Both the position numbers and the translations under genes were made by a program. From Streptomyces sp. ICC1 (GTDB lineage: Bacteria; Actinomycetota; Actinomycetes; Streptomycetales; Streptomycetaceae), in the NCBI RefSeq assembly GCF_003287935.1, contig NZ_CP030287.1, positions 5,907,022 through 5,971,021 on the forward strand: DNA of 64,000 nt. Reading direction: 5' to 3'. Positions within the stretch are counted from its first letter, which is position 1; each line of letters begins with the position of its first letter. The notes under the pieces were generated by a model. The model was not told the origin of the DNA. It worked only from the letters and a program-made list of their open reading frames with translations, and made no database searches. Shown here piece after piece: positions 1-64,000 of this stretch.

Positions 1-617
<617 letters not shown>

Positions 618-663
618 TCAAGCACAGTAAGGGCTGAACCGTCCTTTAGGGCGCACGCCTCCC

Positions 664-704
664 TACGTCCCCGCACTCGGTCCCGTACCGTGTGCGGGGA
701 CGTA
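664..704 (+). terminator. hairpin terminator after eno
   Basis: A perfect 13-bp stem (664-676 with 692-704) encloses a 15-nt loop, 47 bases after the eno stop. There is no long T tract, as is common for Streptomyces terminators. It separates eno from the ftsB-like gene. Confidence 0.6.
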
Positions 705-737
705 TTGCGTAGCGCGTGTGACAGGGGAGGCGGATCA

Positions 738-1226
738 ATGGCCGGGAACCGGGACCGGTTCGCCACGTTCTCGACCGCGACGAGGCTCAAGCAGCTGGGC
801 GAGCGGACCGCGGCGCACGTCTACCGCTCCCAGTCCAGGCGGCAGGTCCGCCGCAGCCGGCTCACCGGCCGGGCCGCCCTGCTCGTCCTCGTCCTCTGTA
901 CCCTGGTCGTCGCCCTCGCCTATCCGATGCGCCAGTACGTGTCCCAGCGCTCGGAGATCGCGGAGCAGCAGAAGGCCGCCACCGCCGCGCGGGAGCGGCT
1001 GGAACGGCTGCGGGACGAGAAGGCGCGCTGGCAGGACAACGCCTACGCGGAGCAGCAGGCGCGCAAGCACCTGCACTTCGTCCGGCCGGGGGAGATCAGC
1101 TACATCATGAGCGACCCCGGGGGCGAAGCCGCCGAGCACCGCCGCAGCGGACAGGCCGCCACCGACCGGCCCTGGTACTCCAACGTCTGGGACGGCGTCG
1201 ACAAGGCCGACCGCCCGGGCGACTGA
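738..1226 (+). CDS. FtsB/DivIC-family septum formation initiator
   Basis: A 162-residue bitopic membrane protein of the FtsB/DivIC (septum formation initiator) family, expected to act in the divisome with FtsL and FtsQ. Order of parts: a basic cytoplasmic N-terminus (residues 1-44), one membrane helix (about 45-63, LLVLVLCTLVVAL), and an extracytoplasmic coiled coil (about 68-105, rich in E, Q and R) followed by the conserved stretch ARKHLHFVRPGEISY. The ATG at 738 is chosen because GGGGAGG lies just upstream (723-729); the frame is open further upstream without such a site. It is flanked by eno and DUF501 in the order usual for Streptomyces. Confidence 0.88.
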   Translation: MAGNRDRFATFSTATRLKQLGERTAAHVYRSQSRRQVRRSRLTGRAALLVLVLCTLVVALAYPMRQYVSQRSEIAEQQKAATAARERLERLRDEKARWQDNAYAEQQARKHLHFVRPGEISYIMSDPGGEAAEHRRSGQAATDRPWYSNVWDGVDKADRPGD

Positions 1227-1293
1227 CGACGTACCCGACGTACCCGACGTCGGTACGCACCCATCCACGAGAACGAAAAGACTTCCTCCAGGC

Positions 1294-1842
1294 ATGCAGA
1301 CGCCCCCGCCCCAGACCGACCGGACCGAGCCGACCGCCGCCGACATCGAGGCGTTCCAGCAGCAGCTCGGCCGCCCGCCGCGCGGGCTGCGCGCCATCGC
1401 GCACCGCTGCCCCTGCGGGCAGCCGGACGTGGTCGAGACCGCCCCGCGGCTCCCCGACGGCACGCCCTTCCCGACGCTGTACTACCTGACCTGCCCGCGG
1501 GCCGCCGGTGCGATCGGCACGCTGGAGGCCAACGGCGTGATGAAGGAGATGCAGGCCCGGCTCGCCGTGGACCCGGAGCTGGCCGACGCCTACCGGGCCG
1601 CGCACGAGGACTACATCACCCGCCGCGACGCCATCGAGGTGCTCCAGGGCTTCCCGAGCGCCGGCGGCATGCCGGACCGGGTCAAGTGCCTGCACGTGCT
1701 GGTCGGCCACTCGCTGGCCGCGGGCCCGGGCGTGAACCCGTTCGGCGACGAGGCCCTGGCGATGCTGCCCGAGTGGTGGGCCAAGGGCGCCTGCGTCACC
1801 CCGTGCGGGGACAAGGCGGAGCAGAAGGACACCGGCGCGTGA
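1294..1842 (+). CDS. DUF501 domain protein
   Basis: A 182-residue protein of the DUF501 family, which is found next to ppx and eno across actinobacteria. The biochemical function is not known. Conserved features are a cysteine pair in CPCGQPDVVETAPRL, the central LYYLTCPRA, the helical LEANGVMKEM and a late VKCLHVLVGHSLAAG segment with candidate metal or redox residues (Cys, His). The stop overlaps the GTG start of the ppx gene by 3 nt (GTGA), so the two are probably translationally coupled. No membrane segment or signal peptide is visible, so it should be cytoplasmic. Confidence 0.88.
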   Translation: MQTPPPQTDRTEPTAADIEAFQQQLGRPPRGLRAIAHRCPCGQPDVVETAPRLPDGTPFPTLYYLTCPRAAGAIGTLEANGVMKEMQARLAVDPELADAYRAAHEDYITRRDAIEVLQGFPSAGGMPDRVKCLHVLVGHSLAAGPGVNPFGDEALAMLPEWWAKGACVTPCGDKAEQKDTGA

Positions 1843-2780
1843 CCCGGGTCGCGGGCATCGACTGCGGTACGAACTCCATCCGCCTGCTCGTCGCGGACTG
1901 CGACGGCGCCACCGGGGAGTTCGTCGAGCTGGACCGCCGGATGACGGTCGTGCGCCTCGGTCAGGACGTGGACCGGACGGGCCGGCTGGCCCCGGAGGCC
2001 CTGGAGCGCACCTTCGCGGCCTGCCGCGAGTACGCGGCGGTGATCAAGGAGCTCGGCGCCGAGCGCGTGCGCTTCGTGGCGACCTCGGCCTCCCGGGACG
2101 CCGAGAACCGGGACGAGTTCGTCCGGGGCGTGCTGGACATCCTGGGCGTCGAGCCCGAGGTGATCTCCGGCGACCAGGAGGCGGAGTTCTCCTTCACCGG
2201 CGCCACCAAGGAGCTGACGGGCACCGACCACCTGGAGAAGCCGTTCCTGGTGGTGGACATCGGCGGCGGCTCCACGGAGTTCGTGGTCGGCGACGACCAC
2301 GTCCGGGCGGCCCGCTCCGTGGACGTGGGCTGCGTGCGGATGACCGAGCGCCACCTGGTGGTCGACGGGGTCGTCACCGACCCGCCGACCGCGGCGCAGG
2401 TGGCCGCCGTACGGGCGGACATCGAGGCGGCGCTGGACCTGGCGGCCGCGAGCGTTCCGCTGGGCGAGGCGCGCACCCTGGTCGGGCTGGCCGGCTCGGT
2501 GACCACGGTCGCCGCGATCGCGCTGGGCCTGACGCGGTACGACTCGGCGGCGATCCACCACTCACGGATCCCCTACGGGAAGGTCCGCGAGATCAGCGAG
2601 CGGATGCTGGCGCTGACGCACGCGGAGCGCGCGGCGATCCCGGTGATGCACCCGGGGCGGGTCGACGTGATCGGCGCGGGCGCGCTGGTCCTGCTGGCCG
2701 TCATGGAGCGGGTCGGGGCTTCGGAGGTCGTGGTCTCCGAGCACGACATCCTCGACGGAATCGCCTGGTCGATCGCCTGA
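1839..2780 (+). CDS. ppx: Ppx/GppA-family phosphatase (exopolyphosphatase)
   Basis: A 313-residue Ppx/GppA phosphatase that removes terminal phosphate from polyphosphate or pppGpp. The ASKHA-fold motifs are present: N-terminal phosphate loop GIDCGTNSIRLLVAD, central VVDIGGGSTEFVVG and late GLAGSVTTVAAIAL. At this length it is the short actinobacterial form without the C-terminal HD domain of E. coli Ppx. The start is the GTG at 1839, which overlaps the DUF501 stop; the frame is open further upstream only inside DUF501. Polyphosphate versus pppGpp preference cannot be read from the sequence. Confidence 0.9.
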   Translation: MTRVAGIDCGTNSIRLLVADCDGATGEFVELDRRMTVVRLGQDVDRTGRLAPEALERTFAACREYAAVIKELGAERVRFVATSASRDAENRDEFVRGVLDILGVEPEVISGDQEAEFSFTGATKELTGTDHLEKPFLVVDIGGGSTEFVVGDDHVRAARSVDVGCVRMTERHLVVDGVVTDPPTAAQVAAVRADIEAALDLAAASVPLGEARTLVGLAGSVTTVAAIALGLTRYDSAAIHHSRIPYGKVREISERMLALTHAERAAIPVMHPGRVDVIGAGALVLLAVMERVGASEVVVSEHDILDGIAWSIA

Positions 2781-2857
2781 CCGAGGTCCCGAGGGGGCTC
2801 CGGGAGGTCTTCCGGGGCTCTTACGGAGGCCTTAGGTCCCGTCGTCCACACGAACTT

Positions 2858-2873
2858 CGTGAAGTTCTTCACA
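2858..2873. promoter_or_regulatory. candidate Rex (NADH sensor) operator
   Basis: CGTGAAGTTCTTCACA matches the Streptomyces Rex/ROP operator TGTGAAnnnnTTCACA at 11 of 12 defined positions. Rex senses the NADH/NAD ratio and controls respiratory genes in S. coelicolor. The position upstream of a type 2 NADH dehydrogenase gene fits that role. Binding itself is inferred. Confidence 0.6.
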
Positions 2874-2920
2874 AGGAAAAGATGCCCGTGAGGGCTCTTG
2901 AGGGGCCTTTTGGGTGACTC

Positions 2921-2944
2921 GAGGGCCCTCCGGGCCTTCTTTTT
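2921..2944 (+). terminator. intrinsic terminator downstream of ppx
   Basis: An 8-bp stem (2921-2928 with 2932-2939, one G-T pair) with a 3-nt loop is followed directly by a run of Ts (2940-2944 region). A U tract is unusual for Streptomyces and makes this a classical rho-independent terminator, probably for the DUF501-ppx transcript. Confidence 0.6.
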
Positions 2945-3142
2945 GCGAGCGTTCGTGCGAATGACGGACGCCGGGAGGCTCCGGCGGTAGGTATCCACGA
3001 ACCGGGTGGTCTACTCCGCTTAGAGGGTCGGAGCCCAGTTCAGGACTGGTGCTCAACGCCTCCCGTTACACCGTGGTTCCCGTCCCGCGCCATGACCTCG
3101 GTCACGTGGGCGGCGGAGTGTAGCAGAGGGTCTCGAGTCCCT

Positions 3143-3158
3143 TGTGAAGGGGCTCACG
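3143..3158. promoter_or_regulatory. second, weaker Rex-like site near the ndh start
   Basis: TGTGAAGGGGCTCACG has one perfect Rex half site (TGTGAA) and a degenerate second half (4 of 6 matches to TTCACA). It lies about 35 bp before the ndh ATG, a position suited to repression. It is weaker than the site at 2858-2873. Confidence 0.4.
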
Positions 3159-3192
3159 AGCGTCACTCCATGGGGTGCTGGATACTCGTTCC

Positions 3193-4578
3193 ATGAGCAC
3201 CACGGAGCGTCCCAGGATCCTCGTTGTAGGAGGTGGGTACGTAGGCCTGTACGCAGCCAAGCGCATCATGAAGAAGATGCGCTACGGCGAGGCGACCGTC
3301 ACGGTCGTCGACCCGCGCTCGTACATGACCTACCAGCCCTTCCTCCCCGAAGTGGCCGCAGGCAGCATCTCGCCTCGGCACGTCGTCGTACCTCTGCGAC
3401 GCGTGCTGCCCAAGGCTGAGGTTCTCACCGGCCGGGTCACCAGCATCGACCAGGACCGCAAGGTCGCCGTCGTCACGCCGCTGGTCGGCGAGGCGTACGA
3501 GCTGCCCTTCGACTACCTGGTGATCGCGCTCGGCGCCATCTCCCGCACCTTCCCGATCCCCGGCCTCGCCGAACAGGGCATCGGCATGAAGGGCGTCGAA
3601 GAGGGCATCGGCCTGCGCAACCACGTACTCGAGCAGCTCGACAAGGCCGAGTCCACGACGGACGAGGACGTCCGCCGCAAGGCCCTCACCTTCGTCTTCG
3701 TCGGCGGCGGCTTCGCCGGTGCGGAGACCATCGGCGAGGTCGAGGACATGGCCCGCGACGCCTCGAAGTACTACTCCAGCATCAAGCGCGAGGACATGCG
3801 CTTCATCCTGGTCGACGCGGCCGACAAGATCCTCCCCGAGGTCGGGCCCAAGCTCGGCACCTGGGGCAAGGAGCACCTCGAGTCCCGCGGCATCGAGATC
3901 TACCTGAGCACCTCCATGGACTCCTGCGTGGACGGCCACGTGGTGCTGAAGAACGGCCTCGAGGTCGACTCCAACACCATCGTGTGGACCGCCGGCGTCA
4001 AGCCCAACCCGGTGCTGGCCCGCTACGGCCTCCCGCTCGGCCCCCGCGGCCACGTGGACGCCCAGCCGACCCTCCAGGTCACGGGCACCGACTACATCTG
4101 GACCGCCGGCGACAACGCCCAGGTTCCCGACCTCGCGGCCCGCAAGGCCGGCGTCGAGAACGCCTGGTGCCCGCCGAACGCCCAGCACGCGCTGCGCCAG
4201 GCCAAGGTCCTCGGCGACAACGTCATCTCGGGCATGCGGGGCTTCCCGCAGGCGCCGTACTCGCACGCCAACAAGGGTGCGGTGGCGGGTCTCGGCCTCC
4301 ACAAGGGCGTCGCGATGATCGTCATGGGCAAGATGAAGATCAAGGTCAAGGGCCGGCTCGCCTGGTACATGCACCGCGGCTACCACGGTCTGGCCATGCC
4401 GACCTGGAACCGCAAGATCCGCGTCTTCGCCGACTGGACCCTCGCGATGTTCCTCAAGCGCGAGGTCGTCTCCCTCGGCGCCCTGGAGACTCCCCGCGAG
4501 GAGTTCTACGAGGCCGCCAAGCCGGCTCCGGCCCCGGTCGCCGCGAGCGTCCCGGCCGAGAAGGCCAAGGCCTCCTGA
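3193..4578 (+). CDS. ndh: type 2 NADH dehydrogenase (NDH-2), FAD/NAD oxidoreductase
   Basis: A 461-residue membrane-associated flavoprotein that passes electrons from NADH to menaquinone without proton pumping. The FAD-binding GxGxxG is at the N-terminus (ILVVGGGYVGLYAAKR), the NAD-binding one in the middle (FVFVGGGFAGAETIGE), and the second FAD contact in YIWTAGDNAQVPD. The C-terminal third holds the basic, amphipathic region (KMKIKVKGRLAWYMHRG) that attaches such enzymes to the membrane. The ATG at 3193 is preferred because the protein then begins just before the FAD fold; an in-frame GTG at 3175 is possible. Rex-like operators upstream suggest control by the NADH/NAD ratio. Confidence 0.88.
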   Translation: MSTTERPRILVVGGGYVGLYAAKRIMKKMRYGEATVTVVDPRSYMTYQPFLPEVAAGSISPRHVVVPLRRVLPKAEVLTGRVTSIDQDRKVAVVTPLVGEAYELPFDYLVIALGAISRTFPIPGLAEQGIGMKGVEEGIGLRNHVLEQLDKAESTTDEDVRRKALTFVFVGGGFAGAETIGEVEDMARDASKYYSSIKREDMRFILVDAADKILPEVGPKLGTWGKEHLESRGIEIYLSTSMDSCVDGHVVLKNGLEVDSNTIVWTAGVKPNPVLARYGLPLGPRGHVDAQPTLQVTGTDYIWTAGDNAQVPDLAARKAGVENAWCPPNAQHALRQAKVLGDNVISGMRGFPQAPYSHANKGAVAGLGLHKGVAMIVMGKMKIKVKGRLAWYMHRGYHGLAMPTWNRKIRVFADWTLAMFLKREVVSLGALETPREEFYEAAKPAPAPVAASVPAEKAKAS

Positions 4579-4621
4579 CCGGCTCCGGCCGGCCGTACGA
4601 GGAGCACGACCCAGAGTGACC

Positions 4622-4665
4622 CCGAAGGGGCCGCCCGCCATCCGTGGTGCGGGCGGCCCCTTCGG
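4622..4665. terminator. hairpin terminator after ndh
   Basis: A perfect 17-bp GC-rich stem (4622-4638 with 4649-4665) with a 10-nt loop lies 44 bases after the ndh stop and before cfa. No T tract follows. Confidence 0.75.
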
Positions 4666-4755
4666 CGTACCCGTACTCCGTAGGAGCAGGCCGGACGCTT
4701 GACCGGCGCCGGAAATGGGTAGGCCGATCGGTCGGAACTTTCTGGAGGTGCCTCG

Positions 4756-6078
4756 ATGAACGACGCCGCGCCGCGGCTGGCCGCCTTAACCGAAACCCTG
4801 ATGGGCGCCCCCCTGCCCGTCCGCATACGGGCCTGGGACGGCAGCGAGGCCGGCCCGGCCGACGGCCCCACCCTGGTCCTGCACCACCGGCGCGCCCTGC
4901 GCCGGATCCTGTGGAAGCCGGGCGAGCTGGGGCTGGCCCGCGCCTGGGTGTCCGGGGACCTGACCGTCGAGGGCGACCTCTTCGAGCTGCTGGACCGGGT
5001 CGGCGGGCTGCTCTGGGAACGGGACCCCGCGCCGGCGGACGCCCCCGGGCCCGCCGGGCGCGCCGCCCTGCTGCGCGATCCCGGCACGCGGGCCGCCGTA
5101 CGCTCCCTCGTGGGCCTGGCCCGGCCGTGGCCGGCGCCCGCCCCGCCGCCGGAGGAGGCCGTCCGGCGCGGCGGCGGCCCCCGGCACACCAAGGGCAGCG
5201 ACCGGCAGGCCATCAGCCACCACTACGACGTGGGCAACGCGTTCTACGAGCACGTGCTCGGCCCCTCGATGGTGTACTCCTGCGCCTACTGGACCCCCGG
5301 CGGGAGCCTGGAGGACGCCCAGCGGGACAAGCTCGACCTGGTCTGCCGCAAGCTCGCCCTGAGCCCCGGCGACCGGCTCCTGGAGGTCGGCTGCGGCTGG
5401 GGCTCCATGGCCCTGCACGCGGCCCGGGAGTACGGGGCCAGGGTCACCGGCATCACGCTCTCGCGCGAGCAGGCCGCCTACGCCCGCAAGCGGGTCGCCG
5501 AGGAGGGCCTCGCCGATCTGGTCGACATCCGGGTGCAGGACTACCGGGACGTCGGGGACGGACCGTACGACGCCGTCTCCTCCATCGGGATGGCCGAGCA
5601 CGTCGGCGCCGAGCGCTACCGCACCTACGCCCGCACCCTGTACGGACTGCTGGGGCCGGGCGGCCGGCTGCTCAACCACCAGATCGCGCGCCGCCCCCAG
5701 CCGGACGAGGAGGCCTACCGCATCGACGAGTTCATAGACGCCTACGTCTTCCCCGACGGGGAGCTGTCCCCGATCGGCACCACCGTCGGCGAACTGGAGC
5801 GGGCCGGCTTCGAGGTCCGCGACGTGGAGGCGCTGCGCGAGCACTACGCCCTCACCCTGCGGGCCTGGGTGGCACGGCTGGAGGGGCGCTGGGAGGAGGC
5901 GGTCCGGCTGACCTCGCCCGGCCGGGCCCGCGTCTGGCTGCTGTACATGGCGGCCTCGGCGCTCGCCTTCGAGCACAACCGGCTCGGGGTCAACCAGGTG
6001 CTCGCCGTGCGCACCGGGAAGCGGTCGGCCTCCGGGCTGCCGCTGCGCGCCCGCGAGTGGCCGGCGCCGGCCCTCTGA
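4756..6078 (+). CDS. cfa: cyclopropane-fatty-acyl-phospholipid synthase family methyltransferase (TTA codon)
   Basis: A 440-residue SAM-dependent enzyme of the CFA synthase/mycolic acid cyclopropane synthase family, expected to modify unsaturated acyl chains of membrane phospholipids. Signatures: the family motif SHHYDVGNAFYEHVL, SAM site LEVGCGWGSMALHAA, and later IGMAEHVGAERY and LLNHQIARR. The N-terminal ~130 residues form the typical lipid-binding region. GGAGG lies 6 nt before the ATG at 4756. Codon 11 (4786-4788) is TTA, the codon read only by bldA, whose gene lies about 5 kb downstream; translation should therefore be restricted to times when mature bldA tRNA is abundant. Function is inferred from the family. 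Confidence 0.88.
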   Translation: MNDAAPRLAALTETLMGAPLPVRIRAWDGSEAGPADGPTLVLHHRRALRRILWKPGELGLARAWVSGDLTVEGDLFELLDRVGGLLWERDPAPADAPGPAGRAALLRDPGTRAAVRSLVGLARPWPAPAPPPEEAVRRGGGPRHTKGSDRQAISHHYDVGNAFYEHVLGPSMVYSCAYWTPGGSLEDAQRDKLDLVCRKLALSPGDRLLEVGCGWGSMALHAAREYGARVTGITLSREQAAYARKRVAEEGLADLVDIRVQDYRDVGDGPYDAVSSIGMAEHVGAERYRTYARTLYGLLGPGGRLLNHQIARRPQPDEEAYRIDEFIDAYVFPDGELSPIGTTVGELERAGFEVRDVEALREHYALTLRAWVARLEGRWEEAVRLTSPGRARVWLLYMAASALAFEHNRLGVNQVLAVRTGKRSASGLPLRAREWPAPAL

Positions 6079-6083
6079 CGGCG

Positions 6084-6128
6084 GAAGGCCGAGGGCCCCG
6101 CGACACGGTCGCGGGGCCCTCGGCCTTC
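6084..6128. terminator. bidirectional terminator between convergent genes
   Basis: A perfect 21-bp stem (6084-6104 with 6108-6128) with a 3-nt loop lies between the cfa stop and the end of the convergent ABC permease gene. It can serve both transcripts. Confidence 0.8.
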
Positions 6129-6144
6129 GTGCGGCGGCGGCCGG

Positions 6145-8706
6145 CTACTCCGTCTTGATGGCGGTCAGCATGTTCAGCCGGGCGGCGCTGCGGGCGGGCC
6201 ACATGGCAGCCAGGGCGCCGACGATGCCGGCGAGCAGCATGAAGATCGCGATCCGGTCGAAGGGGATGACCAGGGCGTAGTTCGGGATCGAGCCCTTGAT
6301 GGTCTCGCCGACGGCCCAGGCGATGAACGTGCCGAGGGCGACACCGATGACCGCGCCGAAGAGCGAGATCACGATGGCTTCCAGCCGGATCATGTTCTTG
6401 ACCTTGCCGCGGTCCAGGCCGATCGCCCGCAGCATGCCGATCTCCTGCGTCCGCTCGTACACCGACATCGCCAGGGTGTTGACGACGCCGAGGACCGAGA
6501 TGATCAAGGCCATGCCGAGCAGTCCGTACATGATGTTCAGGGCGGTGTTGATCATGCCGCCCATCTCGTTGCGGATGTCCTGCTGGGTGGCGAAGGTGAT
6601 CGCCGGGTTCTTGCCGAGGGCGTCGACGAGGGCCTTCTCGCCCTTGTCGGAGGGGCCGCCGTCCATCTTGACGAGCACCTTGGGCAGGTTCGGCTGCTCG
6701 CCTTGCGCGAGGTGCTTGCCGAGGACGCCGTGGTCCACCACGTAGGAGGAGAGCATGCCCTCCATGTCCTTGTAGATCGCGCCGACCTTCAGGTCGGCCT
6801 CCTTCCTGTCCTCGAAGGTGACCTTCAGGGTGGAGCCGACCGACAGGCCGTTCTTCTTCGCGGCCTTCTCGGCCACCGCGACCTCGCCCTTGGCGATGTT
6901 GCTGATCTGCCCGCTGACCACGTCGAAGTTGAGGAGCTGGCCGATGGTGGCCGGGTCGACTCCGGAGACGGAGCCGAACTGCGTGCCGTCACCGAGCTGG
7001 AGGTAGCCCTCCTGCTGCGGGGAGACCGCCTTGACGCCCGGCGCCTTGGCCAGGGCCGGGAGCACGGAGGGGTCGAGGCTGCCGAAGGAGTCGCCCATGG
7101 AGACCGTGTAGTCGGCCTTGAGGTTGTCCGTCGTCATCCGGTCGATGGCCTTGCCCATGGTGATGCCGAGCACGGACAGCGCGGTGACCAGGGTCAGGCC
7201 GATGGCCAGCGAGGCGGCGGTGACCGCGGTGCGGCGCGGGCTGCGGACCGCGTTCTGCGCGGCCAGCTTGCCGGCGACGCCGAAGACCTTCTCCAGGAGC
7301 GGGCGGACGGCCGCGATGACCGGGCGGGAGAGGGCCGGCAGCAGGATGATGATGCCGATCATCGTGAGGAAGGCGCCGGCGCCGATGATCATCTTGCCGT
7401 CCTTGCCGGTCAGCGCGCCGCCCAGGACGGCGAGCAGACCGAGCAGGGTGATCGCGCCGCCGATGCTGTTGCGCAGCACCAGGGACTTCGCGGTGGCCGG
7501 CAGGTGGGCGCTGCCCATGGCGGCGACCGGGGCGATCTTGGCGGTGCGGCGGGCGGGCAGCCAGGCGGCGAGCATCGTGACGAAGACGCCGATGACGATC
7601 GCGGCGGCGATGGTGCCGGGGGCGACGACCAGCGGGCCGGCCGGGATCTTGACGTCGAAGGCGTTCATCGTGGAGCGCATGCCGACCGCGAGGCCGATGC
7701 CGGCGATCAGGCCCATGGCGGAGGAGATCACGCCGACGACCAGGGCCTCGGCCAGCACCGAGCGCTTGACCTGGCCGCGGTTGGCGCCGACGGCGCGCAG
7801 CAGGGCCAGTTCCTTGGTGCGCTGGGCGACCAGCATGGTGAAGGTGTTGTAGATCAGGAAGATGCCCACGAAGAGCGAGATCAGCGCGAACGTCAGCAGC
7901 ATCTGGTTGACGTTCTTCATGCCGTTGCTGATGTTCTTCGCCTGCTCGGCGGCGAGCTGCGCGCCGGTCTGGGCCTTGGCGTCCTTGCCGACGATCGGCT
8001 TGATCTCGGCGAGGAGCCGGTCCGCGTCGGCGCCGGCCTTGGCGCCGACCGAGAGCTCCTCGTAGAAGCCGGGCTGCAGGTAGAGCTGCTGGGCCGTGGC
8101 GGTGTCGAACAGGACGAGCGAGCCGCCCGCGTTGACCGCGCCGTCCTCCGTGGTGAACACGCCGGCCAGGGTGTACTCCTTGGCCGGGCCGTTGTCCGCC
8201 ACCCGGACCTTGTCGCCGACCTGGTACTTGCCGCGCTGGGCGGTCTCGTTGTCCAGGGCGATCTGCCCGCCGCCGGCCGGACCGCTGCCCTGGATGAAGG
8301 TGTAGCGGGGGTCCTTGCCGTCCTTCAACGGGTAGAAGTTGGCGCCGGAGTTGGACCAGCCGGAGCCGAGCAGCTTGCCGTCCTGGTCGCCCACGGCGGC
8401 GAAGCCGTGCACGCGGCCGGAGGCGCTGTCCACGCCGCCGAGCGCCTTGACCTTGTCGAGGGTCTGCTGGCTGATGCCCGGCTCGCCCTCCTGGGTGCCC
8501 TCGGTGTTGCGGGAGGGCCCGTAGGAGGTGACCGATACGGCCACGCCGTCGTAGCTCTTGGCGGACTGGTTCGACATCGCCTTGCCGACGGTGTCGGTGA
8601 AGACGAGGGTGCCGGAGACGAAGGCGACGCCGAGGACGACGGCGAGCACCGTCATCAGCAGTCTGGCCTTGTGCGCGAGCACGTTGCGCAGGGCGGTACG
8701 GAACAT
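6145..8706 (-). CDS. ABC transporter permease, FtsX/LolE (MacB) type
   Basis: An 853-residue membrane protein with two FtsX-type permease domains. An N-terminal membrane helix (ARLLMTVLAVVLGVAFVSG) is followed by a large extracytoplasmic domain, a three-helix block (around 260-400), a second helix pair, another extracytoplasmic domain and a final three-helix block near the C-terminus (TALNIMYGLLGMALIISVLGVV). Segments such as VYERTQEIGMLRAIG and VAQRTKELALLRAVG are the coupling helices that contact the ATPase. The start ATG at 8706 gives a protein beginning MFRTALRNVLAHKARL, the usual beginning of the family; its ribosome site is weak. It is downstream of its ATPase gene (gap about 60 bp). 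The substrate is unknown; such pairs export lipoproteins, peptides or drugs. Confidence 0.88.
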   Translation of the reverse strand: MFRTALRNVLAHKARLLMTVLAVVLGVAFVSGTLVFTDTVGKAMSNQSAKSYDGVAVSVTSYGPSRNTEGTQEGEPGISQQTLDKVKALGGVDSASGRVHGFAAVGDQDGKLLGSGWSNSGANFYPLKDGKDPRYTFIQGSGPAGGGQIALDNETAQRGKYQVGDKVRVADNGPAKEYTLAGVFTTEDGAVNAGGSLVLFDTATAQQLYLQPGFYEELSVGAKAGADADRLLAEIKPIVGKDAKAQTGAQLAAEQAKNISNGMKNVNQMLLTFALISLFVGIFLIYNTFTMLVAQRTKELALLRAVGANRGQVKRSVLAEALVVGVISSAMGLIAGIGLAVGMRSTMNAFDVKIPAGPLVVAPGTIAAAIVIGVFVTMLAAWLPARRTAKIAPVAAMGSAHLPATAKSLVLRNSIGGAITLLGLLAVLGGALTGKDGKMIIGAGAFLTMIGIIILLPALSRPVIAAVRPLLEKVFGVAGKLAAQNAVRSPRRTAVTAASLAIGLTLVTALSVLGITMGKAIDRMTTDNLKADYTVSMGDSFGSLDPSVLPALAKAPGVKAVSPQQEGYLQLGDGTQFGSVSGVDPATIGQLLNFDVVSGQISNIAKGEVAVAEKAAKKNGLSVGSTLKVTFEDRKEADLKVGAIYKDMEGMLSSYVVDHGVLGKHLAQGEQPNLPKVLVKMDGGPSDKGEKALVDALGKNPAITFATQQDIRNEMGGMINTALNIMYGLLGMALIISVLGVVNTLAMSVYERTQEIGMLRAIGLDRGKVKNMIRLEAIVISLFGAVIGVALGTFIAWAVGETIKGSIPNYALVIPFDRIAIFMLLAGIVGALAAMWPARSAARLNMLTAIKTE

Positions 8707-8768
8707 GGTGGAGGAGTCCAGGTGTAAGGGGCCGGCGGGGACGGGCGTCTGCGAGGGGCGGGCGTCCC

Positions 8769-9500
8769 TCAGCTGGTGCGGCCCTTGGCGTCGAAGGCCT
8801 TCATGCGGTCGAGAACGCCGTCGGCGGTGGGCTCGAGCATCTCGTCGACGATGCGGCCGTCGGCGAGGAAGATGACGCGGTCCGCGTAGGAGGCGGCGAC
8901 CGGGTCGTGGGTGACCATGACGACGGTCTGGCCGAGCTCGCGCACGGAGTTGCGCAGGAAGCCCAGGACCTCGGCGCCGGAGCGCGAGTCGAGGTTTCCG
9001 GTGGGCTCGTCGCCGAAGATGATCTCGGGGCGGGAGGCCAGGGCGCGGGCGACGGCCACGCGCTGCTGCTGGCCGCCGGAGAGCTGGGTCGGGCGGTGGC
9101 CGAGGCGGTCGGAGAGGCCGACCATGTCGATCACCGAGTCCAGCCACTGCTTGTCGGGCTTGCGGCCGGCGATGTCCATCGGGAGGGTGATGTTCTCCAG
9201 GGCCGTGAGCGTCGGCAGCAGGTTGAAGGCCTGGAAGATGAAGCCGATCTTGTCTCGGCGCAGCTGCGTGAGCTGCTTGTCCTTCAGGGTGGAGAGCTCG
9301 GTCTCGCCTATCCGGACGGAGCCGTCGGAGAAGGTGTCCAGTCCCGCGACGCAGTGCATCAGCGTGGACTTGCCGGAGCCCGACGGCCCCATGATCGCGG
9401 TGAACTGGCCCGCGGCGAAGTCCACGGTGACCTTGTCCAGGGCGACCACCTGGGTCTCGCCCTGGCCGTACACCTTGGAGAGGCCGGTGGCGCGGGCCAT
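8769..9500 (-). CDS. ABC transporter ATP-binding protein (LolD/MacB type)
   Basis: A 243-residue ATPase that powers the permease encoded just downstream. Walker A is GPSGSGKSTLMH, the ABC signature is LSGGQQQRVAVARAL, Walker B is IIFGDEPTGNLDS, and the switch histidine is in VVMVTHDPVAAS. DEPTGNLD is characteristic of the LolD/MacB/FtsE subgroup. ATG at 9500 is chosen because GGGATT lies upstream and the ORF begins at the conserved N-terminus; the longer open frame has no family character. The two genes form an operon read away from bldA. Confidence 0.92.
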   Translation of the reverse strand: MARATGLSKVYGQGETQVVALDKVTVDFAAGQFTAIMGPSGSGKSTLMHCVAGLDTFSDGSVRIGETELSTLKDKQLTQLRRDKIGFIFQAFNLLPTLTALENITLPMDIAGRKPDKQWLDSVIDMVGLSDRLGHRPTQLSGGQQQRVAVARALASRPEIIFGDEPTGNLDSRSGAEVLGFLRNSVRELGQTVVMVTHDPVAASYADRVIFLADGRIVDEMLEPTADGVLDRMKAFDAKGRTS

Positions 9501-9692
9501 CGAAATCCCGTCAATCCCACGGCGCCCATGATCGATGCCCGGAGGGGGCCGACCGTGCGTTCTGCGCGCTGACGGCCCATCAATCACCAATAAAATCAGA
9601 CAACATCGGCGAGACGCCCAGGTCGGGACACACGCGTTCCGGATAGGCTCGGCACAGCGTTCAAGGCTTTTCCCAGGGGGCCGATACGCCCT

Positions 9693-9774
9693 GCCCGGAT
9701 GGTGGAATGCAGACACGGCGAGCTTAAACCTCGCTGACCTTCGGGTCGTGCCGGTTCAAGTCCGGCTTCGGGCA
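9693..9774 (+). tRNA. bldA: tRNA-Leu(UAA), reads UUA: bldA
   Basis: A complete class II tRNA of 82 bases without encoded CCA. Acceptor stem: 9693-9699 with 9767-9773 (one G-T pair); discriminator A at 9774. Anticodon stem 9718-9722 with 9730-9734; loop CTTAAAC with anticodon TAA at 9725-9727. T arm 9750-9766 with loop TTCAAGT. A long variable arm marks it as leucine type. In Streptomyces this is the only tRNA that reads UUA, a codon kept almost solely in developmental, regulatory and secondary-metabolism genes. Its conserved place near eno and the BI-1 gene supports the name. Confidence 0.96.
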
Positions 9775-9955
9775 CGACGGCGTTCCGTGCAGACCGGAAC
9801 GCGCGAGCGGCGGGGGTCGCCCCTGGCACCCCCGCCGTCCCGCAGGCCCGCCCCGTACACCTGGACAAAGATCCTCCTCCAGCAGTAGGGCGATTCCTTT
9901 GCGTTCGCATTACTCTTGACTCCAAGGCCGCGCACGGTGGCCACGGAGGAGTGAG

Positions 9956-10810
9956 ATGAGGAGCAGCAACCCGGTCTTCTCGCGACGGGGGTTCAGCCGC
10001 GACAACGGCGCTTATGCGGGCTTCGGCACGCAGCAGCAGCCCCAGGCCGGGACCACGACCAACCCGTACGCGACCAACCCCTACGCGACCGACCCGGCCA
10101 CGGGTATGCCGCAGGCGCCGGTCCGCGAAAATGCGATGACCATCGACGACGTCGTGAGCCGTACGGCCATGACGCTCGGCACGGTCGTCCTGACGGCGGT
10201 CATCTCCTGGATCGCGCTGCCCGTCGACCCGGCCAACATCAACAAGTCGTACGGCATCGCCATCGGCGCCGCGCTCATCGCGTTCGTCTTCGCGATGATC
10301 CAGTCGTTCAAGAGCAAGCCGGTACCGGCGCTGATCCTGGCCTACGCGGCCTTCGAGGGCGTCTTCCTCGGCGTCATCAGCTCGGCCGTCAGCACCTACA
10401 TCAGTCCGGGCACGGTCATCCAAGCCGTCATGGGCACGATGTGCGTCTTCGCCGGCGTGCTGATCGCGTACAAGATGCGCTGGATCAACGTCAACCGCCG
10501 TTTCTACGGCTTCGTGATGGCCGCCGCCATGGGCTTCATGCTCCTGATGGTCGTCAACCTGCTGTTCTCGGTCTTCGGCGGCGGTGACGGCCTCGGCTTC
10601 CGCAGCGGCGGCCTCGGCATCGTCTTCGGCATCGTCGGCATCCTCCTGGGTGCCTGCTTCCTCGCCCTGGACTTCAAGCAGGTCGAGGACGGCGTGACCT
10701 ACGGCGCCCCGCGCGAGGAGTCCTGGCTGGCGGCCTTCGGCCTCACCATGACCCTGGTGTGGATCTACATGGAGATGCTGCGCCTGATCTCCATCCTCAA
10801 GGGTGACTAG
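9956..10810 (+). CDS. Bax inhibitor-1/YccA family membrane protein
   Basis: A 284-residue protein with a Gln/Asn/Thr-rich cytoplasmic N-terminus (about 1-60, including the repeated NPYAT) and then seven predicted membrane helices (from about residue 70, TLGTVVLTAVISWIALPV, to the last, FGLTMTLVWIYMEMLRLISIL). This is the BI-1/YccA (TMBIM) topology; family members are proposed ion channels or stress modulators, and the role in Streptomyces is not known. GGAGGAGTGAG lies directly before the ATG at 9956. A strong terminator follows at 10832. Confidence 0.88.
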   Translation: MRSSNPVFSRRGFSRDNGAYAGFGTQQQPQAGTTTNPYATNPYATDPATGMPQAPVRENAMTIDDVVSRTAMTLGTVVLTAVISWIALPVDPANINKSYGIAIGAALIAFVFAMIQSFKSKPVPALILAYAAFEGVFLGVISSAVSTYISPGTVIQAVMGTMCVFAGVLIAYKMRWINVNRRFYGFVMAAAMGFMLLMVVNLLFSVFGGGDGLGFRSGGLGIVFGIVGILLGACFLALDFKQVEDGVTYGAPREESWLAAFGLTMTLVWIYMEMLRLISILKGD

Positions 10811-10831
10811 CAGCGCACCCCACTGAGCTGA

Positions 10832-10867
10832 GGAAGGCCCCGCGAGCACGTGCTCGCGGGGCCTTCC
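10832..10867. terminator. hairpin terminator after the BI-1 gene
   Basis: A perfect 36-base palindrome (18-bp half arms, 10832-10849 and 10850-10867) lies 22 bases after the stop. Confidence 0.75.
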
Positions 10868-10870
10868 CGC

Positions 10871-12112
10871 ATGTCGGGGCCGGCGGGGGATCGGGGGTGC
10901 GCGGACAGGTGGGTCCAGGCCGTCGCCCGCACCCCGGACCCGCAGACCGGCCCCGGCGCCGATCCCCACCGCACCCCCGAAGCCACCGCCACCGCCCGCG
11001 GCCGGGCCACCGCACTGCTCCTCCACGCACTGCCCGAGGCCCCGACCACCAACGTCGGCGGGTGGTCCCGGTGGCAGACCCTCATTCCGCACGTCGACGC
11101 GCTGATGTCCGTGACCACCCCGGACCAGGACGACGAGAGCAGCGCCGTCCTCCTCTACGAGTCGTCCTGCTTCCTGAACGGCCAAGGGCAGCTCAACCGG
11201 GCCGCCGTGTACGCCAAGCGCGCGTTGGCCGACAGGGAACGACTGCTGGGCCGCGACCACCCCGACACCCTCGCCACCCGCAACCACCTCGCCTACGTCC
11301 ACCGGTCGGCGGGGGAGCTGGATCGGGCGGTCGAGCTGTTCGAGCAGACACTGGCCGACCGGGGAGCGGTGCTGGGCGACGACCACCCCGACACCCTCAC
11401 CACCCGGCACTACCTCGCCTACACCCATCAGCTGGCGGGGGATCTGGACCGGGCAGTGGAACTGTTCGAGCAGACGCTGGCCGACCGGGAGACGGTGCTC
11501 GGCGACGACCACCCCGACACCCTGCGCTCGCTGAACCACCTCGGCTACGCCCTGCAGACGGCGGGGGACTACACCCGGGCCATCCCGCTGCACGAGCGGG
11601 CGCTGGCCGACCGGGAACGGGTGCTGGGCGGCGACCACCCCGACACGCTCGCCACCCGCAACGACCTCGCGTACGCCTACCGGTCCACAGGCGATCTGGA
11701 CCGGGTCATCGAGCTGTTCGAGCGGGCGCTGGCCGACCGGGAACGGGTGCTGGGCGGCGACCACCCCGACACGCTCGCCACCCGCAACGACCTCGCGCAC
11801 GCCTACGAGTCGGCGGGCGACCTGGACCGGGCCGTCCCGCTGTACGAACAGACCCTCGCCGACCGGGTGCGCGTGCTGAGCGGCGACCACCCCGACATCA
11901 TCGCCTCCCGCAACAACCTCGCGGGCGCGTACCAGATGGCGGGGGACCTGGACCGGGCCGTCCCGCTGTACGAGGAGACCCTCGCGAGCGCCCTCAGGTG
12001 CCTGGGCGGCGGCAGCCCGACCACCCGGACCGTCCGCGGCAACCTCGACGACGCCCGGCTCGCCCGCGCCACCGGCTCTTCGGCGGCCCACCGCTACCGG
12101 CACCTGGCCTGA
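10871..12112 (+). pseudogene. tetratricopeptide-repeat fragment of an NB-ARC/TPR-type protein
   Basis: The frame is open from the terminator hairpin (GTG at 10850, ATG at 10871) to the stop at 12110-12112, about 413 residues. From about residue 130 on it is built of ~42-residue Kinesin-light-chain-like TPR units (A-L-A-D-R-E-R-V-L-G-x-D-H-P-D-T-L core), seven or so. The part before the repeats resembles the linker that in Streptomyces NB-ARC/TPR signalling proteins joins the ATPase to the TPRs. No ATPase domain or good ribosome site is present, and the homology begins right after the BI-1 terminator, so I read this as the 3' part of a larger gene whose 5' end was lost. A short free-standing TPR protein is the alternative. 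Confidence 0.6.
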
Positions 12113-12130
12113 CCGCCGCAACGGTGCCGG

Positions 12131-13411
12131 TCAGCGGCGCAGGGCCTCCGCCGGTTCGATGCGGGACGCGCGCCATGCGGGGTAGAGGCCGGCCAGGACC
12201 CCGGTGACCAGGCCCAGCAGCGGCGCCGCCGCGACCGTGGCGGGATGGATGACGGGGGTCCAGTCGCGCACGAGGGCCACGGCCACCACGGTCGCGGTGC
12301 CCAGCGAGGTGCCCACCAGCCCGCCGAGCGATCCGAGCGCCCCGGATTCCACCAGGAACTGGACGGTGATGTGGCGGCCCCGCGCGCCGAGCGCCCGCCG
12401 CAGGCCGATCTCCCCGGTGCGCTCCAGGACCGCGACGAGGGTGGTGTTGGCGATCCCGACGGCCCCGATGACCAGGCAGATCCCGGCCAGGACGAGGAAG
12501 AGCTGCTCCAGGTCCGAAGTGACCCCCGACCGAAGGGTCTTGGGGTCCGGCGGCGGTACGGCCCTCAGGTACTCCGGGTGGTCCGGCCGCAGCGCGGTGG
12601 GCGCGAGCCGGGCCACCTGCTGGGCGGCGCCCGGCGCCGTCGAGATCAGCATCGTCGTACCGGTCCCCTTGGGCGTGCCCCAGACCTCCTCCGCGGTCGT
12701 GCGGGGGACCACGACCGACAGCAGCAGATCGGCCTTGCGCTCCACGTCCTCGATGATGCCGATGACGGTGAACGGCTCGTCGCCGATGAAGACGGCCGGC
12801 TGGGTGTCCAGCGTGGTGATCCCGAGCCGGGCCGCGGTGCTCGCGCCGAGGAGGGCCACCCGCTGCCGGGTCCCGGAGTGGTACTCGTCGTACAGGCGGC
12901 CCGCGGACATCCTCGGCCCGGCGGCCAGCAGCGCACCCGGTGAGGCGGCGACGACGTCGATCCGCTCCGAGCCCCCGGACCCGCCGACCGGCGCGGCCCG
13001 GACACCGGCGGAGCCGTCCAGTTGGACGGTGAAGTAGACGCCGGCGTGGCGGACACCGCCGAGGCGCCCGATCCGGGCGTCGGCGTCCGTCGGGAAGCCG
13101 GGTCCGGCGAACTCGTTCTGCGAAGAGGCGATGTCCTCGACGCTCACCTCGGTCGCCGTGAGCAGGTTGAAGCGACCGTCGATCTGGGACGAGGTGGTGA
13201 CGGTCAGGCCGAGGACCGTGACGAAGGTGCCGACCCCGAGGACGGTGCCGAGGGCGGTCAGCGCGGAGCGGGCCGGACGCTGGAGGACCCCGGCGAGGGA
13301 CTCGCCGAAGACGTCCCGGGGAGCGAAGCGGGAGGGCTCGACGTGCGGGCGCGCGCCGCCCGCAGGGCGCCCCGCCCTGCGGCGGAGCCGTGCCGGGAGC
13401 CGGAACCTCAT
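12131..13411 (-). CDS. MacB-like ABC permease
   Basis: A 426-residue permease with the MacB/FtsX plan: a cytoplasmic N-terminus, one helix (RSALTALGTVLGVGTFVTVLGL), a large extracytoplasmic MacB core domain (about 80-290) and three C-terminal helices (from LEQLFLVLAGICLVIGAVG). The coupling helix VLERTGEIGLRRALGARGRHI is clear. It ends in an IEPAEALR tail typical of the family. It is the last gene of a four-gene operon in which every junction overlaps by 4 nt (ATGA); here the ATG at 13411 overlaps the ATPase stop. Together they should form an efflux complex. The substrate is unknown. Confidence 0.88.
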   Translation of the reverse strand: MRFRLPARLRRRAGRPAGGARPHVEPSRFAPRDVFGESLAGVLQRPARSALTALGTVLGVGTFVTVLGLTVTTSSQIDGRFNLLTATEVSVEDIASSQNEFAGPGFPTDADARIGRLGGVRHAGVYFTVQLDGSAGVRAAPVGGSGGSERIDVVAASPGALLAAGPRMSAGRLYDEYHSGTRQRVALLGASTAARLGITTLDTQPAVFIGDEPFTVIGIIEDVERKADLLLSVVVPRTTAEEVWGTPKGTGTTMLISTAPGAAQQVARLAPTALRPDHPEYLRAVPPPDPKTLRSGVTSDLEQLFLVLAGICLVIGAVGIANTTLVAVLERTGEIGLRRALGARGRHITVQFLVESGALGSLGGLVGTSLGTATVVAVALVRDWTPVIHPATVAAAPLLGLVTGVLAGLYPAWRASRIEPAEALRR

Positions 13412-14138
13412 GCCCGCACCTGCTCCCGCAGGACGCCGTCGCGGATCGCCACGGTGCGGCCGCCGTGGGCGGCGACCTCCTGGTCGTGGGTGATGACCAC
13501 GACGCTCATTCCCTCACCGTGGAGCTCGTCGAGGAGCGCGAGCACGGTCTCGGCGTTGGCGGAGTCGAGGTTGCCCGTGGGCTCGTCGCACAGCAGCAGC
13601 GAGGGCCGGGCCACCAGGGCCCGGGCGATCGCGACCCGCTGCCGCTCGCCGCCGGACAGCCGTCCGGGGACGGAGTCGACACGGTGGGCGAGGCCGACGC
13701 GGTCCAGGGCTTCGCGGGCGCGGCCGGGCCGTTCGCGCCGGGGCACGCCGTTGTACAGCATGGCCAGGCTCACGTTCTCCAGGGCCGAGCGGTGGGGCAA
13801 CAGGTGGAAGGACTGGAACACGAAACCGACGCGGCGGCCGCGCAGCGCGGTCCGGTCGCCGTCGCCGAGGGCGCCGGTGTCGATGCCGTCCAGCAGGTAG
13901 CTGCCGCTGGTGGGGGCGTCGAGCAGCCCGACGATGTTCAGGAAGGTCGACTTGCCCGAGCCGGAGGGGCCGACGACGGTCACGAACTCGCCGCGCCGCA
14001 CGGTGAGATCGCACGGCCGGAAGGCGGCGACGGGCGGCGGACCGGGGTACGTCAGTCCCACCTGGCGGAACTCGATGACGGGCGGCACGGCGGACGCGGT
14101 GGTGGGCGCGGTGGTGGGCGTGGCGGTGGGCGTGGAGG

Positions 14139-14142
<4 letters not shown>
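13408..14142 (-). CDS. MacB-type ABC ATP-binding protein
   Basis: A 244-residue ATPase. Motifs: Walker A GPSGSGKSTFLNI, Q loop FVFQSFHLLPHRSALEN, signature LSGGERQRVAIARAL, Walker B LLLCDEPTGNLDS, switch VVVITHDQEVA. The N-terminal tail carries a Thr/Ala/Pro repeat before the fold starts. Start ATG at 14142 overlaps the stop of the upstream adaptor gene, and its stop overlaps the permease start. It energises the MacB-like permease encoded downstream. Confidence 0.92.
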
Positions 14143-15952
<1,810 letters not shown>

Positions 15953-15956
<4 letters not shown>

Positions 15957-16474
15957 CCGGTGACCTTCCCACCCGGCGTGCCGCCGCACTCCTGGAGCGC
16001 GGCGGGGTCCTTGGCGGAGCCCTTGAGGTCCATCCCGCCCAGGTCGTGCCGCCCCGTGCGCGGATCGGGATCGGGGAAGTCGGGGAAGCCCTTCGCGCGC
16101 ATGCACTCAGTGAACTTCCGTGCCTTCGAAAGCTGTTCGGGGCCCGCGGTCGGGACGGCCCGCCGGCTCTCGCAGGCCCGCTCGGCCTTTTGCACCTTGG
16201 CCGGGTCGGCCTTGGACTCGTCGACGACCCGCACCCCGGAGCCGGTGTCGCGCATCGGCACGCCCTCGTCCTCCACGCAGCGGAAGCAGTCCGCCTGGCG
16301 CGGATCGGCCTCGTCCCTCTCCGCGGGCGAGGACGGAACCGCGCCCGCGGACGAAGTCCCGGTCTCCGTACCGCCGGAGGGTAAGGCGTCACCGCCGGAG
16401 CACCCCGCGAGAAGCAGGGTGAGGGACAGCGGCGCGGGAACGACAACCACCGCGCGTGCGCGTCGAAGTGCCAT
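15953..16474 (-). CDS. lipoprotein heading the MacB-type operon (TTA codon)
   Basis: A 173-residue lipoprotein with a basic start, a hydrophobic h-region and the lipobox LLAGC. The mature part has conserved cysteines (DCFRCVEDEG, AERACES, FTECMRAKGFPDFPDP). The CMRAKGF motif recurs in many actinobacterial lipoproteins encoded next to MacAB-like pumps; the role is unknown. AAGGAG sits 6 nt before the ATG at 16474. Codon 31 (16382-16384 on the opposite strand) is TTA, so synthesis of this first gene, and perhaps of the coupled genes after it, should depend on bldA. The stop overlaps the adaptor start. Confidence 0.8.
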
Positions 16475-16708
16475 GGCAAACTCCTTAACAATGCCCCGAC
16501 CGGAATCCGGAACGGAGCCAGGGCAGGGCTTCGACCGTGCCTCGTGGGAACCATAGATCAGCTTCGATCCTCGGCGCCCTGTCCCAAGGGGCAGGTGTGG
16601 CAGGTCAGTTGAGATGGTTGATTCCTCAGCAGCCGGGGGGCATGAGTTTCGAGCCGACGTCCTCCGGTCGACAGCAACTCTCTGACGGCCAAGGGAAAGG
16701 ACTGCTCG

Positions 16709-17101
16709 ATGAGCATCCGCAACTCTCTGCGTACCCTCGCGGCCGCCGGCCTGGTGCTCGCCGCCGTCGGCGTGAGCGCCGGAACGGCCTCGGCGGCGGG
16801 CAAGGACGGCTGGCTCACCTCGGGCGAGATCGGCCTGTTCTGCCAGGAAGGCCAGAGCAACTCGGTCTTCGACCCGTACGTCACGGACGAGGACTTCCAG
16901 AACGACTGCTTCGTGGGCTCCCGCAGCTGCTCCGGGCACACGACGAACGACTGGACCGAGTCCTACTCGAACCAGGACACCAAGCGCTGGTCCGTGCACA
17001 CCGACTGGTACGGCTACGGCGCCTACGTCAACGCGGGCGCCAAGGGCAATCTCCCTTCCCCGTACTGGGACCAGCTTTCCTCGGCGTACTGCAACGTCTG
17101 A
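16709..17101 (+). CDS. small secreted protein, possible I36-like inhibitor
   Basis: A 130-residue protein with a classical signal peptide (MSIRNSLRTLAAAGLVLAAVG, cleavage after ASA near residue 29). The mature ~100 residues hold four cysteines, many Trp/Tyr, and no catalytic motif. The spacing GLFCQEGQS ... NDCFVGSRSCSGH ... SSAYCNV resembles small disulfide-stabilised secreted proteins such as the peptidase inhibitor I36 group, but the match is weak. GGGAAAGGA lies upstream of the ATG at 16709. A 16-bp hairpin follows. I cannot assign a function. Confidence 0.65.
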   Translation: MSIRNSLRTLAAAGLVLAAVGVSAGTASAAGKDGWLTSGEIGLFCQEGQSNSVFDPYVTDEDFQNDCFVGSRSCSGHTTNDWTESYSNQDTKRWSVHTDWYGYGAYVNAGAKGNLPSPYWDQLSSAYCNV

Positions 17102-17125
17102 TCCGGTCGGGCCCCACACGTGAAC

Positions 17126-17164
17126 ATGGCTGCTCCGCCCGTAAGCGCCGGGCGGAGCAGCCAT
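17126..17164 (+). terminator. hairpin terminator
   Basis: A perfect 16-bp stem (17126-17141 with 17149-17164), 7-nt loop, 25 bases after the small secreted protein gene. Confidence 0.7.
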
Positions 17165-17199
17165 TCACGTATCGTAGACGTTCCCCCAACGGAGTCACC

Positions 17200-17742
17200 A
17201 TGTTCTCGCCACGTCCCGTGCCGACCGCAATGACCGTTTCCGCCACGATGCTCGTGCTGCTGCTCTCCGGCTGTTCGGACGCGGGTGACGGCGGGGGCGG
17301 AGGCGGAAAGGAGCCGGCCGCGGAGGCCGCCCGGATCCAGTTGGAAAGCAAGGACCTCCTCTACCCGCTCGCCGGCCATCTGTCGACACCCCAGCAGCAC
17401 GCCGTGCTCGACGTGGCCCAGGACATCCTGATCGACCAGTGCATGAAGCGCTACGGACTCCGGTACGAGCAGCGGCAGAAGGCGGATCCGGCCGCCACGG
17501 CGGACGAGTTCCTCCATTTCGGCGTCTCCAGCGAGTCCGACGCCGCGCGGTACGGGCACGCGAACCCGCGGATCGCCAAGGAGAAGCCCCCGCAGCCGCC
17601 CATGGGCCCCAATGAGCGGCTGATTCTCGCCGGTCCCGAGGCCGACATGTCCAAGCCCGGGCCGAAGAGCCAGGTGGACGATCCGCTGAAGGCGCCGAGC
17701 CAACTGGGCCTGAAGGCAGCGGAACTGAACGGTCCGCGGTGA
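17200..17742 (+). CDS. hypothetical lipoprotein
   Basis: A 180-residue lipoprotein with lipobox LLLSGC near residue 25 and a Gly-rich linker. The mature part contains DQCMKRYGLRYEQRQ, which recalls the ECMRAKGF motif of the lipoprotein at 15953-16474, although the rest differs. It is polar and Pro-rich toward the end and has no visible enzyme motif. GGAG lies 5 nt upstream of the ATG at 17200. The stop overlaps the GTG of a possible 31-residue frame. Confidence 0.7.
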   Translation: MFSPRPVPTAMTVSATMLVLLLSGCSDAGDGGGGGGKEPAAEAARIQLESKDLLYPLAGHLSTPQQHAVLDVAQDILIDQCMKRYGLRYEQRQKADPAATADEFLHFGVSSESDAARYGHANPRIAKEKPPQPPMGPNERLILAGPEADMSKPGPKSQVDDPLKAPSQLGLKAAELNGPR

Positions 17743-17834
17743 TCGAGCAGAACGCCGAGATGCTGGACCTGGCGAAGAAGCAGCACGAGGAGCGGATGCG
17801 GCTGGCCGCCACGCTGACCGGTTCGGGAGCCTGA
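17739..17834 (+). CDS. possible 31-residue coupled peptide
   Basis: GTG at 17739 overlaps the stop of the lipoprotein gene (GTGA) and opens 31 codons that encode a charged amphipathic helix (IEQNAEMLDLAKKQHEERM...). The overlap and codon bias favour translation, but it could equally be the end of a decayed gene. No function can be given. Confidence 0.3.
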   Translation: MIEQNAEMLDLAKKQHEERMRLAATLTGSGA

Positions 17835-17852
17835 TCGGCGTGGTGCTCGATC

Positions 17853-17881
17853 GGCTCCGGAGCCGGATCGGCTCCGGAGCC
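17853..17881. terminator. hairpin built from a duplicated palindrome
   Basis: GGCTCCGGAGCC occurs twice (17853-17864 and 17870-17881) and the copies can pair as a 12-bp stem with a 5-nt loop. It follows the lipoprotein/peptide genes. Confidence 0.5.
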
Positions 17882-18206
17882 CGAGTGGCTCAGCGGTGTC
17901 CGGCGGGACGGGCCCCGATGCGATGGTGAACCGAGAGGATACAGATCTGGAGACGCGAAAGGTCACCCCCATTTGATCCGCATGTTCTCCATGTGGAACT
18001 TCACGGTGCGGTGGTGACTTTACAGCTGTTCGGCGATCTCCTGGTTGGACGGACCACAGGCCATCAGGCCGAACAGGAAGGGATCGGGACACGGGGGCGC
18101 CCGGCGGAGAATCTGGCATATGTCGAAGAACGTCGTGCACCGTTTATCGGATTCGCCAGTCCACTCCTTCGGAAAGGTCAATGCCGCGGCCCCGGCGGGG
18201 AATTCC
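17882..18206. other. gap with only a decayed gene
   Basis: Apart from the LuxR remnant (17963-18140) I see no gene, RNA or clear promoter. Codon use is mixed, as expected for decaying DNA. Confidence 0.5.
17963..18140 (-). pseudogene. remnant of a LuxR-type helix-turn-helix domain
   Basis: Read on the minus strand, 18087 to 17963 gives LFGLMACGPSNQEIAEQL, a stop (TAA), then SHHRTVKFHMENMRIKWG and a final TGA. This is the GerE/LuxR helix-turn-helix pattern (SNQEIAEQL-x-x-S-x-RTVKFHxENxRxK) interrupted by a nonsense codon where the family has an aromatic residue. No intact sensor or response-regulator part is visible upstream. It is the decayed C-terminus of a LuxR regulator. Confidence 0.6.
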
Positions 18207-19676
18207 TCACGTCAGCGGACGCAGCCTGGACGGACCGTGCGCGGAGGCCCGGTCGGACGCGTACGGGGAAGCGGGCGCGAGCGGGGATTCAGCGGAGGCT
18301 GCGCTCAGGGCGCTGCCGGCCCGCCACGCCGCCCAATCGAGGTTCCAGTCGCCGAATCCGTTGTCGAAAGGCGTCATCCGCTCCCCACCGCTGTTCACCA
18401 CCGACACCACGTCCCCCTCCCGGACGGTGTTGAAGAACCAGGCCGCGTCCGCCGTGCTCATGCCCGTGCAGCCGTGGCTGACGTTCTCCTCGCCCTGGGC
18501 CTCGACCGACCAGGGCGCGGCGTGCACGTACTCGCCGCTCCACGTCACCCGGGTCGCGTAGAAGACGGGCAGGTCGTAGAACTCGCTCGTGCCGCGCTTG
18601 ATTCCCACGGTGTCCCCGCGCATCCGGACCTTGTACTCCTTGCCCAGGACGACCTTGACCCCGCTGCGCGTCAGGAACCCGGCCTTCCCGGTGGTCACCG
18701 GGATCGTCCGCAGGACCGTGCCGTTGCGCCGTACGGTCATCTCGTGCGCGGCGGCGTCGGTGACCGCCTCGATCCGCTCCCCGATGGTGAACCGCAGGGG
18801 CTCCGAGGCCCCGCCGAACTCCCGGTCCGCGACTTCGACCCCGTCGAGACCGCTGAGCACGCTCACCACGGTGTGGGCGGGCCAGTACGAGCGGGGCCGG
18901 TAGTGCAGCGTCGAGTCGTCGACCCAGTGCCAGGCCCCCTCGACCGCGGGCTCCGAGGTGACCTGCAGCGCCCGCTCCAGCCGGGCCCGCGCGGCCGGAT
19001 CCGCGGCGGGGACCGGGTGACTGAGGGAGGCCGTCACGATCTGCCCCGCGCCGTAGACGCCGGGCTTCGGCCCGAACTCGACGGTGAGCCTGCCGTCCTC
19101 GGTCGCCGGCGCGGTCCGGAACGCCATGGTCACACCGACCGGGGTGCCCGCCGCGTCCTGGGCGCCGACCCGGACCGTGTAGGTCTCTCCGGCCCGCAAC
19201 GGCTCGGTGTTCGCCCAGCGGTGGCCCCGGGCCCCGAGGGCGCCGCCCACGTACCGCCCGTGGCCGTCGTGGACGGTCACGTACGTGAGCAGGCCCGGCC
19301 CGGCGAGGGTGATCTCGAGGGGGCTGGCGGCATCGGTGGGCAGCACGACCGTGGGCGCCGCCGCACGGGCGGCGCCGCCGGAAGAGGGGTCGCGCACCAC
19401 GGAGCCCGCCCCGCGCGCGGTGGCCCGCACCAGGCGCTGTTCCAGCCCGCCGCACAGTTCGGCCCGCAAGGCCTCCACCGCGCACCGCCGACCGCCCTTG
19501 TCCAGGACCCGGCCGACCAGCAGCTCCACGGAGGCCGCCGCGCCGCCTCCGCTCCTCTGCTCGTCATCGGGCTGGGGCGCCGCGGCGACGACGAGCAGCG
19601 CCCCGGCCAACGCCCCGGCCACGCTCCACGTCCTGCCCTGTCGCCTCAGTCGTACGCGGTGTGTCGACGGCATCAT
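18207..19676 (-). CDS. L,D-transpeptidase (YkuD) with Ig-like domains
   Basis: A 489-residue exported L,D-transpeptidase, expected to make 3-3 peptidoglycan crosslinks. After a basic start and a hydrophobic segment (SVAGALAGALLVVAAA) come two Ig-like domains typical of actinobacterial Ldt enzymes (about 110-330) and the YkuD catalytic domain (about 330-450) with the motif VSHGCTGMS, the Cys being the nucleophile; the upstream His (YVHAAPWS) is present. ATG codons at 19676 and 19673 are possible, and a GTG at 19682 sits 5 nt after GGGAGG, so the true start may be two codons earlier. No obvious lipobox Cys is present. The C-terminal tail is Ser/Ala-rich. Confidence 0.87.
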   Translation of the reverse strand: MMPSTHRVRLRRQGRTWSVAGALAGALLVVAAAPQPDDEQRSGGGAAASVELLVGRVLDKGGRRCAVEALRAELCGGLEQRLVRATARGAGSVVRDPSSGGAARAAAPTVVLPTDAASPLEITLAGPGLLTYVTVHDGHGRYVGGALGARGHRWANTEPLRAGETYTVRVGAQDAAGTPVGVTMAFRTAPATEDGRLTVEFGPKPGVYGAGQIVTASLSHPVPAADPAARARLERALQVTSEPAVEGAWHWVDDSTLHYRPRSYWPAHTVVSVLSGLDGVEVADREFGGASEPLRFTIGERIEAVTDAAAHEMTVRRNGTVLRTIPVTTGKAGFLTRSGVKVVLGKEYKVRMRGDTVGIKRGTSEFYDLPVFYATRVTWSGEYVHAAPWSVEAQGEENVSHGCTGMSTADAAWFFNTVREGDVVSVVNSGGERMTPFDNGFGDWNLDWAAWRAGSALSAASAESPLAPASPYASDRASAHGPSRLRPLT

Positions 19677-19819
19677 CGTCACGCAGCCCTCCCAGATCGC
19701 CTTCGGCCGGATGGCAGCATCAAAACGATTTCCGGGCATCCTGATGATCATGAACTCGGCCCGTGGGGCCGAACGGGCACCGAAGAGAACTCGTACGGAG
19801 CAAACGAGCGACCGGATCG

Positions 19820-21139
19820 TCAGGGCGAGGACCGGACCGCCACCGGGGCGAAGGACAGGGAGTGGCGGACGGTTTCGGGGCCGCGGACGCGGGTGCCGAA
19901 GACCACCAGTTCGCAGGCGCCCGTCGCGCGGCAGTCGACGGCCCGGCCGTCGATGGAGGTGAAGGCCGACGACAGGGCGACCTCCTCGTCGACCCGCCCG
20001 TCGTCGGTGGTCGCCGGCGGCCTGCTGCGGGGGCGGCAGCCGAGGGTGTCGGAGGAGCCGGCGGCGCACTGCATGACCAGGGAGTGGTACCGGGGCTCGT
20101 ACCCCTTGCCCGTCGCGCGCACCGTCTGTCCGTCAACCAGTTCCTCGGCCGGGTGCACGCGCAGGGTGGGCGGCGCCTCCGGGCCGCCGTGCGGGCGGAA
20201 GCGCAGCGGGACGGAGGCGAGCACGGCCCCGTCGTTGTCCGTCAGGGCCAGGGTGCAGGAACCGCCGGCGGATGCCGTGCGGCAGTCGAAGTCCCCCGCG
20301 GGCGCACCGAGTCGTGCGTAGAGCTTCTTCGGCGAGGGCCGGTAGGTGCCGTCCGGAAGGACGCGGAACTGGCGGCCCGTGGCATCGTCGCAGGTGGCCG
20401 CCGAGGCCGAGGGGCCGCACTGCTTGACCCACACGTACGCCTTGGGCGGGCCGCCCGCGATCGTGAACGTGACGATGTCCCCGTCCAGCAGCCCCGCGGT
20501 CCGCTCGACCTCCAGGCGCGCCGGGCCGGTGGAGCTGGTGGAGGCGGTGGAGGCGGCGTCCGGTGCTCGTTCCACCGATTTCGGCCGGAACCGGCCCCCA
20601 CCGGGGGTGGTGGCCGACGCGGGCCCGATGCCCTCCGGCGCGCTCCAGTCGTCCGCGCCCGCCTTCCGCACGGTGTGGCAGAGGGAACCGCCGGAGGTGA
20701 ACCACACCTCCAGATCGCCCGCCGCGTTCTCGGCCGCGCTGACGGGTCCGCTCCCCGGGCTCGCGGCCGTGTCGCCCACCCGCCGCCACGGCCCGTACGG
20801 ACCGTCCGGCGCGACCTGCTCCCGGTGCCATGCGAAGCCCGGGTGCGCCGGGCCCGCGGCGGCGGAGAAGAGCCGCACCTGGCTGATCCGGCCGTCGCGG
20901 CGGTCCACCGAGACCAGGCTTCCCGGTACGGCCGCGCCGGCCGGGCCCCGAGCGCCGGGATCGGCGGCGCCGGGATCAACGGTGCCGGGATCGGCGGCGC
21001 ACGCGACGGAGCCGGGACCGGCCGCCCGGGCCGCCCCGGGACCCGCCGCGATCCCCGCGCAGGCCAGCGCCAGCGCGAGCGCACCGCGCACCAGCACCCC
21101 GGACCGGCCGCCCCGCGGCCCCTTGCGCCCTGATTCCAT
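19820..21139 (-). CDS. secreted protein with two neocarzinostatin-like domains
   Basis: A 439-residue secreted protein. A signal peptide (GVLVRGALALALACAGIAAGPGAARA) is followed by a region with lectin-propeller-like repeats (DLEVWFTSGGSLCHTVRKAG and flanks), a Ser/Thr linker and two domains of neocarzinostatin type (around LLDGDIVTFTIAGG and ELVDGQTVRATGKGYEP), each with paired cysteines (QC...C, DC...C). This Ig-like fold occurs in chromoprotein apoproteins and in many exported Streptomyces proteins of unknown role. ATG at 21139 is preceded by GGGGGAAGG. No catalytic residues are apparent; binding of a ligand or surface is likely. Confidence 0.7.
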   Translation of the reverse strand: MESGRKGPRGGRSGVLVRGALALALACAGIAAGPGAARAAGPGSVACAADPGTVDPGAADPGARGPAGAAVPGSLVSVDRRDGRISQVRLFSAAAGPAHPGFAWHREQVAPDGPYGPWRRVGDTAASPGSGPVSAAENAAGDLEVWFTSGGSLCHTVRKAGADDWSAPEGIGPASATTPGGGRFRPKSVERAPDAASTASTSSTGPARLEVERTAGLLDGDIVTFTIAGGPPKAYVWVKQCGPSASAATCDDATGRQFRVLPDGTYRPSPKKLYARLGAPAGDFDCRTASAGGSCTLALTDNDGAVLASVPLRFRPHGGPEAPPTLRVHPAEELVDGQTVRATGKGYEPRYHSLVMQCAAGSSDTLGCRPRSRPPATTDDGRVDEEVALSSAFTSIDGRAVDCRATGACELVVFGTRVRGPETVRHSLSFAPVAVRSSP

Positions 21140-21260
21140 CGGCCCCCGCCTTCCCCCGGCCGGCCCGCCCGGCCGGGGGAGCATCCTCAACGGCGCGGGC
21201 CGTCCCTCGCCAGCCCGCCTTTTTGGCCAGCCGGCCGTGCGGGAGGAGAGGCCGGGCCGA

Positions 21261-21653
21261 TCAGGCGGAGTCCGCCGATCCCCCGGCGAGGGAGATCTCC
21301 CTGTCCACCGCGGGGACCTCCGCGTGCCGGCCCATCAGGACCAGCCGCTCCCGGTAGTGGACCAGCGCGTCGACGAGCAGGTCGGTCCGTTCGGGTTCCA
21401 GCGCGCACATGCGCCGGGCCGCCGCAACGGACTCGGCGTGCAGGGCCAGAGCCGTCCGCGGGTCCCCGGAGAATTCCTGGCGGCTGTACTCCCGCAGCGC
21501 CACGGCGAGGCGGGGCAGATAGGCGAGCGGACTCACGTCGACCAGCACGCGGTAGGCCGCGACTTCCTCCTTGGCGAGCAGCTCCCACGATGCGAGGAGA
21601 GCCACCCGGGCTCGCAGCACGGCGTTGTGATTGATGTGCGAAGAGGAGTTCAT
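21261..21653 (-). CDS. small TPR-like helical protein
   Basis: A 130-residue, all-helical, cytoplasmic protein. The part AYRVLVDVSPLAYLPRLAVALREYS...ALALHAESVAAARRM is the pattern of the tetratricopeptide units common in Streptomyces NB-ARC/TPR proteins (AYRxLAxxxPxAYLPxLAxxL). It may be an isolated TPR protein or the remains of a larger one. Start ATG at 21653 is plausible; no strong ribosome site. Function unknown. Confidence 0.5.
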   Translation of the reverse strand: MNSSSHINHNAVLRARVALLASWELLAKEEVAAYRVLVDVSPLAYLPRLAVALREYSRQEFSGDPRTALALHAESVAAARRMCALEPERTDLLVDALVHYRERLVLMGRHAEVPAVDREISLAGGSADSA

Positions 21654-21864
21654 GACGGAGATTCTGAGATCTGGACAGGGCCCCGAACAAGAGAAATCGG
21701 ATGTGCCGTCAGTCCTACGAAAACACCGTCTGACCTGTCATGATGGAACCGTCATCACCCCTGCGCCGGTGAATACGGGCCCTCGGTCGGTGGTGTCAGA
21801 CCGTGAATTCCGCCGGACAGTCAAGACCGCCGGACAGCGAAGACACCCAAGACAGCCAAAACCG

Positions 21865-22689
21865 TCAGACCGCGAATGCCGTCGTGATCACCAGCGGCGG
21901 GTTCGCCCGCTCCGCCGACCACGTGCGACTGGCGGCGAATTCCGCGTCGACCACACCGAACGCCTCCTCCACCGTCGGCCGGTGCTGAACGACGTTCCGG
22001 AATCCGGCACGCTCCAGCAGGGGCGGACAGGCGTCCACGGGCCACGCGTGGTTGGCCATCTCCTGCCAGGTTCCGTCCGAACGCCGGAGCCGTACGGCCA
22101 GCGCGTCGCCCGGGCCGTACTCCCAGCCCGGCTCGCCGATGCGCAGTGAGGCGTACTCCGTGCCGCTGCACGCGGGATCGGTGGCCAGCAGCACGAGCGG
22201 GGCTCCGGGCCGCAGGAGCCGATGGATCTCCCGGAACACCGAGAGCACCGCCGCCTCGGTCGGCAGGGACGCCAGTACGTGATTGCACATCACCGCGTCG
22301 GCGCCGCCGTCCGGGAGGCAGACAGTGCGGTCGCCGTCGACCAAGTGGAATTCGGCCACGGCCGTTCCGGAGCCGCGGGCCAGCGCCAGCATCTCGGGCG
22401 AGGTGTCCACGCCCAGTACCCGCGCTCCGAGCAGCCGGGCCGCGTGGTCGGCCACCTTGCCCGGCCCGCAGCCGTAGTCCACCAGGACGTGCCCGCTGTC
22501 GATCTTCCGGGCCAGGGCCCGGAAGACGAACGGGTACCCGAGCAGCCAGTCCGTGGCCGCCTCCACGGCGGCGAAGGCCTGCGCGCCATCCCGCCCGGAC
22601 CACGCGACGTGCTCCCGCGCACCCGCGGCGTCCCCGCCGCCCGCACCGGCTTGCCCGGTTCCTTCTGGCCAGTCGTTCACGCTCCCCAC
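21865..22689 (-). CDS. class I SAM-dependent methyltransferase
   Basis: A 274-residue methyltransferase. Motif I is VLVDYGCGPGKVADHAARLLG, followed by the acidic VLGVDTSPEM that binds the ribose, motif II DGGADAVMCNHVL and motif III LLRPGAPLVLLA. The N-terminal 35 residues are variable. The upstream gene-free 130 bp are shared with the divergent SUKH gene. No substrate can be inferred from the neighbours. An internal GTG (residue 4) is an alternative start. Confidence 0.85.
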   Translation of the reverse strand: MGSVNDWPEGTGQAGAGGGDAAGAREHVAWSGRDGAQAFAAVEAATDWLLGYPFVFRALARKIDSGHVLVDYGCGPGKVADHAARLLGARVLGVDTSPEMLALARGSGTAVAEFHLVDGDRTVCLPDGGADAVMCNHVLASLPTEAAVLSVFREIHRLLRPGAPLVLLATDPACSGTEYASLRIGEPGWEYGPGDALAVRLRRSDGTWQEMANHAWPVDACPPLLERAGFRNVVQHRPTVEEAFGVVDAEFAASRTWSAERANPPLVITTAFAV

Positions 22690-22817
22690 TATCGGGCCAG
22701 GACGGCCCGGACGGCGCGCTACGACACGGAGGCGATGTACGGTGCCCGGTGCGACCGGCCGGGGGACCCGGCGGCCGTGAACAGGACCGGCACGATACGA
22801 GGCAAGAGGTGTGGGCG

Positions 22818-24407
22818 ATGACCGACGCGGCAGTGGTGATCCGCGCGTTGCGGGAACTGGCGCGGGAGCGGCCGGACGAGGTCGAGCTGCTCGACGGGTT
22901 CACGGACGCCGAACTGGACTCCTGGCCGGTGGAGGTGCCGGACGGGCCGCGGGCCGTGCTGCGGGAGATCGGCGGGGTGGAAACGGAGGACGAGCAGTAC
23001 GCGTTCGGACCGCGCGGCCGGCAGGTCTTCGCGGACGGCTACTGGACGCTCGGCGACCTCGACTTCGGTGAGGGCTCGCTGGTCGTCGGCGTCGGGACGG
23101 GGGACTGGGGGCCGGTCGTGTCCCTGTATCCCCACCGGCAGGACGACCGGGAAGTCACCGTCGAGGCACCGGAGTTCCTCGACTGGCTGGCCGCCCTCGC
23201 GGTCCGTCTCGCCGACGGCTCGCAGCCCCCCGCGGCGCGGGTCTTCGTCGACGCCGTCCCGAGCGTCGGCGTGGCCGAGGGCGGGGACGCGGAGCTCGCC
23301 GCACTCGTCGGGCGGGGGGATCCGCTCACCGATGTGGTCGACCTGCGCGAACTGCCCGACTACCCGTGCGGCGTGGCCTGGGAGCCGTACTTCTCCACCT
23401 CCTGGGGCACGGCCGACACCGGCAGCAGCGACGTCCTGATCAGCCTGGCCGGAGGCGGCCGGGCGCTGCTCCTGCGGTCCGTCGTCAGCGGGGACTTCCT
23501 CGGCCGCCCGGTGCGCCGCCCCGCCCTGCCCGCGGACGCCGCACACCGCGCGGTGGCCGAACTGCGCGAACTGGCCGACCGCCACCCGGAGTTCGTCGTG
23601 CTCGACGCCGGTTGCACGGAATCCGCCCTGGACGCCTGGCCCGTCACGGTCCCCGAGGACATCCGGGTGCTGCTCCGGGAGATCGGCGGGGTCACCGTCA
23701 CGGGGCTGCCCCCGCTGCGCCTGCTGCCCGGCGCTCCCGAACTCGCCGTGGACCCCGAGCTCCACCGGATCCTGGGCGGGGACGGCACGTACTGGCCGCT
23801 CGCCGAGATCCGCCACGGGCGCGGGCGTGCGCTCGCGCAGGTCCGCATCGACCCGGCGACGGGCCGGTGGGGGTACGTGGTCTCCGTCCCCGCCGAACCG
23901 GCGGAGCTCCGGGAGTGGCCCGAACTCAAACTGGTCGCCGAGTCGCTGCCGGCCCTGCTGCTCGCCTTCGCGCGGCGGGCCCGGCAGGAGGCCGCGACCG
24001 CGGCATCCGCCGCCGCGACCGGCCCGGCCGCCGTCCTGCGGGTCTCCGGCGGCGGGGGATGGCTGTTCCCGAACACCGGCGAGCCGTGGCCGCGGCCGGC
24101 GCCCGCCGTCGCATGGGCTTCCTCGGCCGATCCGCTGCTGGCGGCCGCGGCCGCCGATCTCCCCGACGGCGCGCACGCGGCCGACCTGCGGGAGGTGCCG
24201 ATCCCGAGCGACCTGTGTTTCCACCGCGTGCGCGAGTGGCCGCACACGGCCCGGCTGGACCGGCTGTACTTCCCGGCGGGCGGCCGGCTGGCCGCGGCGG
24301 TGCCGCTGACCGGGTGGGCCGCGCGGCGGCAGGCCCGCGCGGCACCCGTACGGCCCGGGGCCGTTACCGGTCCGGCGCCCGTTCGGCCGTCTCGGCGAGG
24401 CGCTTGA
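22818..24407 (+). CDS. protein with two SUKH/SMI1-KNR4-like domains
   Basis: A 529-residue cytoplasmic protein with an internal duplication. Residues 5-55 (ALRELARERPDEVELLDG ... LREIGGV) recur at about 240-295 (ELRELADRHPEFVVLDAG ... LREIGGV), each followed by a beta-rich part with conserved Trp (GYWTLGDLDFGEG / TYWPLAEIRHGRG). This is the SMI1/KNR4 (SUKH) plan, a fold used as immunity proteins against contact-dependent toxins and for other binding tasks. The ~130-residue C-terminus is unrelated. The last 44 bases overlap the convergent ArsR gene. No toxin gene lies beside it. Start ATG 22818. Confidence 0.7.
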   Translation: MTDAAVVIRALRELARERPDEVELLDGFTDAELDSWPVEVPDGPRAVLREIGGVETEDEQYAFGPRGRQVFADGYWTLGDLDFGEGSLVVGVGTGDWGPVVSLYPHRQDDREVTVEAPEFLDWLAALAVRLADGSQPPAARVFVDAVPSVGVAEGGDAELAALVGRGDPLTDVVDLRELPDYPCGVAWEPYFSTSWGTADTGSSDVLISLAGGGRALLLRSVVSGDFLGRPVRRPALPADAAHRAVAELRELADRHPEFVVLDAGCTESALDAWPVTVPEDIRVLLREIGGVTVTGLPPLRLLPGAPELAVDPELHRILGGDGTYWPLAEIRHGRGRALAQVRIDPATGRWGYVVSVPAEPAELREWPELKLVAESLPALLLAFARRARQEAATAASAAATGPAAVLRVSGGGGWLFPNTGEPWPRPAPAVAWASSADPLLAAAAADLPDGAHAADLREVPIPSDLCFHRVREWPHTARLDRLYFPAGGRLAAAVPLTGWAARRQARAAPVRPGAVTGPAPVRPSRRGA

Positions 24408-24720
24408 CGGCCGCGAGGCGCCGGTCCCAGTCGGCGGCGAGCGTGGCCATCCACCGCGCCGTCGCGTCCAGGGCCGCGGGCCGCACCGTGTACCGGACCT
24501 CGCGCCCGACCCGGTTGCCGGAAACGAGTCCGGCGGCGTCCAGGACGGTGAGGTGCTTGACCACCGCTTGCCGGGAGACGGGGAGGTCCTCGGCGAGCGT
24601 CGTCGCCGTCACCTCGCCCCGGGCGGCGAGCAGGTCGAGCAGCTTGCGCCGCGTCGGGTCGGCCAGCGCGGAGAGGACGTTGTCCACCTCCGCGCCGGTG
24701 CCGGGCCGTTCCCCCGTCAC
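24364..24720 (-). CDS. ArsR-family transcriptional regulator
   Basis: A 118-residue winged-helix repressor: LSALADPTRRKLLDLLAARGEVTATTLAEDLPVSRQAVVKHLTVL is the ArsR fold with recognition helix VSRQAVVKHL, then the wing VGREVRYTV. It lacks cysteines of the metal-sensing type, which fits the SRPBCC-linked group. GTG at 24720 overlaps the SRPBCC stop by 4 nt (GTGA), so it is translated after that gene; a GTG at 24687 is an alternative. It probably represses its own operon through the palindrome at 25193-25210. Confidence 0.88.
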   Translation of the reverse strand: MTGERPGTGAEVDNVLSALADPTRRKLLDLLAARGEVTATTLAEDLPVSRQAVVKHLTVLDAAGLVSGNRVGREVRYTVRPAALDATARWMATLAADWDRRLAAVKRLAETAERAPDR

Positions 24721-25163
24721 GCGGGCGGCTGTTCGGCGCGCTTCGCGAAGGCGGCGAGCACCTGCGGCCAGCCGCCGGTGTTGTCCTTCAGCGCCTTGCC
24801 GCGCAGCTCCTCGGAGCCGGCCAGCGCCGCGAACCCGCTCTCGACGACGCGCAGCCGCGTCTTGTCGCCCTCCCTGCTCAGGCTGAACTCCACCAGGGTG
24901 CTGTTGTCCTCGCGCAGCTCCTGTCCGGGGAACGCGCTGGCCCACCGGTAGGCGAGGTACGTCGGCGGGTCGACCTTCTCCACGCGCACCGGGAAGTCGC
25001 CGTACTCGGCGTTGCGCGCCACGAGTGACTCGCCTTCCTTGGCCACGGTGCCCGCCACGCTTCCTTCGTCGGCGACCCAGAAACCGGGCTCGGCCACCAG
25101 GGACCAGACCCGCTCCAGGGACGCTTCGATCAGTGTTTCGCGCTCGATCCGATCCGTGCTCAT
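24717..25163 (-). CDS. SRPBCC/AHSA1-domain protein
   Basis: A 148-residue protein of the START-like SRPBCC superfamily (AHSA1 subgroup): IERETLIEASLERVWSLVAEPGFW at the start, the beta strand STLVEFSLSREGDKTRLRVVESGFA in the middle and the C-terminal helix NTGGWPQVLAAFAKRAE. Such proteins have a hydrophobic pocket for a small ligand. The pairing with an ArsR regulator is common in actinobacteria. GGAG lies 7 nt before the ATG at 25163. It is the first gene of the pair. Confidence 0.88.
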   Translation of the reverse strand: MSTDRIERETLIEASLERVWSLVAEPGFWVADEGSVAGTVAKEGESLVARNAEYGDFPVRVEKVDPPTYLAYRWASAFPGQELREDNSTLVEFSLSREGDKTRLRVVESGFAALAGSEELRGKALKDNTGGWPQVLAAFAKRAEQPPA

Positions 25164-25192
25164 CAGGTGACTCCTTCGTCGCCGCGATTGGA

Positions 25193-25210
25193 TGCAACTC
25201 CAGAGTTGCA
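25193..25210. promoter_or_regulatory. palindromic operator candidate for ArsR
   Basis: TGCAACTC CA GAGTTGCA is a perfect 8-bp inverted repeat with a 2-bp centre, 30 bp upstream of the SRPBCC start codon. Size, symmetry and location fit the binding site of the ArsR dimer encoded by the second gene of the same operon. Confidence 0.6.
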
Positions 25211-25217
25211 CGTCATT

Positions 25218-25251
25218 CGAGCTCGCGCAACCTGTGGGTTGCGCGAGCTCG
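25218..25251 (-). terminator. terminator of the upstream hydrolase gene
   Basis: A perfect 15-bp stem (25218-25232 with 25237-25251) with a 4-nt loop lies 40 bp after the stop of the minus-strand hydrolase gene. Confidence 0.75.
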
Positions 25252-25290
25252 GCGGCGTGGCGGTCGCGCGCCCGGGTCCGGCGTCAGCGG

Positions 25291-26436
25291 TCAGCCGCGG
25301 GTCCAGCGGAAGTCGACCTCCGGGTAGCGCGGGGAAGGGCTGTTGAGCAGGGGAGAGGGCCGGCCCTTCAGGAACCGGTCGAAGCACAGGCGGGTGTAGG
25401 TCCGGATCAGCTCGGTCGAGCGGGCCGGAGCCAGGGTGCCGAGCAGTTCGGCGTACAGGTCGGCCGGCCAGGCCTCCGCCAGGCCGCCCGGAACGGCGAA
25501 GTGCGGCAGATCGGTGAAGGTCAGGTGCCCGGTGCCGCCCGCCCTCAACTGGCGGCCCCAGCCGCGCTGGTGCTCGCGCCAGCGCCGCCAGGTGTCGTGG
25601 TCCTCCAGTGCGGTGAGCAGCAGGTACGGCCGGTCCAGCCCGAGATCGGCCACGGGGGAGCCGAACAGGGCTCCGTCGAGGTTGACTCCGACGGCGAACC
25701 GCTCGTCCACCCGCAGGAGTTCGGCGGCGGCGGCCCCGCCCATGGAGTGACCGGCGACCCCGATCCGGCGGGGGTCCGCGCGGGGCCCGTGGCGCCGGCG
25801 GGTCAGGGTCGTGGCGACGAACCGGAGGTCGCCGACCCGGGCGGCTATCTCGAGCCGTTCCTGGCGGTCCCAGTCGTCGGACTCCTCGGGCAGCACGCTG
25901 TGGACGGCCCGCCCGCCGGGGAACTCCACCACCGCCGCGTCGTAGGTGTGGTCGAGGGCCGCGACCAGGTAGCCGTACGAGGCGAGTTCCTCGGCCAGGG
26001 CGGTGCAGTTGCTCCGCCCGCCCTTGCGTCCGTGCCCGAGGAGCACCAGCGGCAGCGCCCCCGGCACGGCCGGAGCGCCGGTCCGGGCGTGCGGGCGTAC
26101 GGCCGCCAGGGTGCCCGGCCTCAGCGGCAGGCCGGCCTCCAGCGAGGCGGCCACCGCGCCCGTGGTGTACGGGGCCCGGCGGTGGCCGGCGGTGGTGAGC
26201 GCCGGGTACCAGAGCTGCACCATCAGCTCGCGCGGCCTGCGGTCCGGCGCGAGCGGATCGTCGCGGTCGCGGTCGACCAGGTGCAGGTCGACGGTGCCCA
26301 CCGGCTGCCGGGAAGTGGGGGCGGGGAGGTCGATGACCCGCCCGGCGGTCTGGGCGGCCCGCGCGGGTGCGGAGGGCAGGGCGATCGCCCCGGCGCCGAT
26401 GCCGGCGATGACCAGGAGGGACCTGCGCGTGACCAT
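25291..26436 (-). CDS. Tat-exported alpha/beta hydrolase (PAF acetylhydrolase-like)
   Basis: A 381-residue secreted esterase/lipase. The N-terminus VTRRSLLVIAGIGAGAIALPSAPARA is a twin-arginine signal. The fold shows the oxyanion region VLLGHGRKGG, a conserved YGYLVAALDHTYDA, the nucleophile elbow GVAGHSMGGAAAAELL (Ser), an acid in GVNLDGALFG and a late His (DLPHFAVPG). This arrangement is that of platelet-activating-factor acetylhydrolase/chlorophyllase-type hydrolases. It probably cleaves short-chain esters outside the cell. ATG 26436. Confidence 0.85.
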   Translation of the reverse strand: MVTRRSLLVIAGIGAGAIALPSAPARAAQTAGRVIDLPAPTSRQPVGTVDLHLVDRDRDDPLAPDRRPRELMVQLWYPALTTAGHRRAPYTTGAVAASLEAGLPLRPGTLAAVRPHARTGAPAVPGALPLVLLGHGRKGGRSNCTALAEELASYGYLVAALDHTYDAAVVEFPGGRAVHSVLPEESDDWDRQERLEIAARVGDLRFVATTLTRRRHGPRADPRRIGVAGHSMGGAAAAELLRVDERFAVGVNLDGALFGSPVADLGLDRPYLLLTALEDHDTWRRWREHQRGWGRQLRAGGTGHLTFTDLPHFAVPGGLAEAWPADLYAELLGTLAPARSTELIRTYTRLCFDRFLKGRPSPLLNSPSPRYPEVDFRWTRG

Positions 26437-26507
26437 CGAAACCCCAAGAGGACTGCGTGCGGCGGAAGATGACGGGGGCTCACCCTAGAAGGTCTGGACC
26501 ATTCTGC

Positions 26508-27270
26508 CTAGACCGTCCGGCCCGCGGGCGGCGCGGCCGGATCCTGGGCGAGCAGGGACAGGTCCGAGGCCAAGGCGTCCAGCCAGGCCATCGCGGCGAA
26601 GTACACGGGGGGTGCGGCGGCGGGTTCGGTCCGGTGGCTGGCCGAAGCTGAGTACCCCCTGGGCGAAGGCGAGGTCCCGCCGGCTGACGGCCGGCTTCTG
26701 CGGTATGTCCAGCACCTTCGTGGCCCGGGGAATGTCCTGGGCATCGAGTGCGATGCGGTGGATGTCCCAGTGGGAGGCATCGGAACCGCCCTCGCCGTAC
26801 ACGTTGCCGTCGGAACCGGCGACCCTCCGCGCCCCGACCGCCGGCAGCACGGTCCCGCGCGCCCCGCCGCCGCCCCGCTCCGCCCGGCCCCTGGTCGTAC
26901 CCGACACGCCCACCGCGTGATCGTTGTCGGTGCCGGAGCTGACACCCTCCACGCCCGTGAAGAGGCTCGTGCCCTTCACGCCCGGGCCCATGACGTTCGC
27001 GACTCCCCGAACGCCCGGGCCGCCGCCGGTGTTCACTCCGTAGACGCCCGCCTCGTTGTCGTCGGCGAAGCCGTGGGTCTCGCCGTAGACGCCCGTTCCG
27101 TTGTTGTCGTGCTTCCCGAAGACCGCCGGCTCGCTCTGGACCTGGGAGTCGCCTACGACCTGTCCCACCTGGAACGTCCTTCCTGTTGCGCCCGCCCTGG
27201 AATCGGCACCCCCTCGACTCTGCGGCTTTCGACCGCCTCCGACGCCCGCGCGCCACGGCCCGGAAGGCAA
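26508..27270 (-). pseudogene. frameshifted protein of unknown function with VYG/V-G repeats
   Basis: The reading frame from 27270 (TTG) to about 26630 encodes a distinctive stretch: EPAVFGKHDNNGTGVYGET, GVYGVNTGGGPGVRGVAN, then SDASHWDIHRIALDAQDIPRATKVLDIPQKPAVSRRDLAFAQGVLSFG. The conserved end, PPVYFAAMAWLDALASDLSLL, is in another frame that ends at the stop at 26508-26510. A base was lost or gained near 26600-26640, by a run of Cs. Gly/Val repeats suggest a beta-helix-like N-terminal part. No role is known to me. Either a true frameshift mutation or a sequencing error. Confidence 0.55.
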
Positions 27271-27334
27271 AGGTCCCGCCGGAGTTCACCCGGTCAGGCT
27301 TGCGCGGCCCTCGCGCACCGGCCCCGGCCGGGCC

Positions 27335-28864
27335 TCAGTGCCCGGTCGCGGGGGGCGGGCACCCCGGCAGTTCCGGGCGGTCCTTCGTGCGGACGGCGGG
27401 GAGCCAGGCCGTGGGGGGTGTGGAGCCGGTCGGGAGGCGGACGTGGAACCAGCGGGTGGACTGCAGGTCCGCCTCGTCGATGATCGGCCGCCCGTCGGGC
27501 AGCTGGCAGTCGGCGGCGAGGACGTCACCGTGCCACACCCGGGTCGGTACGACGTTGTCCGCGGCGTACGGCCGCATCGGGTCGATCGCCAGGCCCAGAC
27601 TGCACTGCGGGTCCCGGTCGGCCCGCTCCTGGCAGCCCTTCTCCGCGTTGAACACCCGGATCGTGCCGGCCGCCGCACCCTCACGGCCGTCCAGTACGGA
27701 TGAGCTCGCCCGTGCCGCGTCCGACCACAACACCGTACCGGCGACCCCGCAGAGCGCGGTGGTGAGGACCGCGGCGCGGGCCCGGCCCCACAGCCGTCCC
27801 GCGCCCCTCCCGCGCGCCCCCTGTTCGGCGACGATGCGGGCGAGGAGGCTCTCGGCGGTGTGCGGGGCGCGCGCCGCGTGGGTCGGGGCGAGGCAGTCGG
27901 CGGCCAGTGCACGCCAGAACGGCGGCACGGCCTGGTCCATGCGCAGCGGCGCACGCCCTTCGCCGTACTCCTGGACGGCGGCGCCCCGCGCCATGGGGGT
28001 GGCGCCGGAGAACGGGGAGGCGCCGGAGCCGAACACCTCGTGGATGACGATGCCCAGGGCCCAGATGTCGGCGCTCGGCCTGACCTTCACCCCCAGTTCC
28101 CCCAGGGGTGCCCGCCAGCGCTCGGGCGGCAGGTAGTCCAGGGTGCCCATGGGCGGCGCGTACCCGTACGTCCCCGTCATCTGGGTGGCGAGGCCGAAGT
28201 CCGAGAGCTTCACGGAGCGGCCGGCGTCCAGCAGGACGTTCTCCGGCTTGAGATCGGCGTGGACCCAGCCCGAGCGGTGGAGATGGGCGAGTCCCTCGCA
28301 GATCCCCGCGATCAGCCGGGCGCGGTCGGCCTCGGGCACCCCCGCGTCGAGGAGGTCCCGCAGGCTGCCCGCGGCCCGCTCCATGACCAGCACGATCGCG
28401 CCGTCCAGGGCGGGGCGGTCCGGTGCCTCCAGGACGAAGGAGTCCAGGAGGCGGATCAGCCGCGCGTGCCCGGCCCTGCGCCCCAGTTCGACTTCCCGGC
28501 GGGCGGACTCCACGATCCTGCGCGTCTGGCGTGGCGCATACCCGGCGGTCGGCATGATTTTGAGCGCGATGTCGGCGGGCGCCGCTGGCCCGGGGGCCGC
28601 TTGCCCGGGGGCCGCTTGCCCGGGGGCCGCTTGCCCGGGGGCCGCTTGCGCAGTTGCCGCGTGCGCAGTTGCCTCCGACGCGTGCGCGGGGGCCCGGCCG
28701 CTCCTGTCCGGGTACCGGTCGGCCGGCCGGGCGGCGTAGACCGTGGACCAGCCTCCGGCCCCGATCAGGTCGGTGATCGTCCAGCCCTGCACCCGGAATC
28801 CGGGCGGGAGCACGTCCGTGCCGTCGCGTTCCGTGAGGTCGCGCAGGGCGTGCGGCGTCGTCAT
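27335..28864 (-). CDS. serine/threonine protein kinase, Hanks type, with repeat insert
   Basis: A 509-residue kinase. N lobe: glycine loop IGAGGWSTVY (34-43) and the lysine strand ALKIM (Lys102), separated by a 55-residue low-complexity insert with four AAPGQ repeats where most kinases have about ten. Catalytic loop VHADLKPENVLL (HAD instead of the common HRD), DFG at 222-224, DYLPPERW (APE-like). One membrane helix (about 371-388) is followed by an extracellular C-terminal domain with paired cysteines. HAD removes the RD arginine, so activation-loop phosphorylation may not be needed. ATG 28864 overlaps the FHA gene stop (ATGA), so kinase and FHA protein are coupled. Confidence 0.87.
   Translation of the reverse strand: MTTPHALRDLTERDGTDVLPPGFRVQGWTITDLIGAGGWSTVYAARPADRYPDRSGRAPAHASEATAHAATAQAAPGQAAPGQAAPGQAAPGPAAPADIALKIMPTAGYAPRQTRRIVESARREVELGRRAGHARLIRLLDSFVLEAPDRPALDGAIVLVMERAAGSLRDLLDAGVPEADRARLIAGICEGLAHLHRSGWVHADLKPENVLLDAGRSVKLSDFGLATQMTGTYGYAPPMGTLDYLPPERWRAPLGELGVKVRPSADIWALGIVIHEVFGSGASPFSGATPMARGAAVQEYGEGRAPLRMDQAVPPFWRALAADCLAPTHAARAPHTAESLLARIVAEQGARGRGAGRLWGRARAAVLTTALCGVAGTVLWSDAARASSSVLDGREGAAAGTIRVFNAEKGCQERADRDPQCSLGLAIDPMRPYAADNVVPTRVWHGDVLAADCQLPDGRPIIDEADLQSTRWFHVRLPTGSTPPTAWLPAVRTKDRPELPGCPPPATGH
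28589..28648. repeat. four 15-bp tandem repeats within the kinase gene
   Basis: CCCGGGGGCCGCTTG is repeated four times exactly. On the coding strand it encodes the AAPGQ repeats of the kinase N lobe, and is likely to vary in copy number by slippage. Confidence 0.85.
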
Positions 28865-29670
28865 CGCGCGGTCTGCCGCTCCCGCCCGCCGGCCCCCGTC
28901 AGGGGCGGCAGCAGCGTCAGGTGGTCCTCCCGTACGAGCCCGAACCGCAGCGCGAGTCCGACGATCTCCTCCCGCTTGCCGTTGCGGCGCTCGCCCTTGC
29001 CGGGTTCGCGCGGGTCCGGGCCGCCGATGCGCAGCTTCTCCTCGGCGAGGTAGTCGATGTGCGAGCTGACCGCACGCGCGGTCAGCGTGCCGCAGGCGAC
29101 GTGGCCCTTGAGCCGTTCGACGAGCTGCGGGGTCGTGGGGACCGCGACGCGGGACTGGTCGCGCAGGCGCGGTTCGCAGAGCGCGACGAGGACGAGGAAG
29201 TAGGTCGCCGTCTCGTCCAGGGAGTACGCGGTGACCGTGAGGCGGCCCCAGGGGGCGCCCATGGCTTCCGGGTCCAGATAGATGTGGTCGGGCGCGAACA
29301 CCTGGAAGGAGACGGGGACGTCGCTGCGGGTGGGCAGCACCACGCGCGAGAACTCGAAGGGGACGGGCGCCCCGACCCGTCGTGGCGGAACCCTCAGGTA
29401 CTCCCCGGCGCCCTCCGGGTTCTCCACCAGGTAGCTGTGGGTGGTGCTGTGGTTCGTCAGCTGCCAGTGGTCATCGGTCACGCGGATCTCCCCGGCGAGC
29501 CGGGAGATCGCCGCGTCGGCGAGGCGGAGCTCGACGGGGACCGTCGCGGAGCCGCGTCCGAAGCGGGCGGCCTCGCCCGGTCCGAGCCGCAACGTGACGG
29601 CGTCACCGTACGGTTCGCCGCCTTCGGCGCCACTACACCCCTGCGGCAGATGGACGACTACGCCGCTCAC
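28861..29670 (-). CDS. FHA-domain protein partnering the kinase
   Basis: A 269-residue cytoplasmic protein. Residues about 30-105 form a forkhead-associated domain (GEAARFGRGS ... LRLADAAISRLAGEIRVTDDHWQLTNHS), which binds phosphothreonine; the N-terminal strand, GR and SR-x-x-xxI pattern are recognisable. The following part (LTVTAYSLDETATYFLVLVALCEPRLR) and a helical C-terminus (SSHIDYLAEEKL) with a possible winged-helix character complete it. GTG at 29670 follows GGGGGGAG. It precedes and overlaps the kinase gene, so it is probably its substrate or adaptor. Confidence 0.8.
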   Translation of the reverse strand: MSGVVVHLPQGCSGAEGGEPYGDAVTLRLGPGEAARFGRGSATVPVELRLADAAISRLAGEIRVTDDHWQLTNHSTTHSYLVENPEGAGEYLRVPPRRVGAPVPFEFSRVVLPTRSDVPVSFQVFAPDHIYLDPEAMGAPWGRLTVTAYSLDETATYFLVLVALCEPRLRDQSRVAVPTTPQLVERLKGHVACGTLTARAVSSHIDYLAEEKLRIGGPDPREPGKGERRNGKREEIVGLALRFGLVREDHLTLLPPLTGAGGRERQTAR

Positions 29671-30143
29671 CGCTCCCCCCGTTCCACGCGTCGTGCCGGA
29701 CCGACGAGTGGAACAATACTCATCTCTCAAGGGAGTTCATCGGCGCACTTCAGCCACTTCGGCCGGGACCGCCCGCCGGGCCGGACAGCCCGCCCCAGCT
29801 GCCCCGGGAGGCCCCCGAAGTCCCTTGCCGAGAAGGTCGCCGGCCCTCTCCGCGAGGGCGGCTCGCGCTGTGTCCCGGGTCACCTCGACTCTGTGGCGGC
29901 GGTGGTGGTTTGGGGTTGTTTTCGACTCTCTGCCGAGCGGATCGGCGGAAGTTGTCGTGCCGCGCCGCGGGTGGACGGCGTACCGGCGCCGCGGCTCCCC
30001 GCGCGGGATCGGCCCCCGCGCCCCGGTCGCGGACGCCCCGCTGCGCACCGGCGGAGGTGGGGAACGTCACCGTGTCCGGGGGATCACGGAGCCGTCGGAC
30101 CGCCCGTTTCCCTCTTTCAGGTGGCGGGATCCGCACTCCGGGC
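29671..30143. other. 473-bp gap, no gene recognised
   Basis: It separates the FHA start from the stop of the GH43-type gene (same strand). Open frames here lack family character or good starts. No hairpin stands out. Confidence 0.5.
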
Positions 30144-32183
30144 TCAGCCCGGCCGTCCAGTGGGACGGCCCGATACGACGGGTGCGACCGCGCGGTCGCC
30201 GAAGGCGGTCCACGGCCGCCACCCGCCGCTCGGCCGGTCCTGGACCCGGGTGCGCACCCGGCCCTCGGTGGTGACGGCGAAGACGTGCGTGCGCCCGGTG
30301 GCGTCGAGCGCGGCCGAGGGCGTGGCGGCGAGCCTGATGCCGGGCTCGCCGAACTCCCGTGCGGAATCCCAGCTTCCGCCCGGGGTGGTCTGCCAGCGGT
30401 GGCTGAGCCGGGCGCCACCGGGCGTCAGCGAGAACGCCTCGAGGCGGCCGTCCGCGTTGGCGGCGAACGCGGGGGCGGCGGCGCTCCAGTCGAACATCGG
30501 CAGCCACTCGTCCCAGCCCCCGCTGGGCACGGACTGCCGCCGGCGGAAGGTTCCCATGCCCGAGGGTCCGATCGCGGCAACGGTGAGCCGGCCGCTGCCG
30601 TCCCCGGCCACCCGCGGTGCGGCGCCGGCCGCGGTGCCGAAGCGGTGCCAGGCGGAGGTCCAGGCACCGCCCGGGGTCTCCTGCCACCGGTGGTCGATCG
30701 CGGCGCCGCCGGGCGCGAGGACGAACACCTCGAGGCGGCCGTCGGCGTTCGCCGCGACCACCGGCGGCGCGCCCGCGGCCCCGCCGAAGCCGGTCTCCCA
30801 CGGGTCCCAGGCCAGGGATCCGGGTGCCGCTTGGCGTCGCCGGGCGACGGAGGCGCCGCCGGGGCTCAGCGCGAACACCTCCAGCCGGCCGTCGGCGTCG
30901 CGGGCGACGGCGGGTGCGGCGCCGGCCGGGCCGCCGAACTCCTCCCAGTCGTACCAGCCGCCGTCCGGCCGCTGCACCCGGTGGTGCAGGTTGGCGCCCT
31001 CCGGGGCGAGCGAGAAGACCTCCAGCCCGCCGAGGGCGTTGCGGCCGAGCGTGGGAACGGCGCCGGCCGGCCCTCCGAACGTCTCCCACGGCGACCAGGT
31101 GTCGGTGTCCGGGTCGAGCTGGACGCGCCGCAGCATCGAGCGGTCGGAGGCGTCGAGCGCGAACACCGTGAGGCGGCCGACGACGTCGAGGGAGGCCACC
31201 GGGTTCTCCGCGCTCTGCCACGGCGGCGGTGTGTCCCGCCACTCGAGGGGCGCCACGTGCAGCCCGCCCCGGAACCAGCCCGCGGCGCTCGCGTACCAGG
31301 CGTCCCCGTCGGAGACCACTTCCACGGCGTGACCGGCCACGTGGCCCGCGTAGCCGACGAGGTCGAAGCGGAACGGGTCCCGGGACGCCAGCACGTCCGT
31401 GCCCTCGTAGCCGCCCCGCGGTCCGATGAACAGGTAGTACCAGCCGTCGCGCTCCACGACGTACGGCGACTCGGTGACCGAGACGGTCGTCTCCGTGGTC
31501 GTGTCGGTGAACACGACGGCCGGCTCGCTCCAGTGCACCAGATCGACGGACCGACGGCAGGCCACGACGTGGTGGCCGCCCGGACCGGAGAGTTCCGTGT
31601 AGTACATGACCCACTCGCCGCCGACCCGCAGCACCATCGGGTCACGCGCCACGAACCCGCGGAAGAGCGGCCCGGAGGGCTCGCGCGTCCAGGTGAACAG
31701 GTCGGTCGAGGTGGCGAGACTGATCGCGGCGCCGCTCTCGCCGCCGGCGGCGTAGAACATCCAGAACCTGCCGCCGGCGGCTACGACGTGGGGCGCCCAC
31801 AGGTGCTCCTCGCCGAAGTGGGACGGATCGACGGTGAGCGCGTCGGCGTGGGTGGTCCACGGCCCGTTCGGGCTCGGCGCGGAGGCATGGGCGAAGGAGG
31901 TCTCCCCCGTGCTGTCCGGGGATTCGCCGCGCGGCGCGCTGCGCCCGACGATGCTGAACAGGTGCCAGCGGTCCCGGGCCTTGATCAGCGTGTGGTCGTT
32001 GAGATAGCGCGGACCCTCCGAGGTGGAGGGGTCGTAGACGTACGTGAAGGGTCCCGCGCCGACCCACCGAGGGGGCGGCACGGTGTCGGCGGCCCGGGCC
32101 GCGGCCGGGCCGGCACCCAGGAGCGGGAGCGCGCCCGCCCCGGCGGCGCCCCGCAACAGGTTCCGTCTGCTGATCGGAAGCAT
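30144..32183 (-). CDS. Tat-secreted GH43/GH32-like protein with seven-repeat lectin propeller
   Basis: A 679-residue exported protein. A twin-arginine signal (ISRRNLLRGAAGAGALPLLGAG) is followed by a five-bladed propeller of glycoside hydrolase clan GH43/GH32 type (about 45-360): FTYVYDPSTSEGPRYLND, EEHLWAPHVVAAGGRFWMFY, VARDPMVLRVGGEWVMYY, VTESPYVVERDGWYYLF. Residues about 360-679 are seven repeats of ~45 residues with the core DADGRLEVFALSPGG ... W-x-x-W, a PLL/tachylectin-like carbohydrate-binding propeller. GGAGAG lies before the ATG at 32183. It is the third gene of an operon with the M23 and esterase genes. It may cleave or merely bind a polysaccharide; the catalytic acids are not certain. 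Confidence 0.82.
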   Translation of the reverse strand: MLPISRRNLLRGAAGAGALPLLGAGPAAARAADTVPPPRWVGAGPFTYVYDPSTSEGPRYLNDHTLIKARDRWHLFSIVGRSAPRGESPDSTGETSFAHASAPSPNGPWTTHADALTVDPSHFGEEHLWAPHVVAAGGRFWMFYAAGGESGAAISLATSTDLFTWTREPSGPLFRGFVARDPMVLRVGGEWVMYYTELSGPGGHHVVACRRSVDLVHWSEPAVVFTDTTTETTVSVTESPYVVERDGWYYLFIGPRGGYEGTDVLASRDPFRFDLVGYAGHVAGHAVEVVSDGDAWYASAAGWFRGGLHVAPLEWRDTPPPWQSAENPVASLDVVGRLTVFALDASDRSMLRRVQLDPDTDTWSPWETFGGPAGAVPTLGRNALGGLEVFSLAPEGANLHHRVQRPDGGWYDWEEFGGPAGAAPAVARDADGRLEVFALSPGGASVARRRQAAPGSLAWDPWETGFGGAAGAPPVVAANADGRLEVFVLAPGGAAIDHRWQETPGGAWTSAWHRFGTAAGAAPRVAGDGSGRLTVAAIGPSGMGTFRRRQSVPSGGWDEWLPMFDWSAAAPAFAANADGRLEAFSLTPGGARLSHRWQTTPGGSWDSAREFGEPGIRLAATPSAALDATGRTHVFAVTTEGRVRTRVQDRPSGGWRPWTAFGDRAVAPVVSGRPTGRPG

Positions 32184-32268
32184 GGGTCTCTCCAGGGATG
32201 CCTCGTGGTCGGCCGGGCCTCTGCGGGCTCGGCCGACCACGGGTCGGGTGGGGGCGGTCGCAGGAGGG

Positions 32269-33777
32269 TCAGTCGAGGCCGGGGCCGGCGGTGTTGTTGA
32301 GCCAGATCCAGTCGGACCAGCTGGAGAAGCCGGTCTGCCATCGGTGGTAGGTCCCCGCGCGGCTGGTCCCGAAGACCTCGATCCGTCCGTCGGCGTTCAC
32401 GGCCGCCGTGACTTCGGTGCCGCCGCCCCCGAAGACGGACCAGTCTTCGTAGGGCGCGTTGACGGCGGTCTGCCAGGTGTGCATGGCCGTACTGCCGTTC
32501 ATGGCGAAGACCTCGATCCGCCCGTCCGCCGTGCGCGTGCTGGTGAGCTGCGAGTCGACGGGCCCCCCGGTCGGCTCCCATTCCGACCAAGCGGTGGGAC
32601 TCGACTGGTACTTGTGGAACACCCCGCGCGGACCGGAGGCGAAGACCTCCAGGCGGCCGTCGGCGTTGTGGTCGACGGTGAGGTCGTGGCCGCCGCCTCC
32701 GAAGGCGTCCCAGTTCGACCAGCCGCCGTTGGGGGCCGTCTGGTACTTGTGCTGGAAGGTGTCGCCGGACAGGGCGAACACCTCGAGCCGGCCGTCGGGC
32801 GACTTCTCCATCTCCACCCGGCCGTTGGCGGGGCCTCCGCCGGTGGACTCCCAGTCCGACCAGCCGCCGTTGGGGGCGACCTGGTACCGGTGGAAGAGGC
32901 CGGACGGGTTGGAGGCGAAGACCTCCATGCGGCCGTCGGCGTTCACCCCGGCCGCCGTGTCGTGCCCGCCGCCGCCGAAGGTCTCCCAGTTCGACCAGCC
33001 GCCGGAGGGAGAGAGCTGCCAGCGGTGCTGGAAGGTGTTGCCGGACAGGGCGAACATTTCCAGGCGGCCGTCGGCATTGGGTGCGATCGCCAGTTCGGCG
33101 TTGCCCGGCCCGCCCAGCTGCTCCCAGGCCGACCAGTTGCCGTTCGCTTCCTGCTGCCAGGCGTGCTGCACGCCGTCGGCGCCGGCGGCGAACACCTCGA
33201 GGCGTCCGTCCGCCGACCGCGCCGACACCACCCGGCCCGACTCCGCCGGATACTCCAGCGGCTTGGGACGCGGACCGCTGCCGGGGGTGCAGGGCAGCAC
33301 GATGCCGCGCTCCGCGAGGTAGGCCTCGGGGTCGATGCCGTAGGAGGCGGACTGGTCCCCCCAGATCCGCAGATGGAGGTGGGGGCCGTCGACGTTGGTG
33401 CCCTCGGCGCCCACCAGGGCGATCTGCTGGCCGGCCACGACGTGGTCGCCCTCGAAGACGTCGCGCCTGGACATGTGCCCGTACTCGGAGATCCTCCCGT
33501 CGGGGTGCAGGATGCGGATCCACTGGCCGTAGTCCCCGATGTATCCGGAGATGGTCACCACTCCGTCACCCACGGCGTAGATCGGTGTCCCGAGGCCGGC
33601 CGCGATGTCGACGCCGTTGTGGCCGCTGTGGTAGTGCTGGGACACGGGTCCGGTGGTGGGACAGGCCGCGGTGAGATCGGCGGTCCGGGCCTCGGCCGGC
33701 CCCGAGGCTGCCAGCGCCGACAGCGCCGACAGGAGGACGGCCGTCGCCGCGAGTACGCGGCTCAACGGGCCGTTCAC
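32269..33777 (-). CDS. secreted M23 endopeptidase with seven-repeat lectin propeller
   Basis: A 502-residue exported protein. A signal peptide (RVLAATAVLLSALSALAASGPAEA) precedes a LytM/M23 zinc endopeptidase domain (about 30-165): metal ligands in HSGHNGVDIAAG and the HxH of GPHLHLRIWG, with the typical GYGDGVV/YGQWIRILHPDG strands. Such enzymes cut peptidoglycan cross-bridges. Residues about 185-502 are seven repeats ADGRLEVFA-x(10)-HRWQ-x(4-5)-W-x-x-W, the same lectin-like propeller as in the genes at 30144 and 39990. GTG at 33777 overlaps the esterase stop (GTGA). Confidence 0.9.
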   Translation of the reverse strand: MNGPLSRVLAATAVLLSALSALAASGPAEARTADLTAACPTTGPVSQHYHSGHNGVDIAAGLGTPIYAVGDGVVTISGYIGDYGQWIRILHPDGRISEYGHMSRRDVFEGDHVVAGQQIALVGAEGTNVDGPHLHLRIWGDQSASYGIDPEAYLAERGIVLPCTPGSGPRPKPLEYPAESGRVVSARSADGRLEVFAAGADGVQHAWQQEANGNWSAWEQLGGPGNAELAIAPNADGRLEMFALSGNTFQHRWQLSPSGGWSNWETFGGGGHDTAAGVNADGRMEVFASNPSGLFHRYQVAPNGGWSDWESTGGGPANGRVEMEKSPDGRLEVFALSGDTFQHKYQTAPNGGWSNWDAFGGGGHDLTVDHNADGRLEVFASGPRGVFHKYQSSPTAWSEWEPTGGPVDSQLTSTRTADGRIEVFAMNGSTAMHTWQTAVNAPYEDWSVFGGGGTEVTAAVNADGRIEVFGTSRAGTYHRWQTGFSSWSDWIWLNNTAGPGLD

Positions 33778-34763
33778 GCCTTGCGCAGCCGGTCGATGAT
33801 GCCGTTGATGTCGCGGTCCAGCATGTCGTGGCGGATGAAGTGCCCGCCGGGCAGCTCGTACCACTCGTGCGGGATCCCCGCATTGCCGAGGACGGCGCGG
33901 AACTCGCGCTGTGTGGCTAGCACTTGGCGCTCGTTGATGGAGTCGAACCAGTCGAGCGGCTGGGGGCTGGTGCCCGCGACGAGGAAGACCCGCTTGTTGC
34001 GGTAGCTCTCGATCCGCTGCACCGGGTTGTCCGCGGTCACCCGGGCCTCGTCCCAGAACGGCGCCCCGTAGATGGTCCCGCCGTTCAGGTCCAGGGCCGC
34101 GGAGGAGGCGTTGGCCCAGTGGGCCACGAGGCCGTTGTCCCTGCGCAGGCTCGCCGGGCCGGAGTGGGCGCTCACCGAGGCGAAGTGGCCCCAGTACTTG
34201 GCGGCGTACTTCAGCGCGCCGAAGCCGCCCATCGAGAAACCGGACACGGCACGGCCGTCGTACTCCGCGAACGTGCGGAAGTTCGCGTCGATCCACGGGA
34301 TCAGCTGGTGGATGTGGAAATCCTCCCAGTTGCGCGGACCGACGTTGGAGCTCACGGGGTTGGAGTACCAGCCCGCGTGGCCGCCGTCCGGCATCACGGC
34401 GATGATCGGCTTGCCCGCGGTCCAGTCCTTGATCCGCTCGCGGTCGAACGTGATGAAGTCCTGCCCCGTACCGCCGCCGTGGAGGAGGTAGACCACGGGG
34501 TAGGTGCGTCCGCTCCAGTGGTAGTCGTCGGGGAGGAGCACGTTGACGGCGGGGTTCCAGCCGATCGCGTTCGTCTGGAACCGGTAGTACCGCATGCGGG
34601 GGTCGTCCTCCCAGCGCTCGACGATGCGCAGGCCGTGGCCGTCACCGACGGCGGAGGCGGTCGACGCGCCGGCGAGGACTCCCGCACCTCCCATGGCCAT
34701 GGCGGCGGAGATGCCTCCGGCCGTTTTGAGGATGCTCCTGCGGGTGGGGTTCTGCGCGCTCAA
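33774..34763 (-). CDS. Tat-exported esterase, antigen 85/esterase D fold
   Basis: A 329-residue secreted alpha/beta hydrolase. The twin-arginine signal TRRSILKTAGGISAAMAMGGAG is clear. Then NVLLPDDY, the oxyanion YPVVYLLHGGGTG, the PDGGHAGWYSNP strand, a nucleophile elbow AVSGFSMGGFGALKY (Ser) and the C-terminal His (LPGGHFIRHDM). This is the family of antigen 85 mycolyltransferases, S-formylglutathione hydrolases and feruloyl esterases. TTG at 34763 is chosen because AGGAGG lies 5 nt upstream. It begins the operon with the M23 and GH43-type genes and resembles the esterase at 37600. Confidence 0.85.
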   Translation of the reverse strand: MSAQNPTRRSILKTAGGISAAMAMGGAGVLAGASTASAVGDGHGLRIVERWEDDPRMRYYRFQTNAIGWNPAVNVLLPDDYHWSGRTYPVVYLLHGGGTGQDFITFDRERIKDWTAGKPIIAVMPDGGHAGWYSNPVSSNVGPRNWEDFHIHQLIPWIDANFRTFAEYDGRAVSGFSMGGFGALKYAAKYWGHFASVSAHSGPASLRRDNGLVAHWANASSAALDLNGGTIYGAPFWDEARVTADNPVQRIESYRNKRVFLVAGTSPQPLDWFDSINERQVLATQREFRAVLGNAGIPHEWYELPGGHFIRHDMLDRDINGIIDRLRKA

Positions 34764-35073
34764 TGTGTCCTCCTGGTCGGGAGCCTGACGATGCGTCCGG
34801 GCGCAGCGGAATCCCCCGTCGCGCCGCGTCGTGCGCCGTGCCGGCCTTCTGGAGAGAGCGGGCCGCACGGACGATCTGGAAGGTAGCAACGCTCCGCGGG
34901 CCCGCAGACCCCGGAAGATTCCGGACTGACAGGCGAGCGCGCGTCGGCTAGGCGGTGGGAGGCACCGCGGGTGGCACCGCCGGGGCCGCGGGGGTGTCAC
35001 CGGGATTTCATCGCTCCTCCCTAGCGTGGCCCCGTTCGGGCACGGGCCTGGACCACAGGGGAAGGACGGCTCG
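34764..35073. other. divergent promoter region, esterase operon and acylase gene
   Basis: A 310-bp gap between divergent start codons of the esterase operon and the acylase gene. No promoter hexamers or strong inverted repeat are convincing. It is the likely control region of both arms of the island and a natural target of the SARP-like regulator. Confidence 0.5.
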
Positions 35074-37539
35074 ATGGCGCGGTGGAGATTCACAGCGAGG
35101 CTGCCGATGGTGCTCACGGCCGCGGTCGCGGTCATGAGCACGTTGGCGGCCACCGGATCACAGGCTCCGGCACAGGCATCGCCACAGGCATCGGCACCGG
35201 ACAAGCCGACGATCCGCTACACCGAATACGGGATCCCGCACATCATCGCCTCGAACTGGGAGGGGCTGGGCACGGGCTACGGGTACGCCGCCGCCAAGGA
35301 CAACATCTGCACCTTGGCCGACACCTATCTGATGGTCAACGCCCAGAGGTCCCGCTTCCTGGGGCCCGACGGCAGGGCGAGCCCCGGCGAGCACCAGAAC
35401 ACCACCAGCAATCTCAACAGCGACATCTACTTCCAACGGATGAACGACAACCGGGTGGTGGAGCGGCTGATCGACCTGCCCGCGCCCAACGGGCCGGAGC
35501 CGGAGGTGAAGGAGGCCATTCGCGGCTACGTCCAGGGATACAACCGCTACCTGGCCGAGACGGGCGCCGACAACATCACCGACCCGGCCTGCCGCGGCAA
35601 GGCCTGGGTGCGGCCGATCACGGAGCTGGACGTCTACCGGCACGCGCACGCCGAGATCATCATGGGCAGCGCCGACGTACTGCTCGACGGTCAGGTCAAC
35701 GCCGCGCCCCCGGGGGCTTCGGCCGCCGCCGCTCCGCCGGCCTCCTCGCCCGCGGAGACCGCGACGAAGATCCGCGACGCGCTGGCGGTCAACCGTCAGC
35801 AGAGCATGGGCAGCAACGCGCTGGCGGTCGGTTCCCAGGGAGTGTCCGGGGGCACCAGCATGCTGCTCGCGAACCCGCACTTCCCCTGGCAGGGCAAGAA
35901 CCGGATGTGGCAGAGCCAGCTGACGATCCCGGGAAAGATCAATGTCTCCGGGGCCAGCCTGCTCGGCTTCCCCGCGGTGAACATCGGGCACAACGACGAC
36001 GTCGCCTGGAGCCACACCGTCGCCACGGTGGCTCCCTTCGGACTGTTCGACGTACAGGTCGATCTGCTGAACCCGACCAACTACCTGGTCGACGGCGCCT
36101 GGCAGGCGATGACCTCACAGCAGGTCGGTGTCGACGTGCTGAACGCGGACGGTTCCATCGGCAGGGTCAACAGGACGTTGTGGGCCACCCGTTACGGCCC
36201 GATCACCACACAGGTGCTGACCGTGGGACTGCCCTGGGTGGTCAGCGCGCACGCGGTGCGCGACGTGAACATGGACAATCTGCGGGCGCTGAACACCTGG
36301 TTCCACCTCGACCAGGCCAAGGACGTCAACGAGGTGGTGAACACCTTGGAGACCACGCAGGGCGTCCCCTTCTTCAACACCGTCGCCTCCGACCGCAAGG
36401 GCAACGCGCTGTACGCGGACATCCAGGCCACCCCGAACATCACCGACGAGCACGCCCAGTCGTGCCTGACCCTGACCGGCCAGGCGCTGTTCAACCAGGT
36501 GCTGCGGCTGCCGAACGTACCGCCGGTCTCCATCTTCGACGGCAAGCGCAGCGCGTGCGACTGGCCCGACGACCCGAACGCGGTCGCGCCGGGACTGCTG
36601 GACCCGCGCAAGCAGCCGCGGCTGATCCGCAAGGACTTCGTGGGCAACGCCAACGACAGCGCCTGGCTGGCCAACCCCGAGCAGCCGCTGTTCTTCCCGC
36701 GGGTGATGGGCGACACGCGGACGCCCCGGTCGCTGCGCACCCAGGAGCTGATCCAGACCGCGCAGAAGCGGATCAACGGCACCGACGGCCTGCCCGGCCG
36801 GGGGTTCACGCCGGAGAACATGCGGCAGTTGCTGTTCGCCGACAACAGCCGGGCCGCCGATCTGGCCCTCGACGCCACGGTGACGATGTGCCGGAGCCTG
36901 CTCTTCGGGCTCATCCTGGTGGACGGCCAGCTGGTCAACGTGAGCGAGGCCTGCCCGATCCTGGCCGCCTGGAAGAGCCACGACTTCACGGCGGACAGCC
37001 GAGGGTCCTGGCTGTTCGAGAACTACTGGTACTCCCTGGTCGGCGGTCAGTCGATCGAGAAGCTGCCGTGGCGGGTTCCGTTCGACCCCAACGACCCGGT
37101 GCACACGCCCAACTCGCTGGACTCCGGAAGTTCCGCCGTCCGCGACGCGCTCGGCCGGGCGGTCATCGCCCTGCGCAACGCGGGAATTCCGCTGAACGCG
37201 CCGTTGTCGGACGTCCAGAAGATCACGCGGGGCGGTGAGCAGATCCCGATCCACGGGGCCGTCCACGAGATGGGCGTGCTGAACGTGATCACCCCCGGCT
37301 CGATCGACGGAAAGATGGACATCACCTTCGGGTCCAGCTTCATCCAGGTGGTGCGCTTCACCGCCGAGGGTCCGCCGCAGACCTCCTCCGTGCTGGCCTA
37401 CTCCCAGTCGGCCAACCCCAATTCGCCGCACTACGCGGATCAGACCAAGTTGTTCTCGGCGGGCCAGTGGGTGACCGAACGGTTCACGGAGGAGCAGATC
37501 GCGGCCTCACCGGCATTGGAGGTCAAGGTCCTGAACTGA
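35074..37539 (+). CDS. penicillin acylase-family Ntn hydrolase (aculeacin/AHL acylase type)
   Basis: An 821-residue secreted precursor. A signal peptide (MVLTAAVAVMSTLAATGSQA) is followed by the alpha chain, a spacer peptide (about residues 210-245, AAPPGASAAAAPPASS), and the beta chain that should start at Ser247 in QSMGSNALAVGSQG; cleavage at Gly-Ser exposes the nucleophile, as in aculeacin A and AHL acylases. Downstream are LLANPHFPW, the conserved IGHNDDVAWSHTVATV and later FGNANDSAWLAN-like contacts. It hydrolyses amides of long-chain acyl groups; possible substrates are lipopeptides or acyl-homoserine lactones. ATG 35074 is preceded by GAAGGA. The esterase gene follows after 60 bp. Confidence 0.92.
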   Translation: MARWRFTARLPMVLTAAVAVMSTLAATGSQAPAQASPQASAPDKPTIRYTEYGIPHIIASNWEGLGTGYGYAAAKDNICTLADTYLMVNAQRSRFLGPDGRASPGEHQNTTSNLNSDIYFQRMNDNRVVERLIDLPAPNGPEPEVKEAIRGYVQGYNRYLAETGADNITDPACRGKAWVRPITELDVYRHAHAEIIMGSADVLLDGQVNAAPPGASAAAAPPASSPAETATKIRDALAVNRQQSMGSNALAVGSQGVSGGTSMLLANPHFPWQGKNRMWQSQLTIPGKINVSGASLLGFPAVNIGHNDDVAWSHTVATVAPFGLFDVQVDLLNPTNYLVDGAWQAMTSQQVGVDVLNADGSIGRVNRTLWATRYGPITTQVLTVGLPWVVSAHAVRDVNMDNLRALNTWFHLDQAKDVNEVVNTLETTQGVPFFNTVASDRKGNALYADIQATPNITDEHAQSCLTLTGQALFNQVLRLPNVPPVSIFDGKRSACDWPDDPNAVAPGLLDPRKQPRLIRKDFVGNANDSAWLANPEQPLFFPRVMGDTRTPRSLRTQELIQTAQKRINGTDGLPGRGFTPENMRQLLFADNSRAADLALDATVTMCRSLLFGLILVDGQLVNVSEACPILAAWKSHDFTADSRGSWLFENYWYSLVGGQSIEKLPWRVPFDPNDPVHTPNSLDSGSSAVRDALGRAVIALRNAGIPLNAPLSDVQKITRGGEQIPIHGAVHEMGVLNVITPGSIDGKMDITFGSSFIQVVRFTAEGPPQTSSVLAYSQSANPNSPHYADQTKLFSAGQWVTERFTEEQIAASPALEVKVLN

Positions 37540-37599
37540 GACCGGTCCCCCGATCGGTCTCGCAACCGCGCAACGACAAGGCTCACGAGGGAGCATGCT

Positions 37600-38619
37600 G
37601 TGATGAGGAAGACAAGCCGGTGGCGCATGGTGGTGGCCTTGATGGCCGCCGTGGTGGGAATGGCGGTGCCGGCCGGTTCGGCACAGGCCGCCGACGACAC
37701 CGCGCCGCCGAGGATGGCGGACGGGTTCGGCCTGACCCAGGTCGACACGGCGGTGGGCGGCCCCACCAACTTCTACATCACCGTGACCACACCCGAGGTC
37801 GCGGGCAAGCACCACATCAAGATCATCCTGCCGAGCGGCTACCACGCCGACCCGACCCGGCGCTACCCGGTGCTGTACTTCCTGCACGGTTCGCCCGACG
37901 ATCCGATCCAGCAGAACTATCCGGCGCTGACCACCTCCACCGAGATGATCACGGTCATCCCGGACGGCGGCGCCCGCGGCTGGTACGCCAACTGGCTCAA
38001 CCAGCGGACCGCGGCCGGTGTCCAGAACTGGGAGAACTTCCACCTCAAGCAGGTGATTCCGTTCATCGACGCGAACCTGCGGACCATCGCCGCCAAGAAG
38101 GCCAGGGCGGTCGCCGGCGTCTCCATGGGCGGGTTCGGGGCCCTGCACTACGCCCAGGTCCGCCCGGACCTGTTCAGCCAGACCGCGTCCCTGTCGGGGG
38201 ACATCGACCTGTCGGTCAGGTCCATGGACCTGCGGATGGCCGTCGTCGCCTCCCTCGTCGGCTACGCGCCCAGCGTGGACAGTGACGCCGTGTTCGGCTC
38301 GCCCTACCCGGTGTTCAACGCCGACTGGCGGTTCAACGAGGTGAACCCCTCCGCGCACATGAACAAGCTCGCGGGGGTCGGGGTGTCCATCTACGTCGGC
38401 AACGGGCGCGGAGACGTCACCGACCTGGAGTTCTGGGTCGAGAGCGCGTCCAAGCACGTCAAGGCCAGCATGGACGCCCTGGGCATGCCCTACTACTACG
38501 TCGACTACGGCGACGGTGCCGGTTGGGGCACCCTGTGCAACGGCGGCCACAACGCCGGCTGCTGGGAAGAGGACCTCCGGGACCTGATCCCCCGTCTGGA
38601 GAGGTCCTTCGCCGCCTGA
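37600..38619 (+). CDS. secreted esterase, antigen 85 fold
   Basis: A 339-residue exported protein. A signal peptide (RMVVALMAAVVGMAVPAGSAQA) is followed by an alpha/beta hydrolase domain: IKIILPSGYH, YPVLYFLHGSPDD, VIPDGGARGWYANW, nucleophile elbow AVAGVSMGGFGALHYAQ (Ser) and late His in NGGHNAGCW. It is a relative of the esterase at 33774. The GTG at 37600 is placed 7 nt after GAGGGAG; the ATG at 37603 is a second option. It follows the acylase gene by 60 bp and is likely cotranscribed. A bidirectional terminator follows. Confidence 0.85.
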   Translation: MMRKTSRWRMVVALMAAVVGMAVPAGSAQAADDTAPPRMADGFGLTQVDTAVGGPTNFYITVTTPEVAGKHHIKIILPSGYHADPTRRYPVLYFLHGSPDDPIQQNYPALTTSTEMITVIPDGGARGWYANWLNQRTAAGVQNWENFHLKQVIPFIDANLRTIAAKKARAVAGVSMGGFGALHYAQVRPDLFSQTASLSGDIDLSVRSMDLRMAVVASLVGYAPSVDSDAVFGSPYPVFNADWRFNEVNPSAHMNKLAGVGVSIYVGNGRGDVTDLEFWVESASKHVKASMDALGMPYYYVDYGDGAGWGTLCNGGHNAGCWEEDLRDLIPRLERSFAA

Positions 38620-38621
38620 TC

Positions 38622-38676
38622 GCGCGGTGACCGGGCCGGGCCGGGCCGTAACCCGGCACCGGCCCGGTCACCGTGC
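38622..38676. terminator. bidirectional terminator, esterase and SARP genes
   Basis: A 16-bp stem (38622-38637 with 38661-38676, one G-T pair) lies between the esterase stop and the end of the convergent regulator gene, whose stop is inside the second arm. Confidence 0.7.
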
Positions 38677-39741
38677 GTCGCGGGCCGGTTCGAGTCCGGC
38701 ATCGTCCCCGAGCAGGACCATCTGCCGGGTCCGCCGCAGCAGGCGGCCGGGAGAGACGCCGAGGTCGTCGTCCAGACGGCGGCGGGCGCGCTCGAACACG
38801 GTCAGCGCGTCGGCCTGCCGGCCGCCGCGGTACAGCGCGCGCATCAGCATCGCCGCCACCGGCTCGTGCAGGGGGTGGGCCGCGGACAGGGCGAACAGCC
38901 CGGTGACCGCCTCGGAGTGCCGGCCCAGCCGCAGCTGCCCCTGCGACATCCGCTGCGCGACGGTGATCCTGAGCTCGGTGAGCCGCAGCCGCTCCAGCTC
39001 GGCGAGGGGCCCGGGCAGTCCGGCCAAGGGCTCCCCGCGAAAGAGGTCCAGCGCCCGGGAGCACAGACGGACCACCTCCTCCGGCTCATCCGCCCGGTCG
39101 GCGGCCTCCGCGCGGGCGGCCAGTCGCTCCATGCGCGCCACGTCCACGTCGACCGCGCCGGAGACCAGCCGGTAGCCGCAGCGGTCGTGCTCGATCACCG
39201 GGTCCGGGCGGCCGTCCCCGGCGTGCAGGGACTTGCGCAGCCGGTAGACGTACACCGGCACCACGTTCGTGACGGGCGGCTCCGTCCCCCATACCCCGTC
39301 GAGCAGTTCCTGCCGGCTGGCCGTCCGTCCCGCGCACAGCGCCAGCGCCGCCAGTACGGCCTGCTGGCGCAGGTGCCCCAGCTTCAGGGGCCGCCCGTCC
39401 TGCCGTGCCCGCACCGGTCCGAGCAGGGAGATCTCCACCTTCGGTCCGGACGCCCGGCCGGCGGCGGTCCGCGGCGCCGGGTCCGCCGCCCTCGTACGGG
39501 GGCCGCTGCCGGGGACCACGAGGCCGCAGTCGAAGGCGTGGACGATGGCCGCGGCCCGGTCGCGCAGCCCGAGCTTCACGAGGATCCGCGCGAGGTGTCC
39601 GGCGACGGCCTCCTCGGGCATGGCGAGGGCGGCCGCGATCTCGTCGTCCCGCAGGCCGCAGCCGATCGCGTGGAGCACCTTGCGCTCCCCCTGCACGAGG
39701 GCGGCGGCGGTTGGCCGGCGGGTGGTGGCGGTCGTCGTCAT
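38668..39741 (-). CDS. SARP-type regulator with N-terminal LuxR helix-turn-helix
   Basis: A 357-residue regulator. Residues about 10-65 form a LuxR/GerE helix-turn-helix (GERKVLHAIGCGLRDDEIAAALAMPEEAVAGHLARILVKLGLRDRAAAI). Residues about 95-190 hold the OmpR-type winged helix of SARP proteins (ISLLGPVRARQDGRPLKLGHLRQQAVLAAL ... VVPVYVYRLRKSLHAG ... YRLVSGAVDVDV). Residues about 195-345 are the BTAD domain. Ordinary SARPs have only the last two, so it carries two DNA-binding modules. GGGGAG lies 5 nt before the ATG at 39741. It stands between the two arms of the lectin-enzyme island and is probably its local activator. Confidence 0.85.
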   Translation of the reverse strand: MTTTATTRRPTAAALVQGERKVLHAIGCGLRDDEIAAALAMPEEAVAGHLARILVKLGLRDRAAAIVHAFDCGLVVPGSGPRTRAADPAPRTAAGRASGPKVEISLLGPVRARQDGRPLKLGHLRQQAVLAALALCAGRTASRQELLDGVWGTEPPVTNVVPVYVYRLRKSLHAGDGRPDPVIEHDRCGYRLVSGAVDVDVARMERLAARAEAADRADEPEEVVRLCSRALDLFRGEPLAGLPGPLAELERLRLTELRITVAQRMSQGQLRLGRHSEAVTGLFALSAAHPLHEPVAAMLMRALYRGGRQADALTVFERARRRLDDDLGVSPGRLLRRTRQMVLLGDDAGLEPARDAR

Positions 39742-39989
39742 CACTGCTCCCCGGGCTCCAGGCTGCTCGGCCGGTCCGGCCGATGCGGTGGACAAGGTAG
39801 TGCCGGGAGCGCCGGGCAAGGCATCCGGAACGATCCGGAGTGACACGGGCGACGGTGCCCGGTGAACTCTGTGTGCCCGGACTCCTCCGGCCGGTGCCCC
39901 GATTCGTCCCGCGCAGGTCAGCCGCCGCGAACGGCGGCCGGACACCGAGCGGATCGTGCGCACGCCACTTCACGACAGAAGGGAACACG

Positions 39990-41654
39990 ATGGCGATATC
40001 CGGTTTACGCCGCATGTTCACCAGACTGGCCTTGTCGGCCGGCACATGGGCTCTGGTCGTCGGAATGACGGCCTCGGCCGCCTCCGCCGCACCCGCACCC
40101 GTTCCGGGCCCGGGCGGCGACCGCTCCGGCGTCGCCCGGTACTTCAGCGGCCCGCAGGGCTTCGCCATTCCGACCGTGCCGTGCGATCCGGCCGGCCCGT
40201 CGGCCACCGACGGCATCCTGGCCGACCAGCTCAACCCGCAGTTGCAGGCGAAGATGGCCGGCTACATGAACGCCTACAAGGTGTCCTGCGCCCGGATGGT
40301 GACCCAGGCGGTGAAGGACCGGGGGCTCAACCAGCGGGCCGCGACCATCGCCATCGCCACGGTCATCGTGGAGTCCAGCCTCAACAACTACGCCCAGGCC
40401 GTCGACTACACCAGCCTCGGGCTGTTCCAGCAGCAGGACTGGTGGGGCAGCCGGGAGGAGCGGCTGAACCCGGCCTACGCCACCAACGCCTTCTTCGACG
40501 AGGTGGAACGGATGTATCCCGGCGGCTCGTGGAACAACGAGGCGATCGGCGAGGTGTGCTGGAACGTTCAGCGGCCGAGGGAGGACCTGCGCGGCCTGTA
40601 CGCCGTCGAGGCGGACGACGCGATGCTCATCGCCAACGCGCTGTGGTCCGGCACGGGCGCCACGGGCCCCAAGCACCCGTACGCCTCGGGCCGGGTGACG
40701 ACCGGGCGGTCCGCGGACGGCCGGCTCGAGGCCTTCGCCGCCGGCGCCGACGGCGTCTACCACGCGTGGCAGACCGCGGTGAACGGCGGCTGGTCGCAGT
40801 GGCGGTTCGAAGGGGGGCCGCGCAACGCGCAGTTGGCCGTGGCGGCGAACGCGGACGGCCGGCTGGAGGTGTTCGCCCTGTCGGACAGCACCTTCGACCA
40901 CATGTGGCAGACCGCACCCGGCGGGAGCTGGTCGGCCTGGGGGAACTTCGGCGGCGGCGGGTACCGACTGGCCGCGGGCAACAACGCCGACGGCCGCATC
41001 GAGGTGTTCGCCTCCAACGCCACCGGGGTGTTCCACCGCTGGCAGACCGCGCCCAGCGGCGGCTGGGCCAACTGGGAGGGCGTCGGCGGCGGACCGGCGA
41101 ACTCGCGGCTCGCCGTGGAGACCGCGCCCGACGGGCGTCTCGAGGTCTTCGCGCTGTCGGACTCGACCTTCGAGCACCTCTACCAGACCGGGGTCAACGG
41201 CGGCTGGTCCGCCTGGGAGAACTTCGGCGGCGGCGGTCACGACCTGGCCGCCGGCTACAACCAGGACGGCAGGCTCGAGGTGTTCGCGTCCAACGCCAAC
41301 GGCGTGTTCCACCGCTGGCAGACCGGCCCCGGCTCATGGTCGGACTGGGCCGGCATGGGCGGGATCTCCAACGCCGAACTGACGGTCTCGCGGTCGGCCG
41401 ACGGCCGGGTCGAGGTGTACGCGATCAACGCCAACGCGGCGGGCCACGCCTGGCAGACCCGCCCGAACGCGGCGTTCTCCGAGTGGGCGACCTTCGGTGG
41501 CGGCGGCACCGAGATCGCCGCGGGCAACAACGCCGACGGCCGCATCGAGGTGTTCGCCACCAGCCACGCCGGCGTTTACCACAAGTGGCAGACCGGCTTC
41601 GCCACGTGGTCGGACTGGGCCTGGCTCAACGACGGCGGCCCCGCGGTGAACTAG
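39990..41654 (+). CDS. secreted transglycosylase-like protein with lectin propeller (TTA codon)
   Basis: A 554-residue exported protein. A signal peptide (FTRLALSAGTWALVVGMTAS) is followed by a lytic-transglycosylase-like domain (about 75-235) with AATIAIATVIVESSLNNYAQ, in which Glu is the candidate acid, and SLGLFQQQDWWGSREERL, the lysozyme-like second motif. Residues about 240-554 are seven repeats of the lectin-like propeller (ADGRLEVFALSDSTFDHMWQT pattern) very close to those of the M23 protein. GAAGGGA lies before the ATG at 39990. Codon 6 (40005-40007) is TTA, so translation should need bldA. It probably cuts glycan strands of a bound cell wall. Confidence 0.85.
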   Translation: MAISGLRRMFTRLALSAGTWALVVGMTASAASAAPAPVPGPGGDRSGVARYFSGPQGFAIPTVPCDPAGPSATDGILADQLNPQLQAKMAGYMNAYKVSCARMVTQAVKDRGLNQRAATIAIATVIVESSLNNYAQAVDYTSLGLFQQQDWWGSREERLNPAYATNAFFDEVERMYPGGSWNNEAIGEVCWNVQRPREDLRGLYAVEADDAMLIANALWSGTGATGPKHPYASGRVTTGRSADGRLEAFAAGADGVYHAWQTAVNGGWSQWRFEGGPRNAQLAVAANADGRLEVFALSDSTFDHMWQTAPGGSWSAWGNFGGGGYRLAAGNNADGRIEVFASNATGVFHRWQTAPSGGWANWEGVGGGPANSRLAVETAPDGRLEVFALSDSTFEHLYQTGVNGGWSAWENFGGGGHDLAAGYNQDGRLEVFASNANGVFHRWQTGPGSWSDWAGMGGISNAELTVSRSADGRVEVYAINANAAGHAWQTRPNAAFSEWATFGGGGTEIAAGNNADGRIEVFATSHAGVYHKWQTGFATWSDWAWLNDGGPAVN

Positions 41655-41789
41655 GCCGCCTCTTTCGAATCCTGTCGGGCCCGCGGCACTCTCCTTGCCG
41701 GGGCGGGCGAAGTCGCCGACGATGCTCTGAGGCCCCCGCCGGCCGGACTCCACCGGATTCGGTCGGGACATCGCAGGACAGGGGAAACA

Positions 41790-42176
41790 GTGAAGAAGGA
41801 CCGTGTTGTGAAGAGGTTCCCGGTACCGTCGGCGACTTCGGCGCTCTTGCCGCTCCTCGTGGTCGCCGGGCTGCTGCTGGGCCCCGCGGCGACCGCCGCG
41901 GCAGCGGCCGTGCCGGCCGTCCGCCAGGCGCCGGCCGCGACGGCGGCGCTCGCGCCGGGCGCGCTGCCCGCCGGGGGCACCGGATCGACGGCCGCCCTCG
42001 GTACGTCGGCGTCCTCCCCGGTCCAGGTCGTCGCCGAAGGCAAGAAGAAGAAGTCGAAGAAGAGCAAGAGGAGCGGCGGGCTCCTCAAGAAGATCGTGAT
42101 CATCGCGGTCGTCGTCATCGTCCTGATCGTGGTCGTCTACGGGGTCCGCCGCGTTCTGCGCCGCAGGTCCGCCTAG
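41790..42176 (+). CDS. small exported protein with Lys-rich stretch and C-terminal membrane helix
   Basis: A 128-residue protein: signal peptide (LLPLLVVAGLLLGPAATAAAAA), an Ala/Pro-rich spacer, a strongly basic patch (EGKKKKSKKSKRSGG), a hydrophobic helix (IVIIAVVVIVLIVVVYG) and the basic tail RRVLRRRSA. The C-terminal helix-plus-Arg resembles a sorting or anchor signal, but no LPxTG-type motif precedes it. The start is the GTG at 41790 following GGGGAAA. It follows the lectin-transglycosylase gene by 135 bp. No known family. Confidence 0.65.
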   Translation: MKKDRVVKRFPVPSATSALLPLLVVAGLLLGPAATAAAAAVPAVRQAPAATAALAPGALPAGGTGSTAALGTSASSPVQVVAEGKKKKSKKSKRSGGLLKKIVIIAVVVIVLIVVVYGVRRVLRRRSA

Positions 42177-42242
42177 TGCTGTGACCGGGAAGGTTCGCCG
42201 GGTTGCTCGTGGTGCTGGTTGGAAAGGAGTTCTCCAATCAGC

Positions 42243-43214
42243 GTGGGGAGGCGGGATGGCGCAACCGGTCCGGGTTCGCGGGCTGACCGAGCAGGAGGGG
42301 CTACGAGGCCCCGCCCCCCCGCCGCCCTGCGGGCCCGCGTCCGCAGCCTCGGCCCTTCGATGACCCGCTCCATGCAGGCCGTCGCCGAGGCCGTCGCCGC
42401 CGACCCCGCCGGGTGCGCCGCGCTCACCGTCAGCGACCTCGCCGCCCGCACCGGCACCAGCGAGGCCACCGTCGTCCGCACCGCCCGCCTCCTCGGCTAC
42501 CCCGGCTACCGCGACCTGCGCCTCGCGCTCGCCGCGCTCGCCGCGCAGCAGGAGTCCGGCGCGGCCCCCGCCGTCACCGTGGACATAGCCGTCGACGACT
42601 CCCTCGCGAACGTGGTCGCCAAGCTCGCCCACGAGGAGGCCCAGACCCTCGCCGACACCGCCGCCGGCCTCGACGTCGCCGCCCTCGGCGCGGCCGTGAC
42701 CGCCCTCGCGGGCGCCCGCCGCATCGAGATCTACGGCGTCGGAGCCTCCGGCCTCGTCGCCCAGGACCTCGCGCAGAAGCTGTCGCGCATCGGCCTCATC
42801 GCCCACGCGCACAACGACCCGCACCTGGCCGTCACCCACTCCGTCCTGCTCCGCCCCGGCGACGTGGCCGTCGCCATCACCCACTCCGGCGGCACCGGCG
42901 ACGTCATCGACCCCCTGCGGATCGCCTTCGAGCACGGCGCCACCACCCTGGCGCTCACGGCCCGCGCGAACTCCCCCGTCGTCCACTACGCCGACCTCGT
43001 CCTGGCCACCTCCGCGGCCCGCGAGACCCAGCTGCGCCCGGCCGCCATGTCCAGCCGCACCAGCCAGCTCCTCGTCGTCGACTGCCTCTTCGTCGGCGTC
43101 GCCCAGCAGACCTACGCGACCGCCGCGCCCGCGCTGGCGGCCTCGTACGAGGCGCTCGCACCCCGCCACCACACCCCCGTCCCCACCGCCAAGCGCAACA
43201 GCACCACCCGCTAG
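42243..43214 (+). CDS. MurR/RpiR-family regulator (probable frameshift near 5' end)
   Basis: A SIS-domain regulator, likely of MurNAc catabolism. Helix-turn-helix: SMTRSMQAVAEAVAADPAG ... LAARTGTSEATVVRTARLLGYPGYRDLRLAL; SIS domain: IEIYGVGASGLVAQDLAQKL and VAVAITHSGGTGDVIDPL, which bind a sugar phosphate. The frame is open from 42219 to 43214 but has no good start: GTG at 42243 is the coordinate given, about 323 residues. The best site is GGGGAGG before an ATG at 42256 in a different frame, which would join this frame if one base were missing from the run of seven Cs at 42314-42320. Frameshift or sequencing error is likely. The neighbours murQ and a PTS gene support the role. Confidence 0.8.
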   Translation: MGRRDGATGPGSRADRAGGATRPRPPAALRARVRSLGPSMTRSMQAVAEAVAADPAGCAALTVSDLAARTGTSEATVVRTARLLGYPGYRDLRLALAALAAQQESGAAPAVTVDIAVDDSLANVVAKLAHEEAQTLADTAAGLDVAALGAAVTALAGARRIEIYGVGASGLVAQDLAQKLSRIGLIAHAHNDPHLAVTHSVLLRPGDVAVAITHSGGTGDVIDPLRIAFEHGATTLALTARANSPVVHYADLVLATSAARETQLRPAAMSSRTSQLLVVDCLFVGVAQQTYATAAPALAASYEALAPRHHTPVPTAKRNSTTR

Positions 43215-43251
43215 CAGCCAGCAGCAGCCGTAGTAGTTCAGGAGCCCCCTC

Positions 43252-44184
43252 ATGACCGCGTACAGCGAACTCCGTGCCCAGCTCGCCACCTTGACCACCG
43301 AGGCCTTCCGCCCCGAGCTGGCCGAGATCGACCGGCTGTCCACCCTCGAGATCGCCCGTCTCATGAACGCCGAGGACGCCACCGTCCCGGCCGCCGTCGC
43401 CGGCGAGCTGGAGACGATCGCGTCCGCCGTCGACGGGATCTCCGAGCGGATGGCCCGCGGCGGGCGCCTGATCTACGCGGGAGCCGGCACCGCCGGCCGG
43501 ATGGGCGTACTGGACGCCAGCGAGTGCCCGCCCACCTTCAACACCGACCCCTCCGAGGTCGTCGGCCTGATCGCGGGCGGCCCCTCCGCCATGGTCAAGG
43601 CCGTCGAGGGCGCCGAGGACTCCAAGGAACTGGCCGCCGAGGACCTGGCCGCGCTGGCCCTGACCGCCGACGACACCGTCATCGGGATCTCCGCCTCCGG
43701 CCGCACCCCGTACGCGATCGGCGCCGTCGAGTTCGGCCGCGGCCGCGGCGCGCTCACCGTCGGCCTGTCCTGCAACGCGGGCTCCGCGCTCGCCGCGGCC
43801 GCCGACCTCGGCATCGAGGTCGTCGTCGGACCCGAACTCCTCACCGGGTCCACCCGCCTGAAGGCGGGCACCGCGCAGAAGCTCGTCCTCAACCTCATCT
43901 CGACCGTCACGATGATCCGGCTCGGCAAGACCTACGGGAACCTGATGGTCGACATGCGCTCCTCCAACGAGAAGCTGCGCGCCCGCGCCCGCCGCATCGT
44001 CTCGCTCGCGACCGGAGCCCCCGACGAGGAGATCGAGGCCGCGCTCGCCGCCTGCGACGGCGAGGTCAAGCAGGCCATCCTCGTCGTCCTCGGCGGAGTC
44101 GACGGCCCCACGGCCGCCGAACTGCTCACCGCCTCCAAGGGCCACCTCCGGGCCGCCCTCGCCCGCACCCAGACCCTCCGCTGA
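43252..44184 (+). CDS. murQ: N-acetylmuramic acid 6-phosphate etherase
   Basis: A 310-residue cytoplasmic enzyme that removes lactate from MurNAc-6-phosphate to give GlcNAc-6-phosphate in peptidoglycan recycling. The SIS fold is seen in LIYAGAGTAGRMGVLDASECPPTF, the family signature, DDTVIGISASGRTPYAIGAVE and GSTRLKAGTAQKLVLNLIST. GGAG lies before the ATG at 43252. Its gene lies between the RpiR regulator and the PTS permease, the canonical MurNAc set. Confidence 0.95.
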   Translation: MTAYSELRAQLATLTTEAFRPELAEIDRLSTLEIARLMNAEDATVPAAVAGELETIASAVDGISERMARGGRLIYAGAGTAGRMGVLDASECPPTFNTDPSEVVGLIAGGPSAMVKAVEGAEDSKELAAEDLAALALTADDTVIGISASGRTPYAIGAVEFGRGRGALTVGLSCNAGSALAAAADLGIEVVVGPELLTGSTRLKAGTAQKLVLNLISTVTMIRLGKTYGNLMVDMRSSNEKLRARARRIVSLATGAPDEEIEAALAACDGEVKQAILVVLGGVDGPTAAELLTASKGHLRAALARTQTLR

Positions 44185-44221
44185 CCCCCAGCTGACCCCC
44201 AGCAGCAAGGCGAACACCAAG

Positions 44222-45769
44222 ATGTCCACTGACAAGAACCGCGCCACAGCCGCCGCGATCCTTCCTCTGGTCGGCGGCCCGGACAACATCGTCTCCATCG
44301 CGCACTGCATGACCCGTCTGCGCATCACCCTGCGCGACCGCTCCCTGGTCCAGGACGAGGCCCTCAAGGCCCTCCCCGCCGTGATGGGCGTCGTCGAGGA
44401 CGACACCTACCAGATCGTGCTGGGACCGGGCACCGTCGCCCGCGTCACCCCCGAGTTCGAGGCCCTCGTCGCGGAAGGCCGCTCGGCGGCCCCGACCGCG
44501 GCCCCGACCGCCGCCCCGGCCCCCTCGGGCTCCGCCGGCCACGGCGCCGACGAGCTCGCCGCCCAGGGCGCGGCCATCAAGAACGCGCAGAAGGCGAAGA
44601 ACTCCACCCCGTTCAAGCTGTTCCTGCGCCGCATCGCGAACATCTTCGTCCCGCTGATCCCGGCCCTCATCGGCTGCGGCATCATCGCCGGCCTCAACGG
44701 CTTCATCACGAACATGGGCTGGCTGCCCGCGGTCGTCCCGGCGCTCGCCGCGATGGCCACCGGATTCATGTCCCTGATCGCCGTCTTCGTCGGCTACAAC
44801 ACGGCCAAGGAGTTCGGCGGCACCGCGATCCTCGGCGGCGCCGTCGCCGCGATCATCGTCTTCCCGGGCGTCGCGAAGATCGACGCGTTCGGCCAGCAGC
44901 TCTCCCCCGGCCAGGGCGGCGTCCTCGGCGCCCTGGCGGCCGCGCTCCTCGCCGTCCAGGTGGAGAAGTGGTGCCGCAAGTGGGTCCCCGAGGCGCTGGA
45001 CGTCCTCGTCACCCCCACCCTCACCGTCCTGATCTCCGGCCTGGTCACCATCTTCGGCCTGATGTTCGTCGCCGGCGAGGTCTCCTCCGCCATCGGTACG
45101 TTCGCCACCTGGCTGCTCGCCACCGGCGGCGCCTTCGCGGGCCTGGTCCTCGGCGGCCTCTTCCTCCCGCTGGTCATGCTGGGCCTGCACCAGGCCCTGA
45201 TCCCCATCCACACCACCCTGATCGAGCAGACCGGCTACACCGTCCTGCTCCCCATCCTCGCCATGGCAGGCGCGGGCCAGGTCGGCGCCGCCATCGCCGT
45301 CTACTACAAGCTCCCGCGCAACCGCTCGCTCCGCGCCACCATCAAGTCCGCCCTCCCGGCCGGCTTCCTGGGCGTCGGCGAACCGCTGATCTACGGCGTC
45401 TCCCTCCCCCTGGGCCGCCCCTTCATCACCGCCTGCATCGGCGGCGCGGCGGGCGGGGCCTTCGTCGGCCTCTTCAACCAGCTGGGCACCGCCTTCGGCT
45501 CCACCGCCATCGGCCCCTCCGGCTGGGCGCTGTTCCCGCTGCTGGACGGCAGGTCGGGCATGGGGATGACCATCGCGATCTACGCGGGCGGCCTGGCCGT
45601 CGGCTACCTCGTCGGCTTCGCCGCCACGTTCTTCTTCGGCTTCACCCGACAGATGCTCGCCGAGTTCAACACCGACCCGGACGGCGGCGCACAAGCCGCC
45701 GCCGAGCCCGCCTCCCCGGCGCCGGTGAGCGAGCCCGCGGGCTCGGCGCCGGTCCCCGTGGGCAGCTGA
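44222..45769 (+). CDS. PTS transporter EIIBC component (MurNAc/glucose family)
   Basis: A 515-residue permease that imports and phosphorylates a sugar. EIIB (about 1-85): the phosphorylated Cys lies in SIAHCMTRLRITLRD. A Pro/Ala linker leads to the EIIC domain (about 130-490) with ten or so helices, and the GVGEPLIYGVSLPLGRPF loop that binds the sugar. No EIIA domain is attached, so a separate EIIA is used, as for MurP. With murQ and the RpiR gene upstream, N-acetylmuramic acid is the likely substrate. A terminator follows at 45785. Confidence 0.88.
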   Translation: MSTDKNRATAAAILPLVGGPDNIVSIAHCMTRLRITLRDRSLVQDEALKALPAVMGVVEDDTYQIVLGPGTVARVTPEFEALVAEGRSAAPTAAPTAAPAPSGSAGHGADELAAQGAAIKNAQKAKNSTPFKLFLRRIANIFVPLIPALIGCGIIAGLNGFITNMGWLPAVVPALAAMATGFMSLIAVFVGYNTAKEFGGTAILGGAVAAIIVFPGVAKIDAFGQQLSPGQGGVLGALAAALLAVQVEKWCRKWVPEALDVLVTPTLTVLISGLVTIFGLMFVAGEVSSAIGTFATWLLATGGAFAGLVLGGLFLPLVMLGLHQALIPIHTTLIEQTGYTVLLPILAMAGAGQVGAAIAVYYKLPRNRSLRATIKSALPAGFLGVGEPLIYGVSLPLGRPFITACIGGAAGGAFVGLFNQLGTAFGSTAIGPSGWALFPLLDGRSGMGMTIAIYAGGLAVGYLVGFAATFFFGFTRQMLAEFNTDPDGGAQAAAEPASPAPVSEPAGSAPVPVGS

Positions 45770-45784
45770 CCCCTGACATGCGAG

Positions 45785-45823
45785 AAGGCTCCCGGCCGGT
45801 GTGGTCCACCGGCCGGGAGCCTT
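45785..45823 (+). terminator. terminator of the murQ-PTS operon
   Basis: A perfect 17-bp stem (45785-45801 with 45807-45823) with a 5-nt loop, 15 bases after the PTS stop. Confidence 0.8.
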
Positions 45824-45828
45824 TCCTG

Positions 45829-45908
45829 TCCACGTCACTTCGCGTCCACGTCACTTCGCGTCTACGTCACTTGGTGCGTACGCCGCCTCGTGCGTACGCC
45901 GCCTCGTG
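45829..45908. repeat. five 16-bp tandem units of two types
   Basis: Five consecutive 16-bp units: TCCACGTCACTTCGCG twice, the variant TCTACGTCACTTGGTG, then CGTACGCCGCCTCGTG twice. They fill the space between the PTS terminator and the stop of the convergent lipase gene. Confidence 0.75.
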
Positions 45909-47234
45909 TCAGGCGCAGTTGGACGGAGCGGGACGGCCCGCGAAGCGGTCCGCGATCCAGCTCAGGTACTGCGGCTCGGCCACGTTGGGGATCGTCTGGT
46001 GCGTCGCCCCCTGGTACTTCGTGTACTGCACCGGCTTGTTGAAGCGGCAGGCCCGCTTCACGTACTCGTCGGTGGAGTTCGGGTTGATGACCGTGTCCGC
46101 CGTGCCCTGCATCACCAGGATCGGCGCCACCGAGGTGACCAGGCCCGCGGTGTTCTCGCGGAAGCGCTGGTGCCAGACCTCCGGCACCACCGACAGCGGC
46201 TGGAACAGCGTGTCGAGCTGCCCGACGTTGCCCACGTTGTTCTGGATCACGTCGGCGAGGTGCTCGATGCACATCACCCCGTCACCGCGCAGCGCCTCCA
46301 GGCCGGCCGGCTTCAGCACGTCCTCGGCCCTCAGCCCGGGGTAGGCCGCGAGGAAGCCCCGGTAGACGTTGACGCGCAGCGCCGCGTTGTGGGAGGGCGA
46401 GGTGGGGGACGTCGGTCCGGGCAGCACCAGGCCGCGGAAGTCCGGCCCCAGGTTGGCGGCGGGCGCGAGCGCCGCGATGCCGACCAGGTTGGTCTCCGGG
46501 GTGTACGCCTTGTAGTTCTGGGCGATGAAGGCGGCCGCGCCGCCGCCCTGCGACCAGCCGAGCACGGCCGCCTTGCGGTTCGCGTGGGTGTCGGTGATCT
46601 GGCGGGCCGCACGCACCGAGTCCAGGACGTTGTTCGTCTCCGTGACGGCGACCGTGTACTGGTGCACGCCCGGGGTCCCCAGACCCTGGTAGTCCGTGCC
46701 GACCACCACGTCACCGGAGTCGAGGAACTGCGTCAGCGCCGGCACGCCGACATCGATGCCCCACGGGCTGTCGTAGGTGTAATAGCCCACCAGGTCGGTG
46801 GCCGGGTTCGGCACGGCGGAGGGCGCGCACTGGCGCGGCCCGCCCACGGTCCCGTGGGCCCAGGCCACGACGTTGCGGCCGTGGCGCGGCGCGGGGGCGT
46901 CGGGCCAGGCCACGATGCCCGAGACGGCGACGGGGGTACCGCTCTGCAGCGTCGAGAGGTAGAGGATCCGGCAGGCGCGGGCACCGTTCGGGGCGTCGAC
47001 GCGGCGGGCCCAGATCAGGTCACCGTGCTCACCCTCGGGCAGCGGCGACGGCGGGTCGTAGAACTTCTCGCCCTCCGGGCCGATCGGTACGCCCGGGGCG
47101 CACAGGCCCTTGCCACCCTTGCCGCCGTCCGGGTTCGTCGTCGCAGTGGCGGTCGTGCCGCAGCCCAGCGCGAGGATCGCGGCCAGACCGGCCGCGGCGA
47201 TCGCCGAAAGCCGTCGTCTCATCATTTCGTCCAT
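45909..47234 (-). CDS. secretory lipase (LIP family)
   Basis: A 441-residue exported lipase related to the fungal LIP family. N-terminal signal: RRRLSAIAAAGLAAILALGC. Motifs: FYDPPSPLPEGEHGDLIW, VVAWAHGTVGGPRQCAPS (oxyanion), the nucleophile elbow AVLGWSQGGGAAAFIA (Ser), LVMQGTADTVINP (Asp) and GATHQTIPN (His). It should hydrolyse triacylglycerols or other esters outside the cell. Starts at 47234, 47225 or 47222 are all possible. Cysteines near the C-terminus (RACRF, SNCA) may form a disulfide. Confidence 0.88.
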   Translation of the reverse strand: MDEMMRRRLSAIAAAGLAAILALGCGTTATATTNPDGGKGGKGLCAPGVPIGPEGEKFYDPPSPLPEGEHGDLIWARRVDAPNGARACRILYLSTLQSGTPVAVSGIVAWPDAPAPRHGRNVVAWAHGTVGGPRQCAPSAVPNPATDLVGYYTYDSPWGIDVGVPALTQFLDSGDVVVGTDYQGLGTPGVHQYTVAVTETNNVLDSVRAARQITDTHANRKAAVLGWSQGGGAAAFIAQNYKAYTPETNLVGIAALAPAANLGPDFRGLVLPGPTSPTSPSHNAALRVNVYRGFLAAYPGLRAEDVLKPAGLEALRGDGVMCIEHLADVIQNNVGNVGQLDTLFQPLSVVPEVWHQRFRENTAGLVTSVAPILVMQGTADTVINPNSTDEYVKRACRFNKPVQYTKYQGATHQTIPNVAEPQYLSWIADRFAGRPAPSNCA

Positions 47235-47360
47235 TCACTCGGTGCCGGACGAGAGAGTAGGGAGAAAGATGCGGTTTGTCGCTGACTGTAACGATTTGCG
47301 TCCTCTGTGTCGCAGGGAATCCGGGGAACCGTCAGGCCGACCAAACGGCATCATGGGCCG

Positions 47361-47942
47361 ATGACCGACTCGATACCGGCCGTCGTCCCGTCAGGCCGGA
47401 TGGCCGCACTCCCGCAGCCGTCGTACGCCCTGCCCTGCGGGATGCGGCTGCGCCCCTGGGAGGCGTACGACGCCCCCGCGCTCGTGGCCGCGTACGCCGA
47501 TCCGGACATCCGCCACTGGAACCGCCCCGACCCCCTCACCGAGGACCGGGCCGTCACCCGCATCGCCCGCTGGCGCGAGCGCTGGCGGACCGAACGGGCG
47601 GCGGTCTGGGCCGTGGCCCCCGCCGGAGGGGGCGTGGCCGTCGGCGTGATCGGCATCGCCGACATCGACCTGCGCGGCGGCAGCGGCGAGATCATGTACT
47701 GGCTCCTGCCCGCGGGACGCGGCGCCGGAGCCACCGCCGAGGGCGTGTTGGCCGTGACCCGCTGGGCCTTCGAGGACCTCGGCCTGCACCGCCTGCGCAT
47801 CACCCACTCGGTGGCCAACCCGGCGTCCTGCCGCGTCGCGACGAAGGCCGGCTACCCCCTGGAAGGCACCCTGCGCGGCGCGGTCCTCCACGCGGACGGC
47901 TGGCACGACGAACACCTCCACGCGCGACTGCGCACGGACTGA
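47361..47942 (+). CDS. GNAT-family N-acetyltransferase (RimJ/L type)
   Basis: A 193-residue acetyltransferase. LRPWEAYDAPALVAAYADPDIRHW begins the GNAT_3 fold, YWLLPAGRGAGATAEGVLAVTRWAFEDLGLHRL gives the acetyl-CoA loop (GRGAGATA), and VANPASCRVATKAGYPLEGTLRG ends it. This group acetylates ribosomal proteins or small amines. ATG 47361; the open frame extends 18 codons upstream but without a better site. Confidence 0.9.
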   Translation: MTDSIPAVVPSGRMAALPQPSYALPCGMRLRPWEAYDAPALVAAYADPDIRHWNRPDPLTEDRAVTRIARWRERWRTERAAVWAVAPAGGGVAVGVIGIADIDLRGGSGEIMYWLLPAGRGAGATAEGVLAVTRWAFEDLGLHRLRITHSVANPASCRVATKAGYPLEGTLRGAVLHADGWHDEHLHARLRTD

Positions 47943-48092
47943 GACCCAGGGCAGCCCGCGAGCGCACACGATCGGGCGAATCGGCACACAAAGCCGGTCA
48001 TCACGCCTCGCATATGCCATAGACCTATGCGCATGTACCTCTACGCCCCACACGCCGAACACGGCGGTGGCATCGGAAGTAGCATGGGTGGC

Positions 48093-48365
48093 ATGAGCGA
48101 TGCCACCCAGAAGTACTCCATCTCGATGCCCCGCGACATCGCCGAGGCCGCTCGCGCCCTCGGCGGCCCTTCCGGCCTCTCCGCCTACGTCACCGCCGCC
48201 GTGGCCCGCCAGATCGAACGGGACAACCTGGCGGAGCTCATCGCCGCCGCCGAGGCCGAAATCGGCCCGATCACCGCAGAGGAGATCAGGGAGAAGGCCG
48301 ACTTCCTGCTGCGCGTACGAGCAGAGGCGCCGGCCGACGCCAAGAGCGGGCGGGACGCCGCATGA
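48093..48365 (+). CDS. antitoxin-like protein preceding a PIN toxin
   Basis: A 90-residue protein. KYSISMPRDIAEAARALGGPSGLSAYVTAAVARQIERDNL is a ribbon-helix-helix-like DNA-binding start (SxxMPxxxAxxxR), and the acidic C-terminal helix (ELIAAAEAEIGPITAEEIREKADFLL) fits the toxin-binding tail. The stop overlaps the start of the PIN-domain gene (ATGA), the usual toxin-antitoxin layout. An earlier ATG at 48084 is possible. Confidence 0.78.
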   Translation: MSDATQKYSISMPRDIAEAARALGGPSGLSAYVTAAVARQIERDNLAELIAAAEAEIGPITAEEIREKADFLLRVRAEAPADAKSGRDAA

Positions 48366-48775
48366 CCCCTCAGAAGGCCACCCCGGCCGGCACCCTGGTC
48401 CTCGACAGCGAGGGACTCGCCAAGTACGTCTCCCGGGACCGTGAAACCGTCGCGTGGCTGGCAGCGGCCTTCGCGCGGGACGTTCGGGTCATCACCAGCA
48501 CGCTCACCCTCGTCGAGGTGGTGCACCCGCAGATCAACATGCCCGCCCTCAGGTGGGCACTGTCCCGAGTGGTGGTCGAGCCGGTCACCGAGGAGATCGC
48601 CCTCGCCGCAACGGCCCTGCTCCGCGAGGCCGGCCTGCACGGGCACAAGTACGCCATCGACGCGGTGCTCGCCGCCACCGCGCTCGCGGCGCCCGGCCCC
48701 GTCACCGTCCTGACCTCCGACCCGGAGGACCTCACCGCCCTCTGCGGCAACCGCCTCGCCGCCGTGAAGGTCTGA
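48362..48775 (+). CDS. PIN-domain toxin (VapC-like ribonuclease)
   Basis: A 137-residue PIN nuclease. The acidic cluster is complete: Asp15 (LVLDSEGLA), Glu52 (STLTLVEVVHP), Asp100 (HKYAIDAVLAATAL) and Asp120 (LTSDPEDL). Such toxins cut tRNA or rRNA. It overlaps the upstream antitoxin-like gene by 4 nt. Confidence 0.85.
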   Translation: MTPQKATPAGTLVLDSEGLAKYVSRDRETVAWLAAAFARDVRVITSTLTLVEVVHPQINMPALRWALSRVVVEPVTEEIALAATALLREAGLHGHKYAIDAVLAATALAAPGPVTVLTSDPEDLTALCGNRLAAVKV

Positions 48776-48806
48776 CCCGGCACCCCGCCCGGCAGGGCCC
48801 GTCGCC

Positions 48807-49466
48807 TCACGCTCCAGCAGCGGTCCGCAGGAAGCGGGCCATGTCGTCCACGCTGTAGCCGAGCTCCGGGCCCCGCTCGGCGGCCATCAGCAGCAGCTGG
48901 CCCACGATCTCCGCGCCCCAGCCGTCCGGACCGTCCGACGACCACTCCCACAGCTTCTCGATGCCGAGATCCGTCATCAGCAGCCCGTGCCCGGCCCGGA
49001 CCTCCGCACACGTGTCGGCGACGGCGTCCAGCAGCCGCGCCCCCGGCCGCTCGCAGCGCAGCCCGAAGTACCCGCCGATCTCCCCGGGCACGCAGCCCTG
49101 CGGCGGCTGCGCCTTCAGCCCGTCGTAGCGCGCGTCGTCGCACCCCGGCCCCACCCCCACCGGACAGTGGATCAGCGTGAAGCGCTGCCACCCCGGCGGC
49201 GGGGGCGGCTGGGGCCGCCAGGCCGTCATGCCGAACGCCTCCTGTACGAGCGCGGTCGCCTCGTCCGCCGACTCGGCCGTCCGCACCTCCCGCCGCTCCC
49301 CGTCGTCCCCGACAGCGGTCCACAGCCCGCCGTCCCCGTCGTCACACTGCACCCGCACGGTCAGCCCCATGCCTCCACGCTTCCACCCACCACCGACAAG
49401 CACCGACTCCAACGCGTGCATCCGCCAGCCCAGTTCGAAGCCCCACTCCAGCGCCGGGTCACTCAC
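48807..49466 (-). CDS. hypothetical protein of the XRE/DUF397 neighbourhood
   Basis: A 219-residue cytoplasmic protein with Trp/Tyr-rich segments (WGFELGWRMHALESVL, GYFGLRCERPGARL, KLWEWSSDGPDGWGAEI) and no known motif; a Pro-rich stretch (RPQPPPPPGW) lies near residue 75. GTG at 49466 overlaps the stop of the upstream small gene (GTGA). I do not recognise a family. Confidence 0.6.
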   Translation of the reverse strand: MSDPALEWGFELGWRMHALESVLVGGGWKRGGMGLTVRVQCDDGDGGLWTAVGDDGERREVRTAESADEATALVQEAFGMTAWRPQPPPPPGWQRFTLIHCPVGVGPGCDDARYDGLKAQPPQGCVPGEIGGYFGLRCERPGARLLDAVADTCAEVRAGHGLLMTDLGIEKLWEWSSDGPDGWGAEIVGQLLLMAAERGPELGYSVDDMARFLRTAAGA

Positions 49467-49681
49467 GGGTGCGCCCGCTCGTGGAGTACGGCGGCCAGCC
49501 GGAGCGCGGTGTCCAGGTTGCAGCGCCCCAGGTCGACCAGCGGCAGCCCGTACGACCCGGCGGCCGACACCCCGTCCACCCCGAGCGACGGGAACACCAC
49601 CCCGACATCCGTCAGCGCCGCCTTCAGCTGCCCCACGGCCTCCTCGGCCGCCTGCATCCGCTCCTTGGGCGTGAGCACCAT
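49463..49681 (-). CDS. small hypothetical protein, coupled to the previous gene
   Basis: A 72-residue protein, MVLTPKERMQAAEEAVGQ then VFPSLGVDGVSAAGSYGLPLVDLGRCN and a helical end. GAAAGG lies upstream of the ATG at 49681. The stop overlaps the next gene's GTG. It is divergent from the XRE gene, 114 bp away. Such small partners beside XRE/DUF397 regulators are frequent in Streptomyces; the role is unknown. Confidence 0.65.
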   Translation of the reverse strand: MVLTPKERMQAAEEAVGQLKAALTDVGVVFPSLGVDGVSAAGSYGLPLVDLGRCNLDTALRLAAVLHERAHP

Positions 49682-49761
49682 GACATGTCACCTTTCGCTC
49701 TGAGTAATCGAGTTCAGCACTCAGAGTGGCGACGGGCTGGCTAGCCTTCAAGAGCCAAGGT

Positions 49762-49781
49762 CCAACAACCACGACTGTTGG
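49762..49781. promoter_or_regulatory. inverted repeat upstream of the XRE gene
   Basis: CCAACA-N8-TGTTGG ends 13 bp before the start codon of the XRE regulator, close to or overlapping its ribosome site. A related motif occurs inside the gene at 50254-50274. It is a candidate autoregulatory operator. Confidence 0.45.
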
Positions 49782-49794
49782 AAGGGGAGTTGCC

Positions 49795-50634
49795 ATGCCC
49801 GAATCCGGAGACGTCGAGTCGTTCTCCTCACCCCGCACCATGCTCGGCGCCGAACTGCGCGTCGCCCGCAAGAAGGCCGGCCTCAGCCAGGAGAAACTCG
49901 GCGAGCCCCTCTTCGTCAGCGGCTCCTTCATCGGCCAGCTCGAAGCGGGTACCCGTCGGATGACGCCGGACCTCGCCCGCGCGATCGACAAAATACTCGG
50001 CACCGACGGGTTCTTCACCCGCAATTGCCAGGCCGTGACGAAGTCCAAATACCCCGACCACTTCACGGAGGCGGCGGAAGCGGAGGCCCTGGCGAAGGCG
50101 ATCCGGGAGTACGCGCCCCAGCTAATCCCCGGACTGCTTCAGACCGAGGCATACGCACGGGAGGTCTTCCTCGCTGGGCATCCGACCGCAGTGGAGGAGG
50201 CGATCAACGAGCTCGTAGCAAACCGGCTGGCAAGGGCGGCCCTGCTCAGCGATCCAACAACACCACTGTTGTGGTGTGTACTCGACGAAACGGTGCTCCG
50301 CCGCGTTGGGGACAATCCGGCAGTCCTCGCAGGTGCCCTGCGGCACATCGCAAGCCTGATCCGGTCCCGCCGCATCATCGTTCAAGTGCTGCCGTTCAGC
50401 GCAGGCATGCATGCGGCCATGGGAGGTGCCATCAAGTTGATGTCCTTCGACGACGCTCCACCGCTTTCCTACGTCGAAGGCATGGGAACAGGGCTCTTGT
50501 TCGACGATCCAGCCACGGTCGCCCACCACACACTGACCTACGATCTCCTCACGGCCAACGCGCTCTCACCGCGCAAGTCGCTGGCCTTGATCGAGTCGGT
50601 GGCGGAGGATTACGCACATGACCAGCACGCCTAA
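49795..50634 (+). CDS. XRE-family regulator with DUF5753 domain
   Basis: A 279-residue regulator. Helix-turn-helix: LGAELRVARKKAGLSQEKLGEPLFVSGSFIGQLEAGTRRMTPDLARAID (residues about 18-65). The rest is the DUF5753 domain (AEAEALAKAIREYAPQLIPGLLQTEAYAREVF ... LRHIASLIRSRRIIVQVLPF ... VEGMGTGLLFDDPATVAHHTLTYDLL), the Scr1-like partner of DUF397 proteins. The DUF397 gene overlaps its 3' end, the standard regulator/antagonist pair in Streptomyces. AGGGGAG lies before the ATG at 49795. Confidence 0.92.
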   Translation: MPESGDVESFSSPRTMLGAELRVARKKAGLSQEKLGEPLFVSGSFIGQLEAGTRRMTPDLARAIDKILGTDGFFTRNCQAVTKSKYPDHFTEAAEAEALAKAIREYAPQLIPGLLQTEAYAREVFLAGHPTAVEEAINELVANRLARAALLSDPTTPLLWCVLDETVLRRVGDNPAVLAGALRHIASLIRSRRIIVQVLPFSAGMHAAMGGAIKLMSFDDAPPLSYVEGMGTGLLFDDPATVAHHTLTYDLLTANALSPRKSLALIESVAEDYAHDQHA

Positions 50635-50881
50635 GTACGACCTGTCGGCGGCCACCTGGCACAAGTCGAGCTACAGCGACGCCAGTGGCGGCAACTGCCT
50701 GGAGATGGCCACCTGGCGCAAGTCCACGTACAGCGCCGGCGACGGCGGCAACTGCCTAGAGGTATCCGACGGCCACCCCGACATCGTCCCCGTCCGGGAC
50801 TCCAAGGTCCCCGACGGCCCGCACCTCACCTTCGGCGCCCCCGCCTGGTCCGCCTTCGTCGCCGCCCTCGGTCCGGCCTAG
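50618..50881 (+). CDS. DUF397 protein with duplicated N-terminal motif
   Basis: An 87-residue DUF397 protein, the small partner that usually counteracts a DUF5753 regulator. The motif ATW(H/R)KS(S/T)YS...GGNCLE occurs twice (residues 12-30 and 31-49), whereas typical family members have it once. The second copy begins with a Met codon at 50705 and looks like a normal DUF397 start, so the gene was extended by a 57-bp duplication (50651-50707 and 50708-50764). The start codon at 50618 overlaps the regulator gene. Confidence 0.85.
   Translation: MTSTPKYDLSAATWHKSSYSDASGGNCLEMATWRKSTYSAGDGGNCLEVSDGHPDIVPVRDSKVPDGPHLTFGAPAWSAFVAALGPA
50651..50764. repeat. 57-bp tandem duplication within the DUF397 gene
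   Basis: Two imperfect copies (50651-50707, 50708-50764) each encode the 19-residue DUF397 core motif. The copies differ at several bases, so the duplication is not fresh. Confidence 0.65.
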
Positions 50882-50904
50882 AGCTTTCCGGGCTTTTGAA
50901 GTGC

Positions 50905-50926
50905 TCTCCCGGCTGAAGCCGGGAGA
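50905..50926 (-). ncRNA. right-end hairpin of IS605-type element, omega-RNA scaffold end
   Basis: A perfect 9-bp hairpin (TCTCCCGGC, loop TTCA, GCCGGGAGA read on the minus strand) lies 8 bp past the tnpB stop. Elements of this group end with such a hairpin, which also forms the 3' part of the guide RNA bound by TnpB. On that model the guide would start just past the hairpin, around 50897. The RNA itself is inferred. Confidence 0.5.
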
Positions 50927-50933
50927 TTCCTGC

Positions 50934-51725
50934 TTACCTCGCGGCAGCGGGCTTGACGCGCTTCGCGCGCCTGACGACTGCCCTCCCGGCAGCCGGGATG
51001 AGCGCGAGGCCCATCCGGTACAGGTGCAAGACGTTGCGGGCCGCGTTGTGGTCGGCGTTGCCCGACCACCCGCAGTCCGGGTTCTTGCACACGAACACGG
51101 CCTGGGACTCCCGACTGCCCGGCGTGGTGAAGCCGCATGCCGAGCAGCGTTGGGAGGTACCGGGGGCGGGGACCTTGTACAGGGTGCCGCCGTGCCGGGC
51201 GGTCTTGTACGTCAGCATGGTGACCGTCCGGCCCCATGCCTCCCCGTGGATGGCGCGGTTCAGCCCGGACTTCTGGGCGACGTTCCTGCCCGGCTGGTCC
51301 ACTGTGCCCTTGGCGGACTTGACCATGTTCGTGATGGTGAGTGCTTCGACCACGACGGTGCCGTAGGTGCGGGCGATGGTGGTGGTCGTCTGGTGCTGCC
51401 AGTCCAGGGCCCTGCTCTTGGCTTTCGCGCGGAGTCCTGCGATCTGGTCGTAGGTGTGGTGCAGCCGGCGGCTGGTGCGCTCGCCGGGCTTGCGGTGCTG
51501 CTTACGCTGCGAGGCGCGCAGCTCCAGGCGCAGGAGCGTGGCCTTCTCCTTGCCGGTCAGCCACTCGCCGTGCTCGTAGGTCTGCCCGTTTGAGAGGGCG
51601 ATGGGCACGGTGACGCCCACGTCAATTCCGGCTTCCGGCCCCTGGTGCGGCTCGGGCTTGGCCTCCAGGGTCTGGACGCGGAAGGCGATGTGCCAGCCGA
51701 GCGCGTCCTTGACCAGCCGAGCGCC
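50934..51725 (-). pseudogene. tnpB: tnpB (IS605/IS1341-type RNA-guided nuclease), 5'-truncated
   Basis: About 260 C-terminal residues of TnpB. The RuvC-like site is complete: Asp in GIDVGVTVPIALSNG, Glu in VVVEALTITNMVKSAKG, Asp in GNADHNAARNVL; the zinc ribbon has CSACGFTTPG and CKNPDCGW. The first ~110-130 residues (wedge and recognition parts) are missing. At about 51720-51731 the homology stops and the reading joins the 5' end of an unrelated Tat-signal gene in another frame. No tnpA is present. The protein is not expected to work, but the 3' end and RNA hairpin remain. Confidence 0.85.
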
Positions 51726-51814
51726 GCGCCGGCGGCGACCAGACCCGCCGCCGTCAGCACCGACCTCCGGGAAGGGGCGGAGGGCGTGAAGCGGTTCGGA
51801 AGGTGGACGGGCAT
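51720..51814 (-). pseudogene. 5' remnant of a Tat-secreted protein gene cut by the tnpB fusion
   Basis: ATG at 51814, preceded by GAGGAG, starts about 31 codons: a twin-arginine signal (PSAPSRRSVLTAAGLVAAGAALG). After this the frame passes into tnpB sequence and loses sense. The gene body was lost in the event that joined it to tnpB. Which protein it was cannot be told. Confidence 0.6.
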
Positions 51815-51974
51815 GCGGTGTCTCCTCGCACTCGACAAGTGGGCTGCCACGAGCGCGCGCACGAGGAACGGGCACGGCACCGGGGCATGGCACCGACCCT
51901 GTCAACCGCCTCTAACGTTTCCCTGTCGTCCCCCTGTCGCCGCCCGACGCCGCAGCGCCGCCCCGCCCTCCGGG

Positions 51975-52589
51975 CTACGCCTCCACCAGACCCTGGGCCG
52001 GAGCCTTCGGGCCGGCCGAGGGCTCGGCGGCCGCCGGGCGGTCGCGGTACAGCGGGGCGAAGGAGACCAGGAGGAGGACGGCTCCGAGCGGTATGAGGTC
52101 CTTGTCGGCAAAGGGCAGGGTGGTGTCGATGAGCACCAGGACCGGGGCCCACGGCTTCAGGACGCGGCGCTTGGCGAGCTGGGAGACCAGGATCAGCTGG
52201 CCCACGAAGAAGAGCAGGGGGCCGAAGTCGTAGAACGCCGGGAGCACGCCGGGTATGTCCTGGACCCGGGTGAACAGCACCTCCATCGCACCCCGGTCCG
52301 CCGACAGGAAGCCGACCACCAGGTCGATCGCGAACTGCACGCCGACGGCTATCGCTCCCGCCGTGCCGGCCCACACCCCCACGGTGGACAGCCGGTTGCG
52401 CCCGGCCATCACCCGCATCGCCACGAAGCCCTGGACGAAGAAGACCAGCGCGCCGAGGAAGCACAGGTGGCCGAGGCTCCACGCGAAGCCCGGACCACGG
52501 CTGCCGTCGAGCCCGTCGAGGATGCGGATGACTCCGTAGGCCCCCATCAGAACGGGGGCTGCGATGAAGGCGGTTCGAGGTGTGGTCAT
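51975..52589 (-). CDS. hypothetical integral membrane protein
   Basis: A 204-residue protein with five or so predicted helices: AAPVLMGAYGVIRIL, LCFLGALVFFVQGFVAM, AGTAGAIAVGVQFAI, GPLLFFVGQLILVSQL and LIPLGAVLLLVSFAPLY, then an Ala/Pro-rich tail. It has no recognised family motif. ATG 52589. It is divergent from the P450 gene and shares its upstream region. Confidence 0.7.
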   Translation of the reverse strand: MTTPRTAFIAAPVLMGAYGVIRILDGLDGSRGPGFAWSLGHLCFLGALVFFVQGFVAMRVMAGRNRLSTVGVWAGTAGAIAVGVQFAIDLVVGFLSADRGAMEVLFTRVQDIPGVLPAFYDFGPLLFFVGQLILVSQLAKRRVLKPWAPVLVLIDTTLPFADKDLIPLGAVLLLVSFAPLYRDRPAAAEPSAGPKAPAQGLVEA

Positions 52590-52951
52590 ACGCAAGAAGC
52601 TACGGGCGCGGCACCCCGAGCCACATCCGGTACCGCCCCCTGAGTTGTCCCCTAGAACGGGCCCCAGCCACGGCCCGGTGGCCGGGAGGCCGGACTGCGT
52701 CCCGTACGGCGTCCGGTCACGTGTGAGTGGCGATGCACGAACGAGCAGTGAATTGACGGCGTTTCGGGCAGAGAGGCACCGTTCCCCGTGTCGTACCGAA
52801 CGCCGTCGATATGTACTGAACGGCGAGTCCAACGCAGCCGGCCGCACATCTCCCGTGTCACGCTCCGATCCTGCCCTCTGTCCCGCGACGGGCGCCGGCC
52901 CGGAGCGCGTCCGCTCCGGGCCGGCGTCCCCGCGAACCTTCTGGAGAGCCC
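52590..52951. other. divergent intergenic region, membrane protein and P450
   Basis: A 362-bp gap. Two similar 13-bp direct repeats, GTACCGAACGCCG (52793-52805) and GTACTGAACGGCG (52813-52825), are spaced by 20 bp, that is, on the same face of the helix. This is a plausible activator or repressor site. No gene. Confidence 0.45.
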
Positions 52952-54178
52952 GTGACAACGAGTGATCGCATCGTCATCGACCCGTTCGGCGCCGGCATTC
53001 CCGGCGAGGCCGCTCGGCTTCGGGCCATGGGCCCCATCGTCCCCGTGGAACTGCCCGGTGGTCTCCCCGCGTGGGCCCCCACGGGACACGACATTCTCAA
53101 GGAGCTGATCCTCGACCCGAACGTCAGCAGGGACGCCCGACTCCACTGGAACCTCTGGCCCAAGTTCCCGGACAACCCCGCCTGGGGCTGGATATACACG
53201 TGGTCCGCGGTCGACTCCATGCTCGCCACCTACGGCACCCAACGCGCACGGCTGCGCAGCCTGGTCGCCCCTAGCTTCACCAACCGGCGCACCGAGGCGC
53301 TGCGCTCCCAGGTCGAAGCGATCTCCGGCGCGCTGCTCGATCGGCTCGCGGCCCGCGAGGAGGAAGTAGTGGACCTGATCGAGGGGCTCGCGTATCCGCT
53401 GCCACTGCAGGTGATCTGCGAATTGGTGGGCGTTCCGGACGAGTTGCTGGACGCGGTCCGCCGCCTCATGAACGCCGTCGTGGGCACGCCGGAGACACCG
53501 GAACATGGCGAGTTCATCCAGCAGCAGGTCCTCGAGGTTTCGACCGCCCTGATCGCCTACCGGCGGGAACACCCGGGCGAGGACCTGACGAGTGACCTGA
53601 TCCGGGCCGTGGAAGCAGGGGACGGCCCCACCGGCGATGAGATAAGCAAAACACTGTTGCTCGTCATCGGCGCGGGATTCGAGACAACGGTCAACCTGAT
53701 CGGCAACGCCGTCGTGGCCCTGCTGCGTGACCCCCGGCAACTCGCCGCGGTCCGCGCGGGCGAGGCCAGCTGGGACGATGTGATCGAGGAGACGCTGCGC
53801 GTCCACCCGCCCCTGGCCGCGGTGCCGCTGCGATTCGCGGTGAAGGATCTGGAGGTCGGCGGCGTCACCGTCCCGGCCGGCGACGCCATCATCACGACGT
53901 ACGGCGCCGCCGGGTGGGACCCCGACCGCCACGGTCCGGACGCGCACGTGTTCGACGCGGCTCGCGACGGCGAGGACCACATGGCGTTCGGGATCGGCGT
54001 TCACCGCTGCATCGGCGCCCCGCTGGCGCGGATGGAGGCCCGGACCGTGCTCCCCGCCCTGTTCGAGCGTTTCCCCGACATGAGCCTCGCGGCCGACCCG
54101 GACGAGCTGCGCCAGGTGGCCTCCTTCATCGCGCTCGGCTGGCGGGAGATACCGGTACGGCTGCACGGCCGCAGCTGA
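52952..54178 (+). CDS. cytochrome P450 monooxygenase
   Basis: A 408-residue P450. I helix GAGFETTV (240-247), ExxR as E280-T-L-R283, heme loop [17 protein letters not shown] with Cys353 as the heme ligand. The C helix [17 protein letters not shown] lacks the usual His. The protein belongs to the bacterial class that takes electrons from ferredoxin; no ferredoxin gene is next to it. A GGAGAG lies before the GTG at 52952. Substrate unknown; the isolation suggests tailoring of a metabolite or xenobiotic. Confidence 0.93.
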
Positions 54179-54254
54179 GCAGGCGCGCGGCGTGGCCCTC
54201 TGAGAGGGTGTTTCGTCCCGTTGTTTCATCCCAAATTGCCGGGTTGAGTGCGAT

Positions 54255-54443
54255 TCATAGACCGCGCCATGCGGGGGTGGATTCGGCGGTGAGCCTGCGG
54301 GTCATGAGGTTGATCACCGCAAGGTGGATCATGGCTTCAGAGCGCTGTGGGTGGGCTTCGTCGTCGCGGGCCAGGCGGCGGTGGTTCATGAGCCAGCCAA
54401 GGGTTCTCCCGACGGTCCAACTTACCGACGGAAGAAAGGATTC
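54255..54443 (-). pseudogene. IS5-family transposase, C-terminal remnant
   Basis: The minus strand encodes VGRTLGWLMNHRRLARDDEAHPQRSEAMIHLAVINLMTRRL before the stop. This is the characteristic end of IS5-family DDE transposases (V-E-R-T-x-G-W-L-x-x-x-R-R-L). About 60 residues remain; no terminal inverted repeats were found. The upstream part is missing or degenerate. Confidence 0.75.
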
Positions 54444-54638
54444 CGTCCGCTGGTCTCCCGGCCCTCCAGCCCTGCGCGGCCGGCCTCGCGCCCGTGCGGT
54501 GCGAGCCGGCAGGTTCACCCGTACGGAAGGTGCCGCGCGGACCCGGCGAGGGGCGCACTCCCGGTTCACCCCAGCCCGAATCCGCCGCGCCGCCGGGGAT
54601 CGTTGACCGGGCGGGGCATGCGTGGTGGCCTCGCCGTC

Positions 54639-55013
54639 ATGCGTACCCGTACGAGCTGGACCCTGCCCACGGCCGTCGCCGTCGCCGCCCTCGCCCTGAC
54701 CGCCCTGACCGCCCAAGCCGCCCAGGCCACCACCACCGGACCCGCTCCCGCGGCCCGCACGGCGCCCGCGGCCCGCACGGCGCCCGCGGCCCCGGCCGAG
54801 TGGCCGGCGTACATCGTCACCGTGCACCCCGGCCTCGACCCGGCCGCCGTCGCGGACGCCTACGGGATCACCCCGGTCCACGTCTACCGCACCGCCCTGA
54901 ACGGCTTCAGCGCCCGCCTCTCCCCCGAACAGGTCGAATCCCTGCGCTCGACGGCGGTCGTGGAGTCGGTCGAGGCGGACGGCCCCGTGACCACCTTCGG
55001 CCCCGCCCGCTAA
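54639..55013 (+). CDS. stand-alone inhibitor I9 (subtilisin propeptide-like) protein
   Basis: A 124-residue secreted protein: signal peptide (TAVAVAALALTALTAQAAQA), a short spacer with a duplicated ARTAPA, and an I9 propeptide domain (WPAYIVTVHPGLDPAAVADAYGITPVHVYRTALNGFSARLSPEQVESLRSTAVVESVEADG). No subtilisin catalytic domain follows. It resembles self-standing proteinase inhibitors (as in POIA1), not the propeptide of a linked protease. Starts at 54639 or 54618. The stop overlaps the convergent symporter stop. Confidence 0.8.
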   Translation: MRTRTSWTLPTAVAVAALALTALTAQAAQATTTGPAPAARTAPAARTAPAAPAEWPAYIVTVHPGLDPAAVADAYGITPVHVYRTALNGFSARLSPEQVESLRSTAVVESVEADGPVTTFGPAR

Positions 55014-56470
55014 ACCCGTTCCGGCGCGGCCGCCGCCGGGACGGTCGTGCGGACCGGGTCCCAGCACTGGACCCCGCGCAGGTCCGGCATCCGGTCGCGC
55101 GTGAAGACCGGCTCCAGGCCCGCCCGGCGCTGCGCGAGGTAGTCGTCGAGGAGCCGGAAGGCGATCGCCGACAGCGGGATGATCGCGGCCAGGTTGATCA
55201 GGGCCATGAGGCCCATGAACACGTCCGCCAGGTTCCACACGATCGACACCGAGCCGAGGGAGCCGAGGACGACCGCCGACAGCACCAGCACCCGGTACCC
55301 CGGCAGGACCCACCTCTTGCGGGTGATGAACTGGATGTTCGTCTCGCCGTAGTAGTAGTTCCCGATCATGCTGCTGAAGGCGAGCATGAAGACCACGCCG
55401 GTGAGCAGGTGCCCGGCCCACGCGCCGAGCGTGTCGGCGAGCGCCGTCTGCGTCAGGTCCGCGCCCTGGCGGCCCGACAGCTCCGGGTTGGTGACCAGCA
55501 CGATGAAGGCCGTCATCGTGCACACGAGGAGCGTGTCGAAGAAGACGCCCAGGGACTGTACGAGGCCCTGCTTGACCGGGTGCGAGACCTCGGCGGCCGC
55601 GCCCGCGTTCGGCGCCGAGCCAAGGCCCGCCTCGTTGGAGAACATGCCGCGCCTGATGCCCTGCTGGATGGCCGCGCCGATGCCGCCGGCCGCCAGCTCA
55701 CGGAAGCCGAAGGCGCCGCCGACGATGTCCGCGACGACCCGGGGGAACTCGGTGATGTTGAGGAGGACCACCGCCGCGCCCAGCAGCAGGTAGACGATCG
55801 CCATGACCGGCACGAGGACGGTGGTGACGGAGGAGATCCGCTTGACACCACCGAAGACCGCCAGGCCCAGCAGGGCGGCCAGCAGCACACCGAGCGACGG
55901 GCCGAACCAGTCCGCCCCGTCCGCGTCCGCGAGCGAGCCGGTGGCGACGGCGGTGATGGTGTTGGCCTGCACCGCGTTGAAGACGAAGCCGAAAGTGACG
56001 GTGATCGTCACCGCGAAGAGCACCCCGAGCCAGCGTTTGCCGAGCGCGCGCTGCATGTAGTACGCCGGACCGCCCCGGTAGGCGCCGGTGGAGCCGCGCA
56101 CCTTGTAGAGCTGGGCGAGCGCCGATTCCACGAAGGCGGAGGCCGCGCCGATCAGCGCCATCATCCACATCCAGAAGACGGCGCCCGCGCCGCCCAGGGT
56201 GATGGCGGTGGCGACGCCGGCGATGTTGCCCGTACCGACGCGCGCGGCGGCGGAGATGGTGAACGCGCCGAAGGACGAGACCTGCTTGCGGCCGTCCGCG
56301 CGCGGCGGGGTCTTCTCCTTCAGCACCCGGAACATCTCCGGGAGCAGGCGCAGCTGCACACCCCGGGACCGGACCGTGAAGTACAGGCCGGCACCGACCA
56401 CCAGCGGGATCAGCAGGTAGGTCCAGAGGTGATCGTTGGCGCTGACGATCATCGAGTCCAGGGTGTCCAT
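55010..56470 (-). CDS. sodium:alanine symporter (AGCS family)
   Basis: A 486-residue permease that takes up alanine or glycine with sodium. Signature AGCS motifs: ISAAARVGTGNIAGVATAI, TFGFVFNAVQANTI and MFSNEAGLGSAPNAGA. Ten to eleven membrane helices are evident. ATG 56470 has GAGG immediately upstream. The gene converges with the I9 gene, the two ends overlapping by 4 bp. Confidence 0.92.
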   Translation of the reverse strand: MDTLDSMIVSANDHLWTYLLIPLVVGAGLYFTVRSRGVQLRLLPEMFRVLKEKTPPRADGRKQVSSFGAFTISAAARVGTGNIAGVATAITLGGAGAVFWMWMMALIGAASAFVESALAQLYKVRGSTGAYRGGPAYYMQRALGKRWLGVLFAVTITVTFGFVFNAVQANTITAVATGSLADADGADWFGPSLGVLLAALLGLAVFGGVKRISSVTTVLVPVMAIVYLLLGAAVVLLNITEFPRVVADIVGGAFGFRELAAGGIGAAIQQGIRRGMFSNEAGLGSAPNAGAAAEVSHPVKQGLVQSLGVFFDTLLVCTMTAFIVLVTNPELSGRQGADLTQTALADTLGAWAGHLLTGVVFMLAFSSMIGNYYYGETNIQFITRKRWVLPGYRVLVLSAVVLGSLGSVSIVWNLADVFMGLMALINLAAIIPLSAIAFRLLDDYLAQRRAGLEPVFTRDRMPDLRGVQCWDPVRTTVPAAAAPERV

Positions 56471-56639
56471 CCTCGAAGTGTCGCCGGGGCGGAAGGCCCG
56501 CCGACAGGGACCTACGTCCGTCTCACGAGGGACCGAAGGCCCGTATGGCACGCCCTTCGCCCCGTCGCCGCCCCGTCTCCGCCCCGTCGCCGCCCCGTCG
56601 CCGCGGCCCGGATCGGCCCCGCGGGCCGCGCCGCCCGGC

Positions 56640-57524
56640 TCAGGCCCACAGGCCGTGCCGGCCGGCCCAGTCCCGCACCGCCGCCGCGATCAGCAGCGGG
56701 TGGTCCTCGGGGGTGTGGTGCCCGGCGGGCACGTCGTCGTGCCGGGCGAGCTCCAGGCCGGCGAAGTTCGCCGCGCACCATTCGACGGTCTCCGGCCCCT
56801 GCATGGCGCCGGGCCCCGGAGCGAAGGTCAGCAGCAGCTTGGGCACCTCCGGGCTCTTCGCGAGCCAGTCGCCGTACGCCGCCACCCGCGCGACCACCTC
56901 GGCGGGCTCCCCGCCCAGCGGCATCGACCGCGCCCACTGGAGCAGCGGGCGCCGGCTCTCCGGCGTCGGGTACGGGGCCCGGTAGACGTCGAGGTCGCGC
57001 GGGTCGAGGGGGAGGGCGACGGTACCGGGCAGGGCCTGCTCGATGAAGGCGTTCCGTTCGAGGACCATGGCTTCGCCGACGCCGGGCGTCTTGAGCGCCC
57101 GGAACAACTCGCGGCCGCCTTCCGGGAACTCCTCCCAGCCCATCGGCTTGACGATGGTCTCGGTGAAGGCGATCCCGCGGACCCGGCCCGGGTGCCGGGC
57201 GGCCCAGTCGAAGGCGAGCGCGCCGCCCCAGTCGTGGCCGACGAGCACCACCTCGTCGAGGCCGAGGGCCTCGAACCAGGCGTCGAGGTAACGGGCTTGG
57301 TCGTCGAAGGTGTAGTCGACGTCCGGTTTGCCCGAGTCCCCCATCCCGATCAGGTCCGGCGCGAGCAGCCGGCGGCCCGGCCCGGGTCCGTCCAGGGCGG
57401 GTATGACGCCCCGCCAGAGGTGGGAGGAGGTGGGGTTCCCGTGCAGGAGGACGGTGGGCACGCCGTCCGCGGCACCGGCCTCCCGGTAGTGGACCGTCGA
57501 ATCGAGTACGGGCTGTACGGGCAT
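56640..57524 (-). CDS. haloalkane dehalogenase-like alpha/beta hydrolase
   Basis: A 294-residue hydrolase of the DhaA branch. LLHGNPTSSHLWRGVIP carries the halide-binding Asn30; VVLVGHDWGGALAFDWA has the Asp98 nucleophile and Trp99; the acid is probably Glu122 (IAFTETIVKP) and the His in DVPAGHHTPEDHP. The Asp nucleophile with HGNPTSS marks haloalkane dehalogenase, not an esterase. Substrate untested. ATG 57524. Confidence 0.87.
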   Translation of the reverse strand: MPVQPVLDSTVHYREAGAADGVPTVLLHGNPTSSHLWRGVIPALDGPGPGRRLLAPDLIGMGDSGKPDVDYTFDDQARYLDAWFEALGLDEVVLVGHDWGGALAFDWAARHPGRVRGIAFTETIVKPMGWEEFPEGGRELFRALKTPGVGEAMVLERNAFIEQALPGTVALPLDPRDLDVYRAPYPTPESRRPLLQWARSMPLGGEPAEVVARVAAYGDWLAKSPEVPKLLLTFAPGPGAMQGPETVEWCAANFAGLELARHDDVPAGHHTPEDHPLLIAAAVRDWAGRHGLWA

Positions 57525-57587
57525 GCTGCTGCTCCTTCGGAGGGGTACGGAGGTACGGCGGTACGGAGGTACGGGGTACGGGCCCGG

Positions 57588-57884
57588 TCAGCGGAAGGCC
57601 GGGGCCGCTCGGTCCGCCCACGCGGCGAACGGGCGCGGGGCGCGGCCCAGGATCCGCTCGACGGCCGGGCTCACCGCGCGTTCGGCGGCGACGGGCGCGC
57701 CCAGGATCGACAGGGTGCCCTCGACCGCCGGCTCGGGCATGAAGGTGAGCATCTGCGTCCGGGCCTCCTCGGGGCTCTGCTCCACGAACCGCACCGGCTC
57801 GCCGATGGCCCCCGCGATCGCCTCGGCCCGCTCGCGCGGGGAGACGGGGACCGGCCCGGTCAGCTCGTACGTGGCCCCCGCGTG
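57588..57884 (-). pseudogene. NmrA-like NAD(P)-binding protein, C-terminal remnant
   Basis: The frame encodes GPHAGATYELTGPVPVSP ... AEAIAGAIGEPVRFVEQSPEEARTQ ... FAAWADRAAPAFR, the C-terminal third of an NmrA/SDR-type protein (T-Y-x-L-T-G-P motif). The dinucleotide-binding N-terminus is absent: at 57885 the reading meets the second arm of a 35-bp inverted repeat, and beyond it the sequence is foreign. The remnant has no start codon of its own that makes sense. Confidence 0.65.
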
Positions 57885-57919
57885 CGGGCCGAGGCGATCG
57901 CGGGGGCCATCGGCGAGCC
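57796..57919. repeat. 35-bp perfect inverted repeat at the break of the NmrA remnant
   Basis: Arms 57796-57830 and 57885-57919 are exact inverted copies, separated by 54 bp. The first arm encodes RAEAIAGAIGEP of the NmrA gene; the second is the same segment in opposite orientation at the point where gene homology stops. This is the signature of a foldback or template-switch event. Confidence 0.8.
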
Positions 57920-58061
57920 TGTCACAGCGGGCGCGTGGCCGACTGCCGCTGAGACCGCAGACACAGGGCCATGCGCGTCGGGGCTGTCCTCGCGCGGGCG
58001 GCCCCCCGCGAGCCGCCGGGGGTGGGGGCCGGGCCGGGGCGGCGGGCCGGGGCGGCGCGGG
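57885..58061. other. junction DNA, no gene recognised
   Basis: The stretch between the inverted repeat and the stop of the TIM-barrel gene has no open frame with family character. It is strongly G-rich at 57990-58060. Confidence 0.5.
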
Positions 58062-58901
58062 TCAGTGCGCGCACACGGCCGGGTGTGCGGACAGGACCCG
58101 GCGGGTGGCCTCGTACACGGCCTTGGCGGTGGCCTCGGGGCCCCGGGCGAGGAGGGCGTCGGACATCACCTCGGCCGAGACCCGGGTCCTGACGCCGTGC
58201 TCCTCCAGGAGGCTCAGCAGCCGCTCGGCGGCGTCGGTCCGGGCGCCCGGGACCAGGCGCAGGTGGAGGGACTCCTGCCGCATGTCCGCGAGGGGGTCCG
58301 GGCCCACGTCGCACAGCTGGACGGTGAAGATCCGCGCGGCGGGGACGGGGGAGAGGTCCTCGGGGGCGGTCGCGCCGCGCACCCAGTGCCAGACGTCGAG
58401 GACCAGACCGGCGTTGGGGCGCCCGGTGCGGTGCACCAGCTCCCAGGCGGTGGGCAGGTCGGGCACCGCGCCGAACGGCATGTACTCGAGGGCGATGCGC
58501 AGTTCGCCGGCCCGCTCGCACAGGGCGGTGAACCGCTCGGCGATGACGTCCAGCGGAGTCGCCTCGAAGAGGCCGGCGTTGACGTGGTCCGCCCCGAAGG
58601 CGCGGGCGATGTGGAACGCGGTGCGTTCCTTGGCGGACGGCGCGGGGCTGTCGCCCTCGCCGGCCCGGGGAGCCCAGTCGCTGAGGAACTCCACCTCGCC
58701 GAGGGTGATGCCGTGCTCGTCGAGGACGGCGCGCATGGCGTCGTCGTCGAGTCCGGACCGGCGGGCTTCCCCGTAGGCCTCGACGCTGAGGCCCACGGTG
58801 TGGAAGCCCGCGGCTGCCGCCGCCCGGATCCGTTCCCGGAAAGGGACCGTCCCCAGGGTCAGTGAACTGATCGTCAGAGGGCAGGTAACGGCGGTTCCCA
58901 T
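58062..58901 (-). CDS. TIM-barrel isomerase/dehydratase of AP-endonuclease-2 fold (AsbF-like)
   Basis: A 279-residue protein of the sugar phosphate isomerase/epimerase fold. Candidate metal ligands: Glu in IALEYMPFG, Asp and His in GLVLDVWHWVRG, His/Asp around FTVQLCDVG and Glu in RVSAEVMSDAL. AsbF and related 3-dehydroshikimate dehydratases have this fold and about this length. The position 10 bp after a type I 3-dehydroquinate dehydratase gene suggests that the product, 3-dehydroshikimate, is its substrate and protocatechuate the product. A different keto-sugar acid isomerase activity is possible. Confidence 0.75.
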   Translation of the reverse strand: MGTAVTCPLTISSLTLGTVPFRERIRAAAAAGFHTVGLSVEAYGEARRSGLDDDAMRAVLDEHGITLGEVEFLSDWAPRAGEGDSPAPSAKERTAFHIARAFGADHVNAGLFEATPLDVIAERFTALCERAGELRIALEYMPFGAVPDLPTAWELVHRTGRPNAGLVLDVWHWVRGATAPEDLSPVPAARIFTVQLCDVGPDPLADMRQESLHLRLVPGARTDAAERLLSLLEEHGVRTRVSAEVMSDALLARGPEATAKAVYEATRRVLSAHPAVCAH

Positions 58902-58910
58902 GGTCAGCGC

Positions 58911-59648
58911 CTACATTTCAACGATTTTCCGCTGGTTGAAATCCGGGTAGAACTTGCGCAGCAGGGCGAAGGTCTCGGGGAAGTCGAGCTGGCCCGGTGC
59001 GGAGCTGGTGCCGAAGAACGAGTAGGTGATCAGGGACCCGAGGGCGGGGAAGAAGACGCGGGAGACGGCGCCGGTCTCGCCCATGGCGATCACGATCAGC
59101 CGGGTGCCGTCCTCGCCCGCGCGCAGCAGCAGGGAGGCCAGGCGCCGTACGTCGCTTTCGGACGTCACCATGGCGGACACCTTGACGACGTCGGCGCCGG
59201 CGTTCTTCGCGTCGTCGATGACGGCCTGGAGTTCTTCCGTGCCCGGGGTGAATTCGAAATTGTGGTACGAGACGATCACCACGGTGTCGTGCGCGCGGGC
59301 GGCCTCGACGACTTCCGCGAGGATGTCCCGGGAGGAGAGCTCGATGTCCACGGCGTCCACGCGGGGGGCGAGGGCGCGGAAGAGTTCGAGGCGCTCCTCG
59401 TCCGTTCCCGCCCATTCGCCGCCTTCGCGGGTGGAGCGCAGGGTGGCCAGGATCGGCAGGGCCTTGAAGGCCTCGACCTGGGCCAGGACGTGGTCCGCCT
59501 GGGTGCGGGAGAACCTGTCGACGCGCAGCTCGGCCACGTCGACGCCGGCGGCCTTCGCCTCCTCGGCCCGCAGCGCGGCTTCGTCGTCGTCGAAGCTGAC
59601 GGCCACGAGCGGGATCCCGCCGTCGAGGAGCGCCCGAATGGAGTTCAT
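58911..59648 (-). CDS. aroD: 3-dehydroquinate dehydratase, type I
   Basis: A 245-residue class I DHQ dehydratase. The active site is complete: Glu40 and Arg42 (ELRVDRF), Glu103 (VDIELSS), His129 (SYHNFEFTP), Lys156 for the Schiff base (VVKVSAM), and Arg197 (MGETGAVSRVFFPALGS). Streptomyces normally use the unrelated type II enzyme for aromatic amino acids, so this copy probably serves a special or catabolic pathway. It lies between the ROK gene (8 bp upstream) and the AsbF-like gene (10 bp downstream), clearly one operon. Confidence 0.93.
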   Translation of the reverse strand: MNSIRALLDGGIPLVAVSFDDDEAALRAEEAKAAGVDVAELRVDRFSRTQADHVLAQVEAFKALPILATLRSTREGGEWAGTDEERLELFRALAPRVDAVDIELSSRDILAEVVEAARAHDTVVIVSYHNFEFTPGTEELQAVIDDAKNAGADVVKVSAMVTSESDVRRLASLLLRAGEDGTRLIVIAMGETGAVSRVFFPALGSLITYSFFGTSSAPGQLDFPETFALLRKFYPDFNQRKIVEM

Positions 59649-59655
59649 TTACTAG

Positions 59656-60651
59656 TCACAGCCTTTGCGATTCCTGGACATGTCCCGTACTGGTCTGCTG
59701 CCCGCACTTTCGCCGACGGGGCGCGAATTCCCATCCGCGTCCCTCGGCGGCCTGGATCGCCGCGCCGATGAGTGACGAATCGGGGGCGGTCGCCGCGTGC
59801 TGGATGACATCGGTCCCGGATTTCTCCCGACACAGGGTTTCCGGGAAACCGTTCATGAATCTGTGCAGGTGGTCATTTGCGCGGGCGGTCAGTCCGGGTA
59901 CTTGCGAGATACCCGATCCGACGCGAACCGTGGTGAACGGGGAGGAGTATACAAGGGTCGCGCAGGCCCGTGCAATGTATCTCGCCTGGAGGTCCCAGGC
60001 CTCGTGAGAGGCCGGAAGTTCGCAGGCGGGTACCTGCCAACGGCCGAAAATCGCCCGCCCTGAGGCGAGGCCCTGGAAACAGCTCCCGTGAAATCGGCAG
60101 CTCCCCGGATAGGGGTCTCCGGTTTCCCGGGGCAGCGGAATGTGCCCGAGCTGCGGCGGTTCGGGCCGGTGGGGCTCCGTGCCCGGAGGGCGGGAAAAGG
60201 CCCCGCCGATTCCGGTTCCGAGCGAGAGGTAGACGAATCCGGGTGCGCCGGGCGGTTGTCCGCGTTCCTCGGCGGTCACGGCCGAATTGACGTCGAAATC
60301 GAAATGGACGGGGACCCGGAAGCGCCGGGACAGCAGGGCCGGAATGTTCACCCCGGACCACTGCGGTTCGGAACTTCCGGCGATCGCGCCGAAGTCCGGC
60401 CGGAGCGGATCCGTTTCCAGCGGTCCGAAGACCGAGAGTCCGACGGAATCCACGGCGTGCCGTGCGAAGAGGCCGGCGACGTGGAACTCCAGCAGCTCCA
60501 GGGTTTCGGCGGGCGTGGTGACGGAAATGCGGTGGCGTTCGAGTTCCACCGCGGGTTTCGACCGGGTGAAGGCGCCCACGAGGAATTTCGTCTTTCCGGC
60601 GTCGACGGCCACGACGGTGCCGCCGTCCCCCTCCGGGCGGGGCTTCCTCAC
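59656..60651 (-). CDS. ROK-family sugar kinase
   Basis: A 331-residue ROK protein. ATP site AVDAGKTKFLVGAF, catalytic Asp in HFDFDVNSAVTAEERG, adenosine loop FVYLSLGTGIGG, and the ROK zinc region QLGHIPLP ... SCRFHGSCFQGLASGRAI with the His and three Cys positions. The fructokinase/glucokinase-type site suggests phosphorylation of a hexose. Kanosamine 6-kinase of the aminoshikimate pathway (RifN) is of the same family. GTG at 60651 overlaps the stop of the upstream membrane gene (GTGA). Confidence 0.85.
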   Translation of the reverse strand: MRKPRPEGDGGTVVAVDAGKTKFLVGAFTRSKPAVELERHRISVTTPAETLELLEFHVAGLFARHAVDSVGLSVFGPLETDPLRPDFGAIAGSSEPQWSGVNIPALLSRRFRVPVHFDFDVNSAVTAEERGQPPGAPGFVYLSLGTGIGGAFSRPPGTEPHRPEPPQLGHIPLPRETGDPYPGSCRFHGSCFQGLASGRAIFGRWQVPACELPASHEAWDLQARYIARACATLVYSSPFTTVRVGSGISQVPGLTARANDHLHRFMNGFPETLCREKSGTDVIQHAATAPDSSLIGAAIQAAEGRGWEFAPRRRKCGQQTSTGHVQESQRL

Positions 60652-61031
60652 GTCCGGGGTGCCGGAACGGCTGCCGGGGCCGGCGCGGGCGCGGCCGCGG
60701 GCGCCGGGTGGACGGGGACCTGGCCGGGCTGCCTGCTCCAGTTCTCGAAGAGCTCGAAGAGGTGCTCGGTCCGGGAGTTGCGCCCGTAGTAGCGGTACTC
60801 CAGATTGCGCTGGCCGATGGGGCCGAGGACGAGGTAGAGCGCCGGGAAGACGACGAGCGCCGTGATGATGTTGGGCAGGCAGGCCCTGATGAACTCGACC
60901 CCCGAACCGGCCCGTTCCGGCGGCGGGAGCAGGAACCAGATGACGGTGAGGGCGGCCAGCGTGACGACCGCGAGCAAGAGCTTCAGCCACTCTATTGCCG
61001 ATTCGTTCCCCTCGTCCCGCTGCCCCCGCAT
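60648..61031 (-). CDS. small membrane protein, first gene of the ROK/aroD operon
   Basis: A 127-residue protein with two predicted helices (WLKLLLAVVTLAALTVIWFLL and NIITALVVFPALYLVLG), then an aromatic/charged stretch (RNLEYRYYGRNSRTEHLFELFENW) and a Pro/Ala-rich end. ATG 61031; longer frames upstream lack support. No family recognised. It may anchor or regulate the operon's enzymes. Confidence 0.6.
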   Translation of the reverse strand: MRGQRDEGNESAIEWLKLLLAVVTLAALTVIWFLLPPPERAGSGVEFIRACLPNIITALVVFPALYLVLGPIGQRNLEYRYYGRNSRTEHLFELFENWSRQPGQVPVHPAPAAAPAPAPAAVPAPRT

Positions 61032-61186
61032 GCCCGCCCCGTTCGGAAGTCCCCGGTGTTCCTTGCAGGCCGCAAGCCTATCCAGCCGCCGCGCACCGCG
61101 GGAGGGTGTCGCAGCGCGGGATGTTTGTCTGATTGTTCTAGGTTTGCGCCATCGGTACACATTTCGACGTTCCGGGAGGGACACTC

Positions 61187-61408
61187 ATGGCGATCGACCT
61201 CGACAAGGTGCTGGACAAGACGTGGGCCGACAAGCCGCTCGCCGAGGTGCTCGCGGCGCCGGTGGCCGCGCTCAAGGGCGTCACCGACAAGGACGGCGAA
61301 CTGCTGCAGGAGGCCTTCGGCGTGAAGACGGTCGCCGACTTCGGCCGCCTGAAGTACGCGCGCTGGGCGCAGGCCCTCGTCGCTCTGGAGCAGACCTCCA
61401 AGCAGTAG
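61187..61408 (+). CDS. small conserved hypothetical protein
   Basis: A 73-residue acidic/helical protein: AIDLDKVLDKTWADKPLAEVL then GVTDKDGELLQEAFGVKTVADFGRLKYARWAQAL. The second part resembles a helix-hairpin-helix-like unit (L-x-G-V-x-x-x-D-x-x-x-L-x-x-x-x-G-V-x-T-V-x-D), as seen in small actinobacterial proteins. GGAGGG lies 7 nt before the ATG at 61187. Function unknown. Confidence 0.75.
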   Translation: MAIDLDKVLDKTWADKPLAEVLAAPVAALKGVTDKDGELLQEAFGVKTVADFGRLKYARWAQALVALEQTSKQ

Positions 61409-61416
61409 CCGGCCGG

Positions 61417-61890
61417 CTATCCGGCGGGCCTCAGCTCCCCGCCGGGATGCGCCGCGCGCCAGGCCGCGATGGAAAGGTCCCAGTCGTCGCCCGTCAGGGC
61501 GGTGAGGGACGCGGGGAAGAGGCCGTCCTCCTCCTTCGCGATGTGGTGGTGGAGCTCGTTCACCGCGCGCCGCAGGGCCGCCGCGTCGGCTCCGTCCGAC
61601 AGGTCCGCCCGGGCGAGGAAGGCCGCCAGTTCGCGGTGCTCCCCGACCAGGGCCGCGATGTACCCCGCGTACTCCGGGTCCTGCCCCATGACCTCGAACA
61701 GGCCGTCCTCCTCGCCCTTCCAGTGGGCGAGGAGGACGGCCGTCATGTCCGAGACGAGGGCGCGCGCCTTCGCGAGGTCCCCGTGGTCCAGGGCGCGCAG
61801 GGCGTCGCCCGCCGCGTCCGTCACCGCCTCGTGCTCGGCGATGAACTCCTTGATCAGAGGGATCTCACGGCAGCCGCAGTAGTGGCACAT
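61417..61890 (-). CDS. hemerythrin HHE-domain protein
   Basis: A 157-residue four-helix-bundle protein. The di-iron ligands are typical: His in FIAEHEAVTDAAG, HWKGEEDGLF (His and Glu), VGEHRELAAFL, and ELHHHIAKEEDGLFP. An N-terminal CHYCGC motif adds a possible thiol site. Hemerythrin-like proteins sense or carry O2 or NO. ATG 61890. The gene is 30 bp downstream of the cobN stop (same strand), perhaps cotranscribed. Confidence 0.88.
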   Translation of the reverse strand: MCHYCGCREIPLIKEFIAEHEAVTDAAGDALRALDHGDLAKARALVSDMTAVLLAHWKGEEDGLFEVMGQDPEYAGYIAALVGEHRELAAFLARADLSDGADAAALRRAVNELHHHIAKEEDGLFPASLTALTGDDWDLSIAAWRAAHPGGELRPAG

Positions 61891-61920
61891 GCGGCCCAGT
61901 GTGAGCCCGCTCCGGACGGG

Positions 61921-64000
61921 TCACTCGCTTTCCCCTTCGAGGTTGCCCTCCGTGTCGAGGTACACCTGGCGCAGCGCCTCCAGCACCTGCGGGTCCGGCT
62001 TCTCCCACATGCCGCGGGACTCGGCCTCCAGCAGCCGCTCCGCGATCCCGTGCAGGGCCCAGGGGTTGGCCTCCTCCAGGAAGGCGCGGTTCTCGGGGTC
62101 CAGGACGTACGTCTCGGTCAGCTTGTCGTACATCCAGTCCGCGACCACGCCCGTCGTGGCGTCGTAGCCGAAGAGGTAGTCGACGGTGGCGGCCAGCTCG
62201 AAGGCACCCTTGTAGCCGTGGCGGCGCATCGCCTCGATCCACTTCGGGTTCACGACGCGGGCGCGGAAGACGCGGGAGGTCTCCTCCACCAGCGTGCGCG
62301 TCTTGACGCTCTCCGGCCGGGTCGAGTCGCCGATGTACGCCTCGGGGGCCTTGCCGCGCAGCGCGCGGACGGTGGCCACCATGCCGCCGTGGTACTGGAA
62401 GTAGTCGTCGGAGTCGGCGATGTCGTGCTCGCGGGTGTCCGTGTTCTTCGCCGCGACCGTGATCCGCTTGTAGGCGGTCTCCATCTCGTCGCGCGCCGGG
62501 CGCCCTTCGAGGCCGCGGCCGTACGCGTACCCGCCCCACACCGTGTAGACCTCCGCGAGGTCGGCGTCGGTGCGCCAGTCGCGGGAGTCGATCAGCTGCA
62601 GGATGCCCGCGCCGTACGTGCCCGGGCGCGAGCCGAAGATACGGGTCGTCGCGCGCCGCTCGTCACCGTGCACGGCCAGGTCCGCCTGCGCGTGGGCCCG
62701 TACGAAGTTGTCCTCGGCCGGTTCCTCCAGCGAGGCCGCCAGCCGCACCGCGTCGTCCAGCAGGCCGATGACGTGCGGGAACGCGTCGCGGAAGAAGCCC
62801 GAGATGCGCAGGGTCACATCGATGCGCGGGCGGCCGAGCTCGGCGAGCGGGATCGGCTCCAGGCCGGTGACGCGGCGCGAGGCCTCGTCCCAGACCGGGC
62901 GCACGCCCAGCAGCGCCATGGCCTCGGCCACGTCGTCGCCCGAGGTGCGCATCGCGCTGGTGCCCCACAGGGACAGGCCCACGGATGCGGGCCATTCGCC
63001 GTTGTCCGTGCGGTAGCGGTTCAGGAGGGAGTCGGCCAGGGCCTGGCCGGTCTCCCAAGCGAGGCGGGAGGGGACGGCCTTGGGGTCGACCGAGTAGAAG
63101 TTGCGGCCGGTCGGCAGCACGTTGACCAGGCCGCGCAGCGGGGAGCCGGACGGGCCCGCCGGGACGAAGCCGCCGTCCAGGGCGCTGACCACGTGGGTGA
63201 TCTCGTCGGTGGTGCCGGCCAGGCGCGGCACGACCTCGCGGGCCGCGAAGTCCAGTACGGCCGCCACGTCCGCGGAGTGTCCGGCGGCCACGGAAGCCAC
63301 CGCCTCCGGGGTCCAGCCGGCGTCCTCCATCGCCTGGACCAGCGCGCGCGCCGTCTCCTCCGCCTCGTCCGCGGTGGTGCGGGTGGCCGCGGACTCGTCC
63401 AGGCCGAGCGCCTCGCGCAGACCGGGCAGGGCCGTCGTACCGCCCCAGATCTGGCGGGCGCGCAGGATCGCCAGGACCAGGTTGACGCGGGCGTCGCCGG
63501 TCGGGGCGCCGCCCAGGACGTGCAGGCCGTCGCGGATCTGGGCGTCCTTGATCTCGCACAGCCAGCCGTCGACGTGCAGCAGGAAGTCGTCGAAGCCGTC
63601 GTCGTCGGGGCGCTGCTCCAGACCCAGGTCGTGGTCCAGCTTCGCCGCCTGGATCAGCGTCCAGATCTGGGCGCGGATGGCCGGCAGCTTCGCCGGGTCC
63701 ATCGCCGAGATCTGGGCGTACTCGTCCAGGTGCTGCTCCAGGCGCGCGATGTCGCCGTACGACTCCGCGCGCGCCATCGGCGGCACCAGGTGGTCGACCA
63801 GGGTGGCGTGCACGCGGCGCTTGGCCTGCGTGCCCTCGCCCGGGTCGTTGACCAGGAACGGGTAGATCAGGGGCAGGTCGCCGAGCGCGGCGTCCGGCGC
63901 GCAGGCCGCCGACAGGCCGGCGTTCTTGCCCGGCAGCCACTCCAGGTTGCCGTGCTTGCCCAGGTGGATCATCGCGTCGGCGCCGAAACCGCCGTCCTCG
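61921..64000 (-). CDS. cobN: cobaltochelatase subunit CobN (C-terminal part, extends past window)
   Basis: About 690 C-terminal residues of the large ATP-dependent cobaltochelatase that inserts cobalt in the aerobic B12 pathway. Typical motifs: HLGKHGNLEWLPGK, LPLIYPFLVNDPGEGTQAKRR, the central VNVLPTGRNFYSVDPKAVPS, LRISGFFRDAFPHVIGL and YGAGILQLIDSRDWRTD. The frame is open through 64000, so the N-terminal portion lies beyond the window. The stop is at 61921-61923. Confidence 0.95.
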   Translation of the reverse strand, partial: EDGGFGADAMIHLGKHGNLEWLPGKNAGLSAACAPDAALGDLPLIYPFLVNDPGEGTQAKRRVHATLVDHLVPPMARAESYGDIARLEQHLDEYAQISAMDPAKLPAIRAQIWTLIQAAKLDHDLGLEQRPDDDGFDDFLLHVDGWLCEIKDAQIRDGLHVLGGAPTGDARVNLVLAILRARQIWGGTTALPGLREALGLDESAATRTTADEAEETARALVQAMEDAGWTPEAVASVAAGHSADVAAVLDFAAREVVPRLAGTTDEITHVVSALDGGFVPAGPSGSPLRGLVNVLPTGRNFYSVDPKAVPSRLAWETGQALADSLLNRYRTDNGEWPASVGLSLWGTSAMRTSGDDVAEAMALLGVRPVWDEASRRVTGLEPIPLAELGRPRIDVTLRISGFFRDAFPHVIGLLDDAVRLAASLEEPAEDNFVRAHAQADLAVHGDERRATTRIFGSRPGTYGAGILQLIDSRDWRTDADLAEVYTVWGGYAYGRGLEGRPARDEMETAYKRITVAAKNTDTREHDIADSDDYFQYHGGMVATVRALRGKAPEAYIGDSTRPESVKTRTLVEETSRVFRARVVNPKWIEAMRRHGYKGAFELAATVDYLFGYDATTGVVADWMYDKLTETYVLDPENRAFLEEANPWALHGIAERLLEAESRGMWEKPDPQVLEALRQVYLDTEGNLEGESE

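What the first reader, a model, noticed from the sequence alone, without database searches (positions are those of the whole stretch)
30144..41654. Secreted-enzyme island: three different N-terminal modules with the same seven-repeat lectin propeller
GH43/GH32-like, M23 endopeptidase and transglycosylase-like proteins each end in seven ~45-residue repeats (ADGRLEVFA ... HxWQ ... WxxW). They lie beside two Ag85-like esterases and an Ntn acylase, and the transglycosylase gene is next to a SARP-like regulator. A shared binding domain could direct several wall-active enzymes to one glycan target, as in a multi-enzyme attack on cell walls or a sheath-remodelling system. I know of no described system with this composition.
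Basis: partly seen in the sequence, partly recalled or inferred. Interest (0 to 1): 0.8.

Follow-up and report, generated by a model that had tools for sequence, protein, structure and literature searches.

The report
Lectin-guided cell-wall-lysis gene island
A soil Streptomyces carries a compact, co-regulated set of secreted enzymes, several fused to the same kind of sugar-binding ring, that looks built to take apart another microbe's cell wall, possibly the waxy wall of mycobacteria-like relatives.

Summary
All three strong PLL-type propellers of this 9.03-Mb genome lie within 11.5 kb. Heads: GH43, M23 endopeptidase and a GH184-like muramidase (not a classical transglycosylase). The M23 and muramidase propellers are 63% identical; the GH43 one is 36% and has lost most sugar-site motifs. 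The island reaches left to 27.3 kb: a Ser/Thr kinase and an FHA-like gene. Among 392 Streptomyces genomes, 30 have full-length propellers, 28 of them at least two within 20 kb. Esterases, acylase, SARP and a cutinase often travel along. A 21-bp element occurs twice in this genome, both in the island; in 26 further genomes its 17 sites all lie in loci with island genes. A SARP-box-like repeat precedes the acylase. Related loci with these elements encode DUF4185 (endo-D-arabinanase family) and LGFP-repeat lysins, which points to mycolic-acid bacteria as target. That is inference: this genome gave no DUF4185, LGFP or cutinase match. Best reading: a SARP-controlled, lectin-guided envelope-lysis regulon (about 0.8); mycolata as prey about 0.4.

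The parts
27335..28864 (-). Ser/Thr protein kinase (KIN), 509 aa ORF; C-terminal part looks like a weak membrane segment followed by a Cys-containing domain
   Evidence: Pfam Pkinase 3.9e-32, scanned from a shorter start; ORF; family in 27 of 39 loci; hydrophobic segment above 1.6 in 8 of 10 kinases printed, not in this one
28861..29592 (-). FHA-like partner of the kinase; its stop overlaps the kinase start; true start may be further upstream (ORF to 29730)
   Evidence: Next to KIN in 26 of 27 loci; Pfam only a sub-threshold match to Yop-YscD_cpl (6 of 7 members, best 0.0021); the FHA reading is by eye and recalled
30144..32183 (-). GH43-PLL: TAT-like signal, GH43 module with candidate triad D63/D181/E238, divergent 7-blade propeller
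   Evidence: triad assigned by eye
30147..31223 (-). Propeller of GH43-PLL; R-x-E and HxWQ motifs mostly lost
32269..33777 (-). M23-PLL: M23 endopeptidase (H53, D57, HLH 133-135) with signal-like N-terminus and 7-blade propeller; GTG start overlaps esterase 1 stop
   Evidence: residues by motif
32272..33240 (-). Propeller of M23-PLL
33774..34763 (-). est1: PF00756 esterase with TAT-like signal, CE1-like, GFSMGG (Ser177)
34911..34931 (-). Motif A (TGTCAGTCCGGA-ATC-TTCCGG) upstream of est1-M23-GH43
   Evidence: one of only two sites in the genome
34995..35013 (+). SARP-box-like direct repeat TGTCACCG/TTTCATCG at 11-bp pitch, 8 bp before TAGCGT (35022-35027), upstream of acylase
   Evidence: geometry as given in PMC10936776 and PMC4393881 (passages)
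35074..37539 (+). S45 N-terminal-nucleophile acylase, PvdQ/MacQ-like, Ser247 at the beta-chain start
   Evidence: Pfam 3.7e-126; PDB 5c9i 8.6e-144, PvdQ beta chains start at query 247; NCBIfam PvdQ 584 bits, below its 950 cut-off
37603..38619 (+). est2: PF00756 esterase of the CE1/mycoloyltransferase superfamily, GVSMGG (Ser174), signal-like N-terminus
38668..39741 (-). SARP regulator: LuxR-type HTH + OmpR-type DNA-binding + BTAD
   Evidence: Pfam BTAD 1.9e-37, Trans_reg_C 6.9e-12, GerE 1.6e-6
39825..39845 (-). Motif A (TGTCACTCCGGA-TCG-TTCCGG) between SARP and muramidase-PLL
39990..41654 (+). Muramidase-PLL ('TGP'): GH184-like head with invariant Glu128, 7-blade propeller
40686..41651 (+). 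Propeller of muramidase-PLL; most polar sugar-site residues present, fucose-site Trp replaced

Best explanation
The locus is an accessory, co-regulated regulon of envelope-degrading enzymes with export signals, and the target is the wall of another bacterium. The SARP switches on the acylase-est2 operon and lysin genes through an 11-bp direct-repeat box (inferred); a second, island-specific 21-bp element marks the est1-M23-GH43 operon and the SARP/muramidase region; the kinase and FHA-like pair probably couples expression to a surface signal (inferred). The enzymes then act in layers: esterases and acylase on the acyl layer, GH43 on a wall polysaccharide, M23 and the muramidase on peptidoglycan. 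PLL propellers on the hydrolases hold them to a wall glycan. The most likely prey are mycolic-acid bacteria, because loci with the same regulatory elements and the same esterase families encode endo-D-arabinanase-family (DUF4185) enzymes and LGFP-repeat lysins. Shown here: gene identities, co-inheritance, shared cis-elements, propeller homogenisation in sister islands. Inferred: secretion, activities, signalling, target.
For: Co-inheritance: propellers (E 1e-40) in 38 of 392 congeners (five candidates scored per genome, so counts per genome are capped); 30 have full-length ones, 28 of these with at least two within 20 kb, 77 of 82 propellers in such clusters. Families in 39 loci of 35 genomes, window included: kinase 27, FHA-like 27, M23-PLL 27, GH43-PLL 22, est1 18, est2 17, muramidase-PLL 14, acylase 12, SARP 12, cutinase 8, SLT_3-PLL 8. 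Flanking genes mostly differ; a few pairs of genomes share them. Motif A: 2 sites in 9.03 Mb, both here. In 26 other genomes, 17 sites in 14 genomes, all in loci with island genes, 0 in 10 genomes without propellers, 0 for the reversed control. One site outside the known G113 locus led to a cutinase (92%) + SARP (78%) pair. Motif B: 26 of 32 sites lie before acylase 11, cutinase 8 or muramidase-PLL 7; 42.5 per Mb in the 39 loci, 1.5 per Mb in 46 other loci. Mycolata link: DUF4185 next to est2 with motif B before both (G219); next to est1 in G113, G153, G165 (0.015 expected); with kinase, LGFP lysin or motif A in G396, G113, G262; beside propeller-GH25 in G063 and G066. DUF4185 = GH183 endo-D-arabinanase acting on mycobacterial arabinan (PMC10115798, passages incl. 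abstract). LGFP repeats occur in a mycobacteriophage endolysin and are proposed wall anchors of corynebacterial PS1 (PMC3314691, passages).
Confidence: 0.55

Rival explanations
1. The same lysis regulon is aimed at other Streptomyces or Gram-positive competitors: propellers recognise strain-variable wall glycopolymers (teichuronic/teichoic acids), esterases strip their O-acyl groups, and the hydrolases open the wall.
For: Streptomyces umbrella toxins use beta-propeller lectins (6-bladed in the solved case; seven 7-bladed families listed) to bind a teichuronic-acid polymer with a 4-O-acetyl sugar at its end on target Streptomyces (PMC13274773, passages). Propellers here differ between strains but are homogenised within SLT_3/M23 islands.
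Against: Does not explain DUF4185 arabinanase-family genes sharing the cis-elements, nor LGFP lysins. No umbrella-type gene appeared in the Pfam scans here, but none was looked for systematically.
Confidence: 0.25
2. The enzymes remodel or lyse the producer's own wall during development or mycelial death, under kinase and SARP control.
For: Ser/Thr kinases and M23 or muramidase-type enzymes are used in growth control in actinobacteria (recalled). A regulator, a SIS-domain protein and a PTS permease that look like a MurNAc operon lie downstream in this window.
Against: Accessory: propellers in only 38 of 392 congeners, and flanks mostly vary. Streptomyces lacks mycolates and arabinogalactan (recalled). 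The downstream window genes fell in no family shared with the other 38 loci.
Confidence: 0.1
3. A general saprotroph or fungus/plant-degrading cluster: feruloyl-type esterases, GH43 arabinanase and cutinase acting on plant or fungal matter.
For: est1 and est2 match feruloyl/CE1 esterases; GH43 matches endo-1,5-arabinanases among others. Streptomyces does prey on yeast with secreted CAZymes (PMC13170338, abstract start and passages).
Against: The constant members are bacterial wall enzymes (M23 25, SLT_3 8, muramidase 12 of 27 kinase-bearing loci), with NlpC- or GH25-type heads elsewhere; no cellulase, xylanase, pectinase or chitinase appeared among the proteins scanned, which are a part of the neighbours.
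Confidence: 0.1

Closest known systems
Photorhabdus PLL/PHL seven-bladed propeller lectins
   Same: Seven W-motif blades; most residues of the PHL polar (galactose) site retained in the M23 and muramidase propellers
   Different: There free-standing lectins; here C-terminal modules of wall hydrolases. PHL fucose-site Trp (residue before His of HxWQ) is replaced; GH43 propeller largely degenerate
Mycobacteriophage lysis cassettes (modular endolysins; LysB esterase recalled; DUF4185 in some actinophage cassettes)
   Same: Peptidoglycan hydrolases (M23, GH25, TG, cysteine-peptidase types) with C-terminal wall-binding modules incl. LGFP; DUF4185 in related loci (PMC3314691 and PMC10115798, passages)
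   Different: Chromosomal, SARP/kinase-associated regulon in Streptomyces with export signals; PLL propellers instead of phage wall-binding domains
Umbrella toxin lectins (UmbA) of Streptomyces
   Same: Secreted beta-propeller lectins aim a weapon at wall glycopolymers (PMC13274773, passages)
   Different: Lytic enzymes rather than a toxin particle; relation of the propeller families not tested
Streptomyces 'predatome' for yeast
   Same: Induced secreted enzymes for prey envelope (PMC13170338, abstract start and passages)
   Different: CAZymes against yeast; here one compact island with bacterial-wall hydrolases
GH184 muramidases
   Different: The members described in PMC10394673 (passages) are fungal, with SH3-like domains

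Membership tests
PLL lectin family | Seven-blade W-motif propeller homologous to PLL/PHL | tested here: met
   E 1e-67 to 1.5e-44; seven repeats
PLL lectin family | PHL polar (galactose) site residues conserved | tested here: met
   For the M23 and muramidase propellers: R-x-E and H-x-[WY]-Q in 7 of 7 blades (Tyr for Trp in 3 and 1 blades), first Trp of WxxW in 6 of 7. GH43 propeller: HRWQ in 2 of 7, R-x-E in 3 of 7, so not met there
PLL lectin family | PHL fucose-site Trp (W199 position) conserved | tested here: not met
   Q,Q,F,Q,F,M,Y and Y,D,F,E,F,G,Y
PLL lectin family | Binds glycans | not testable with these tools
   needs protein
SARP regulators | OmpR-type DNA-binding domain plus BTAD | tested here: met
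   extra GerE domain
SARP regulators | Target promoters with direct repeats at 11 or 22 bp, 3' repeat 8 bp from the -10 element | tested here: met
   one site upstream of the acylase; TAGCGT as -10 is assumed; definition in PMC10936776 and PMC4393881 (passages)
GH184 muramidase | Fold of the catalytic domain | tested here: met
   (model mean pLDDT 71.7)
GH184 muramidase | Catalytic Glu at end of helix 2 | tested here: met
   Glu invariant in 12 of 12 aligned heads, at end of model helix 53-66
GH184 muramidase | Muramidase activity | not testable with these tools
   needs protein
Mycoloyltransferase (Ag85/PS1) | Closest relatives in sequence and fold are mycoloyltransferases | tested here: inconclusive
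   est2: PS1 best by sequence (3.2e-19); feruloyl esterase best by Z (21.8 vs 20.3 for MytA); est1: no mycoloyltransferase among 21 hits
PvdQ/MacQ-type S45 acylase | Homology over both chains and the beta-chain Ser | tested here: met
   below NCBIfam PvdQ equivalog cut-off
GH43 | Family match and D/D/E triad | tested here: met
   candidate D63, D181, E238 (assignment by eye); subfamily and substrate unknown
Umbrella toxins | UmbA trypsin-like domain, UmbB, UmbC scaffold in the locus | not tested
   Pfam scans of 17 window genes showed none, but no dedicated search was made

The most novel reading that the evidence does not exclude
A dedicated anti-mycolata lysis regulon: a Streptomyces analogue of a mycobacteriophage lysis cassette, with a SARP and a kinase/FHA pair controlling enzymes for each envelope layer (mycolyl or other esters, N-acyl lipids, arabinogalactan, peptidoglycan), aimed by exchangeable wall-binding modules (PLL propeller, LGFP, ricin-type) that in some strains are kept nearly identical by concerted evolution.
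Probability: 0.38. Interest if true: 0.85.

Novelty: new variant of a known kind. Interest (0 to 1): 0.68.

Why it matters
If right, it is a chromosomal multi-enzyme system for opening bacterial walls, with its regulator and cis-elements proposed, and possibly for the mycolic-acid envelope, which few known enzymes breach (recalled). Streptomyces lividans needs physical contact with living mycolic-acid bacteria to turn on pigment production (PMC9068768, passages; PMC4636228, listing); this island offers genes with which to test whether such contact can be predatory. It is also a source of candidate wall-lytic enzymes with natural targeting domains, and a natural experiment in targeting-domain exchange and homogenisation.

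Tried and rejected
Pfam does not name the propellers (FG-GAP_3 only); PDB sequence search placed them, with a weak hit to NCBIfam's beta_propeller_lectin (34.5 bits, cut-off 200). The fucose/O-methyl (M. leprae PGL-I-like) specificity idea from the PHL paper was dropped because the site Trp is replaced. A classical transglycosylase head was dropped for GH184. est2 as a proven mycoloyltransferase was dropped. Kinase hits in PADLOC (MAD6, PD-T4-6) read as generic kinase similarity; no defence reading. The DUF4185 protein of L101 has no PDB relative at 0.01; the L038 cutinase has only weak CE5/cutinase hits. A GH172 search in the own genome was silent in the controls too, so it says nothing. An unsupervised 9-mer count gave many GC-rich words; motifs A and B stood out and were then tested. 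No description of this composition was seen in the listings (open-licence PMC only; titles, abstract starts and the passages cited).
Full report
Identity of the genes. The window belongs to a 9.03-Mb single-contig genome. Left to right: kinase 27335-28864(-), FHA-like 28861-29592(-), GH43-PLL 30144-32183(-), M23-PLL 32269-33777(-), est1 33774-34763(-), acylase 35074-37539(+), est2 37603-38619(+), SARP 38668-39741(-), muramidase-PLL 39990-41654(+). est1 and M23-PLL overlap by four bases, and so do the FHA-like and kinase ORFs, so est1-M23-GH43 and FHA-kinase look like operons.

Propellers. Sequence search against solved structures puts all three in the PLL/PHL lectin family. The printed alignment with PHL (5mxe) and the PHL residues named in PMC5584973 (passages) let the two site types be read. 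Of the polar site (Arg91, Glu93, Trp107, Gln155, Trp163 and others), R-x-E and H-x-[WY]-Q are present in 7 of 7 blades of the M23 and muramidase propellers, with Tyr for the Trp in three and one blades, and the first Trp of WxxW in 6 of 7. The fucose-site Trp199 position is Q, Q, F, Q, F, M, Y in one and Y, D, F, E, F, G, Y in the other. The GH43 propeller has HRWQ in two of seven blades. So two propellers could still bind sugar in a PHL-like polar mode; the GH43 one is doubtful.

Co-inheritance. In 392 congeneric genomes, 38 have a PLL propeller at E 1e-40 or better; the search scored five candidates per genome, so counts per genome are capped. 30 have full-length or nearly full-length ones, 82 in all; 28 genomes have at least two within 20 kb, and 77 of 82 propellers are in such clusters; the exceptions are G223 (one) and G059, where they are on different contigs. 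I analysed 38 loci: 7 of the 20 fetched (the other 13, L043 and L045-L056, were mapped but left out of this count) and all 31. Genes were called with a simple codon-bias script, so misses are possible. Of 39 loci (window included): kinase 27, FHA-like 27, M23-PLL 27, GH43-PLL 22, est1 18, est2 17, muramidase-PLL 14, acylase 12, SARP 12, cutinase 8, SLT_3-PLL 8 (Pfam names of examples). Of the 27 with the kinase, 26 have the FHA-like gene next to it, 25 M23-PLL, 20 GH43-PLL. Gene order is rearranged; flanks mostly differ, though a few genome pairs or trios share them.

Shared targeting. A tree of 82 propellers and pairwise identities show that SLT_3-head propellers do not form a family of their own. 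In 8 islands compared (L065 assigned by its head sequence, L074 left out because the gene call was split) the SLT_3 and M23 propellers of the same island are 91-100% identical in 7 and 83% in L075, against a mean of 72-80% to other islands' M23 propellers, while the SLT_3 heads are one family (77-97%). This reads as concerted evolution of the binding domain within a strain. It does not extend to the muramidase (63-68% in 12 islands) or GH43 (36-44% in 20) propellers; the present window has no SLT_3 protein.

Kinase/FHA loci without propellers. The FHA-like protein has relatives of 63% or more in 20 further genomes that I fetched; none of these loci holds a propeller, though G363 and G377 have a partial one elsewhere. 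At lower identity the family is common (181 of 392 genomes at 1e-20). Beside the kinase these loci have est1 (5 of 20), LGFP-repeat lysins (5), M23 proteins without a propeller (9), a second M23 type (8), small ricin-type proteins (6), DUF4185 (2: G396, G113) and in G153 SARP and cutinase. So the binding module is exchangeable while regulators and lysins stay.

Cis-elements. An unsupervised count of upstream 9-mers led to two motifs. Motif A, TGTCASTCCGGA-N3-TTCCGG, has exactly two sites in the genome, both in the island, upstream of est1 and between SARP and muramidase-PLL. In 26 other genomes chosen by me (16 with island families, 10 without propellers, one of which, G005, has an est1) there are 17 sites in 14 genomes, none in the 10, and none for the reversed pattern; G004 and G219 have island families but no site. 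Of the 17 sites, 16 lie in loci already in hand, and one, G113:C10:187373, led to a locus with cutinase (92%, Pfam-confirmed) and SARP (78%) that I had not seen. Motif B, RTTTCATCG, has 32 sites in the 39 loci: 11 upstream of acylase, 8 cutinase, 7 muramidase-PLL, 1 est2, 1 other, 4 none, against 1 in 648 kb of 46 other loci (these are DUF4185, LGFP and other loci, two of which hold an est1). In the window it is TGTCACCG-N3-TTTCATCG-N8-TAGCGT, the geometry given for SARP sites: repeats 11 bp apart, the 3' one 8 bp from the -10 element (PMC10936776 and PMC4393881, passages). The strict tandem form has 10 hits in 2.36 Mb of held loci; seven lie at acylase or cutinase genes (L007 and the window are the same site), and three (L090, L092, L095) I did not map, L092 having the contig length of L038's contig.

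Target. DUF4185 proteins are endo-D-arabinanases (GH183) active on the D-arabinan of mycobacterial walls; they are common in actinobacteria and present in a bacterial predator and some phage lysis cassettes (PMC10115798, passages). In 246 Streptomyces genomes there are 28 DUF4185 matches in 27 genomes. Six lie beside island families at 60% identity or more: G113, G153, G165 (est1), G219 (est2, SARP), G045 (LGFP lysin), G262 (LGFP lysin, kinase); 22 do not. est1 directly beside DUF4185 in three genomes compares with 0.015 expected, and 13 genomes have both against 4.6 expected, uncorrected for kinship. DUF4185 with est2 (5, expected 3.3) or LGFP (3, expected 3.3) by genome is not enriched. In G219, motif B stands before both est2 and DUF4185; in G396 and G113 motif A stands before the operon that holds DUF4185, est1 and lysins. 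In two genomes of another family of the order DUF4185 adjoins a GH25-propeller gene. LGFP matches occur in 30 of 246 genomes; in seven of these (G034, G037, G045, G059, G116, G257, G262) at least one lies beside island families; not all other LGFP loci were fetched. Among 14 control genomes LGFP and cutinase rang only in Corynebacterium glutamicum. Against: the window's genome has none of these families, so for this strain the link is by shared regulon and relatives, not by presence of the diagnostic enzymes. The main rival is attack on wall glycopolymers of other actinomycetes, for which umbrella toxins give a precedent with other propellers (PMC13274773, passages).

Verdict. What is shown is a conserved gene set, rearranged and found in varying surroundings, marked by its own cis-elements, whose products are wall hydrolases, esterases and an acylase with exchangeable binding modules. 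That it lyses other bacteria is the best inference; mycolata as prey is plausible and testable, not established. In logic it resembles phage lysis cassettes and polysaccharide-utilisation loci (recalled); I saw no description of this composition in the searches listed. I rate it a new variant of a known kind.

Noticed in passing
window 42219-45769: RpiR-type regulator, a SIS-domain protein (MurQ-like, recalled) and a PTS EIIBC lie directly downstream of the muramidase gene: possible amino-sugar (MurNAc) uptake next to a wall lysin. These genes fell in no family shared with the other 38 loci.
   Followed up: partly
window 19820-20908: Protein with a C-terminal neocarzinostatin-family domain (Pfam 8.1e-13) over a weak propeller-like hit (1.7e-4).
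   Followed up: no
G000:C1:1931276-1931926 and 8572084-8572329: Two further weak propeller-like hits in the own genome (1e-11, 1e-5).
   Followed up: no
L047, L049, L051 (same-order family f3): Clusters of three to four divergent propeller proteins (up to about 1370 aa), in L047 with a GDSL lipase-family neighbour: a possible second type of propeller island.
   Followed up: no
L082 genes 8-9, L083, L084: A separate propeller lineage on another head family, in all three loci beside a large ATPase-like regulator (f18, about 1046 aa, by eye).
   Followed up: no
window 27335-28864 and orthologues: The kinase C-terminus has conserved Cys and a W..V.LP...AWLPAVR pattern that by eye resembles the SH3-like tails of lysins in kinase loci; it may be a wall-sensing domain.
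   Followed up: partly
L131, L133: DUF4185 next to a shorter gene matching LGFP-lysins at 41-42%, a possible further arabinan-degrading pair outside the islands.
   Followed up: no
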